Shown piece by piece: positions 1-64,000 of a stretch of 64,000 bases of DNA (its first letter is position 1; every line of letters begins with the position of its first letter). The position numbers were made by a program, and so were the translations under genes. Origin of the DNA: Antedon mediterranea. Lineage: Eukaryota; Echinodermata; Crinoidea; Comatulida; Antedonidae. The DNA lies in NCBI RefSeq assembly GCF_964355755.1, contig NC_092671.1:25170070-25234069 (forward strand), given 5' to 3'. Under the pieces are notes generated by a model. That model was given only the letters and a program-made list of their open reading frames with translations, did not search any database and was not told where the DNA came from.

Positions 1-2
1 AC

Positions 3-709
3 TGCAGTGCTAGTGACATGTTTGTCATTAATGGCGTCCCGTCTTTTGGGGAGTATCTAAGAAAATCTTTCTTTTCACTGTTACAGAGAATGTCTGTTAG
101 CAAAAATGAAATGATAGAATGTATTATGGTATCATCATTTGAATCATCCAGGCTCCAGTACAAAATGATGGAGATCCTGAGATGATCTGATACCGTCTTT
201 TGTGTCTGCCTTTTTATTTTAACTTATTTATGCAATAGATTTTTTAACTATGGACGTCCGTTTCCGAAATAAAGGTGAAATGAATGATTGAATGAATGCG
301 CTTATGTAAAATAAATAATCATTAAAATCAGCTGAATCGACCAATAGTTTAATTTCTCTCACAAAAATGCTTACCCAATGATTACAATTCAATAAAAATA
401 TGAATTATTAGGAATTGATTTCTCTGTTTTTATTCTGCATGTATAGGCTAAGGTGTACATAATAACTAATGCTGAAAAATGTATTGTCAGAAATTATAAA
501 TACAAGTGGTTGATTACTGCACAAGAGTCTCCTCATATTACTCAGTTCTTTCAGAAACATTTCAAATGAAAAAAAGAAAATGACTATGATGACTGCAGAT
601 TGTAAAATACCTTTATAACTTCATTTCCATCACACCCTGCGCCCACAAGGATTCTTGTTGCATCCGCGTTTCCATTTCCAGCAGCGCACATTAAAGTAGT
701 ATATCCTTG
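3..709 (-). pseudogene. Orphan ankyrin exons 4 and 5 (duplicate A)
   Basis: Two exon-like blocks match the parental ankyrin gene on the minus strand. Exon 4 (611-709) keeps acceptor AG and donor GT and reads an ankyrin repeat starting QGYTTLMCAAGNG. The exon 5 block (about 3-93) has one extra base relative to the parental exon at 36,155-36,247, so its frame is broken. No exon 6-8 follows to the left because the window starts here, and exons 1-3 are absent on the right, where a MITE cluster and minisatellite take over. This is a fragment carried along by the segmental duplication whose other copy starts at 22,788. It is unlikely to make protein alone. Confidence 0.7.
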
Positions 710-929
710 CTATTATTATGAACAAAAATAAGCACATTAAATGATTAGACATTTGATGTTACATGCGTCTTATCTTTTCGTGTGCATTGTGACGGAAAGT
801 GAAGTAGATGAACATTACTGAAAAAAGTACAAAAGTGTAATGCAGTATTGTAATGGTAAAGTAGCTTTGCGTCAGAGTATTGAGTAATTGGTCAGATATT
901 TTGCTGTAAATTGAGAATAGTTGCAAAAA

Positions 930-990
930 AAATACGCAAGTAATTCTCGGGTGGGCTCGAACCCAAGACCTTCATAGTCCAGGAGTATTA
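930..990 (-). mobile_element. tRNA-derived SINE fragment
   Basis: Read on the minus strand, this stretch holds a Pol III B-box-like core (GGTTCGAGCCC) followed by the CCGAGAATTAC segment that also follows the tRNA-like head at 37,183-37,258. It is a partial copy of that SINE family. The duplicate carries the same fragment near 23,670-23,720. Confidence 0.55.
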
Positions 991-1136
991 GACTTTGAGG
1001 TAGAAATAAATATGCTAAAGCTGAATTTTTCAGGATAGGTCCCTAATGTTGTCTGAAACAACATCAGAAAGCTACTCCACAGTAGTTATTAACATTTACA
1101 ATCCTGTTGGTGCAGTAGGCCTACCCGCTGCTTAAG

Positions 1137-1900
1137 TGTGGTTCCCACTAGAACGCAACGCAGCGACGTATCGACGCAAAGTGCTGTATTGCGTAATCAC
1201 AAGTGGGAACCGACGACGCAATAGTGCTGCAAACATCGCAGGATTGATTTCACCCAGGCGGAGGGAAACACAATCATTAGAAGTGCATTTGCTTACGTTG
1301 CGTAGATTGCGTTACGTTGCGTCGCTAGTGGGAACCTCGAATCTAACCCCTAGCCATCACCTAATAATTGTGTTTGTTCCCACTACCAACGCAACGTAAG
1401 ACAACCTACGCAATGGAAGAAAATGCCCTTCAAATAATTTTGATTTCCCCCGCCAGCCTGAAATTTGTAGCACTGTTACGTCGTTGCGTTGCGTTCAAGT
1501 GGGAACCACGCTTTAGGCTATTCACAAGCGATTGATTTATTGAACTGTCACATCTCATTGTCAATTCACTTTTTGCGTCTACGTCTTTGCGTTGCTTCTC
1601 TAGCAGGAACCAAGTTAATTGTGTTTTCCCCTGCATCTACATACGTGAAATCAAAACTGCTTGGTTTGCTCGTCAACGTTAGTTGCCATAGACTCTGACC
1701 TAGTTCATCCTCCTCATACATTCCTTGTTCTTTCCTTGCGTTTTTGCGTGAAAAAAAAACTGCCCGAATGTTTGCAGCACTCTTCTTGCGTTGTTGGTTC
1801 CCACTTGTGTTACGCAATATTGCACTTTGCATCAATACGTTGTCTTTTTCTATTTTTAAGTTGATAAAATTGCGTTTTGACGATTCATTTTTTCCCAACA
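1137..1900. mobile_element. Cluster of GGTTCCCACT-type MITEs
   Basis: Repeated terminal motifs GGTTCCCACT and AGTGGGAACC with internal ACGCAACG/CGTTGCGT runs mark short inverted-repeat elements. One unit spans about 1,137-1,336. A further right-hand terminus lies at about 1,477-1,510, and an inverted related copy lies at about 1,750-1,845. The parental ankyrin intron (near 37,140) reads across the first insertion point without the element, so it inserted after the exons were copied. The flank resembles TTAA/TTTA, which would fit a TTAA-targeting superfamily, but that assignment is inference. Confidence 0.65.
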
Positions 1901-2009
1901 AAATCAGGGGGCTCAGGACACCCGTGACCTCTTCACTGGCAGTTCCATCCATCTTGCACTATTGTGAATCATCATCATGTGACCAACAAATCTAGGTAAC
2001 TGTGTGGTA

Positions 2010-3045
2010 ATACAAACTTCTTTCTGTCTGTAATCTGTGTGCAAACCATGACGGCGAAACAACGTTCACTTCTGCACTATCACTTCTTTCTGTCTGTAAT
2101 CTGTGTGCAAACCATGACGGCGAAACAACGTTCACTTCTGCACTATCACTTCTTTCTGTCTGTAATCTGTGTGCAAACCATGATGGCGAAACAACGTTCA
2201 CTTCTGCACTATCACTTCTTTCTGTCTGTAATCTGTGGGCAAACCATGATGGCGGAACGTTCACTTCTGTACTATCACTTCTTTCTGTCTGTAATCTGTG
2301 TACAAACCATGATGGCGAAACAATGTTCACTTCTGCACTATCACTTCTTTCTGTCTGTAATCTGTGTGCAAACCATGATGGCGGAACGTTCACTTCTGCA
2401 CTATCACTTCTTTCTGTCTGTAATCTGTGTGCAAACCATGATGGCGGAACGTTCACTTCTGCACTATCACTTCTTTCTGTCTGTAATCTGTGGGCAAACC
2501 ATGATAACGAAACAATGTTCACTTCTGCACTATCACTTCTTTCTGTCTGTAATCTGTGTGCAAACCATGATGGCGGAACGTTCACTTCTGCACTATCACT
2601 TCTTTCTGTCTGTAATCTGTGTGCAAACCATGATGGCGAAACAGCGTTCACTTCTGCACTATCACTTCTTTCTGTCTGTAAACTGTGTGCAAACCATGAT
2701 GGCGGAATACATTCACTTCTGCACTATCACTTCTTTCTGTCTGTAATCTGTGTGCAAACCATGACGGCGAAACAACGTTCACTTCTGTACTATCACTTCT
2801 TTCTGTCTGTAATCTGTGTGCAAACCATGATGGCGGAATACATTCACTTCTGCACTATCACTTCTTTCTGTCTGTAATCTGTGTGCAAACCATGACGGCG
2901 AAACAACGTTCACTTCTGTACTATCACTTCTTTCTGTCTGTAATCTGTGTGCAAACCATGATGGCGGAACCTTCACTTCTGCACTATCACTTCTTTCTGT
3001 CTGTAATCTGTGTGCAAACCATGATGACGGAACGTTCACTTCTAC
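2010..3045. repeat. Minisatellite, 60/66-bp units, about 16 copies
   Basis: Tandem units begin with CTTCTTTCTGTCTGTAATC and come in two lengths, 66 bp (GGCGAAACAACGTTC type) and 60 bp (GGCGGAACGTTC type), interspersed irregularly. Both lengths are multiples of three and the unit has few stop codons, so long open frames appear on both strands. These are composition artefacts with no start context, splice sites or domain. The homologous array at 24,655-26,545 is nearly twice as long. Confidence 0.93.
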
Positions 3046-3059
3046 AGTATATTTAGAGG

Positions 3060-4770
3060 ATCTTGTTATTTTACACTCTCCCATCGGAACTCATTCTAAA
3101 ACCAACCACTTGACGGCTACTGAAACCCCACTGAACGGCACTCCTGGTGAGAACCCTATAGTGTACTATCAATTGGTCAAATTTTAAAAATCGATTGGGC
3201 TAGATGAAATATTAAATTCCGGTTGAAACAAGAGCAGTCATGAACGCAGTTTTACAGAAAATCTTGCTCACAACTTATCGACTTGAAAGCTACTACTGCT
3301 TGTGATCTGTCATCAGACATGTGAACAAGATTTGATTTATGAAATTGTAATTTTTAAATGTAATAAATAAAATGGTCTCATTCAAAAATGTTAACATAAT
3401 ATTGTATACTTTATTATACTCGATTTACTTTATAAATTTCTAATAATTTTATTTTAATGAATTGAGATATTTACATTTCTAATTAAACATTATATCACTT
3501 TTGATTATAATATACACAATAAATAATTACAACAGAACCCCTATAAAGGCACACATTCATGACCCAACAAAGTGTGCCAACACCCCCCGCCTCCCATCCC
3601 TTAATAGGAGTTGGCTACAGTAAGTGATAACAATATAAACTGTTCACTTTGAAGAAAAGTCTCCCCTAGGTTTTATCAAATGAGGAAATCTACTGTACTG
3701 TGTATATCTAACAATATCAATCAATCAATAAACATTATGAACACAAATGATCAACATTTCTTTAAAAAGTAATTGTAATAATAAGTATAATACAGTATGC
3801 ATGCATTAAAAATTATTTTTTTTTAAAATTTGATTGACAGTTATATTTGGCCATTTGACCACCTGATCGCATTGCATTTTGAGTAAACGTTTTTTGTTAA
3901 TGAAAAAACATTTAAACTGATATATTTGTAAGCAAACATTTAGTAGAATAATATTTTTAAAAAAAAATGGTTTATTCGTCCCTACATGCAGTCAAAAACA
4001 GGTCCTGAGATTTGAAACAGGCCTGACTACCAATTGGTTTGGTTTACAAACAAAATGAATATATACAGCAGATTTATAGTTTGAAAGCCTAAATTTCTCG
4101 GTTTGTTAAGTTTTAAAACTGTAATATTCTACCAACAAACAAGTATGTTTTTAGTACAAAGTGCAATCCAAGTGATGTTTAAATAGTCCACAAAGATATT
4201 AAAAAATCAAACCAGATAAATAGTTTTCTTACATAATGAGAAGGTAGCCTATAATGTACATACAGTAAAGGCTTTTGTGCAGACTTCTGTTGTCAGACAA
4301 GAGCACCAACCGAAATTACTAGATGAAGATGATAGTTCAAATAATTGACAAAAGAATGAGTTAGAAAGAAGTTATTTGTTCTTTATATTGTTTCTTGCTT
4401 GTTGGTATAACTGGGCATAACAGTGTTTTCCAAATAGCATGGTAAAATAGCAAAATTGCCATGTATTACATCAGTCTCAGATAGAGCATTACCAACAGGT
4501 TGTCGTCGTTAATAAACACAAGAAAATCTCATACAGAAATCCTTGCCATTGGTGCAATCAAACTGTATTCTGTTAATAATAAACACTAGCTAATGTTGCT
4601 GTTTCAATGCAGTATGGCCGCATATGAAGTTATTATAAGAAACTTGTTATTAATTTTAAATACAGTGTTACTGTTAATAAACACAAGAAACTCTCACTGT
4701 TTTTCTTAGTGAAACCATTTCCACTGGTGCAGCCAAATCAGATTCTATCTAAATCAATGTTTGTATAAAT
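3060..4770. other. AT-rich intergenic sequence
   Basis: No convincing exon, RNA gene or element terminus is visible between the minisatellite and the GPCR stop codon. The stretch nearest the receptor probably holds its 3' UTR. The same sequence with few changes is at 26,560-28,259. Confidence 0.5.
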
Positions 4771-5820
4771 CTACAGCACTTGTTTTAATGGAATAGTCTC
4801 ATTTGGCCCAAGAATGTCTTTTCCAAAATCAGGATCTTGTGAAGACTTAGAATTTGACCTTATGGTGGAATGTCTAATTGTTGTTGTTGTTGTTGTTCGA
4901 AAGCTGGATGCTGGCTCATGTGCAAATCTCGAAAAACATGGCATAAACTTGACGCAACACCACATTTTCAACAAATTCTTTTTAAAATTTTGTCCAATGA
5001 ATGTGTACAACACCGGATTTATTACACTATGAGAGAACAAAATGCCAACAACCACTGCATGAACATCTGGCTGAAGATCTGTAAAAGTTACAGCGATATA
5101 AAATGGTGAAAAGAGTATTACGAATGATAAAACTATAGAAATAGCAAGAATAAGCACACGTTTTGATGATTTCCGCGTTGTGTTGTTTTGTTCAATCTGT
5201 TGTGATGAAGCCATGGCATACACAATCAGAGCATAACAGAGGATAATTGCAATCAACGGTACTGCATAGTTCAAAGAAAACATGTAATACTTATAGTATT
5301 CATCGAACAATCTGATTTGACAATAATTAATGCCTTCCCACTCCAGAATGTGTGTATGTACCCATATTGGTATGGAAACAATTCCTGAAGCTATAAAAGT
5401 TAGAAAACAAACACATTTTGCGGATTTTTTCGTACGGTAAACCTTCGAAGAAATGCAATGCACGATGGCGAAATACCTGTCAAGACTCAAAATAACAATA
5501 ACATAAACAATGTTTAAATTCTTCCACAATTCCAAACCATGATAAACTACACAAAAAGTGTATGAAGGGCTAAAACAATAAAATGTTCTCCAAACGTTGT
5601 TACCAAAATAAAATACACCATTTATACAGTCCAGTACAGCCAGGTTGAAAATGAAAATATTTGGTATATTTTGCAAGTTTTTAAATTTTAAAATCATTAC
5701 AATGATTATTAGGTTGAAGGCTATTGCAATAATAGATGCTGCATATTTAAAAATCAAGAGAGCATCAACCTCAATAGGACCGTCCGTTGAATTCTCAGCA
5801 ATAGTATTATTATCAGCCAT
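4771..5820 (-). CDS. Class A (rhodopsin-type) peptide-like GPCR, copy 1
   Basis: Intronless receptor of 349 residues if translation starts at the MADNNTIAENST methionine (5,820). The open frame continues 36 codons upstream to 5,928, but that stretch has no TM or signal character, whereas MADNNT starts a short acidic N-terminus with two N-glycosylation sequons. Seven hydrophobic segments follow. Class-A hallmarks are NLAVLD in TM2, LDRY at the end of TM3, a Cys before TM3 paired with the ECL2 NYCQ Cys, and NPVLY in TM7 followed by FIGQNFKKNL (helix 8) and a Cys-rich tail. The TM6 CWxP motif is replaced by LFSPF. TM2 and TM7 resemble the somatostatin/opioid/galanin group, but the ligand cannot be called. 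A Thr run near the C-terminus is encoded by a CAA/TTG-type microsatellite and is one codon longer than in copy 2. Confidence 0.88.
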   Translation of the reverse strand: MADNNTIAENSTDGPIEVDALLIFKYAASIIAIAFNLIIIVMILKFKNLQNIPNIFIFNLAVLDCINGVFYFGNNVWRTFYCFSPSYTFCVVYHGLELWKNLNIVYVIVILSLDRYFAIVHCISSKVYRTKKSAKCVCFLTFIASGIVSIPIWVHTHILEWEGINYCQIRLFDEYYKYYMFSLNYAVPLIAIILCYALIVYAMASSQQIEQNNTTRKSSKRVLILAISIVLSFVILFSPFYIAVTFTDLQPDVHAVVVGILFSHSVINPVLYTFIGQNFKKNLLKMWCCVKFMPCFSRFAHEPASSFRTTTTTTIRHSTIRSNSKSSQDPDFGKDILGPNETIPLKQVL

Positions 5821-7691
5821 TTGAATACACTGACACACTAAAACAGAGTATAATTCAATAAACTTCTCAGACTGTCCTCTACAATCAAAGTTATAACTTC
5901 TTCTGATTCTGTTCAGTTTTCCTTGCATTTATATAGTCGTCAATTTAATCTCTTAACCAATGAGAAGCTTCCATTTCTGAACAAATCAAAATGACATCCT
6001 AGGGAAGTTCTCATGTTTTTCTACATAAAATTAAGACTGATCTGTATGCATACAAAGTTCAGATCAGAAACCAACAATTAAACTTGGATAACAATTTAAT
6101 TTAAACCACTTTAATAATGAATCTCTTCCCAATCATAAACAAATTCACTGGGTCATAATCCCAGAGGTTTTTTTAGTTAGGTATAGTACACATTTTCACA
6201 ACTGTATAAAATTGAATTTGATGCGGGTTACAACCTAGCATGATTGCACCAAAAAGCTTTTCAGCATGACTGGGACATTCTTCATGGTTACATTTTATGC
6301 AATTTTATTGTTAGTTATGGAAGATTGTGTTAGAATTAGATAACAATCGTAGCTATATGTAGAGCATTGACACCAATTGGCTTAAAAGTAGATAAAGATG
6401 TTCAGAGTATGGTAAAATTCGGTAGAATTCTCTCAGAATATTACTATTAGACCTACATACATATTGAAAGTTGCTTTTGAATATACCTTTGGAACCCCTT
6501 ATAAATAATTTATATTCCGTTTTTCAATTCTATTATTGTTAAGATAAAGCCATGCCTATTGTGTCGGCTCTTTTGGTGCTCCATAGAAACAAAAACACAT
6601 TCTGGCACTTTAACCTTGAGTATGCAAAACAGTGTGATAAAAACGTTCAAGCAATGTTAAGGATTTATATTACTTTTTATATGATTGTCCGTTTGAGGCC
6701 TAATTCTATGGTGTGCTATCCATGATAAAGTTAGTTAACACAAAATGACGCTATCTATTGATTGCCAATTTGAATTGCAAGATGGTTGTAGTATTTCCCA
6801 AAGGGCATAATAACGTATTGCGTTTAAGTCTTATGTTATATATTATATTTTTAACATCTATATCATCTCCATAATTTTGAAGTTAAATGCATTAGTTAAT
6901 TATTATGGATAAAGAATTATTATTTCTATAATGTTGAACAATCTATTATGTAAACGATGGTTTATGAAAAAGAAACAAACCATGAACGCAGCAGTTATAT
7001 TTACAAGATACTAATATTCATGTCGGAACATGAGAGATTTTTTAAAATGAAATTTCCTGCAGAAGATAATGCATTATTGTATTCCTTAAATTTAAATTTA
7101 AATACATTAGTAATTAAAGAATGAGAATTATTTCAATGGTTCTTAAAAGTGCATATGGGTCTAAAAACGTATTGTAATCGGTATACAATGTAAATCATTG
7201 TATAATATTAATTATAATAATTTTGTTGTTTTTAACAATAATTGTATTGTTATTGGAATGGTAACCATCTGGTAACAGTACACTCAAGGAAGTAAAGAAC
7301 TTCTTGAGCTACATCTTTAATATCAATATTAAAAGTTCATTACGTCAGTTTATTTCCTTATAAATTGTTCAGTTTCAATATTGAATATTATTGATTAAAG
7401 CATAGGTAGATACATGGAGGACCCACCTCGGGCCCCTTATTTCTCATCCTAGTTTGTGGTACACCATCATCCTTAAAAGAGAAGTAAGCTGAGAATATCT
7501 CGAATACCATCCAAAACATTGATACATTCTTCCTTTTAAGAAATTAGGCTACATGGTGTATTGGAAACTATTTTTTTACTAATATTTAAAATGAAACAGA
7601 AGAATATAATACTACATTGCAGAACAGTCCAAATACAGATGTGTATCGCATCATCTAATTCATAAATAATAGACAATAATAATTCAGTTTA

Positions 7692-9134
7692 CTAGATGGT
7701 ACGCTCGCTTCGCTCGCGTACCATCTAGGTCGTGCCCACAGATGGTTCTCGAATACATAATAATTTCAGCGTTAAAAAACTGGCGATTTCAAATGTACGT
7801 ACAATAATACATGTCGTTTACAGGAACGAAAATAGACACTGATTTATGTACTCAAACTAAAATTAGCACCCTCAGAATTACTTCCGAAAGAGAAACTTGT
7901 CACAAAATGAGACCAATTGTTTAAGTCAAATTTAAACAAACTTAATTTGTGTTTTGTATGTAACATTAGGGGTGAGGGATGGGGAAGAAGAGGATGGGTG
8001 CAAAGAGGAACAATTTTTAAATATATTAAATATATTCTTTATCCATTTAGTAACGAAATATTAATTGTTTTCATGTTTTACAAATAATATATCACTAAAC
8101 ACAGTAAAACATTGCTATGTAATACTTTGTTGAAACTATCACCGTCCTAGTCGATTGAAATAGTATAGTACATGTAACGATACATCACTACGACGTGTAT
8201 GTTTATATAATGTAAAACAATTTGTGAAAACCACCTCTATTCGGGGAAAATCATAAAATCGATTTAATCGTCAATAAAAATTAAATTATCTAACTCAACT
8301 TTATTAGTAGGCCTAATGGTTTTCAATTGTTTCTTAGAGCCAATTCATACTTAAGTTGGTTCCTACCCTACCCACCAAAGTTGTTCTGCGTTTAGGGGAT
8401 TTGATGCACCGTAGGCCTATCCTCTACTGGCTTTACAACGCTACTCATGCCAGTGAGGGAAGGGTGATGATGTGGGTGGTTTAAATGCAATAATAAAGAT
8501 TTGTACATAATATACGGCGACTGAAAACGCTAGCTCATTATCAGTTAAAAAAATTATATCCAACCTCTGCAGCACAGATTGAAAAAAAAAATGGATCGAA
8601 TTTCTGTTATGAGTATATACAGTGCTTGCCTTTACGACGCCTGAGGGAATAGACACTTGTGGAACAGAGATTGGAATGTTCCATTCATCGCAAATCAATA
8701 CATTTGTATAAACGTATATTAAATCTATCAAAATAGTATTTAAAAAAAAAATCGGCCTGTCTTCAACATTATGATGCTGTACTCGAGCTGTTCAACCGGT
8801 TTTCAGCCATTAAAAACAATTATCGTAGGAGGAGATAGGAAAATGCGAAGCATCCTCGTATTATTGTCTGCGGGTATTTTTCAAGACGGACATCCATTAG
8901 ACAGTGTATACCACGATCGAAAAACACCCCTATTTGGGGCAAATCGTTGAACCTAAATTCGTTTTAATCGTCAATAACTAATTATCGAACTCAATTTAAT
9001 TAGTAAACAGGGTTACATCTGGTGGTTAAAATCAGTACCGAAAGTACGAACCAACTTTATATACCATCGAGTAAACATTCTAGAAATAACGCGCGATTTA
9101 CCGAATTTTGCCCTTACGTAAATTTATATATAGA
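7692..9134 (-). mobile_element. Non-autonomous Helitron (copy in unit 1)
   Basis: On the minus strand the element begins TCTATATATAAATTTACG and ends GTACCATCTAG, so it has 5'-TC and 3'-CTAG (CTRR) ends. It sits between host A and T. A 13-bp stem (CTAGATGGTACGC with GCGTACCATCTAG) closes a GCTTCGC-containing loop at the 3' end. Units 3 and 4 carry the unoccupied site reading CAGTTTATAAGGTGCAC, which fixes both boundaries to the base and shows no target duplication. No Rep/helicase domain is encoded: the longest internal frame (8,441-8,731) has no recognisable domain. Two diverged internal direct repeats of roughly 90 bp (near 8,225 and 8,925) are present. Confidence 0.92.
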
Positions 9135-10417
9135 TAAGGTGCACTATGCTAAAAGCAAATGAGCTTATCATTGAAAAGGAAAATGGCAGAGAAAAATATG
9201 GAGTTAAAAGGGTGAATTTTTAAACTTGCATTAAAATTATCAATTGAAGTTTCCTGTCAAATAGAGATAGGTAAACAATTCCAAGGGAAGAAATGGGCCC
9301 AAGAAAAAAATGAAAACCATAATGCATAGCGATGCTTTGTTGAAAGTATAATTTCTTAACCTTAAGTATGTTAAGAATTTTGCAACTTAAAGTATGTAGC
9401 GATATGTTCAGGTATTTTACATGTAACAATTTCTACATTATTTTAATACAAAATGTAAATAAACATTGTAAAAATATTTATTATGTCCAACCAAGTTTAC
9501 TGTGTAAATCATGCTGTTTACATATTATTCTATCGTAAGCCTATCGTAGACCAGCACAGACAATGATAAATAAAAATAACAAAATAATCACCGAAAACTT
9601 AATTTAGCAAAAAAATGCCTACATAGGAGTAACATTTACTTATTGTTTCTTTGATAAGAATACAGTCTGTAAAATCAAAACACTGCAATTCATTTCAATG
9701 TGAAAACAAAATACTAATATTTAATATCTGATAAATGTTGTTGTTGGGATTAACAGTACAGTATATACATTTCGGTACCAACGTTAAACCATAAGTAATA
9801 ATTAATTATTACTCTATGGTTAAAAAAAAACAATATAAATATAAACAGTTCTATTATACAGTTAAATATTACTACTCTTACTATACTATTTATTGCGCCA
9901 TCAAATTTGCTCGATTTACAAAAAAAACCGCATGTCAAGGTTTGAAAATCTGTAAAGAAATATGATAAAATGTGTCCCGAATAACCTGGAGCCTACTTCA
10001 ACGAAGGACTTGCAACTGGATGATAACACTGGTGGCTTGAACCCAACATCTTAATTATTGTCTAAGTATCATGGAAAATTTCAAAATGCAATGTGACGAT
10101 GTTTTTTACCCGAAGTTGTATATGTAACGGAAAATATTAATTCTGAAAAACGACACTTAAAAGATACAGTACAGGTGATTATAGCATTCGTATATCAACT
10201 TATGGATCAATCAATCATTGCCTATCAATAGTAGCACAGTGATTTGCGATAAAAAAAAATTACACTATAGCTCTGCTATACAATTAAGTAAATATTACAA
10301 TTTCTAATACGCTAATGAACTAAAATTGTCTTGCGGTAGTGCATGAGTCATCTAGCCTAGTGTGTTGTAATCTCTATGAGTTAACACATTTTGCCACCCA
10401 TGTCACCCTGATTCGTG

Positions 10418-12271
10418 TCAATTACGTAAGTCTGGAATTTGAACATTAAACAGAATGTTTCCTGTAGTATTTGTAGGTTCTTTCTGGCTGGTTTTCGGAT
10501 ATGTTGGCATTCGTACAGCAGCGACGCTTTTTCTTCTAGTTTTCTCATCCTCATCTGCAGATTCGTCCAGAAGTGATTGTCGTCTGATGAATAATCCACT
10601 GCTCTTTCTGCGTGTTCTTGATGATGTTTGTTGGACGGGTAACGACGTTCGTGGTTGGGTTGGTGACGACATTTGTGGAGGACGAGGCGTCAATGGTGGA
10701 CGCGCTAATGACGAGATGTTGGGAGGGTTTGGTGTGGATGTACTGTGTCGCCGCCTGTGGACTTTTGATAAACTAGGAGAAGCAGTCATTGGTCTTGCAT
10801 TAGGTAATCCTTTTTGAGTGACAATGTCCCGAGGTGTCATGGGTCGAGAATTGTAGTCTGATTCTAATGACGTTTGTTTTCGTAAATTGCTCATGCTGTC
10901 TTTTCTCTGTGACGCTTCTTCCACTAGTTCCTGGTCGTGATGAAGGATTGGATTCAGGTGACAATTCTTCATCATAAAATAATTCTTCATCTTCACCGTC
11001 ACTCGAATAATACCCATTTCTTGATGATATTGGCATGTCCATAGAGGAACTTTGCGTTGTCATAGAAGTTCTGGAAAAAGACCTTTTTGAAACTGGGCTT
11101 GGTATTTTTGCAAAGTCAATCCGTGGCTTGTGTTCGTTCGACAGTTTAGTTGTGCTCCCTCCATTAAGTAACCCGTAAACGCGTTCAAGTTCATTTGTGA
11201 GTTTCATAATGACACAAAGGTCTTTACAGTGTTGCGCTTGTAACTGTTGTTCAAAGTATGTAATCTCCTCCTGCAGTTTATCCTCGTAGTATTGAACAAG
11301 TTTCTTTTTCATACGCACCATTTTGGACTTGAGCATCTTAGTGTCAACTGTGTCCTTTTCCTAAAAATAAACAAATGACATGACACTATCGGAAGGTTAG
11401 TTCAGAAGAATTTTTTGGCAGTTCACCAGATTCTCAGTGCTGTATCTAAACTTCTCCAGTATTATAAGATTATTTGGTTATATAACATCACATGTGTTTC
11501 ACATGTATCTCATATACTACCATAAACCTATCCTTACATGATGCAGGAGAACCACCTGATAGGCCGTATTACCACATATATGTCAAGAAATACAACACAG
11601 AGAATCGTGTGATAGTACACGATGAACAGATTCGACAGGTTTGTTGTTATTTTTACGTTGTCTGTTTAAAATTGAATTGAAAGTATTGATATCTAATGCT
11701 GTACCTTCTTTGAGCGATTCTTTAACACTTCCATACAACCAGTATGACGCTGCTCGATAGCGTATTCTATCGGTGTTTTACCAACCTATAATTAAAAAAC
11801 ATATATAGATCATACTTACTTAATACAAGAAAGAATTTGCCGCTGTTTTAGGGAATAATACATTTTAAAGGTGAAAATGCATTCAACTCAACAACAACTA
11901 ATTAGACTATACAAAATTGTGGAAAATGTTGTCGCTCTCAAATACTACTCTTTGAGTAGAGGGTTCATATTTAGATGTTTGCTCTGGTAATAAAGGACGA
12001 TGGAATTCTGCTTGTTTGGTTAGTACTGTAAGTGGCTTCAGGTGAATGATGGAAATATACCTCATTAGAGGTGACCCTTGCTAGAAGATGGTGAAGATGA
12101 CAAAGGCAAAGGCGACGACGATGAGGATACACGTTATGATAGGGCTAAAGTAAAAACAATTGATAATTTCCTGACTCTTAGCGTCCGGATCACAACCAAG
12201 TTTATTAAAAGTTTGACAACCTCTTCTTGTCTAGTCCACGATGCTATATGTAGAGCATTGACACCAATTGG
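10418..12271 (-). pseudogene. Ankyrin gene copy, unit 1 (exons 6-8, frameshifted)
   Basis: Minus-strand exons: exon 6 12,171-12,271, exon 7 11,705-11,785 and exon 8 from 11,360 down. Exon 6 has lost one T, shifting the frame, and its donor reads CAG|GA instead of CAG|GT. Exon 7 keeps VGKTPIEYAIEQRHTG and a normal donor. Exon 8 starts with the coiled-coil segment (KMVRMKKKLVQYYEDKLQEE) but lacks 41 bp present in the parental copy (near 34,150-34,190), so the normal frame stops at 10,800 after RPGTSGRSVTEKRQ. The original tail frame is still open downstream to 10,418 (SSGLFIRRQSLLDES, ending IPDLRN). Decay is recent because the rest is almost unchanged. Confidence 0.85.
11547..11638 (+). other. 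Plus-strand exon-like block inside ankyrin intron 7 (unit 1)
   Basis: A 92-base block bounded by ATGCAG and GACAG|GTTTG is open on the plus strand, antisense to the ankyrin gene: EPPDRPYYHIYVKKYNTENR then VIVHDEQIRQ. The phase would be 1 in, 0 out. The same block with the same splice signals is present in all four ankyrin units. No partner exons are recognised and the family is unknown. It may belong to an antisense gene or be a captured exon. Confidence 0.45.
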
Positions 12272-13582
12272 CTTAAAAGTAGATTAAGATGTTCAGAGTA
12301 TGGTAAAATTCGGTAGAATTCTCTCAGAATATTACTATTAGACCTACATACATATTGAAAGTTGCTTTTGAATATACCTTTGGAACCCCTTATAAATAAT
12401 TTATATTCCGTTTTTCAATTCTATTATTGTTAAGATAAAGCCATGCCTATTGTGTCGGCTCTTTTGGTGCTCCATAGAAACAAAAACACATTCTGGCACT
12501 TTAACCTTGAGTATGCAAAACAGTGTGATAAAAACGTTCAAGCAATGTTAAGGATTTATATTACTTTTTATATGATTGTCCGTTTGAGGCCTAATTCTAT
12601 GGTGTGCTATCCATGATAAAGTTAGTTAACACAAAATGACGCTATCTATTGATTGCCAATTTGAATTGCAAGATGGTTGTAGTATTTCCCAAAGGGCATA
12701 ATAACGTATTGCGTTTAAGTCTTATGTTATATATTATATTTTTAACATCTATATCATCTCCATAATTTTGAAGTTAAATGCATTAGTTAATTATTATGGA
12801 TAAAGAATTATTATTTCTATAATGTTGAACAATCTATTATGTAAACGATGGTTTATGAAAAAGAAACAAACCATGAACGCAGCAGTTATATTTACAAGAT
12901 ACTAATATTCATGTCGGAACATGAGAGATTTTTTAAAATGAAATTTCCTGCAGAAGATAATGCATTATTGTATTCCTTAAATTTAAATTTAAATACATTA
13001 GTAATTAAAGAATGAGAATTATTTCAATGGTTCTTAAAAGTGCATATGGGTCTAAAAACGTATTGTAATCGGTATACAATGTAAATCATTGTATAATATT
13101 AATTATAATAATTTTGTTGTTTTTAACAATAATTGTATTGTTATTGGAATGGTAACCATCTGGTAACAGTACACTCAAGGAAGTAAAGAACTTCTTGAGC
13201 TACATCTTTAATATCAATATTAAAAGTTCATTACGTCAGTTTATTTCCTTATAAATTGTTCAGTTTCAATATTGAATATTATTGATTAAAGCATAGGTAG
13301 ATACATGGAGGACCCACCTCGGGCCCCTTATTTCTCATCCTAGTTTGTGGTACACCATCATCCTTAAAAGAGAAGTAAGCTGAGAATATCTCGAATACCA
13401 TCCAAAACATTGATACATTCTTCCTTTTAAGAAATTAGGCTACATGGTGTATTGGAAACTATTTTTTTACTAATATTTAAAATGAAACAGAAGAATATAA
13501 TACTACATTGCAGAACAGTCCAAATACAGATGTGTATCGCATCATCTAATTCATAAATAATAGACAATAATAATTCAGTTTA

Positions 13583-15025
13583 CTAGATGGTACGCTCGCT
13601 TCGCTCGCGTACCATCTAGGTCGTGCCCACAGATGGTTCTCGAATACATAATAATTTCAGCGTTAAAAAACTGGCGATTTCAAATGTACGTACAATAATA
13701 CATGTCGTTTACAGGAACGAAAATAGACACTGATTTATGTACTCAAACTAAAATTAGCACCCTCAGAATTACTTCCGAAAGAGAAACTTGTCACAAAATG
13801 AGACCAATTGTTTAAGTCAAATTTAAACAAACTTAATTTGTGTTTTGTATGTAACATTAGGGGTGAGGGATGGGGAAGAAGAGGATGGGTGCAAAGAGGA
13901 ACAATTTTTAAATATATTAAATATATTCTTTATCCATTTAGTAACGAAATATTAATTGTTTTCATGTTTTACAAATAATATATCACTAAACACAGTAAAA
14001 CATTGCTATGTAATACTTTGTTGAAACTATCACCGTCCTAGTCGATTGAAATAGTATAGTACATGTAACGATACATCACTACGACGTGTATGTTTATATA
14101 ATGTAAAACAATTTGTGAAAACCACCTCTATTCGGGGAAAATCATAAAATCGATTTAATCGTCAATAAAAATTAAATTATCTAACTCAACTTTATTAGTA
14201 GGCCTAATGGTTTTCAATTGTTTCTTAGAGCCAATTCATACTTAAGTTGGTTCCTACCCTACCCACCAAAGTTGTTCTGCGTTTAGGGGATTTGATGCAC
14301 CGTAGGCCTATCCTCTACTGGCTTTACAACGCTACTCATGCCAGTGAGGGAAGGGTGATGATGTGGGTGGTTTAAATGCAATAATAAAGATTTGTACATA
14401 ATATACGGCGACTGAAAACGCTAGCTCATTATCAGTTAAAAAAATTATATCCAACCTCTGCAGCACAGATTGAAAAAAAAAATGGATCGAATTTCTGTTA
14501 TGAGTATATACAGTGCTTGCCTTTACGACGCCTGAGGGAATAGACACTTGTGGAACAGAGATTGGAATGTTCCATTCATCGCAAATCAATACATTTGTAT
14601 AAACGTATATTAAATCTATCAAAATAGTATTTAAAAAAAAAATCGGCCTGTCTTCAACATTATGATGCTGTACTCGAGCTGTTCAACCGGTTTTCAGCCA
14701 TTAAAAACAATTATCGTAGGAGGAGATAGGAAAATGCGAAGCATCCTCGTATTATTGTCTGCGGGTATTTTTCAAGACGGACATCCATTAGACAGTGTAT
14801 ACCACGATCGAAAAACACCCCTATTTGGGGCAAATCGTTGAACCTAAATTCGTTTTAATCGTCAATAACTAATTATCGAACTCAATTTAATTAGTAAACA
14901 GGGTTACATCTGGTGGTTAAAATCAGTACCGAAAGTACGAACCAACTTTATATACCATCGAGTAAACATTCTAGAAATAACGCGCGATTTACCGAATTTT
15001 GCCCTTACGTAAATTTATATATAGA
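13583..15025 (-). mobile_element. Non-autonomous Helitron (copy in unit 2)
   Basis: Same element, ends and 3' hairpin as at 7,692-9,134 and at the same position within the unit. It was copied with the tandem unit rather than by a second transposition. Confidence 0.92.
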
Positions 15026-16308
15026 TAAGGTGCACTATGCTAAAAGCAAATGAGCTTATCATTGAAAAGGAAAATGGCAGAGAAAAATATGGAGTTAAAA
15101 GGGTGAATTTTTAAACTTGCATTAAAATTATCAATTGAAGTTTCCTGTCAAATAGAGATAGGTAAACAATTCCAAGGGAAGAAATGGGCCCAAGAAAAAA
15201 ATGAAAACCATAATGCATAGCGATGCTTTGTTGAAAGTATAATTTCTTAACCTTAAGTATGTTAAGAATTTTGCAACTTAAAGTATGTAGCGATATGTTC
15301 AGGTATTTTACATGTAACAATTTCTACATTATTTTAATACAAAATGTAAATAAACATTGTAAAAATATTTATTATGTCCAACCAAGTTTACTGTGTAAAT
15401 CATGCTGTTTACATATTATTCTATCGTAAGCCTATCGTAGACCAGCACAGACAATGATAAATAAAAATAACAAAATAATCACCGAAAACTTAATTTAGCA
15501 AAAAAATGCCTACATAGGAGTAACATTTACTTATTGTTTCTTTGATAAGAATACAGTCTGTAAAATCAAAACACTGCAATTCATTTCAATGTGAAAACAA
15601 AATACTAATATTTAATATCTGATAAATGTTGTTGTTGGGATTAACAGTACAGTATATACATTTCGGTACCAACGTTAAACCATAAGTAATAATTAATTAT
15701 TACTCTATGGTTAAAAAAAAACAATATAAATATAAACAGTTCTATTATACAGTTAAATATTACTACTCTTACTATACTATTTATTGCGCCATCAAATTTG
15801 CTCGATTTACAAAAAAAACCGCATGTCAAGGTTTGAAAATCTGTAAAGAAATATGATAAAATGTGTCCCGAATAACCTGGAGCCTACTTCAACGAAGGAC
15901 TTGCAACTGGATGATAACACTGGTGGCTTGAACCCAACATCTTAATTATTGTCTAAGTATCATGGAAAATTTCAAAATGCAATGTGACGATGTTTTTTAC
16001 CCGAAGTTGTATATGTAACGGAAAATATTAATTCTGAAAAACGACACTTAAAAGATACAGTACAGGTGATTATAGCATTCGTATATCAACTTATGGATCA
16101 ATCAATCATTGCCTATCAATAGTAGCACAGTGATTTGCGATAAAAAAAAATTACACTATAGCTCTGCTATACAATTAAGTAAATATTACAATTTCTAATA
16201 CGCTAATGAACTAAAATTGTCTTGCGGTAGTGCATGAGTCATCTAGCCTAGTGTGTTGTAATCTCTATGAGTTAACACATTTTGCCACCCATGTCACCCT
16301 GATTCGTG

Positions 16309-18162
16309 TCAATTACGTAAGTCTGGAATTGGAACATTAAACAGAATGTTTCCTGTAGTATTTGTAGGTTCTTTCTGGCTGGTTTTCGGATATGTTGGCA
16401 TTCGTACAGCAGCGACGCTTTTTCTTCTAGTTTTCTCATCCTCATCTGCAGATTCGTCCAGAAGTGATTGTCGTCTGATGAATAATCCACTGCTCTTTCT
16501 GCGTGTTCTTGATGATGTTTGTTGGACGGGTAACGACGTTCGTGGTTGGGTTGGTGACGACATTTGTGGAGGACGAGGCGTCAATGGTGGACGCGCTAAT
16601 GACGAGATGTTGGGAGGGTTTGGTGTGGATGTACTGTGTCGCCGCCTGTGGACTTTTGATAAACTAGGAGAAGCAGTCATTGGTCTTGCATTAGGTAATC
16701 CTTTTTGAGTGACAATGTCCCGAGGTGTCATGGGTCGAGAATTGTAGTCTGATTCTAATGACGTTTGTTTTCGTAAATTGCTCATGCTGTCTTTTCTCTG
16801 TGACGCTTCTTCCACTAGTTCCTGGTCGTGATGAAGGATTGGATTCAGGTGACAATTCTTCATCATAAAATAATTCTTCATCTTCACCGTCACTCGAATA
16901 ATACCCATTTCTTGATGATATTGGCATGTCCATAGAGGAACTTTGCGTTGTCATAGAAGTTCTGGAAAAAGACCTTTTTGAAACTGGGCTTGGTATTTTT
17001 GCAAAGTCAATCCGTGGCTTGTGTTCGTTCGACAGTTTAGTTGTGCTCCCTCCATTAAGTAACCCGTAAACGCGTTCAAGTTCATTTGTGAGTTTCATAA
17101 TGACACAAAGGTCTTTACAGTGTTGCGCTTGTAACTGTTGTTCAAAGTATGTAATCTCCTCCTGCAGTTTATCCTCGTAGTATTGAACAAGTTTCTTTTT
17201 CATACGCACCATTTTGGACTTGAGCATCTTAGTGTCAACTGTGTCCTTTTCCTAAAAATAAACAAATGACATGACACTATCGGAAGGTTAGTTCAGAAGA
17301 ATTTTTTGGCAGTTCACCAGATTCTCAGTGCTGTATCTAAACTTCTCCAGTATTATAAGATTATTTGGTTATATAACATCACATGTGTTTCACATGTATC
17401 TCATATACTACCATAAACCTATCCTTACATGATGCAGGAGAACCACCTGATAGGCCGTATTACCACATATATGTCAAGAAATACAACACAGAGAATCGTG
17501 TGATAGTACACGATGAACAGATTCGACAGGTTTGTTGTTATTTTTACGTTGTCTGTTTAAAATTGAATTGAAAGTATTGATATCTAATGCTGTACCTTCT
17601 TTGAGCGATTCTTTAACACTTCCATACAACCAGTATGACGCTGCTCGATAGCGTATTCTATCGGTGTTTTACCAACCTATAATTAAAAAACATATATAGA
17701 TCATACTTACTTAATACAAGAAAGAATTTGCCGCTGTTTTAGGGAATAATACATTTTAAAGGTGAAAATGCATTCAACTCAACAACAACTAATTAGACTA
17801 TACAAAATTGTGGAAAATGTTGTCGCTCTCAAATACTACTCTTTGAGTAGAGGGTTCATATTTAGATGTTTGCTCTGGTAATAAAGGACGATGGAATTCT
17901 GCTTGTTTGGTTAGTACTGTAAGTGGCTTCAGGTGAATGATGGAAATATACCTCATTAGAGGTGACCCTTGCTAGAAGATGGTGAAGATGACAAAGGCAA
18001 AGGCGACGACGATGAGGATACACGTTATGATAGGGCTAAAGTAAAAACAATTGATAATTTCCTGACTCTTAGCGTCCGGATCACAACCAAGTTTATTAAA
18101 AGTTTGACAACCTCTTCTTGTCTAGTCCACGATGCTATATGTAGAGCATTGACACCAATTGG
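16309..18162 (-). pseudogene. Ankyrin gene copy, unit 2 (exons 6-8, frameshifted)
   Basis: Exons: 6 at 18,062-18,162, 7 at 17,596-17,676, 8 from 17,251 down with the premature stop at 16,691 and the out-of-frame tail to 16,309. It carries exactly the lesions of unit 1: one base lost in exon 6, exon 6 donor GT changed to GA, and 41 bp lost in exon 8. The one residue difference noticed from unit 1 lies in an antisense/overlapping frame (K to Q context). Confidence 0.85.
17438..17529 (+). other. Plus-strand exon-like block inside ankyrin intron 7 (unit 2)
   Basis: Identical in sequence and splice context to the block at 11,547-11,638. Confidence 0.45.
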
Positions 18163-21100
18163 CTTAAAAGTAGATTAAGATGTTCAGAGTATGGTAAAAT
18201 TCGGTAGAATTCTCTCAGAATATTACTATTAGACCTACATACATATTGAAAGTTGCTTTTGAATATACCTTTGGAACCCCTTATGAATAATTTATATTCC
18301 GTTTTTCAATCCTATTATTGTTAAGATAAAGCCATGCATATTGTGTCGGCTCTTTTGGTGCTCCATAGAAACAAAAACACATTCTGGCACTTTAACCTTG
18401 AGTATGCAAAACAGTGTGATAAAAACGTTCAAGCAATGTTTTTTATATGATTGTCCGCTTGAGGCCTAATTCTATGGTGTGCTATCCATGATAAAGTTAG
18501 TTAACACAAAATGACGCTATCTATTGATTGCCAATTTGAATTGCAAGATGGTTGTAGTGTTTCCCAAAGGGCATAATAACGTATTGCGTTTAAGTCTTAT
18601 GTTATATATTATATTTTTAATATTTATATCATCTCCATAATTTTGAAGTTAAATGCATTAGTTAGTTATTATGGATAAAGAATTATTATTTCTATAATGT
18701 TGAACAATCTATTATGTAAACGATGGTTTATGAAAAAGAAACAAACCATGAACGCAGCAGTTATATTTACAAGATACTAATATTCATGTCGGAACATGAG
18801 AGATTTTTTAAAATGAAATTTCCTGCAGAAGATAATGCATTATTGTATTCCTTAAATTTAAATTTAAATACATTAGTAATTAAAGAATGAGAATTATTTC
18901 AATGGTTCTTAGAAGTACATATGGGTCTAAAAACGTATTGTAATCGGTATACAATGTAAATCATTGTATAATATTAATTATAATAATTTTGTTGTTTTTA
19001 ACAATAATTGTATTGTTATTGGAATGGTAACCATCTGGTAACAGTACACTCAAGGAAGTAAAGAACTTCTTGAGCTACATCTTTAATATCAATATATCAA
19101 TATTAAAAGTTCATTACGTCAGTTTATTTCCTTATAAATTGTTCAGTTTCATTATTGAATATTATTGATTAAAGCATAGGTAGATACAAGGAGGACCCAC
19201 CTCGGGCCCCTTATTTCTCATCCTAGTTTGTGGTACACCATCATCCTTAAAAGAGAAGTAAGCTGAGAATATCTCGAATACCATCCAAAACATTGATACA
19301 TTCTTCCTTTTAAGAAATTAGGCTACATGGTGTATTGGAAACTATTTTTTACTAATATTTAAAATGAAACAGAAGAATATAATACTAGATTGCAGAACAG
19401 TCCAAATACAGATGTGTATTGCATCATCTAATTCATAAATAATAGACAATAATAATTCAGTTTATAAGGTGCACTATGCTAAAAGCAAATGAGCTTATCA
19501 TTGAAAAGGAAAATGGCAGAGAAAAATATGGAGTTAAAAGGGTGAATTTTTAAACTTGCATTAAAATTATCAATTGAAGTTTCCTGTCAAATAGAGATAG
19601 GTAAACAATTCCAAGGGAAGAAATGGGCCCAAGGAAAAAATGAAAACCATAATGCATAGCGATGCTTTGTTGAAAGTATAAATTCTTAACCTTAAGTATG
19701 TTAAGAATTTTGCAACTTAAAGTATGTAGCGATATGTTCAGGCATTTTACATGTAACAAACTTCTACATTATTTGAATACAAAATGTAAATAAACATTGT
19801 AAAAATATTTATTATGTCCAACCAAGTTTACTGTGTAAATCATGCTGTTTACATATTATTCTATCGTAAGCCTATCGTAGACCAGCACAGACAATGATAA
19901 ATAAAAATAACAAAATAATCACCGAAAACTTAATTTAGCAAAAAAATGCCTACATAGGAGTAACATTTACTTATTGTTTCTTTGATAAGAATACAGTCTG
20001 TAAAATCAAAACACTGCAATTCATTTCAATGTGAAAACAAAATACTAATATTTAATATCTGATAAATGATGTTGTTGGGATTAACAGTACAGTATATACA
20101 TTTCGGTACCAACGTTAAACCATAAGTAATAATTAATTATTACTCTATGGTTAAAGTAAAACAATATAAATATAAACAGTTCTATTATACAGTTAAATAT
20201 TACTACTCTTACTATACCATTTATTGCGCCATCAAATTTGCTCGATTTACAAAAAAACCGCATGTCAAGGTTTGAAAATCTGTAAAGAAATATGATAAAA
20301 TGTGTCCCAAATAACCTGGAGCCTACTTCAACGAAGGACTTGCAACTGGATGATAACACTGGTGGCTTGAACCCAACATCTTAATTATTATCGAAGTATC
20401 ATGGAAAATTTCAAAATGCAATGTGACGATGTTTTTTACCCGAAGTTGTATATGTAACGGAAAATATTAATTCTGAAAAACGACACTTAAAAGATACAGT
20501 ACAGGTGATTATAGCACTTGTATATCAACTTATGGATCAATCAATCATTGCCTATCAATAGTAGCACAGTGATTTGCGATAAAAAAAATTACACTATAGC
20601 TCTGCTATACAATTAAGTAAATATTACAATTTCTAATACGCTAATGAACTAAAATTGTCTTGCGGTAGTGCATGAGTCATCTAGCCTAGTGTGTTGTAAT
20701 CTCTATGAGTTAACACATTTTGCCACCCATGTCACCCTGATTCGTGTCAATTACGTAAGTCTGGAATTGGAACATTAAACAGAATGTTTCCTGTAGTATT
20801 TGTAGGTTCTTTCTGGCTGGTTTTCGGATATGTTGGCATTCGTACAGCAGCGACGCTTTTTCTTCTAGTTTTCTCATCCTCATCTGCAGATTCGTCCAGA
20901 AGTGATTGTCGTCCGATGAATAATCCACTGCTCTTTCTGCGTGTTCTTGATGATGTTTGTTGGACGGGTAACGACGTTCGTGGTTGGGTTGGTGACGACA
21001 TTTGTGGAGGACGAGGCGTCAATGGTGGACGCGCTAATGACGAGATGTTGGGAGGGTTTGGTGTGGATGTACTGTGTCGCCGCCTGTGGACTTTTGATAA

Positions 21101-22787
21101 ACTAGGAGAAGCAGTCATTGGTCTTGCATTAGGTAATCCTTTTTGAGTGACAATGTCCCGAGGTGTCATGGGTCGAGAATTGTAGTCTGATTCTAATGAC
21201 GTTTGTTTTCGTAAATTGCTCATGCTGTCTTTTCTCTGTGACGCTTCTTCCACTAGTTCCTGGTCGTGATGAAGGATTGGATTCAGGTGACAATTCTTCA
21301 TCATAAAATAATTCTTCATCTTCACCGTCACTCGAATAATACCCATTTCTTGATGATATTGGCATGTCCATAGAGGAACTTTGCGTTGTCATAGAAGTTC
21401 TGGAAAAAGACCTTTTTGAAACTGGGCTTGGTATTTTTGCAAAGTCAATCCGTGGCTTGTGTTCGTTCGACAGTTTAGTTGTGCTCCCTCCATTAAGTAA
21501 CCCGTAAACGCGTTCAAGTTCATTTGTGAGTTTCATAATGACACAAAGGTCTTTACAGTGTTGCGCTTGTAACTGTTGTTCAAAGTATGTAATTTCCTCC
21601 TGCAGTTTATCCTCGTAGTATTGAACAACTTTCTTTTTCATACGCACCATTTTGGACTTGAGCACCTTAGTGTCAACTGTGTCCTTTTCCTAAAAATAAA
21701 CAAATGACATGACACTATCGGAAGGTTAGTTCAGAAGAATTTTTTGGCAGTTCACCAGATTCTCAGTGCTGTATCTAAACTTCTCCAGTATTATAAGATT
21801 ATTTGGTTATATAACATCACATGTGTTTCACATGTATCTCATATACTACCATAAACCTATCCTTACATGATGCAGGAGAACCACCTGATAGGCCGTATTA
21901 CCACATATATGTCAAGAAATACAACACAGAGAATCGTGTGGTAGTACACGATGAACAGTTTCGACAGGTTTGTTGTTATTTTTACGTTGTCTGTTTAAAA
22001 TTGAATTGAAAGTATTGATATCTAATGCTCTACCTTCTTTGAGCGATTTTTTAACACTTCCATACAACCAGTATGACGCTGCTCGATAGCGTATTCTATC
22101 GGTGTTTTACCAACCTATAATTAAAAAACATATATAGATCATACTTACTTAATACAAGAAAGAATTTGCCGCTGTTTTAGGGAATAATACATTTTAAAGG
22201 TGAAAATGCATTCAACTCAACAACAACTAATTAGACTATACAAAATGGTGGAAAATGTTGTCGCTCTCAAATACTACTCTTTGAGTAGAGGGTTCATATT
22301 TAGATGTTTGCTCTGGTAATAAAGGACGATGGAATTCTGCTTGTTTGGTTAGTACTGTAAGTGGCTTCAGGTGAATGATGGAAATATACTTCATTAGAGG
22401 TGACCCTTGCTAGAAGATGGTGAAGATGACGAAGGCAAAGGCGACGACGATGAGGATACACGTTATGATAGGGCTAAAGAAAAAACAATTGACAATTACC
22501 TGACTCTTAGCGTCCGGATCACAACCAAGTTTTATTAAAAGTTTGACAACCTCTTCTTGTCTAGTCCACGATGCTATATGTAGAGCATTGACACCAATTG
22601 GCTTAAAAGTAGATAAAGGTGTTCAGAGTATGGTAAAATTCGGTAGAATTCTCTCAAGAAATTTCTCAAGAATATTACTATTAGACCTACTTACATATTG
22701 AAAGTTGCTTTTGAATATACCTTTGGAACCCTTTATGAATAATCTTTATTCCGTTTTTCAATTCTATTATTGTTAACATGCCTAGAC
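18134..22787. repeat. Tandem unit 3 of the ankyrin 3' region (no Helitron)
   Basis: Homologous to units 1 and 2 but with many small differences and no Helitron: the target is intact near 19,461. At its right end it does not jump back into 3' flanking sequence but continues normally through intron 5 into exon 5. It is therefore the unit still joined to upstream exons 5 and 4. The stretch 18,163-20,746 has no gene-like content. Confidence 0.9.
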
Positions 22788-23435
22788 ACTGCAGTGCTAG
22801 TGACATGTTTGTCATTAATGGCGTCCCGTCTTTTGGGGAGTATCTAAGAAAATCTTTCTTTTCACTGTTACAGAGAAAGTCTGTTAGCAAAAATTAAATG
22901 ATAGAATGTATTATGGTATCATCATTTGAATCATCCAGGCTCCAGTACAAAATGATGGAGATCCTGAGATGATCTGATACCGTCTTTTGTGTCTGCCTTT
23001 TTATTTTAACTTATTTATGCAATAGATTTTTTAACTATGGACGTCCGTTTCCGAAATAAAGGTGAAATGAATGATTGAATGAATGCGCTTATGTAAAATA
23101 AATAATCATTAAAATCAGCTGAATCGACCAATAGGTTAATTTCTCTCACAACAATGCTTACCCAATGATTACAATTCAATAAAAATATGAATTATTAGGA
23201 ATTGATTTCTCTGTTTTTATTCTGCATGTATAGGCTAAGGTGTACATAATAACTAATGCTGAAAAATGTATTGTCAGAAATTATAAATACAAGTGGTTGA
23301 TTACTGCACAAGAGTCTCCTCATATTACTAAAATACCTTTATAACTTCATTTCCATCACACCCTGCGCCCACAAGGATTCTTGTTGCATCCGCGTTTCCA
23401 TTTCCAGCAGCGCACATTAAAGTAGTATATCCTTG
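20747..23435 (-). pseudogene. Ankyrin gene copy, unit 3 (exons 4-8, frameshifted)
   Basis: Minus-strand exons: 4 at 23,337-23,435, 5 at about 22,790-22,880 (one extra base relative to the parent), 6 at 22,500-22,601 (full length, donor CAG|GTAATT intact), 7 at 22,034-22,114, and 8 from 21,689 down. Exon 6 reads PIGVNALHIASWTRQEEVVK, a clean ankyrin repeat. Exon 8 has the same 41-bp deletion as units 1 and 2, giving the stop at 21,129; the relic tail runs to 20,747. Exons 1-3 are missing. It is less decayed than units 1 and 2, so it is the likely template for them. Confidence 0.82.
21876..21967 (+). other. Plus-strand exon-like block inside ankyrin intron 7 (unit 3)
   Basis: Third copy of the 92-base block. 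It stays open with two residue changes (I to V, I to F) relative to units 1 and 2, giving RVVVHDEQFRQ. Confidence 0.45.
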
Positions 23436-23873
23436 CTATTATTATGAACAAAAATAAGCACATTAAATGATTAGACATTTGATGTTACATGCGTCTTATC
23501 TTTTCGTGTGCATTGTGACGGAAAGTGAAGTAGATGAACATTACTGAAAAAAGTACAAAAGTGTAATGCAGTATTGTAATGGTAAAGTAGCTTTGCGTCA
23601 GAGTATTGAGTAATTGGTCAGATATTTTGCTGTAAATTGAGAATACTTGCAAAAAAAATACGCAAGTAATTCTCGGGTGGGCTCGAACCCAAGACCTTCA
23701 TAGTCCAGGAGTATTAGACTTTGAGGTAGAAATAAATATGCTAAAGCTGAATTTTTCAGGATAGGTCCCTAATGTTGTCTGAAACAACATCAGAAAGCTA
23801 CTCCACAGTAGTTATTAACATTTACAATCCTGTTGGTGCAGTAGGCCTACCCGCTGCTTAAGCGTGGTTCCCA

Positions 23874-24600
23874 CTAGAACGCAACGCAGCGACGTATCGA
23901 CGCAAAGTGCTGTATTGCGTAATCACAAGTGGGAACCGACGACGCAATAGTGCTGCAAACATCGCAGGTTTGATTTCACCCAGGCGGGGGGAAACACAAT
24001 CATTAGAAGTGCATTTGCTTACGTTGCGTAGATTGCGTTACGTTGCGTCGCTAGTGGGAACCTCGAATCTAACCCCTAGCCATCACCTAATAATTGTGTT
24101 TGTTCCCACTACCAACGCAACGTAAGACAACCTACCACGCTTTAGGCTATTCACAAGCGATTGATTTATTGAACTGTCACATCTCATTGTCAATTCACTT
24201 TTTGCGTCTACGTCTTTGCGTTGCTTCTCTAGCAGGAACCAAGTTAATTGTGTTTTCCCCTGCATCTACATACGTGAAATCAAAACTGCTTGGTTTGCTC
24301 GTCAACGTTAGTTGCCATAGACTTTGACCTAGTTCATCCTCCTCATACATTCCTTGTTCTTTCCTTGCGTTTTTGCGTGAAAAAAAACTGCCCGAATGTT
24401 TGCAGCACTCTTCTTGCGTTGTTGGTTCCCACTTGTGTTACGCAATATTGCAATTTGCATCAATACGTTGTCTGTTTCTATTTTTAAGTTGATAAAATTG
24501 CGTTTTGACGATTCATTTTTTCCCAACAAAATCAGGGGGCTCAGGACACCCGTGACCTCCTCACTGGCTGTGCCCTGCACCGGTCAGTTCCATCCATCTT
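23874..24600. mobile_element. MITE cluster in duplicate A'
   Basis: Same GGTTCCCACT/AGTGGGAACC elements as at 1,137-1,900, but about 95 bp carrying one right-hand terminus is deleted: CAACCTACCACGC here joins sequence separated in copy A. Confidence 0.6.
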
Positions 24601-24654
24601 GCACTATTGTGAATCATCATCATGTGACCAACAAATCTAGGTAACTGTGTGGTA

Positions 24655-26545
24655 ATACAAACTTCTTTCTGTCTGTAATCTGTGTGCAAACCATGACGGC
24701 GAAACAACGTTCACTTCTGCACTATCACTTCTTTCTGTCTGTAATCTGTGTGCAAACCATGATGGCGGAACGTTCACTTCTGCACTATCACTTCTTTCTG
24801 TCTGTAATCTGTGTGCAAACCATGATGGCGAAACAATGTTCACTTCTGCACTATTACTTCTTTCTGTCTGTAATCTGTGTGCAAACCATGATGGCGGAAC
24901 GTTCACTTCTGCACTATCACTTCTTTCTGTCTGTAATCTGTGTGCAAACCATGATGGCGGAACGTTCACTTCTGCACTATTACTTCTTTCTGTCTGTAAT
25001 CTGTGTGCAAACCATGATGGCGAAACAATGTTCACTTCTGCACTATCACTTCTTTCTGTCTGTAATCTGTGTGCAAACCATGATGGCGAAACAACGTTCA
25101 CTTCTGCACTATCACTTCTTTCTGTCTGTAATCTGTGTGCAAACCATGATGGCGGAACGTTCACTTCTGCACTATCACTTCTTTCTGTCTGTAATCTGTG
25201 TGCAAACCATGACGGCGAAACAACGTTCACTTCTGCACTATCACTTCTTTCTGTCTGTAATCTGTGTGCAAACCATGACGGCAGAACAACGTTCACTTCT
25301 GCACTATCACTTCTTTCTGTCTGTAATCTGTGTGCAAACCATGACGGCAGAACAACGTTCACTTCTGCACTATCACTTCTTTCTGTCTGTAATCTGTGTG
25401 CAAACCATGACGGCGAAACAACGTTCACTTCTGCACTATCACTTCTTTCTGTCTGTAATCTGTGTGCAAACCATGATGGCGGAACGTTCACTTCTGCACT
25501 ATCACTTCTTTCTGTCTGTAATCTGTGTGCAAACCATGACGGCGAAACAACGTTCACTTCTGCACTATCACTTCTTTCTGTCTGTAATCTGTGTGCAAAC
25601 CATGACGGCGAAACAACATTCACTTCTGCACTATCACTTCTTTCTGTCTGTAATCTGTGTGCAAACCATGATGGCGAAACAACGTTCACTTCTGCACTAT
25701 CACTTCTTTCTGTCTGTAATCTGTGGGCAAACCATGATGGCGGAACGTTCACTTCTGCACTATCACTTCTTTCTGTCTGTAATCTGTGTGCAAACCATGA
25801 TGGCGAAACAGCGTTCACTTCTGCACTATCACTTCTTTCTGTCTGTAATCTGTGTGCAAACCATGATGGCGGAACGTTCACTTCTGCACTATCACTTCTT
25901 TCTGTCTGTAATCTGTGTGCAAACCATGATGGCGGAACGTTCACTTCTGCACTATCACTTCTTTCTGTCTGTAATCTGTGGGCAAACCATGACAACGAAA
26001 CAATGTTCACTTCTGCACTATCACTTCTTTCTGTCTGTAATCTGTGTGCAAACCATGATGGCGGAACGTTCACTTCTGCTCTATCACTTCTTTCTGTCTG
26101 TAATCTGTGTGCAAACCATGATGGCGAAACAGCGTTCACTTCTGCACTATCACTTCTTTCTGTCTGTAAACTGTGTGCAAACCATGATGGCGGAATACAT
26201 TCACTTCTGCACTATCACTTCTTTCTGTCTGTAATCTGTGTGCAAACCATGACGGCGAAACAACGTTCACTTCTGTACTATCACTTCTTTCTGTCTGTAA
26301 TCTGTGTGCAAACCATGATGGCGGAATACATTCACTTCTGCACTATCACTTCTTTCTGTCTGTAATCTGTGTGCAAACCATGACGGCGAAACAACGTTCA
26401 CTTCTGTACTATCACTTCTTTCTGTCTGTAATCTGTGTGCAAACCATGATGGCGGAACCTTCACTTCTGCACTATCACTTCTTTCTGTCTGTAATCTGTG
26501 TGCAAACCATGATGACGGAACGTTCACTTCTACAGTATATTTAGA
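24655..26545. repeat. Minisatellite, 60/66-bp units, about 30 copies
   Basis: Expanded version of the array at 2,010-3,045. The last several units, including the variants with GGAATACATTC, are in the same order in both arrays, so the length change happened in the left and middle part. The three long frames (500-516 codons) across it are by-products of the period being divisible by three. Confidence 0.93.
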
Positions 26546-26559
26546 GGATCTTGTTATTT

Positions 26560-28259
26560 TACACTCTCCCATCGGAACTCATTCTAAAACCAACCACTTG
26601 ACGGCTACTGAAACCCCACTGAACGGCACTCCTGGTGAGAACCCTAAAGTGTACTATCAATTGGTCAAATTTTAAAAATCGATTGGGCTAGATGAAATAT
26701 TAAATTCCGGTTGAAACAAGAGCAGTCATGAACGCAGTTTTACAGAAAATCTTGCTCACAACTTATCGACTTGAAAGCTACTACTGCTTGTGATCTGTCA
26801 TCAGACTTGTGAACAAGATTTGATTTATGAAATTGTAATTTTTAATTGTAATAAATAAAATGGTCTCATTCAAAAATGTTAACATAATATTGTATACTTT
26901 ATTATACTCGATTTACTTTATAAATTTCTAATAATTTTATTTTAATGAATTGAGATATTTACATTTCTAATTAAACATTATATCACTTTTGATTTTAATA
27001 TACACAATAAATAATTACAACAGAACCCCTATAAAGGCACACATTCATGACCCAACAAAGTGTGCCAACACCCCCCGCCTCCCATCCCTTAATAGGAGTT
27101 GGCTACAGTAAGTGATAACAATATAAACTGTTCACTTTGAAGAAAAGTCTCCCCTAGGTTTTATCAAATGAGGAAATCTACTGTACTGTGTATATCTAAC
27201 AATATCAATCAATCAATAAACATTATGAACACAAATGATCAACATTTCTTTAAAAAGTAATTGTAATAATAAGTACAATACAGTATGCATGCATTAAAAA
27301 TTAATTTTTTTAAAATTTGATTGACAGTTATATTTGGCCATTTGACCACCTGATCGCATTGCATTTTGAGTAAACGTTTTTTGTTAATGAAAAAACATTT
27401 AAACTGATATATTTGTAAGCAAACATTTAGTAGAATAATATTTATAAAAAAAAAAATGGTTCATTCGTCCCTACATGCAGTCAAAAACAGGTCATAAGAT
27501 TTGAAACAGGCCTGACTATCAATTGGTTTGGTTTACAAACAAAATGAATATATACAGCAGATTTATAGTTTGAAAGCCTAAATTTCTCGGTTTGTTAAGT
27601 TTTAAAACTGTAATATTCTACCAACAAACAAGTATGTTTTTAGTACAAAGTGCAATCCAAGTGATGTTTAAATAGTCCACAAAGATATTAAAAAATCAAA
27701 CCAGATAAATAGTTTTCTTACATAATGAGAAGGTAGCCTATAATGTACATACAGTAAAGGCTTTTGTGCAGACTTCTGTTGTCAGACAAGAGCACCAACC
27801 GAAATTACTAGATGAAGATGATAGTTCAAATAATTGACAAAAGAATGAGTTAGAAAGAAGTTATTTGTTCTTTATATTGTTTCTTGCTTGTTGGTATAAC
27901 TGGGCATAACAGTGTTTTCCAAATAGCATGGTAAAATAGCAAAATTGCCATGTATTACATCAGTCTCAGATAGAGCATTACCAACAGGTTGTCGTCGTTA
28001 ATAAACACAAGAAAATCTCATACAGAAATCCTTGCCATTGGTGCAATCAAACTGTATTCTGTTAATAATAAACACTAGCTAATGTTGCTGTTTCAATGCA
28101 GTATAGCCGCATATGAAGTTATTATAAGAAACTTGTTATTAATTTTAAATACAGTGTTACTGTTAATAAACACAAGAAACTCTCACTGTTTTTCTTAGTG
28201 AAACCATTTCCACTGGTGCAGCCAAATCAGATTCTATCTAAATCAATGTTTGTATAAAT
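26560..28259. other. AT-rich intergenic sequence
   Basis: Copy of 3,060-4,770. No exon, RNA gene or repeat terminus is apparent apart from the putative 3' UTR of the receptor. Confidence 0.5.
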
Positions 28260-29306
28260 CTACAGCACTTGTTTTAATGGAATAGTCTCATTTGGCCCAA
28301 GAATGTCTTTTCCAAAATCAGGATCTTGTGAAGACTTAGAATTTGACCTTATGGTGGAATGTCTAATTGTTGTTGTTGTTGTTCGAAAGCTGGATGCTGG
28401 CTCATGTGCAAATCTCGAAAAACATGGCATAAACTTGACGCAACACCACATTTTCAACAAATTCTTTTTAAAATTTTGTCCAATGAATGTGTACAACACC
28501 GGATTTATTACACTATGAGAGAACAAAATGCCAACAACCACTGCATGAACATCTGGCTGAAGATCTGTAAAAGTTACAGCGATATAAAATGGTGAAAAGA
28601 GTATTACGAATGATAAAACTATAGAAATAGCAAGAATAAGCACACGTTTTGATGATTTCCGCGTTGTGTTGTTTTGTTCAATCTGTTGTGATGAAGCCAT
28701 GGCATACACAATCAGAACATAACAGAGGATAATTGCAATCAACGGTACTGCATAGTTCAAAGAAAACATGTAATACTTATAGTATTCATCGAACAATCTG
28801 ATTTGACAATAATTAATGCCTTCCCACTCCAGAATGTGTGTATGTACCCATATTGGTATGGAAACAATTCCTGAAGCTATAAAAGTTAGAAAACAAACAC
28901 ATTTTGCGGATTTTTTCGTACGGTAAACCTTCGAAGAAATGCAATGCACGATGGCGAAATACCTGTCAAGACTCAAAATAACAATAACATAAACAATGTT
29001 TAAATTCTTCCACAATTCCAAACCATGATAAACTACACAAAAAGTGTATGAAGGGCTAAAACAATAAAATGTTCTCCAAACGTTGTTACCAAAATAAAAT
29101 ACACCATTTATACAGTCCAGTACAGCCAGGTTGAAAATGAAAATATTTGGTATATTTTGCAAGTTTTTAAATTTTAAAATCATTACAATGATTATTAGGT
29201 TGAAGGCTATTGCAATAATAGATGCTGCATATTTAAAAATCAAGAGAGCATCAACCTCAATAGGACCGTCCGTTGAATTCTCAGCAATAGTATTATTATC
29301 AGCCAT
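28260..29306 (-). CDS. Class A (rhodopsin-type) peptide-like GPCR, copy 2
   Basis: Near-identical duplicate of the receptor at 4,771-5,820, 348 residues from the MADNNT start at 29,306. The visible differences are one residue in TM5 (CYVLIVYAM here, CYALIVYAM in copy 1) and one fewer Thr codon in the C-terminal poly-Thr run. LDRY, NPVLY, the ECL Cys pair and both N-terminal sequons are unchanged, so both copies look functional. Like copy 1 it is intronless and lies 3' of ankyrin-derived sequence on the same strand. Confidence 0.88.
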   Translation of the reverse strand: MADNNTIAENSTDGPIEVDALLIFKYAASIIAIAFNLIIIVMILKFKNLQNIPNIFIFNLAVLDCINGVFYFGNNVWRTFYCFSPSYTFCVVYHGLELWKNLNIVYVIVILSLDRYFAIVHCISSKVYRTKKSAKCVCFLTFIASGIVSIPIWVHTHILEWEGINYCQIRLFDEYYKYYMFSLNYAVPLIAIILCYVLIVYAMASSQQIEQNNTTRKSSKRVLILAISIVLSFVILFSPFYIAVTFTDLQPDVHAVVVGILFSHSVINPVLYTFIGQNFKKNLLKMWCCVKFMPCFSRFAHEPASSFRTTTTTIRHSTIRSNSKSSQDPDFGKDILGPNETIPLKQVL

Positions 29307-29837
29307 TTGAATACACTGACACACTAAAACAGAGTATAATTCAATAAACTTCTCAGACTGTCCTCTACAATCAAAGTTATAACTTCTTCTGATTCTGTTC
29401 AGTTTTCCTTGCATTTATATAGTCGTCAATTTAATCTCTTAACCAATGAGAAGCTTCCATTTCTGAACAAATCAAAATGACATTCTAGGGAAGTTCTCAT
29501 GTTTTTCTACATAAAATTAAGACTGATCTGTATGCATACAAAGTTCAGATCAGAAACCAACAATTAAACTTGGATAACAATTTAATTTAAACCACTTTAA
29601 TAATGAATCTCTTCCCAATCATAAACAAATTCACTGGGTCATAATCCCAGAGGTTTTTTTAGTTAGGTATAGTACACATTTTCACAACTGTATAATATTG
29701 AATTTGATGCGGGTTACAACCTAGCATGATTGCACCAAAAAGCTTTTCAGCATGACTGGGACATTCTTCATGGTTACATTTTATGCAATTTTATTGTTAG
29801 TTATGGAAGATTGTGTTAGAATTAGATAACAATCGTA

Positions 29838-31060
29838 GCTATATGTAGAGCATTGACACCAATTGGCTTAAAAGTAGATAAAGATGTTCAGAGTATGGTA
29901 AAATTCGGTAGAATTCTCTCAGAATATTACTATTAGACCTACATACATATTGAAAGTTGCTTTTGAATATACCTTTGGAACCCCTTATAAATAATTTATA
30001 TTCCGTTTTTCAATTCTATTATTGTTAAGATAAAGCCATGCATATTGTGTCGGCTCTTTTGGTGCTCCATAGAAACAAAAACACATTCTGGCACTTTAAC
30101 CTTGAGTATGCAAAACAGTGTGATAAAAACGTTCAAGCAATGTTAAGGATTTATATTACTTTTTATATGATTGTCCGTTTGAGGCCTAATTCTATGGTGT
30201 GCTATCCATGATAAAGTTAGTTAACACAAAATGACGCTATCTATTGATTGCCAATTTGAATTGCAAGATGGTTGTAGTGTTTCCCAAAGGGCATAATAAC
30301 GTATTGCGTTTAAGTCTTATGTTATATATTATATTTTTAACATCTATATCATCTCCATAATTTTGAAGTTAAATGCATTAGTTAATTATTATGGATAAAG
30401 AATTATTATTTCTATAATGTTGAACAATCTATTATGTAAACGATGGTTTATGAAAAAGAAACAAACCATGAACGCAGCAGTTATATTTACAAGATACTAA
30501 TATTCATGTCGGAACATGAGAGATTTTTTAAAATGAAATTTCCTGCAGAAGATAATGCATTATTGTATTCCTTAAATTTAAATTTAAATACATTAGTAAT
30601 TAAAGAATGAGAATTATTTCAATGGTTCTTAAAAGTGCATATGGGTCTAAAAACGTATTGTAATCGGTATACAATGTAAATCATTGTATAATATTAATTA
30701 TAATAATTTTGTTGTTTTTAACAATAATTGTATTGTTATTGGAATGGTAACCATCTGGTAACAGTACACTCAAGGAAGTAAAGAACTTCTTGAGCTACAT
30801 CTTTAATATCAATATTAAAATTTCATTACGTCAGTTTATTTCCTTATAAATTGTTCAGTTTCAATATTGAATATTATTGATTAAAGCATAGGTAGATACA
30901 TGGAGGACCCACCTCGGGCCCCTTATTTCTCATCCTAGTTTGTGGTACACCATCATCCTTAAAAGAGAAGTAAGCTGAGAATATCTCGAATACCATCCAA
31001 AACATTGATACATTCTTCCTTTTAAGAAATTAGGCTACATGGTGTATTGGAAACTATTTT
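29838..31060. other. 3' flank of the parental ankyrin unit
   Basis: Starts with a 29-base stub of ankyrin exon 6 (29,838-29,866) and part of intron 5, then continues as the 3' intergenic sequence shared with units 1-3. No genes are seen. It ends where a LINE has inserted. Confidence 0.6.
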
Positions 31061-32231
31061 AGACATTATTAAAGACATTGTTAATAAGAACACTTTTTTA
31101 ACATCAAACGAAATACTGGTGAAACTACAATGTAAAACAAACTGGTTAAATGAGTATTTGTGCATTATTAAGGCAATACCAATTCAATGGAAACGTATTA
31201 TTAAGGAGGTAGATATTTTCAATTGTGATGATAATGATGAATTAGTTGGGACCAAGTATGAGATTAATACTACCAAACTAATATACTCATGGTTTGGGAA
31301 AGAATATTTCATTATTCCAATGTCACAACTAAAATGGGAAGAGTACTTCAATGATAACAACATTGATTGGAAAACTTCTTGGTTACGGAAAGTATGTAAA
31401 ATGAAAGATAAGAAACTAGCACAATTCAATTATAAGATGTTAGATAGAATACTGCCTACCAACAAACGGCTGTATCAGTGGAAAGTTAAGGAAACACAAA
31501 CGTGTGACAAATGTGGAGAAATTAAAAATGAAAATCATTTGTTTTTTAGTTGTAGATTTATTCAGAAATATTGGAGGAAAATGCTTAGTATCTTTGTAAG
31601 TTTAAATCACAATAATATATCATTTAAACAATTAATACTAGGAACGGGAGATAAGCTAATAGATTATATTTACACTTTTGCAGCATTTACTATTTATAGA
31701 ATAAAAATGTTATCTTCACTAAATAAGCCAGTGGGTAAATCTTTATGGAATTCATTTAAAAGCAATATGTTATATAACATTGAATGTGAAACATATAACA
31801 ATAAAGAAACAAGTATAGAAAAATGGGTAGCTTTAAGAAATACGATTATGATAATATAATTTCTAATTTGATACGATTAACAGAAAAAGAATTACAGTGA
31901 TACGGGTTACTGGTGGTACTGAGCTATTATTGTTTTTTTTTATTATGTATATAAATATATTGTATAATCCGGGTTGTAAAATAAAAACAAACAAATGAAA
32001 ATGTGTGAACTATTTTAAAACGGGATAGATGATAATGGTGATCCTGTCAAGTGTATAACAAAATATAAGAAAATTAATGAAAAAAGGAGTAATACAGAAT
32101 TCATATATGTAAAAATGTTACTTATGAACTGTAACGACATTTACAAGTTAAATAATACGATTTTATGTAATATGAGATAATATGAATGTGACTAAAAGTG
32201 GTGTTTGCGCCACAAAAGAGAAAAAAAAAAA
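31061..32231 (+). mobile_element. 5'-truncated LINE (zf-RVT-type ORF2 C-terminus)
   Basis: Insertion relative to unit 3, which reads GGAAACTATTTTTTACTAAT straight through. The encoded tail (stop at 31,859) contains FNYKMLDRILPTNKRLYQW followed by CDKCGEIKNENHLFFSC and WRKM, the Cys/His pattern of the zinc-binding domain found after reverse transcriptase in L1/Tx1-like LINEs. About 370 bases of 3' UTR and an A-run follow. No RT domain remains. Insertion into a T-run hides the target duplication. It is present only in the parental unit. Confidence 0.88.
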
Positions 32232-33637
32232 TTTTTTTTACTAATATTTAAAATGAAACAGAAGAATATAATACTACATTGCAGAACAGTCCAAATACAG
32301 ATGTGTATCGCATCATCTAATTCATAAATAATAGACAATAATAATTCAGTTTATAAGGTGCACTATGCTAAAAGCAAATGAGCTTATCATTGAAAAGGAA
32401 AATGGCAGAGAAAAATATGGAGTTAAAAAGGTGAATTTTTAAACGTGCATTAAAATTATCAATTGAAGTTTCCTGTCAAATAGAGATAGGTAAACAATTC
32501 CAAGGGAAGAAATGGGCCCAAGGAAAAAATGAAAACCATAATGCATAGCGATGCTTTGTTGAAAGTATAAATTCTTAACCTTAAGTATGTTAAGAATTTT
32601 GCAACTTAAAGTATGTAGCGATATGTTCAGGTATTTTACATGTAACAAACTTCTACATTATTTGAATACAAAATGTAAATAAACATTGTAAAAATATTTA
32701 TTATGTCCAACCAAGTTTACTGTGTAAATCATGCTGTTTACATATTATTCTATCGTAAGCCTATCGTAGACCAGCACAGACAATGATAAATAAAAATAAC
32801 AAAATAATCACCGAAAACTTAATTTAGCAAAAAAATGCCTACATAGGAGTAACATTTACTTATTGTTTCTTTGATAAGAATACAGTCTGTAAAATTAAAA
32901 CACTGCAATTCATTTCAATGTGAAAACAAAATACTAATATTTAATATCTGATAAATGTTGTTGTTGGGATTAACAGTACAGTATATACATTTCGGTACCA
33001 ACGTTAAACCATAAGTAATAATTAATTATTACTCTATGGTTAAAGAAAAACAATATAAATATAAACAGTTCTATTATACAGTTAAATATTACTACTCTTA
33101 CTATACTATTTATTGCGCCATCAAATTTGCTCGATTTACAAAAAAAACCGCATGTCAAGGTTTGAAAATCTGTAAAGAAATAAGATAAAATGTGTCCCGA
33201 ATAACCTGGAGCCTACTTCAACGAAGGACTTGCAACTGGATGATAACACTGGTGGCTTGAACCCAACATCTTAATTATTATCGAAGTATCATGGAAAATT
33301 TCAAAATGCAATGTGACGATGTTTTTTACCCGAAGTTGTATATGTAACGGAAAATATTAATTCTGAAAAACGACACTTAAAAGATACAGTACAGGTGATT
33401 ATAGCACTTGTATATCAACTTATGGATCAATCAATCATTGCCTATCAATAGTAGCACAGTGATTTGCGATAAAAAAAAATTACACTATAGCTCTGCTATA
33501 CAATTAAGTAAATATTACAATTTCTAATACGCTAATGAACTAAAATTGTCTTGCGGTAGTGCATGAGTCATCTAGCCTAGTGTGTTGTAATCTCGATGAG
33601 TTAACACATTTTGCCACCCATGTCACCCTGATTCGTT
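32232..33637. other. Sequence 3' of the ankyrin gene, empty Helitron site
   Basis: Continuation of the shared 3' flank. The uninterrupted CAGTTTATAAGGTGCAC near 32,346-32,362 is the Helitron-free target. No coding feature is supported. Confidence 0.6.
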
Positions 33638-36600
33638 TCAATTACGTAAGTCTGGAATTGGAACATTAAACAGAATGTTTCCTGTAGTATTTGTAGGTTC
33701 TTTCTGGCTGGTTTTCGGAGATGTTGGCATTCGTACAGCAGCGACGCTTTTTCTTCGAGTTTTCTCCTCGTCGTCTGCAGATTCGTCCAGAAGTGATTGC
33801 CGCCTGATGAATAATCCACTGCTCTTTCTGCGTGTTCTTGATGATGTTTGTGGGACGGGTAATGACATTTGTGGTGCTGTTGGTGACGACATTTGTGGAG
33901 GACGAGGCGTCAATGGTGAACGCGCTAATGACGAGATGTTGGGAGGGTTTGGTGTGGATGTGTGCCGTCGCCTGTGAACTTTCGACAAACTAGGAGAAGC
34001 AGCCATTGGTCTTGGAATATGTAATCCTTTTTGAGTGACAATTTCCCGAGGTGTCATGGGTCGAGAATTGTAGTCTGATTCTAATGACGTTTGTTTTCGT
34101 AAATTGCTCATGCTGTCTTTTCTCTGTGACGCTTCTTCCACTAATTCAACCATACTTGCATCTCTACGTGGTCGGTTCATTGGCGTTCCTGGTCGTGATG
34201 AAGGATTGGATTCAGGTGACAATTCTTCATCATAAAATAATTCTTCATCTTCACCATCACTCGAATAATACCCATTTCTTGATGATATTGGCATGTCCAT
34301 AGAGGAACTTCGCGTTGTCATAGAAGTTCTGGAAAAAGACCTTTTTGAAACTGGGCTTTGCATTTTTGCAAAGTCAATCCGTGGCTTGTGTTCGTTCGAC
34401 AGTTTAGTCGTGCTCCCTCCATTAAGTAACCCGTAAACGCGTTCAAGTTCATTTGTCAGTTTCATAATGACACCTAGGTCCTTACAGTGTTGCGCTTGTA
34501 ACTGTTGTTCAAAGTATGTAATTTCCTCCTGCAGTTTATCCTCGTAGTATTGAACAAGTTTCTTTTTCATACGCGCCATTTTGGACTTAAGCACCTTGGT
34601 GTCAACTGTTTCCTTTTCCTAAAAATAAACACATTTGAAAATGACATGACACTATTGGAAGGTTAGTGCAGGAGAATTTTATTGGCAGTTCATTAGATTC
34701 TCGGTGCTGTATCTAAAATTCTCCAGTATCACAAGATTATTTGGTTATATAACATCACATGTATTTCACATAAACCTAACCCTTGCATGATGCAGAGGAA
34801 CCACCTGATACGCCGTATTACCACATATATGTGGAGAAATACAACACAGAGAATCCTATGGTGGTACACGATGAACAGATTCGACAGGTTTGTTGTTATT
34901 TTTACGTTGTCTGTTTAAAATTGTATTGAAAGTAATGATATCTAATGCTGTACCGTCTTTGAGTGATTTCTTAACACTTCCATACAACCAGTATGACGCT
35001 GCTCGATAGCGTATTCTATCGGTGTTTTACCAACCTATAATTAAACAAGAAATATTTCTTACAAAAAACGCTGCTCGCTTATTGACGTAACAGTTTTAAA
35101 GATAATATTGTCCCTCTGGAAAATATTTGTTATTTCCAATTCTTTTTAATGTGTCATTTTATTGTCACATAATAGGCATTTTACCTGAAAAAATGTAATT
35201 TAAAGCAAAAAATACTTAAATTGTCTGTCAGACAATGGTTTTTGTGTTATAATTAAACGTTTCTTTTCTCTTTTTAAACGTGAAAAAATATTTTGTTACA
35301 GAAGTGAATAACTTTGATATGAAACACAGACTCAATTTCTGTCACTTTAGTTTATTTCATTGCTAAGGTCAAGCCTAGGGGGTCACTTCATCAGGCCTAG
35401 ATACTTCAAGTATCCTATTACAAACAAAAACTTTAATAGACTGTTTTGATTATCTGACAGCGAATTACAGTATTATAGTCAAATGGGACTTATAAATACC
35501 ACAAATGCGTTGGGATTTGTAATTTTAGCATGACATGTCCTAATAGACTCTTTTCCCAGACGTTTTTGGGTCCAGCAGCTGGGACCTATAAATTATAGTG
35601 GAGTGTCCATTTTAGCAAAAACGTCAGTGTCTAGTATTATAACTGCTGCTTGCTTTCAGCTAAAAATTAGTCATCTCTTGTGACGTAGCGGGCTAGAGCA
35701 GCAGCGTGAAAAACATATATAGGCCATAGCATACTGCACTTAATACAGAAATACAAGAAATTATTTGCCGCTCTTTTAAGGAATAATACATTTTAAAGGT
35801 GAAAATGCATTCACGGCGACGACGACGAGGTTTCACTTTATGATACGGTTAAAGAAAAAAACAACGGACAATTACCTGACTCTTAGCGTCCGGATCACAA
35901 CCTAGTCTTATTAAAAGTTTGACAACCTCTTCTTGTCCAGTCCACGATGCTATATGTAGAGCATTGACACCAATTGGCTTAAAAGTAGATAAAGATATTA
36001 AAACTATGGTAAAATTCGTTAGAATTCGCTCAAGAATAGTACTATTAGACCTATATACATATTGAAAGTTGATTTTGAATATACCTTTGGAACCCCTTAT
36101 GAATAATTGATATTCCGTTTTTTAATTGTATTATTCTTAAGATTGCCTAGACACTGCAGTGCTAGTGACATGTTTGTCATTAATGGCGTCCCATCTTTTG
36201 AGGATATCTAAGAAAATCTGTCTTTTCATTGTTACAGAGAATGTCAGCTACCAAAAGTGAACTGATAGACCTTATTATGGTATCATCATTTGAATCATCT
36301 ACGCTCCATAACAAAGATGAGATGATCTGATATCGGTGTTTTTTTGTGTCTGCCTTTTTTATTTAAACTTATTTATGCAATTGATTTTGTAACTATGGAC
36401 GTCCGTTTCCGAAATAAGGTAAAATGAATGAAATGAATGATTGAATGAATGCGATTATGTAAAATAAATAAACATTAAAATCAGCTGAATCGACCAATAG
36501 GTTAATTTCTCTCATAACAATGCTCATCCAATGATTACAATTCAACAAGAATACCGTATGAATTATTAGGAATTGATTTCTATGTTTTTATTCTGCATGT

Positions 36601-39600
36601 ATAAGGTGTACATAATAGGCCTACCTAATGCTACAAAATGTATTGTCAGAAATTATTAATACAAGTGGTTGATTACTGCACAAGAGTCTCCTAATATTAA
36701 AGAAAATGACTATGATGACTGCAGATTGTAAAATACCTTTATCACTTCATTTCCATCACACCCTGCGCCGACAAGGATTCTTGTTGCATCCGCGTTTCCA
36801 TTTCCAGCAGCGCACATTAAAGTAGTATATCCTTGCTATTATTATGAACAAAAATAAGCACATTAAATGATTAGACATTTGATAAGACGTTACATGCTTG
36901 TTATCTTTTCATGTGCGTTGTGAGGGAAAGTGAAATAGATGATACTAACATTACTGAAACAAGTACAAAAGTGTTGCTTTGCGTCAGGGTATTGAGTAAT
37001 TGGTCAGATATTTGCCCTACTCTGTCGTAATTTGTACTTTATACTAAGTACATTGGGAATACTTGCGAAAAAAGACGCAAGTAATTCTCGGGTGGAACTC
37101 CACAGTAGTTATTAACAATTACAATCCTGTTGGTGCAGTACCTGCTGCTTACCTGGACTCGAATCTAACCCCTAGCCATCATCGAAGCCCGGTGGTCTAG
37201 AGGCATGAACGCCAGGCTATTGATCTGGAGGTCGTGGGTTCGAGTCCCACCCGAGAATTACTTGGGTATTGTTTATCAAGTATTCTCAATGTAGGCCTAC
37301 TTGTATAAAAGTACAAATTACGTCAGATTAAGGCAAAACATCTGTTATGCAGTAATCATACAAACCCTGAGATTAGGTGTTTTCTCCGAGAAATGTGTAG
37401 AAGTATGGAATATTTAAGAGAAATATCAAGGTTATACATTATATGGAGATTATTGTATTTAACTACTGTGGATAGCTTTGGGTGAGGGAGTTAAGTAATT
37501 GGTCATTATTATGTTTGCCCTACTCGTTTTTTCCAATGTAGGCATACTTAGTATAAAGTACAAAATTACGTCAGAGTAGGGCAAACATCTGACCAATTAT
37601 AATTATTCGGTTTATATTATGGTGATTTAAAAAAAAATTATATGTAGTAATTATGTAAAAATAATATAAACTTAAAAAAAAAAAGAAAAAAAAGTAGTTT
37701 ACATACCATCGTCTGTATAGTGACGTCAGCACCGAGTGACAATAACAAGTACATGCATTTTCGGTGACCGGCTAAACATGCTTCATGAAGAGGCGTTAAT
37801 CCACGCTGTAAATGATTTTAACACAAATAAACAGTCGGAGTTGTCTCTTCAACGTCATCGTCGATTTATTGCATCATTACCATCAGTATATCAGTATTAT
37901 CTATTTAGCATCATCTTCATTCATTATCATTGGCAAATGTTTATTGGTCCAATTCTCTTTTCACAGGAAAGTACATAAACGAACTAACATTCAAATAACT
38001 TAATCGTAATCCGTATCATGTTCACAGTCATCGTCGCGTCACAATCATGTACAATTTTGCTGTTTAAAGCAACTCGCCAATTACATAATGGATAAACTAT
38101 TTTATATTTTACTAGCAATATATACCCAATATATAGGCCAATATCTATTATCGCCATTATCAACATCAATTTGTTTATCATATCACAATCAACAATTTAA
38201 TTTGCATCACTGCCATCGTCACAATTCCTTGATATTGCTAATGGTATCTTATTCGTAAGCCTACCTTACTCTTAGCATTGATGTGCCATGTTAGTCCTTT
38301 TGAAACGCCAGCCAGTATGATTGCAGCACTGCCACTGTTCGATGCCCAATGAAGTACAGTTCGCTCATTCTAAAAATACAAATTAAATAAACGTATGATG
38401 ATATTTTACTTTGTAACCAATATTCACACTGTATTGCATTTTAGCAATAAGAAATATTATGATAACAAAAAGAAATAGGATGACAATTAATCTTGTACTC
38501 GCGCAAACTTATTTTCGCCCTTTAAAGTTTTGTTTTGTGAAATATTTTGTTACAGTTTGTGAAAAACACTCAGAACACACTGGTTAAGTGTACCAACCCA
38601 AATTAGATGTTGATTAAGATTAGGCCTACTTTGCAAGCCAAATAAAAATAGTATTTTGAATTAAAGAACTTAATTGAAGAAAATCAAGTCGTTGGCCGGC
38701 CGGGAAATCTGAATTTCTTCATTTAAGACTAGGAAACAACTTAAGAACCTTAAGCTAAACGTCTAATTCTGGGCGTCCGTTCAAATAGCAGCTCTGGGCG
38801 TCCGTTCAAATAGCAGCTCTGGGCGTCCGTTCAAATAACAGCTCTGGGCGTCCGTTCAAATAGCAGCTCTGGTTATACTATAAAACAAATATTGGCTTTG
38901 CACAATTACATACATAATTTACCTGTTTTTGGATACCTTATCTGATTTGATCAAACGCGGCACTTATCGGAACAAAGGTATACCTTCTTTGGATAACACT
39001 GAATATATGATGATAAGAAGGTAATGAGATCAACGTCCAAAAGGATGACCCTCGTTCAGATTGATGTAAACATTTAGTTCCAAACTTGAAAGGCTAAGTA
39101 TAAGATACTACAAGATTTCAACATTATTATGTTCCCGTCCGTCCATGCTAAAATGCTCTAAGTATATAAACCTGTCTATATCATATATGAGTTTACATAT
39201 AGGAGTTTACATGTGAACTAGAAATAAACTAACTACGTCATACGAATGTCTTAAATAATTTTGTAGGATATTGGAGTACTGTTTGCAGTTTTAAATGATT
39301 TAGTCACGTCTAGCCTAGTTAATTACATCCATGTTGTCACTTTACAGAGATTCATCAAATAAAACAAAATATAAAATACAACTACAATTTAAAGAGAAAA
39401 CGTAATTAAAGAAAGCAGTGTTTATTTTAAATTTTATTGAGATAATGATACTGAAAATTGACTTCACATGGCAACATTAATTGTTACGGTCTTTTAGAGG
39501 ATTAGTTCCCGACACTAAAAACCACACCACATAGTCTCACGTCACCGGAGATAGCTATGTACAGTACCTTTTGCGACACTTTGACAGTAGAGAAAGTGCT

Positions 39601-42600
39601 TACTGCAAAGATTGTACGCGGCGCTATACAATCTTTGCTTACTGATCATTTGTTGGTATCTCACAATTAGAGGTGTTGCGCGTACTGCGTGACGCATCTC
39701 AAACAGGGCGCACGTACTATAGTTACAGATACTATAACAACGCTCACAAAACAAAAACTAGCAGTTCTTTGCTGGAAACTAATAAGCCAGTAACATCGTT
39801 TTAATTAATCGTCTCGCAAAAATCTCTTGAATAATTCTTACTACTTACTACAATATTTATAAATTGTCTCTTCTCAGTAAGTTAAAACTTTTTATGCAAA
39901 ATTTTTGAAAAGCATATGCAAGAAAGTATAACTCATTGCAGAGTTTGGCTTTCCGTAGCGTAGGCATAATGTGTACTTTTATAGCCTAAATTAATAAGAT
40001 AAGACCACTGATTGTTATAACTGATCATGTAATTATTGCCGAATGTTAAATTAATAGTTAAGTCGCACAAAATATTTTTTTTACATTTCTTTTTACGTAA
40101 AGCAATGGATAGTTCTAATGCCGACGTAGAATATACACGTTCGTCATCTCTCACTGTTACTAGACTACTTGACGATCTTGTAAGATTAGCAGTAGAGAAT
40201 CTGCACAATACTAAGAAGAGAAGGCCTATTAACGACAGCAAAGTATTTACGACTGTCGTCAAACAAACCAATTGCCATTAATAATCATATGCCAAAAGCT
40301 AACGCTGGGACATCCGGAGACACAACGTATGTGCTTAATAGAAGATTCACATTAGAAGAGTATTTGTCTACTTTGGTAAAGCCAATTGAGACAACGGATG
40401 GAATTGATTGGCCTAAAAGAGAAGATGGTGAACCAGATGTAACAGGTAATTTAAAATTGGTAGACCATGCACGTCATGTTGTTTGCTTTTTTTAAATTAT
40501 TTATATTTTGTTTTAAGGAAAAAAAATAAATGTTATTTTGCATTGGATTTAATTTAATATTGTTTGCCATTTATTTACTTGATTCATAAGGTTTAAAGAA
40601 TATCATAGATGGGAATGAAATAAGCCATTCAAAGACAACTGAACCACAGGCTAAGAAACCAGTCGATGATAGCGAAAGAAAGCCTCTACAAACGACTGGA
40701 CCAAAGACTAAGGAACCCGTCGACATCATCGATGATAGCAAAAGAAAGCACCTACAAATGACTGAACCAAAGACTAAGAAACCCGTCGACATCATCGATG
40801 TTAGCGAAAGAAAGCCTCTACAAACGACTGAACCAAAGACTAAGGTACCCGTCGACATCATCGATGATAGCAAAAGAGAGCACCTACAAATGACTGAACC
40901 AAAGACTAAGAAACCCGTCGATATCATTGATGATAGCAAAAGAAAGCATCTGAAAATGACTGAACCACAGACCAAACGATCCGTCGACATCATCGATGAT
41001 AGCGAAAGAAAGCATATGGAAACCACTGAACAGACTACGAAACCAGTCGACATCATCGATGATAGCGAAAGAAAGCATATGGTAACCACTGAACCGAAGA
41101 TTAAGGAACCAGTCGACAACATTGATGATAGCGAAAGAAAGCATATGGAAACCACTGAACAGACTACGGAACCAGTCGACATCATCGATGATAGCAAAAT
41201 AAAGCCTCTACAAACGACTGAACCAAAGACTAAGAAACCCGTCGACATCATCGATGATAGCAAAAGAAACCCTCTACAATCGACTGAACCAAAGACTAAG
41301 GAACCAGTCGACATCATCGATGATAGCAAAATAAAGCCTCTACAAACGACTGAACCAAAGACTAAGGAACCCGTCGACATCATCGATGATAGCAAAAGAA
41401 ACCCTCTACAATCGACTGAACCAAAGACTAAGGAACCAGTCGACATCATCGATGATAGCAAAATAAAGCCTCTACAAACGACTGAACCAAAGACTAAGGA
41501 ACCCGTCGACATCATCGATGATAGCAAAAGAAACCCTCTACAATCGACTGAACCAAAGACTAAGGAACCAGTCGACATCATTGATAATAGCGAAAGAAAG
41601 CATATGGAAACCACTGAACCAAAGACTAAGATACCAGTCGACATCATTGATAATAGCGAAAGAAAGCATATGGAAACCACTGAACCAAAGACTAAGGAAC
41701 CAGTCGACATCATCGATGATAATATTCAACTACCTCAAAGTAATTCAAAGAGATTGTTAAAGGCGAAGGATATAATCACTAGAAATTGTTTAAATGTAAT
41801 CCTTTCTTCTACCATGGTTTAAACAAATTTTGTTTATCATTACACAGGATTCAAATTACTTCACTCATTCAGAAGAAAAATTAGGAGGATATTTAAGAAC
41901 GATAACCGAGCATCCGAATATTTAGATGGTTATTTTAGAATTGATGAAGAAAATTTGGAACCAATCTACAATCGTCATGATTCTAAGCCGCATTGCTTAG
42001 GCTCTGGTTCTTCTGGCGTAGTAAACCTCATGGTACTTACTGAAGGTTATCAGAAGATGTTAGTAGCAGTAAGTCTTTCCCTTGTGAAGATTCATTATCA
42101 AGAAAAAAGAAAAGAAAAATTAATAAGAAAATAACTAGAGAACTGAAGGTAATTCTTATTACTATAATGTTTCCCGAACTTCTCCATTTACAATGAAAGT
42201 TTTACAGTACATGTCTGTGCATATAAATGAATAAAAGCACATTTAATTTTTGTCACAGTTTATGGACAGACTTCGTGAAATTCCAGAGTTTCCAGAAATC
42301 TATGGTGTCTGCAAAAATCAAAGTGGCTATCACATAATCATGGAATTTATTGGCAATAAAGAGATCAGACAGTCACAGACTATCCTTGATGAGTTTCAAA
42401 AACAATACAACAATGGGTTTCCTTACACAAACAGAAGACGGGATATCATGTGGATGAACATTTTCCTTGACATCGTCAGAGGCATTCGCAAAATGCATGA
42501 AGTGGGTATTATTCACTGCGACATTGCTCCAAGAAATGTTCTTTTATACAAGAATAAATATAAAAGGTAATAATAACATTCATAATAGTAAAGTATAACC

Positions 42601-44135
42601 TGTAAATTTAAAAGCTGTAGATCGAATCGCATTTTGCATTCACCAAAAAATTATTAACAGTCCAATTAAAAATAACAAATTATAGACATAATTCTTGATA
42701 TGCAGATGTCTAAACCATTAAACCACTGGGTCTTCATATTATACAATATAATTATGTTTTTTACAGGACTGCTGCGAAAGTTATTGACTTAGGAATTGCT
42801 TGTGATAAGGAAAATCCGCGCTGGGTTTCACTTGGTCGATTCCGACGAAAGTCAACAACAGATACAATTATGGAGCTAAACAGTTTTGTTGCGCCCGAGT
42901 TTGCGAATGGCACCTGCTGGAGCAGGGGTGGACATTTTTCAACAGCCACGGACGTATGGTCATTCGGAAACATGCTGGATGAAACAACGCCATTTGTCAC
43001 TGTACGCACCAAGGCAAAACTACAAAAGTTAATTGAAGGATGCACAGTAGAAGATCCTACCTTAAGAATAACAACGGAACAAATCCAATAGAAATTGGAA
43101 TCATTAATTCTGAAGATACAGATGGAATATCCTAGATTCATATTATAGTCTACATTGTAGTTGATATCATTATTACCTTATCATGTTTACATTTAATGTT
43201 TTTATGTGGATCTCCAAGTAGATTTATAATAAATGTTCAGTATATTTTATATTAGTTGTGAAGAAAACAATGTACAGGTATTTGTGACAGCTAAAATACT
43301 AATATCCGGAATGGTGTCAAATAAGTTTTAAGCGTCAAGGTATTCGTTCAGAAACAATAATACACTTTCTCAACGCCTAACGTTCAAAATGCAAGATTTG
43401 TTATATGATTCAGTGATAAATCAAAGTTAGCTTTAGGCGTGAATCGTAATCCTATTTATACACAAATATGACAATTCCTTAAAAAAAAAAAACAACAAAA
43501 AAACGTGAATCAGATTGATGTATATACACTTGACATGTAGATATATCTTACATAGACAGACACACTATTTGAGTCATTAAAATTATACAAAATTGAAAAT
43601 CTCTTTTGAAAGAAAATAAATAATTAATTAGGCTATCAATCGTCTGACATTACTTATTCTCTAATATTTGCCTTATATAAGACCTTGCAATTTTATTCAA
43701 ATGCAATAAATACGATTCCCAAACCCAAATAGTGTATACACATTTCTATAGTTACAACGTTTATTGTAATTTTTGGATACATAAAAGCTTCTGCAAACAT
43801 CGAAACCTTTGTAAAATAATGTTCACTTTATTTCCGCAACAATGATTTGGTTGCAGATTTACTTGCAATAAGTGATATTAAAGCTGTTCTCCATAAAGCT
43901 GAATGTAAACATGCACAATACTATACTATATAGCATTATTACTTCATTGAATGAATGTGTTTAAAAACAATGCAAGACTTACATTATCTTTTTGTAGCAC
44001 ATCCGCACCATCATTTAGAAGTTGTTTAAATCTTCCAACATCAGCAACTTTGGCGGAATAAAGCAGTTCAGAAATAGTATCTGTATCGTCCTGTTCACTT
44101 CCCATTGTATGTATTTCACAGCTCAAATTTGACAT
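33638..44135 (-). CDS. Ankyrin-repeat protein with coiled-coil, Ser/Arg/Pro-rich tail (intact parental gene)
   Basis: Eight exons, all joined in phase 0: 1 at 43,983-44,135; 2 at 38,265-38,369; 3 at 37,707-37,805; 4 at 36,737-36,835; 5 at 36,155-36,247 (least certain, weak donor); 6 at 35,876-35,977; 7 at 34,954-35,034; 8 at 33,638-34,618. The product is about 570 residues. Exon 1 gives MSNLSCEIHTMGSEQDD and the first repeat start (LLNDGADVLQKDN). Exon 2 carries RTVLHWASNSGS, exon 3 GLTPLHEACLAGH, exon 4 GYTTLMCAAGNG, exon 6 VNALHIASWTGQEE and exon 7 KTPIEYAIEQRHTG. Exon 8 opens with a basic coiled coil (KKKLVQYYEDKLQEE) and ends in Ser/Pro/Arg clusters with many potential phosphosites. Ankyrin repeats bind proteins; the partner is unknown. 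A kinase-like gene lies antisense in intron 1. A second possible first exon lies at 50,200-50,352. Confidence 0.83.
34796..34887 (+). other. Plus-strand exon-like block inside ankyrin intron 7 (parental unit)
   Basis: Fourth copy of the 92-base open block: EEPPDTPYYHIYVEKYNTEN then PMVVHDEQIRQ, bounded by TGATGCAG and GACAG|GTTTG. It differs from unit 1 at several residues without stops or indels. Confidence 0.45.
36985..37335. mobile_element. Inverted pair of tRNA-derived SINEs
   Basis: The stretch around 36,985-37,095 (AATTGGTCAGATATTTGCCC ... ACGCAAGTAATTCTCGGGTG) reappears reverse-complemented at 37,250-37,335 (CCGAGAATTACTTG ... AAATTACGTCAGATTAAGG). A third fragment of the same body lies near 37,500-37,590. 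The right-hand copy still has its tRNA-like head at 37,183-37,258. They sit in ankyrin intron 3. Confidence 0.65.
37183..37258 (+). mobile_element. tRNA-like SINE head (tRNA-Glu/Asn-like pseudo-tRNA)
   Basis: Shows a Pol III A-box-like GGTGGTCTAGAGGC, a five-pair anticodon stem with a 7-base loop CTATTGA, and a perfect T-arm GTGGG-TTCGAGT-CCCAC. The acceptor arms do not pair (AGCCCGG against CCCGAGA), so it is a SINE head or pseudo-tRNA rather than a working tRNA. Confidence 0.6.
38771..38870. repeat. 25-bp tandem repeat, 4 copies
   Basis: Four head-to-tail copies of GGGCGTCCGTTCAAATAGCA plus GCTCT, with one G-to-A change in the third. It lies in intron 1 of the ankyrin gene. Confidence 0.92.
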
Positions 44136-44460
44136 TAATTTTAAGAAAAAATTCAACAAATGTACTTCGATTCGACGACAAGTAAGCAGACTGTAACGTT
44201 ACGGTACTCGTGGACATGACTTTGACCCCAGAAGCAATATACACTGATATTATTGTTTGGTTTTACCTCATCGATACTATCAAAACATGTGTTCTATTGA
44301 CAAAGTTTGATACAAATAATCGTAAGTGCCCCTTCGACCTCGTTAGTGTAGTCATCTGACGTGCTATATTTACATTATATACAACATACCGTGCAGGAAA
44401 ATTGACATTGTCATTCAATTTCTTTTTTAAATGCATGTTGTGTAATGGGAATTGTTTGTG
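39375..44460. repeat. Segmental duplication of kinase gene plus ankyrin first exon, copy 1 (partner about 46,050-50,640)
   Basis: Matching blocks include the kinase upstream region (TTTCCGTAGCGTAGGCATA), all five kinase exons with introns, the 3' flank, and ankyrin exon 1 with its 5' flank. The copies are clearly more diverged than the tandem units to the left, with many indels in introns, so this duplication is older. Its unannotated 3' stretch, 43,140-43,980, holds AT-rich sequence with nothing gene-like. Confidence 0.85.
40105..43139 (+). pseudogene. Kinase-like gene, decayed copy
   Basis: Exon equivalents: 40,105-40,445; 40,591-41,739; 41,848-42,148; 42,259-42,566; 42,767-43,091 (formerly to about 43,139). 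Compared with the intact copy at 46,686 it has (1) four extra bases in exon 1 near 40,262-40,278, giving a stop at 40,281; (2) one base lost at 42,070, turning GCAGTTAAGTC into GCAGTAAGTC, which destroys the beta-3 VAVK lysine and shifts the frame; (3) TCG to TAG at 43,089-43,091. The repeat exon is longer than in copy 2, with about 17 units of the TEPKTKEPVDIIDDSK type, and is still fully open. Exon 4 (IIHCDIAPRNVLL) and most of exon 5 are also still open, suggesting recent loss. Confidence 0.85.
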
Positions 44461-44822
44461 CTGGTTGATGTTAACGCTGTAGACTACTTGGTAAAGCTAC
44501 AGTACTATTATTGGTTTTGAAAACTTCTCTGAACACATCGGTTCCTGCGGACATGGTCTTATTAATGATAGTGGTCAAGTGTTTTTGAAATTGATGATGA
44601 ATGCTGAATAATAAGCTTTTTGCCTGTAATACAGCATTAAAACATAAAACTCGCAATGTAGTACAACACACAAAATGTATGTTAAAACCTGGGATGCTGG
44701 TAGAGTAACAAAAGAAACTAAGCCATATTATAAACTTCATACTTGGTAAAACTCGTTTCAAAAGTATTTTAACAAATGGTGCAGCGTATAGAGGCACTAG
44801 AACCATCAATGATCACTAAACA

Positions 44823-46048
44823 ATGTGTGCTCAATTTAATCTAAATATGCGTGTAGGTCTACTAACTTTTAAGAAAAGTAAATACACAACTAAGCTCAAT
44901 TGTTCATTGTTATTAAATCACGAATCACGTGATAGATATTGTAATCAAATAAAACATGAAATTTGTAAAATGAATATTAATGTTAATGATGATCCTAATA
45001 ATAATAATAAAATCCTGGATTTATATAGCGCCTAATTTGTGAAACCTCTAGGTTTTGAACATTATTACTGCGATCATTTATTGCATCAAACACGTATGGA
45101 AACATACTCCCATAATGCAGCTAGTAATAATCAGTGCAAAGTTGTGTCTTGATCTAACCGGGTGCACATTTATACACCTGGGTGAAGAGAGAGGCAAACG
45201 TAAGTAAAATATCATGCCTAGGGATACACCCAATGCGGCAGAGTTGGATTCGAACTGCGATCTCACGTTCAACACACTGCGCCACACACCCTAATGTATC
45301 AATAAGTAAATTATTAACAGTAACTGTAAGTGCTGCACAGAAAACAATTGGTATAAAGACAAAAAAATGATAGACTTAATTATGTACAAGACAATCCAAT
45401 TGTCAAAACTCACTGTTGAGAGGTCTGAATTACGTCGTCATTTAAACTCGTGTAATGCCCCGAAGGATCGAAGTTTATTGCGTACGTATATTAATAAGAA
45501 AAAGAATGCAATTTCTAAACGATTGAAAAACACATTGAGGAAAAGAAAGCAAATAAAATTGACCGACAGTATCACTACAACAAATGAAACCAAGAACATT
45601 TTTGATACTGTAAAATTACTCTGCGCAAACAAGAAAACTAACATCACAAAAATGGCGGTAGTATGATTCATTCAAATCAAAAGAAAGCGGAAATTCAACC
45701 AATAAATGCATTTGATGGTCCACCAAGAAAGTTAAACTACCCAATAACTGTCAATGAAGTGGTGCTTCCTCTTTAAAAAATAATAAAGCTTGTGAACCAG
45801 ATTTGATTAAGTATGCAAGTGATGAAGTCTATGTGCTTTATGCTTGCATCATGAATCAATGTTTTGAAAGAAATCTACAGAGTATAACTGAAGGTTTAAT
45901 CACTCCACTGCAAAAACCTGAAAGACCTCTTTCATTGAGCAACGTTATTTGCAATGCAATGCCATTGATTATTTATACACGTATTGAAGAAAACGTTAAC
46001 AATTATACAGGACCCTTCCAAAGTGCTTATTTTATAAAAGAGGTCTAA
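44823..46048 (+). mobile_element. Decayed LINE fragment, split by a SINE
   Basis: Coding relics in order: TKLNCSLLLNHESRDRYC (44,823-44,999), SAAQKTIGIKTKK (45,296-45,366), then a Lys-rich linker (RTYINKKKNAISKRLK). RT-like pieces follow: AFDGPPRKLNYP, KACEPDLIKYAS, SITEGLITPLQKP and NYTGPFQSAY. These resemble the pre-RT linker and early RT motifs of CR1/Jockey-like non-LTR elements. A homopolymer slip at about 45,361, in-frame stops near 45,775 and further shifts show it is dead. It lies between the two kinase duplications. Confidence 0.75.
45000..45289 (-). mobile_element. Full-length tRNA-derived SINE inside the LINE
   Basis: On the minus strand it runs from a tRNA-like head (A-box-like TGGCGCAGTGTG, B-box AGTTCGAATCC) to a GCGCTATATAAATCC 3' end with an (ATT)n tail. 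It is flanked by 6-bp direct repeats CCTAAT at 44,994-44,999 and 45,290-45,295. The LINE reading frame continues in phase across the insertion. Confidence 0.82.
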
Positions 46049-46685
46049 ATATAATACAACTACAATTAATTAAAACGTATAGATAGTTTATTGATACTGA
46101 AAAGTGATCACACTAGGATTAGTTCCCATCACCAACAACCACACCACGCGTAGTCTCACTAAATATAGCTACGTACAGTACCCTTTGCGACACTTTAGCA
46201 GCAGAGAAAGAGCTTACTGCTGATATCATTATTGTTGGTGTCTCAAACAGGTGTTGTTACGCGTTCTGCGTTCTGCGTCCCGAACAGGGCGTACTGCCAT
46301 AGTTACAGATACTATAACAACATTCACAAAATAAAAACCAACAGTTCTTCGCTGGAAGCTAAACCAGTAACATCGTTTTAATAATCGTCTGGCAAATATA
46401 TAATAAATAATTTGTTACTACTTACCACAATTTTCATAAATTTTCATTTTTCAGTAAGTTGAAACTTTTTATGCAAAATATTTGAATAGTCATTATGCAA
46501 GAAAGTTTAAAGCATTGTAGAGTTTGGTTTTCCGTAGCGTAGGCATACTCTGTACTTTTATAGCCTAAATTAATAAGATAATAAGACCACTGATTGTTAT
46601 AACTGATCATGTAATTATTGCCGAATGTTAAATTAATATTTAAGTCGCACAAATAAATGTTTACATTTCTTTTTACGATAAAGCA

Positions 46686-49497
46686 ATGGATAGTTCTAAT
46701 GCCAACGTAGAATATACACGTTCGTCATCTGTCACTGTTACTAGACTACTTGACGATCTTGTAAGATTAGCAGTAGAAAATCTGCACAATACTAAGAAGA
46801 GTAGGCCTATTAACGACAGCGAAGTATTTACAACTGTCGTCAAACCAATTGACATCAATAATCATATGCCAAAAGCTAATGCTGGGACATCTGGATACAC
46901 AACGTATGTGCTTAATAGAAGATTCACATTTGAAGAATATTTGTCTACTTTGGTAAAGTCAATTGAGACAACGGATGGAATTGATTGGCCTAAAAAAGAA
47001 GATGGTGAACCAGATGCAACAGGTAATTTAAAATTGGTAGACCATGCAGTAACTTTGAACGTCATGTTGTTTGCTTTATTATTACTATTTATATTATTTT
47101 TTTGAAAGCTAAAGAAATAAATGTTATTTTGCATTTGGATTTTATTGAATTCAATTCAATCAATTCAACTTTATTTCAGACAAACTGTCCATATGAAACA
47201 CATAAAGTTTACAAAAACAACACATTATTATGGCTATACTGATACTAGTTAACACACGTAAAAGTATACATGAGATTAAATATACAAAAGTTCTGTCCAT
47301 TTCTGTGAATATTTTTTGCCATTTATTCATTTACTTGATTCATCAGGTTTAAAGAACATCATCGACGGAAATGAAATAAGCCATTCAAAGACGACTGAAG
47401 CACAAGCTAAGAAACCCGTCGACATCACCGGTGATAGCAAAAGAAAGCATCTACAAACGACTGAACCAAAGACTAAGGAACCAGTCGACATCATCGATGA
47501 TAGCAAAAGAAACTATCTGAAAATGATTGAACCACAGACCAAAAGGTCCGTCGACATCATCGATGATAGCGAAATAAAGCCTCTACAAACGACTAAACCA
47601 AAGACTAAGAAACCAGTCGACATCACCGGTGATAACATAAGAAAGCATCTGAAAATGATTGAACCACAGACCAAAAGGTCCGTCGACATCATCGATGATA
47701 GCGAAAATAAGCATCTACAAATGACTGAACCAAAGACTAAGGAACCAGTCAACATCACCGGTGATAACAAAAGCAAGTATCTGAAAATGATTGAACCACA
47801 GACCAATAGGTCCGTCGACATAATCAATGATAACGAAAGAAAGCATATGGAAACCACTGAACCAAAGACTAAGGAATCAGTCGACAACATTGATGATAAT
47901 ATTCAACTACCTCAAAGTAATTCAAAGAGATTGTTAAAGGCGTAGGATATAATCACTAGAAAATGTTCAAATGTAATCATTTTTATAGGTCTACCGTTAT
48001 TTTTAAAAAAATGTTGTTTATTATTACACAGGATTCAAATTACTTCACTCATTCAGAAGAAAAATTAGGAGGATATTTAAGAACGATAACCGAGCATCCG
48101 AATATTTAGATGGTTATAATAAAATTGATGAAGAAAATTTGGAACCAATCTACAATCGTCATGATTCTAAGCCGCATTGCTTAGGCTCTGGTTCTTCTGG
48201 CGTAGTAAATCTCATGGTACTTACTGAAGGTGATCAGAAGATGTTAGTGGCAGTTAAGTCTTTCCCTTGTGAAGATTCATTATCAAGAAAAAAGAAAAGA
48301 AAAATTAATAAGAAGATAACTAGAGAACTGAAGGTAATTCTTATTACTATAATGTCTCCCGAACTTCTCCATTTACAATGGAAGTTTTACAGTACATGTC
48401 TCTGAATATTTATATAAATGAATAAAAGCACATTTAATTTTTGTCACAGTTTATGGACAGACTTCGTGAAATTCCAGAGTTTCCAGAAATCTATGGTGTC
48501 TGCAAGAATCAAAGTGGCTATCACATAATCATGGAATTTATTGGCAATAAAGAGATCAGACAGTCACAGACTATCCTTGATGAGTTTCATAAACAATACA
48601 ACAATGGATTTCCTTACACAAACAGAAGACGGGATATCATGTGGATGAACATTTTCCTTGACATCATCAGAGGCATTCGCAAAATGCACGAAGAGGGTAT
48701 TATTCACTGCGACATTGCTCCAAGAAATGTTCTTTTATACAAGAATAATTATAAAAGGTAATAATAATAATAATACCCATACATAACCTACATGATACTG
48801 TGTAAGTAAAGTTTAAACTGTAAATTTCAAAGATGTTGGTTAATGTTTACGACAAACAGCATTTAGCATCCACTTAAATATAATAACTGGATCAATTACA
48901 TAAACGTAACAAACCATATCCATGATGACTCTAAATAAAAAACACAACAATACAACAATATCAACATTTAAACGCATTAGAAGAAATTCTAAATTTGAAA
49001 CGATAAAGGAGAGGACGTTGATGAGAATGAGAAAAATTCTAACTCGGAACCTTCTGCTTGATATTTAGATTGGAATTGGAAGTCTTTCATGGTATACAAT
49101 ATAATTATGTTTTTACAGGACTGCTGCGAAAGTTATTGACTTAGGACTTGCTTGTGATAAGGAACATCCTCGCTGGCTTTCACTTGGCCGATTCCGACGA
49201 AAGTCAACAACAGACCAAATAATGGATCTAAACAGCTTTGTTGCGCCCGAGTTTGCCAATGGCACCTGCTGGAGTAGAGGTGGACATTTTTCAACAGCCA
49301 CGGACGTATGGTCATTCGGAAACATGCTGGATGCAACAACGCCACTCATCACTGTACGCACCAAGGCAAAACTACAAAAGTTAATTGAAGGATGCACAGT
49401 AGAAGATCCTACCTTAAGAATAACAACGGAACAAATCCAATCGAAATTGGAATCATTAATTCTGAAGATACAGATGGAATATCTTAGATGCATGTAA
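46686..49497 (+). CDS. Protein-kinase-like protein with N-terminal 22-residue repeats
   Basis: Five exons: 46,686-47,022; 47,347-47,916; 48,032-48,333; 48,450-48,757; 49,119-49,497. All have GT-AG borders and matching phases (1, 1, 0, 2), giving 631 residues. Residues 1-112 are unknown (VTRLLDDLVRLAVENLHN). Residues 113-302 hold about 8 charged repeats alternating EPKTKEPVDIIDDSK and ITGDNK forms. The kinase domain starts near 350: Gly loop GSGSSGVV (354-361), VAVK Lys378, a possible alpha-C Glu401, catalytic loop HCDIAPRN (489-496) with Asp491 and Asn496, DLG instead of DFG (513-515), APE (548-550) and DVWSFG (568-573). Cys replaces the HRD Arg and the segment after APE is short, so substrate specificity and even activity are uncertain. 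It is antisense to and within the ankyrin gene when the distal first exon is used. The exon 2 donor (CAAA|GTAATT) is chosen by phase; reading on meets TAG at 47,943. Confidence 0.82.
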
Positions 49498-50199
49498 TCT
49501 ACATCATCGTTGTTACATTGTTAATACCTTATCATGTTTACCTTTAATCTTGTTATGTGGATCTCTTAGTAGTTACAATAAATTCAATTATATTTTTTAT
49601 ATTGTTTGTAAAGTAAATAATGTAGGCCTATTTGTGACAGCTAAAATACTAATATCCGGAATGGTGTCAAATAATCGTCAAGGTATTCGTTCAGAAACAA
49701 AAATACACTTTCTCAACTCCTAACGTTCAAAATGCAAGATTTTTTATATGATTCACTGATAAATCAAAGTTAGCTTTTGGCGCGAGTCGTAATCCTATTT
49801 AGACACAAATATGACAATACAACTCGACATTTAAAAAAAACAAAGATTCGTGAATTAGATTTATGTATATTGACAGGAAGATTTATCTTACATACACAGA
49901 CACAATATTTGATCAATTGAAATTATAAAAAAACTGTAAATCTCTGCAGAAAGAACATAAGTAATTAATTAGGCTATCAAAAATCTAACATCAAAACTTG
50001 TTTATTTTAAAATAATATTCACTTCCGCAACCATGACATTTCAAAAATTGATTTGGTTGCAGGCTTATTTGCGACTAGAAATCATCAAGTGTGGTATTAA
50101 AGCTGTTCTTCTTAAAGCTGAATGTAAACATGCACATTACAATACTATTTATAGAATTATTACTTCATTGAATGTGTTTAAAAACAATGCAAGACTTAC

Positions 50200-50352
50200 A
50201 TTATCTTTTTGTAACACATCCGCATCATCATTTAGAAGTTGTTTAAATCTTCCAACATCAGCGACTTTGGCGGAATAAAGAAGTTCAGAAATAGTATCTG
50301 TATCGTCCTGTTCACTTCTCATTGTATGTATTTCACAGCCCAAATTTGACAT
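50200..50352 (-). CDS. Alternative or orphan first exon of the ankyrin gene
   Basis: A 153-base exon (51 codons) starting MSNLGCEIHTMRSEQDDTDT, ending LNDDADVLQKDN with donor GTAAGT, is homologous to the first exon at 43,983-44,135. An in-frame TAA directly precedes the ATG. The donor is intact and no other exon 2 exists in the window, so it could splice to 38,369, skipping the nearer first exon, or be unused. Four residues differ from the proximal exon. Confidence 0.65.
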
Positions 50353-50861
50353 TTAACATGTATTTCGATCAGACGACAAATAAGCAGACTGTAACGTTAC
50401 GGTACTCATAGTGTGGACATGACTTTGACCCCCGAAGCAATATACACTGATATTTGTTTGATCTTACCTCATCGAAAATATTAAAACATGTGTTCTATTG
50501 ACAAAGTTTGATACAAATAATTGTAAATGACCCTTCAGTCGACCTCGTTAGTGTAGTCATCTGACGTGCTATTTACATTATAGGCCTACACTATACTGCA
50601 GAAAAGTTGAAATTGTTTGTCGTTCAATTTCAACTTACTCGACTTTGTTGTATTCCATTCCACTGAGTTATAATACACATTGTAATACAGTGCTACGGTA
50701 CATAAAAGCAAACTATTAATATTTAAGGTTGACATTTTTAAAATGAGAAGAAGTAATATAATGCGTACATTTTATTATCTTAGAAATGATTTATTGCAAT
50801 TTACAACGGAAGGATATAGACATACTGAATACTGAAAAGCTTTATTTGTCCATTATCATAA

Positions 50862-50884
50862 ATAATAATAATAATAATAATTAT
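50862..50884. repeat. (ATA/AAT)n microsatellite
   Basis: Short trinucleotide run of seven to eight repeats. Confidence 0.9.
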
Positions 50885-51079
50885 AAAAATAGAATTTCTT
50901 CTTAAAGATTGGCAAATATATATATTGGTACAATTAAAAACATATATAAAATATAAAGAAACAAAATAGAATACAAACATATTAATGCACAAAAACATAA
51001 GTTAAAAAATTAGATACAATTTGGAAGTTAAAAGCTAAAATACGATAAAATCAAACGTTTAATTTACATAGGCCTATTC

Positions 51080-51500
51080 TTAATTAAAATACAGTATTGT
51101 ATCGATGGTGGTGTTGTGAGTTAATAATACGGATGGCATTTGCATTAAATGCATATCTTGTTCTGTTTGTCTTAGTAGAACTTGTATTTTACCATTGCGT
51201 TTGATTGTGAAGTATTTGTTAAGGGTGTGATCAGTATCCTTAATTATTGTATTAGCTGACTTCACTATCCAATCAATGTATATGTCATCTAATTGTATCA
51301 ACTGATCTTTAACGATGTATTCAGCTTTCCTTGTAATGCGATTCAGTTTCTTTTTATCGTTTTTATTAATATTTTCATAATTGCAAATCACACAGAAAGT
51401 CATAATACTTTGGATCATGGTGGTATAAAATAATTGTACAGAGAGTTATCAATATAACAGAGTGATTTCATTTATGAAGTATGAGCAATCTGCATTTTAA
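51080..51500 (-). mobile_element. LINE 3'-terminal fragment
   Basis: The minus-strand frame (51,418 to 51,080) reads TTMIQSIMTFCVICNYENIN then KKKLNRITRKAEYIV and, after a spacer, HTLNKYFTIKRNGK, ending near an Asn-rich stop. This is the RT-to-C-terminus layout of CR1/L2-like elements (thumb region, then HPL...RYR...TNR). The upstream part to about 51,500 contains frameshifted relics. No RT catalytic motif remains. Confidence 0.7.
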
Positions 51501-51555
51501 AACTATCCTATCTAAATTGTTTTTGCCACAACAGTTTGTGATCCATGACAAATCC

Positions 51556-51876
51556 TTTGTTTGTTTGTTTGTTTTATCTTTATACTGGGTGACCTCTTCA
51601 GTCAAAGACTGATCTTCGAGAGGGCCCAGTTGGTGATCAGTGGCTGTGATGTACTAGTACACCGGGGTAACCCCCTACTCGTCTCGAAAGATGTACTAGG
51701 TTCTTTAAAGTGCACACGAACAAGTTGTGTACACTGGGCCTACGGTTTATAGTCCTTATCCGAGAAGACTCGTTCTACCACCAGAACCATGGAGTGAGTG
51801 AGCCTCGAACCCCTGCCGATGTTATGGCTACGTGATTACGGTTCCACTGTCTTAACCGCTCGGCCACTCACTCACT
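51556..51876 (-). mobile_element. tRNA-Ser/Leu-like SINE
   Basis: Minus-strand head GTGGCCGAGCGGTTAAGAC (A box) and GGGTTCGAGGCTC (B box), a body of about 200 bases containing GTACACCGGGGTAACCCCC on the plus strand, and a 3' end of GTATAAAGATAAAACAAAC with an AAAC-type tail. A 5-bp ATCCT direct repeat flanks it (near 51,546 and 51,877). Confidence 0.72.
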
Positions 51877-52735
51877 GATCCTAAATATTTATATTCTTCT
51901 ACTCTATCTACTTCATTACCAAAGCCTTTTATGTTAACACTGAGGATACCGTGTCCAGTCATTTAAAGTATTGTTGGACAGACAGCATGGAAACGAAACG
52001 ATTTCCATCACAATAAGCTTGTAGACTTATCTCCAACTTTTCATACGGAAATAATGTGTTGTCTTACTTGATGACGGGACAGACAGACAAAATATTGAAA
52101 TTTACATTATTACCATTCTATGATGTGTAGGTAAATAAAATAATACTCTTCCAATTTGGAAGAGGAGTTTAAATAATAAGGAAATTATTTGGATTTAGAC
52201 CACATTCTACGACTCGTGTCTTACCGTTTCTGGAAGCTGATTAGAAAACAAAACACGTTTGCACGGCGACAGCATTTTGTTTAAAAATAATTAACAATGA
52301 AGTTTGTTTGTTTATTTGAAATGATAATGTGTACATACACATTAATTATTTTAATATCTACTGTCAGCAGCCAGACATTACTTTTTGTCCAGAATAGGCT
52401 CAAGCAAGAATAGGTTCACATGTTGTCTTCACAAGCTCTGTAAATTATGGTTCTTATACATTGTTTTGGAGAATGGAAACTCGGGAACTTACCTGAGGCG
52501 ATGAGTTGTTTCCATTCACTTGTATCTCCCAAAAAAAACTTCTTATAGTTCGGTTTAACGATTTATAACGTACAGATTTCTGATGCTGGATTATATGAGT
52601 ATGGTTATTACAACTCTTTTAACCCAACCCCTGCTATCGCTGTTCTAAATGTATATCAGCCACCATCTATAAACTCTCGTCGGTGTTTTTTAACTAACAA
52701 CCAAAAGAGCGTTTCTAGTGACACACCGTTATGCC

Positions 52736-52777
52736 TTAACTGCAAATCATGGAAGTACATCCATGATTTGCAGTTAA
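52736..52777. repeat. Perfect 18-bp inverted repeat (hairpin)
   Basis: Arms TTAACTGCAAATCATGGA and TCCATGATTTGCAGTTAA are separated by six bases (AGTACA). It lies between the Ig relics, so it may be part of a small palindromic insertion rather than a host regulatory site. Confidence 0.9.
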
Positions 52778-53255
52778 CGTATAATTGTGTAATCTGACGT
52801 CATTTTTGCTGCGTACAGTATAGTATTGTACGTGATGAATTTGATTCAAAACTGGTAAAACCTGATACAATTGCAATTGAAAGAATGACACTGAATTTAC
52901 ATGCTATCTTGACAGTGAAGCTTTAGATGTTACAAGAAATTGTACAATCATACTTAATGTATTATTATCTGATGTGGCAATTAAACCTAAATTACTATCA
53001 GTACAAGAGCCAACTAATGTTCATTTCCAGTGTTCTGCAAGAAACTTTAAAACAAATAGTATCAAGTATGAATGGCAGGTTTCGCCATATGTTCCTGGAG
53101 ACATCTTTTCTTCTACGACGTCAGTTTTGAAAATCACAAATCTGAATTTTGATAATACTTTACTCGAAAATCAACTTTTTAATATTTCATGTTTTGTAAG
53201 AGAAGATGGAATGGTTTGGAATGCATCCACTACTTTGAATATAAAACGACAGGTC

Positions 53256-54556
53256 CAGGGCATCATTTATAAGGAGCGCCTGCGCGACCGCGCTCCTCCG
53301 CGCTCCTCAACAGGCTTCGAGGAGAGCAATTTATCGCGCTCCTTAATTTTCAAAATAGAGCCTAGCTTTTGACAGTGTTGATTTTTCTGTCAAGAGGCCT
53401 AAAAACACGTGGATTTTTAAAACTTAAAACCAATCTAGGCCTAGGCTAATAATATATAAGCTAAGTTATAAAGCTACAAGCCTAATGGCAGTCCCTTGTT
53501 TTTAAGGATCGCGAGCGCGATCGCCATCAACAACCTTCGAAAAGGAGAGCAATTCATCACGCTCCATCTCACAGTCAGGTACCAACAAAGGGGATTCCCC
53601 TGCCTGCGCGCATTCAAGGGCGAGTTTACTTCATCGCCTCATAGTGCAACCAGTACGGTGTCATAGAAACACCTCCTTTACAGGAAGATCATGTCCCAAC
53701 CAATAATTTTTCCCTTTATGTTTTTATGGAACAAGTTAATAAAATATATTTAATTTTAAAAGGAAACATTAATATAGGAGGCCGAAATATAATGTTTATT
53801 ATTTAAAAAAGCTTAGCTGCTGGTTGCTTTAATTATGTCATTTTGAAGATGGATTATTTCTTCGAAAGTTCTAACCAATTTTGGTCACTCAAATCCTCCT
53901 CAAAACACGTGCTGACGTGTGACGTCAGCATCTTCTAGAAGCTCTCTCAGCCCTCCCCTATTGTGCGTGCGCCCATGTGTGACACATGTAAACACGATCA
54001 AATATCTTTCTTAATTATTTTAAAATGACACTTTGTAACTTATTATCAATATTTTAATGGCTGTTGCATGTTAGAATTGTATAATTTATGAATTGCAGGT
54101 AAATACTTTTCAGGTTTTCTGTCTGATTTCTAGGCCAACAAGCTAGGCTAAAGGCATATAGTTGGCCAGGACAGGATTCTCCAGGCTCCTGAAACCCAAT
54201 CTACCCAGGCAGGCCATAAAAAAAAAATTGGCTTGAGTTTTTTTACTGTAGAATAATACGATCCCCACGGAAAATATTGTGTGTAAAGGTGGGTGTGGGG
54301 GATTTTAGGGGAGAGGTACAGTATACATTTGTTGTGCCCGGGGGGGGGGGGGGGTTATCCCCTGTCGGGCAAAAAAATGTGTACACAAAATTAATAAGGG
54401 CCAGCCATTTTTAATAAGGGCGACCATCCTTCAATTTCAACATAAATATTTGAGGAGAGCGATTTAAAATTTTTGCAAGGAGAGCGAATTGCTCTCCTCG
54501 GTGATTTGAGGAGAGCGATTTGTTGCTCTCCTGGGTTTTGCATACGTGATGCCCTG
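53256..54556. mobile_element. hAT-like non-autonomous DNA transposon
   Basis: 1,301 bp with perfect 10-bp terminal inverted repeats CAGGGCATCA/TGATGCCCTG, flanked by the direct repeat CAGGTC (53,250-53,255 and 54,557-54,562). CAGGG termini are typical of hAT elements; the 6-bp repeat is shorter than the usual 8, so the superfamily is tentative. Inside are GAGGAGAGCGA/CGCTCTCC-rich ends, a poly-G run (about 54,342-54,355) and no transposase. It interrupts the Ig gene within a codon-aligned position. Confidence 0.87.
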
Positions 54557-54598
54557 CAGGTCCATATTATTCTACCAACGACACTACTCAACGATGAT

Positions 54599-55309
54599 GA
54601 AAACAAAAAGAAGCTTTAAACACTTGTATTCTCATTTCGTTAAAAAATATGCAACAGTGCCCGATAGAATCAAGTCCAGATGGGAAAAGGAACTTGATAA
54701 TACAAAATTGCAATGGGATATGATATTCACAACTTTGCATAAATGCACAATCAATACGAAACTTAAAAACTTTCAATATAAATTTATTCACCGTATCATT
54801 TATACTAACTCATTTCTACATAAGATATCAATTGTTGAATCACCAATTTGTGAATTTTGTTTAGAAAAAGAACAAACTTTAATACACATGTTCGTGGAAT
54901 GCAAAATAATTGATGTCATGTGGAGGAAAATATAAGTTATTATTGAACAGTTTAAAAGAAAAGTGACTTTAGATAAAGAAAGGATATGTTTTGGTATTGA
55001 AAATCATAGAAATAATTATGCAATTAATAACTTAATACTGATTGTAAAATTATATATTTATAACTGCAAAGTTAACGAACAAAAACCTCACATAAATCAC
55101 TTTAAATCGGTATATGAGAGGTATAAAGAAATTGAAAAGTACATTGTTTTTAAAAATAGCTAGACTGTTGGTGTGATATGTTTTGTAACTTGAAAAGGTT
55201 ACTTTATTATTATTTTGTATTACTTTGTAATGTAACCAAGTTAAGTAATGTATACTGTTTTATGAAATATAGAAAATAAAATAATAATAAAAAAAAGAAG
55301 AAAAAAAAA
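54599..55309 (+). mobile_element. 5'-truncated LINE with 19-bp target duplication
   Basis: Flanked by the direct repeat GACACTACTCAACGATGAT (54,580-54,598 and 55,310-55,328) and ending in an A-rich tail. The encoded fragment contains FQYKFIHRIIYTNSFLHK, then CEFCLEKEQTLIHMFVEC and MWRKI, the same zinc-binding C-terminal domain as at 31,061 but from another subfamily. A stop interrupts it at about 54,933, and a second open piece runs to 55,163. About 711 bases of a much longer element remain. Confidence 0.92.
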
Positions 55310-55799
55310 GACACTACTCAACGATGATCAGGACCTTAACAGTAGTATTGATAGGCCTACAACTAAATAATCTAACCCAATAATAGTTGGAGTCGTTATA
55401 GGAACGGTAGTTGTTGCTATAGATGTGGTATTGTTGATAGTTATTGCTCTTAATCGCCAAAAAGTACGCATATTCAGAAAGAAATCTGTAAACTCAGAAA
55501 CAGAGGTTAATGAAACACAATTGTATGCTGTTAGAAAAAGGAATAGAATGACAAGCAACGTAGATGGAGTTGGAGATTTTTGTGATAATGCATCAGTATC
55601 CAACCAACAAGATTGTAACAAGTGTAATAATAATTGGAATACACAAGATAATGATGACGTTCTATACGAAAACAGACCTTTTAAAGACATGCGAAATGCA
55701 GAACTACAGTGTGATGAGCCAAATATGACAAAATCCACTTCACCTGAGATAATAGACAGAGAGGAAACAGTCACTTATGCTACCGTCTTGAAAAAATGA

Positions 55800-56540
55800 T
55801 AATAACATAAAAAAATGTATCTTATAGGGCATACGTATTTTAAAATAAATTAAAGTAACATGGAAAAGCTTAAAATCTATAACTTGAAAACAATTTAAAG
55901 AAGAAAAACACCGTTATTGCTTTTTTAACACGTTACTTATTTTGGCTGCCAATTAAATAATCTCTATAATTAGTAATAATTGCCGAAATTGTTTTTGGGA
56001 AATTAGAAATTGTGTTTACATGTATGTTGAGGGTATATACTACTTACTCAATACGATCTTAGAGAGTAACGCCCCTATATTATGCACAGTACTTTAGCTT
56101 AAGATGTACAGTATATTTTTGTTCTGAAAAATAAGTTGATTGTTTGGTTGCACGGTTTTAATTAATTGATAAGCTAAGACACAAGGAAAACTGAATCCAA
56201 TTATGTATAGTCCCCATCCTCAAAACAATTATGTTTAATTTTTAATACCCGATAGGCCCTGTTATATAATTAAATAGAGCATTTCAGAATACATTTTACG
56301 TTACACAAAATGTTTAGGCCTACAAATAAATAATTGATAATAAATCATTATTTCTTAAATTATTGAATAACTGATAAACTGATAAACTGATAAAAATACT
56401 TTTATTGCAACTTTTGGGTTGAATTATACAAAAATATATACTTAGACTTAAATGAAAAAATATATCAAATCCATCAACGATATAAATCAAAAAACACAAA
56501 AACATCGAACAACAGACAAAATGAAGTCAAGTCAGGGAAC
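55800..56540. other. AT-rich spacer
   Basis: No exon or RNA gene recognised. The right part (from about 56,330) may be the 3' UTR of the LINE that follows on the minus strand. Confidence 0.45.
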
Positions 56541-56571
56541 GAAGCGACTGTGCAGGGATATATAAGTATGC

Positions 56572-57534
56572 TTACCACTTGTGAAAGAGACCAAAGTTTA
56601 CAATAAAATTTTTTGATCGTTCCGTTTTTATTTTTGGAATGCAAAATTCTTTAACTTGTCTTAAATTGTATCTAGATTTAGGCGCTTTTGGAAGAAGGTG
56701 ATGAAGTCTATGGGAAGGGTTTTTAAGTTTCTGATAGTAATCCTTGCACAGTCTAGTTCGACGTTCACATAGCACAGGCACATTACATTGAGCCATTGCT
56801 TTGTTGTAACTGAGCTCTGGGAACGTGATTCTAAGCGCCCTTCGTTGGATACTTTCCAGTTGGTCAGACTGCAATTTAGTTAAGCACGTTCCCCAAACGG
56901 GGACGGCGTATTCTAGTACAGGTCTGATAACACAACAATAGAAATAGCATAAGGCTTGGGCGTCTAGACCGGACCGGCGCAATTGTTTAAGGAAATATAA
57001 CCGTGAGTTTGATTTAGCTATCAAAGAATCAATATGGGGTTGCCATGATAAATTGTCACATATAATAATTCCAAGGAGCTTAGTACGGCAAACCTGGTTA
57101 ACACTACATTTATTAATAATTAGAGGATTAAATATCGACTTGTTTTTCTTACAACTCACAATTAATTCACATGTTTTTTTAGCATTGAGGGTCATATGGT
57201 TAAGCCGAGTCCATGCAAGGGCCGAGTTAGCTATATTTTGCAAGTTACTATTGGACAGTTTAGACACCCTTTCGAAAACAGTAGTATCATCCATAAATTT
57301 AACACATGGTTTACCATTTAAAAGGTCATTGATAAAAATAATAAACATAATAGGGCCAATCCACGACCCCTGGGGTATGCCTCCTATTCTATTGAATAGA
57401 ATATCAATTAAAAAAACATCCTTTAATGAAAAAAGAACAATACTGTAATTAAACCAGTTGCGGCAAAAGTCGAGGAGTGTTGTTTTTTGTAAGAAATATT
57501 TCTTGCATGGAAAATAACAGCTAGAAGTGAGGCC
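56572..57534 (-). mobile_element. LINE reverse transcriptase fragment (CR1/Jockey-like)
   Basis: An open minus-strand frame from about 57,534 to the stop at 56,572 with RT motifs in order: LLDFCRNWFNYS, GGIPQGSWIGPIMFIIFIND, KFMDDTTVF (FxDD active site in place of YADD), LLGIIICDNLSWQPHID and CYFYCCVIRPVLEYAVPVWG, then the thumb and C-terminus. There are no internal stops over about 320 codons, so the copy is young, but it lacks the endonuclease and N-terminal RT and so is 5'-truncated. Confidence 0.88.
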
Positions 57535-57817
57535 TAATTAATAATAATTAATGGATTTACTTTTCTACCGTTGGTGGCTGAATTCATCTTCAGGAATTTG
57601 GAATTCGCCCTCTCTTGTGCAACAAAATAATGGCTGATTGCCTTAGCAAACATAAACAGTTTTTTACAATAATAATTAATAATTCTTTGGTTGGATAAGC
57701 CCAGTCAAAATAGTGTATTTGGCCCAGTTAATAAAATCTCAGGCGCAATCTCATACACGCTGGTTGTGAAAGCGGAATCAAATGTGTAAACGGTGAGTGT
57801 ATATTTTAACCACTTTA

Positions 57818-58108
57818 GGCTAGGCCTAGGCTAGCCTAGTTAGGCTACTTGTACTAGCTAGTAGTAGTATAGGCCTAGGCCCTTATTATTAGCTAGAGAG
57901 AGGCTAGGCTAGGCCTCTAGTAGGCTAGGCCTAGCCTAGTAGTAGTACTAGTAGTAGGCCTAGGGGCCTAGGCCTAGTAGGGCTAGAGGCCTAGCTATCT
58001 AGGCTACTAGCCTACTACCTAGCTAGTTTAGAGTACTAGGCCTAGCTAGGTAGGCCTAGCTTGTCTATAGGTAGGGGCCCAGCCTAGCTAGGCCGCCTTG
58101 TCCTAGTA
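57818..58108. repeat. CTAG/AGGCCT-rich low-complexity array
   Basis: About 290 bases composed almost wholly of TAGG, CTAG, AGGCCT and GCTAGC words with no fixed period. The words are self-complementary, so the stretch is full of short palindromes. The same AGGCCTA word is scattered through the window, and a weaker stretch occurs near 59,100-59,165. Confidence 0.88.
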
Positions 58109-58120
58109 CTATTGAATACA

Positions 58121-59064
58121 GATCACTCCGGCCGCGCTTCAGTCCGGCTGCGATTCATTCCGGCCACAGCTATGGAGCGCTCAACCGAGACACGTTTTTT
58201 GTAGAGAATCAAAATAAACATTTGTAACATACAGTATATTTTTTCTCTTTCAGGATCACAACAACATCGCAAGTGTTTTAAATTAGGTCTAATGCTAAAA
58301 CAAAATAATTTATGTATTTTATCCAATGTAATAGGCTAGTATATTAATTTTAATGTAATTAATTAATGTAATTGATTGCAATGTACCCTATATGTCATAT
58401 TATTTTTATCATATATAAATTAAAATATAAAATCATTGTAAATTGGACTGTACAAAAATGATATATTAATTCTTGATACAATTCCAGGTAACATTAATTA
58501 GACGGATATTTGATTATTTGAAATATATTAATTGATATTGTAAATATTGTTATTAGCTATAACAAACATCAATAATAATTGATTATTTGAAATAAATTAA
58601 CTAATATTTTGCATATTGTTATTAACTATAATTATTAAGTATGGGTACTGGTAAGATAAAGTGTTATAAAAATAAGGTTTTTAACTAATTTTTAATGTTA
58701 ATAAATGTAAAGCTATAAAATGTACATAGAAAGAAATTAAATATTGTTATTCAAGCATTAATTAGACGGGTATTTGATTATTTGAAAGGAAAAAGTTAAG
58801 TTTAGTTTGAAAGAAAAAGCAGTTACAACTTCTTTGAATGTTATTGTTAATTAAAAAAGTAAAATTGTTGCTAATAAATATTCAACTAGTTCCATTTAAA
58901 TTCACCAAAAATTTGTTATAACACTGAACAGTATAGAAAACGTAGATATATGGGCGCTCCATACTAACGGCCCCTTTGCACAGGAAGTCGAATTGAAAAG
59001 TGGCCGGAGTGCACATCGCGCTAAACTGATACAACGGCCGGAGTGAAGCGCGGCCGGAGTGATC
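58121..59064. mobile_element. Inverted-repeat element with CCGGCC-rich ends
   Basis: The left end GATCACTCCGGCCGCGCTTC is repeated in reverse complement at the right end (GAAGCGCGGCCGGAGTGATC), and a second inverted pair (TATGGAGCGC / GCGCTCCATA) lies inside. The interior (58,210-58,940) is very AT-rich with no ORF. It is probably a non-autonomous DNA transposon. No clear target duplication was identified, so the superfamily is open. Confidence 0.72.
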
Positions 59065-59298
59065 AGCTACCGTACTATTTTATAGGAGGGCCAGGTGCTC
59101 ACCTACCTAGATAGGCATAGGCCTCTAGTAATAAGCCTTCTTGCTAGTAGTAGATAGCCCTAGTGGAGGCTATGTCTACTACCATACCTCAATCTGTTGA
59201 AATGTAGATTCATAAACTGTATCATTTAAAAAACAACCTTTACAAATTGAGTGTCAAACAAAGTTTTAAAATACATAATTTTTTAAACAAAGATAAAG

Positions 59299-62200
59299 AT
59301 GGATTTTGTTTTACACGGCACACCAACACCTCGTCATCAGAGAGAATCAAGCGCTAAAGCAAGGAAAAAGCCTGTGGCTTCAAAGACTGACAGCTCTGTC
59401 CATGTTACTCCAGAAGCTCCAAGACCACCATCAGGAAGACCTCAAAGTAGGCATAAGGTATGCAACTGTAGTTGTCAATTATAATAATAATCATATTATT
59501 TGAAATTAAAATTGTATACCTTGCTTTATTGTTTTTTGTTGTTGCTTATTGTACATGATAATCATTGCCATTCTTAGTAATACCTTGTATCTCGGCACAA
59601 CACACACGTTTACAGGAGGGTGGTATTGTATTTTGAACTTGTAAATATAAAAAAAAAAACTTAATTTCTGAAACAAATGGAGATACAATGTTTTGATATA
59701 ATAGCAACGATATACCAAAGGTATAACTTGGTTTTTTACCCAATGATTGAACTTGCATACGGTTGTTTATACAATCATGGAATATAAAACAAATTTATAA
59801 AGTATTAGATAATGAATATTTTGTTTTTCCCAAATTTGATAGGCTGCTGATGGCACCCTACCACCAAACCAGAGTTACACTGCTGCTCATGTGGCTGCTA
59901 GCAACCAGAGGGCAAATAGACCTGAAAGGTAATTTCATTTCTTATTATATTATTGAATTTACAAAAGATAGGGATAATCAGTCAGTTATAATCATGAGGT
60001 AATTGGTATAAAAAAATTTAAATAATTATGGAATTATGAATGTGACACCTTAAGTTACTGAAATTAGGTTTCGCTTTTGTCTTTCTTTCTCAAAAGATTT
60101 TATGTTTTGTTTAGTGAGATATACTGTAAATTTTAATATGGCGAACCTATAAATCATAAATGTTTTTGTTTGCAGTGTACCTCGCCTGAATCTCAACAGA
60201 CTTGTTGATGGTGATAACAAATTAGAGAAGCCAATCAAAGAGCAAAGTGAACACTTATACACACCTGATACCTCTAGCACAGTCAGGTTAGTATGCATTG
60301 GAAAAACAAAATTAGTAACTTTTTGAAATTTCAAAAGAAAAATCTTTCCACTATAGACTTCACAGGCAAATTTATAAAAATAGAAATCAGCATCCTGTTT
60401 ATTAACCAACAATTATAACACACCTAAGTAGATCCTTGTTATTTGATTGGACGATTGTGGGTCACATGATATGCAATAACTACTCCATTGGACACTTATG
60501 TCATCAAGCGTGAATTTTGATATGGCATTGAATGTTGTTGCTTAATTTTGTTATATGCAGCGCCATTCTTAGTAACAACCACATGCAACATAAGGCTACC
60601 CACGTCTTTATTTATTTTATTCCGCAATGTAGTGGTGCCTTCAATGGTTTAGCCCTTAGCCTATAACTTCTTGTTAAAAGTAGGTGTGTTATAAAACAAA
60701 AATTTGTTTATATTCATGCAATGGTACAAACATTTCATTTGGTGAAAGTTATTTGTACTGCACCCATAAACATTCATTATTTTATACCATGACATATTCT
60801 TAGTAACAAACTTTAATTTATAGAAGATGGTCTGTTAGAATGATAGCCAGCATCATGTTTTATAACAAAATATGAAGACTTTTACTTGGCTGACAAAAAC
60901 AAATTTAATTAAAACCAGGCTTTAATATGATCAATTGTTTTTGAATGTTTATATCTTTTAAAATTCTTTCAAATTAAATGTTATGTTTATTTGTAATTGT
61001 TTGTTTTAGTTGGGGTACTCCAGTACCTCGAAGCTCACCATTTGCCTTGCATCACACCCCAAAAACAGGTGGATATAAATCTCATGGCCAAAATAAAACA
61101 AAAGTAAGTAAACTATATTGCAATGAATCATAATCTCATGATCTGAGTAATGACAATTTATGCACTTAAGATTTTTTTTGTTTAAATACTTTAGTTTTCT
61201 TGTTTATTAATTTCTTTCAAAAAGTGTACCACTGTTTAAAAAGTGTAGCTTGCAAATGCATTATTATTAATACATTGGCCGTCAATTTTTTTTTAGATAG
61301 TGGTTTTTTAGACAGGTAGCCCTAATTTGTTTATATAACTATTTATATTTCAATGTTTAGGGGCCGAACTTGATTATTTTTAACTATTTTTTAGCCCTTA
61401 CCTTGAAATATTATTATTTGTATGTTACAATGTTTTTAATTTACATTTATGTGTAAAATAAAAAAAATGAAATGAAATAAAAACTTCTTAATTTTCATTA
61501 ATTAGAGCAAAACAGAGCAAATTGTTCCAGACAATTTACCTCCACCCTCTGCTAAGCAAAAGCAACAGTATCAGCAATACCAAGATGAAATGAAACAACA
61601 ATATCAGAAAAAGAGTAATCAAAATGAACAGAAGGTGAATCAAGGTCAAAAAGGAGATGATACCAAGGTGAATCAAGGTCAAAAAGGAGATGATTCCAAA
61701 GTTGAACCAGTCCAGCAAAAAAAGGAAAACCACAAGAAGTAAGTTAATCATAATGTCATCATACTTTATTGTTATTCGTTATTAATATTACATATCACAT
61801 ATTACATATTGGAGTTGATGTATCCGTACCCAATTTCAACTATTATGCAGGTGTTTTCTCCTTTGTAAAATGTATACTCTCCCAAACAGACCACCCTCTC
61901 CATAAGAAATACACTTTTCTTCCATCTAATATTCGTATCCGTCTGCCTCGAAGCCGTACTAAACGCTAACAATAAATCATTTGTCCCACGCTAACTCAAG
62001 GAGAGAACACCTGGATCGTAGAATTTTTGATATTTTATAAGTGATGTTATATTGATTGTTTCTGTATGTACGTATATTGTTATTATCTCTGCAGTGTATA
62101 TAAGAGGAATTTCTGATGTATTTTTATATTGGACCAAATAAAGAATAATAATAATCACATGTGTGACATGTCATATAATTTATTCCATCAATTTTACAAT

Positions 62201-64000
62201 ACACCTGATTACTCAAAGTGATGTTACCAACTGTCTGGGAGCTTGCCAAGTGCTGATAAAAAAAACAAACAAATATATAAATAAAACTACATTTATAAAT
62301 ACACTACACATAACAGATGGAGTATTTTGTATGGATATGTATATTATCGCTTTGGAGATAGAAATATACAGTACAATTGAAATTGATTCGAAATAATCTA
62401 TATACAGGTTTTAAAATTATAGTATTAAATTATTAAAATTCAATATTATTTTATTTTAATTTTAAAAGTGTTATTTTTATCAGTATTGTTTTTTCTTATG
62501 TTAAGGAGCAGGGATAATGATGATTATGATGTATTAAACACAAGTTGGGGTAAGGCCTACAGTCAGCAACAGGAGCAACGTAAGCTGGATGCTGTAAGTA
62601 GATAATGTTTTTTATTTTCAGACCAATATTTACTGCACGCAGATATCCATGTAAACTACTTGATTCTGAGTTTATAAAACCTACAAAACATGTTTAGTAA
62701 AAAAAAAAAATAATAGTTATTAAAAATACATTACATGTATGATTATTGAAAATGATTAATATCACACATAGGCCCTGCAAAAAGGGGATCCATCCCCGGC
62801 AAAAGGGGTCAGGTAGGGGGGGGGGGGGTAGCCACCGCCAAACCCTGGGGTGGTGGACCAGTGTCTATAATTACAATGTAGGTAGTAATTTTTTCATTGA
62901 CGACCACTAACTGATTTAATGGTTTTTGAGCACAAACTTACAAGATTTAGCAGTACTTGATATAAATATTATTAATTACATTTTATTTCTATTTAAAAAA
63001 AAATGTTTATTAGGCAATATGCAGCAGCTTCCAGTAGTAGATCCCTACTATATGTGACTCATACAGTATGTATTCTGAATGTTGACATTTCCCTCTTTTT
63101 CATGTGTTTGTGGATATGTCTTCCTACCTAGAGAATTCTACTAGAGAGTGAAACTAAATGACTGTATGTTATTATGACCATTCTTTTTAGGAGGACAGTA
63201 TCGAGGCAAAAAAGAAGCAAGATATAGTAGAGCAAGTGATGGTAGACCAGTTGTCACGGTGTGTTTCATTGATATTTTACCAATTATCCTATGTCAATTC
63301 ATTTATTATGTCATTTGTGAATTCTTTGAATTAAACAGTAATACAGTATTGTCCAAATTTCTCAAAATCTAAAATCAAGCTTAAAAAGATGTATTGTCCC
63401 GAAAAAACATGACAAATGAAGATTAATAAAATCAGATTTTGAATTGGCCAATGTGCAGTTTTAATAAAGTTAATCACTCCGCAGAAAAAAAAATGTTGTC
63501 ACGTATAAAAAGACAAAACAATCAATTAAATTCAACAAAAAAACCATTGGCATTTTTTGCTTTAAATTACAGTTAAAAAATGTTGGTTTCAATCCAATTT
63601 TGTTCCAACTATTATGGAACATCAAAATGGAATACTAAACAAAATTGGAAAGAAATTATCTTTTTCCGGGGGTACCCTATATTTATCCAATTCGCTTAAA
63701 CTGTTATAGAATTAAAGTTTTCTGATGTATGATCTTAAAACCAAATTGCTCAACCGACATCGACATAGTGAGCTGTAAAGTCGCGTTGCATGCGACTAAA
63801 GACAACTAAGCTTTACCAATTCGTTAATTAAACTGTTATTGAATTGGACTTTTCTTTTCTGATGCATGATCTAAAACATAACATTGTCTATATTCTCTAT
63901 ATTAGTGTTGCCTCCACTTTACCTCAACCAAACCAAACCGACCTATTAACACTAACCATAACATATTTATTTTCTGTATCTGTAGTGCTGTTATTAGTGA
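59299..64000 (+). CDS. Unrecognised coiled-coil/low-complexity protein, first eight exons (3' end beyond window)
   Basis: Eight exons with GT-AG borders and agreeing phases: 59,299-59,457; 59,843-59,928; 60,176-60,286; 61,010-61,103; 61,506-61,738; 62,506-62,593; 63,191-63,258; 63,986 onwards. The start MDFVLHGTPTPRHQRESSAK is the first ATG of an open exon after an AT-rich leader. The protein is polar: Pro/Ser-rich (PEAPRPPSGRPQSRHK), then WGTPVPRSSPFALHHTPKTG, a Gln/Lys-rich helical stretch (KQKQQYQQYQDEMKQQYQKK) with an internal duplication VNQGQKGDD x2, then NTSWGKAYSQQQEQRKLDA and EDSIEAKKKQDIVEQVMVDQ, then LSRAVISD at the window end. The last two exons look like a conserved amphipathic helix, suggesting a centrosomal or cytoskeletal coiled-coil protein, but I do not recognise the family. 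Confidence 0.8.
61780..62155 (+). mobile_element. CR1-like LINE 3' end in intron 5 of the coiled-coil gene
   Basis: The short frame SFVKCILSQTDHPLHKKYTF then LPSNIRIRLPRSRTKR (stop near 61,970) matches the C-terminal HPLH...LPS...R.PRSRTKR signature of CR1/L2-type LINEs. It is followed by about 180 bases of 3' UTR and an AATAATAAT tail near 62,145-62,155. Confidence 0.72.

Follow-up and report, generated by a model that had tools for sequence, protein, structure and literature searches.

A decayed receptor gene cut by two transposable elements in Antedon mediterranea, and the single-exon Ig-ITIM family to which it belongs

The stretch of DNA analysed here (the window) comprises 64,000 nucleotides of the crinoid Antedon mediterranea, C2:25,170,070-25,234,069 in a genome of 354 Mb and 11 large chromosomes. 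Its plus strand carries the remains of a receptor gene. A 5' remnant (52297-52880), delineated by alignment to seven paralogues, contains an ATG, a signal-peptide-like start and the first two immunoglobulin domains (Ig1 and Ig2) in a broken frame. It is followed by a third Ig-like domain (Ig3; 52881-53255) with a C2-type C...W...C pattern, the frame of which is open from 52885. Two copies of the 6-bp target-site duplication CAGGTC (53250-53255 and 54557-54562) enclose a non-autonomous DNA transposon of 1,301 bp (53256-54556, plus strand) with inverted ends, CAGGGCATCA...TGATGCCCTG. Next comes a stranded 36-bp piece of the receptor linker (HIILPTTLLNDD; 54563-54598, plus strand), which includes the left target repeat of a second element. 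This element is the 5'-truncated 3' end of a LINE (54599-55309, plus strand), consisting of a zf-RVT coding part and an A-rich tail, and it is bordered on its right by the second 19-bp target-site duplication (55310-55328). The plus strand then continues with the remaining linker (QDLNSSIDRPTTK) and a private stop codon, TAA (55329-55370), and with a transmembrane (TM) segment (about 55383-55445) and cytoplasmic tail whose frame is open and ends in a stop (55371-55802). In the tail lie the relic of the first C-terminal ITIM (55704-55721), reading LQCDEP where the paralogues have LNYAEL, and an ITIM that is still present, VTYATV (55770-55787), both on the plus strand.

Other features of the window were recorded as well. 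A seven-TM-receptor-like open reading frame occurs twice in near-identical form (4771-5928 and 28260-29414) and a coiled-coil frame four times (10418-11360, 16309-17251, 20747-21689 and 33638-34618), which suggests recent local segmental duplication. Tandem repeats with the unit LLSVCNLCANHDGETTFTSALS and similar ones, at 2000-3056 and 24645-26675, leave several frames open on both strands. Part of a kinase-like gene (VIDLGLACDKEHPRW...) is found in two copies, at 42714-43091 and 48007-49497, upstream of the pseudogene.

Do the separated receptor pieces belong to one gene? Excision of 1,307 bp, the DNA transposon together with one CAGGTC, closes the first gap, and excision of 730 bp, the LINE with one of its 19-bp repeats, closes the second. 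Both excisions together yield a single frame that connects the third Ig domain with the tail. The joined flanks read ...TLNIKRQ-VHIILPTTLLNDD-QDLNSSIDRPTTK-TAA-SNPIIVGVV...; with one copy of each repeat retained, the longer reading is ...STTLNIKRQVHIILPTTLLNDDQDLNSSIDRPTTK, the TAA at 55368-55370, and then SNPIIVGVVIGTVV.... Aligned to intact paralogues, the joined frame is identical at 182/302 positions (E 5e-121), and at 183/303 and 157/244 positions in two further comparisons; the identity of about 60% extends from end to end, linker included. Because this alignment is unbroken, the joined reading is more than a lucky coincidence of frames. The paralogues have a single copy of each target repeat in the alignment, and the 36-bp fragment between the two elements matches their linker, for instance that of paralogue p965 (RKIHVNLPTTLLNDDQYFNSSIDGPISKL). 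Ig3, linker, TM segment and tail of the window copy are thus homologous to one receptor family in one frame.

Six-frame searches with the tail and with Ig3 located the close relatives on the same chromosome. Seven paralogues were obtained, five at C2:34,918,451-34,970,112 and two at C2:18,662,465-18,667,036, and each of them encodes the first Ig domain, the TM segment, everything in between and some or all of the tail in one open frame of 446-528 codons. Their linker between Ig and TM is of the same kind as that of the window copy. An intron or additional coding sequence at this point, which would have meant that the Ig and TM parts were never directly joined, was looked for in all seven; the opposite was found, and seven intron-free, one-frame genes exclude such a separation. 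The original prediction had held that two insertions, once precisely removed, reunite a receptor frame, had placed both insertion boundaries, and had proposed a search for intact paralogues with the same TM/ITIM tail. The boundaries are exact, and since the intact sister genes show that the pieces were once continuous, the reconstruction is right in its observation and in its main inference, namely that the Ig and ITIM parts were one gene. As regards a possible retrocopy origin of the locus, homology between the window copy and its paralogues stops at the coding ends, and no poly(A) was seen.

To which kind of transposon does the first insertion belong? In 20/20 full-length copies read, the target duplications measure 6 bp, or 7 bp in three, and none measures 8 bp; the duplication of one copy (L039) contains one mismatch. 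Copies differ from their consensus by 0.1-2.3%, the window copy by 0.77%. The element terminus matches 73 places in the genome with up to two mismatches, and the reversed control matches none. The element is a young, non-autonomous DNA transposon. It had initially been called hAT-like, and the possibility that it is a true hAT transposon retains some weight, although we lean against it: its ends are of the CAGGG type, which occurs in hATs, and the genome does contain hAT transposases, with 59 matches to the hAT dimerisation domain (PF05699). The target duplications of 6-7 bp in every copy read, as opposed to 8 bp for hATs, argue against it, as does the distance of 57 kb between any of the 73 element ends and the nearest dimerisation domain found, in a family search that gives a lower bound. 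Membership in hAT is therefore not supported. Longer candidate relatives of the element, of 3-4.5 kb and potential autonomous partners, lie at C5:29,876,882-29,880,165 and C10:13,602,467-13,606,964.

The second insertion displays hallmarks of a LINE: RT-associated coding sequence, an A-rich 3' tail, 5' truncation and a long target duplication. The target repeat GACACTACTCAACGATGAT occurs at two places only in the window, 54580-54598 and 55310-55328, and encloses a fragment of 711 bp. A frame within this fragment matches zf-RVT (E 1.9e-7), which identifies it as the 3' end of a LINE. Compared with the consensus of seven other copies, it differs at 12/699 sites (1.7%). Further LINE-type open reading frames are present in the window at 31026-31859 and at 56572-57537, the latter on the minus strand and reverse-transcriptase-like (PQGSWIGPIMFIIFINDL).

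The window copy is a decayed member of the family by descent. Five frame-shifting lesions set it apart from all paralogues, at 52387 (-1), 52516 (+4), 52740-52767 (-26/+9), 52812 (+8) and 52884 (-1), although the +4 and -26/+9 regions align poorly and the lesion counts there could move by one or two. The alignment also places an in-frame TAG at 52395-52397. Between 52885 and the final stop the two insertions are the only frameshifts. The TAA at 55368-55370 is peculiar to the window copy, as is the neighbouring in-frame deletion of 12 bp, and does not characterise the family. The initial statement that only this TAA intervenes thus holds from Ig3 to the TM segment but not upstream, where the five frame-shifting lesions and the stop in Ig1-Ig2 had been omitted. 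The last ITIM of the Ig-ITIM receptor is kept, but the gene originally had three Ig domains and the tyrosine of its first ITIM has been replaced by cysteine, so that the family's tandem C-terminal pair is reduced to VTYATV. Part of Ig2 is replaced by a perfect palindrome of 42 bp (52736-52777, 18-bp arms and a 6-bp loop, found by exact match and alignment), which is absent from all aligned paralogues and is probably a template-switch mutation. Within the TM segment of the pseudogene, codon 55422-55424 encodes an aspartate (VAIDVV) at a position that is uncharged in the paralogues.

How long did this copy serve before it was lost? A codon branch model over 449 codons assigns the window branch a dN/dS of 0.59 (approximate 95% range 0.40-0.88), a value below 1 (2dlnL 6.27) that does not differ from the background of 0.50 (2dlnL 0.62). 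The branch leading to the window gene measures 0.17 substitutions per site. Set against this length, the divergence of the two insertions from their consensus sequences, 0.77% and 1.7%, shows that both arrived long after the gene copy had arisen. Most simply, the copy stayed under constraint through the greater part of its separate existence and died late. The distribution of the lesions, with all frameshifts in the 5' part, hints at a period of use of the 3' half alone. Could Ig3, TM segment and tail have remained in service as a shortened product after the decay of Ig1-Ig2, to die only when the elements arrived? Five of five frameshifts lie in the 5' 588 nt of a total of 1,469 (probability 0.01 on length alone), and the private indels 3' of 52885 are, the two insertions aside, multiples of three (Fisher p 0.03). 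Against this, the frameshift-position test is post hoc and concerns few events, branch dN/dS is alike in both halves (0.60 and 0.57), and the Ig3 frame is without a good upstream start codon; we therefore consider a shortened product quite improbable. Hardly credible is the idea that Ig and TM are separate exons of a gene that may still work, with the elements inside a spliced-out intron: introns commonly receive insertions, CAG/GTCC at 53250 is loosely donor-like and the sequence AATAATAG just upstream of the TM segment could act as an acceptor, but no paralogue has an intron at the corresponding place, which rules this reading out for the ancestral structure, linker codons stand in frame both flanking and between the two elements, and Ig1-Ig2 is frame-shifted regardless of splicing.

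Judged from its sequence, the window copy is thus almost certainly what remains of a single-exon, inhibitory-type receptor gene that diverged from its cluster, was held under constraint, and was killed by small lesions and two insertions. The ancestor was a single-exon gene encoding a signal peptide, three Ig domains, a short linker, one TM segment and a tail with two tandem ITIMs. It split from the paralogue cluster on the same chromosome and remained constrained through most of its separate history. Function was then lost through the Ig1-Ig2 frameshifts, the stop before the TM segment, the replacement of the tyrosine in the first ITIM, and two recent insertions into the linker, namely the non-autonomous DNA transposon with its 6-bp duplication and the 5'-truncated LINE with its 19-bp duplication; the order of these lesions is inferred.

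There is nothing unusual in a pseudogene that transposons have interrupted; the locus fixes the ancestral anatomy of the receptor gene and offers two datable insertions, and the more interesting part is the family that surrounds it. Membership in the immunoglobulin superfamily was established by profile, both for Ig1 of an intact paralogue (Pfam Ig_3, E 7e-13; V-set, 2e-8) and for Ig3, where a profile of 9 family members finds immunoglobulin chains in the PDB, contactin-1, SIRP-alpha and SIRP-gamma among them. Individually, Ig2 and Ig3 give only low Pfam scores; Ig3 of the window copy alone is weak (Ig_3, E 0.042), and a single-sequence AlphaFold model of Ig3 reaches a pLDDT of 35. The tail motifs of the paralogues are LNYAEL and I/VTYATL. 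The close members p918 and p921 and the distant members q668 and C7_3492 retain the strict C-terminal ITIM pair, its tyrosines separated by 21-22 residues; others have a single strict motif. A spacing of 21-22 residues between tandem ITIMs resembles that of SHP-recruiting receptors, and by this analogy intact members may signal through recruitment of SHP-type phosphatases. With a distant member as query, 60 places in the genome were found, and at 58 of them the open frame is 370 codons or longer (median 517), a count based on homology and open-frame length. By contrast, exon-sized frames of about 100-150 codons hold most of the best Ig_3 matches listed for this genome. The 58 frames form clusters on C11 (15.8-16.1 Mb), C3 (11.8 and 18.6-18.8 Mb) and C7. 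No description of a comparable intronless ITIM family was found in the limited set of open-access papers searched. The family could become a useful model for the expansion and decay of inhibitory immune receptors outside vertebrates.

Does the family also include activating members? In five copies of one type (L007-L011) the TM segment contains an arginine (VIGRAVVAV), and the readable tails end before the tandem ITIM region. Two of the five are open over 446 and 472 codons; L007 lies at C2:34,965,824-34,967,242 and L008 at C2:34,924,442-34,925,782. In vertebrates, an arginine in the TM segment together with a short, ITIM-less tail is the layout of activating partners. This layout may equally reflect decay. 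The dN/dS of the clade is 0.74 (p965, 1.14; p924, 0.71), and a search of the genome for a TCR-zeta/FcR-gamma-type adaptor gave none above the cut-off. By analogy, one might envisage a large, lineage-specific invertebrate family divided into tandem-ITIM inhibitory and Arg-TM short-tailed members, that is, independently arisen paired receptors with transposon-aided turnover. We regard this as rather unlikely on present evidence, yet the Arg-TM clade makes independently evolved paired receptors directly testable.

Among known systems, the intact C2 paralogues (18.66 Mb and 34.92-34.97 Mb) are closest to the window copy. They share its domain order, linker, TM segment, tail motifs and single exon at about 60-75% identity (69-75% in Ig3 for the cluster paralogues), whereas the window copy is frame-shifted, harbours two elements and no longer has a tyrosine in its first ITIM. 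The vertebrate SIRP, Siglec, LILR and KIR receptors resemble the family in their tandem Ig ectodomain, single TM segment and C-terminal ITIMs, and likewise in their gene clusters and in short-tailed members with a charged TM residue. Unlike the crinoid genes they are, as is generally known, multi-exon, and the likeness described here is one of layout. The oyster protein CgIgIT2 is an invertebrate Ig receptor with a TM segment and a tyrosine motif, but it has five Ig domains and an ITAM (PMC11999971). Nearest in layout among described invertebrate ITIM families are the fester co-receptors (FcoR) of Botryllus, a multigene family of 520-610 aa with V-type and C2-type Ig domains, a TM segment and a long tail that can carry ITIMs; unlike the family described here, they also possess a sushi domain, alternative splicing of several exons, and hemITAMs (PMC12065747).
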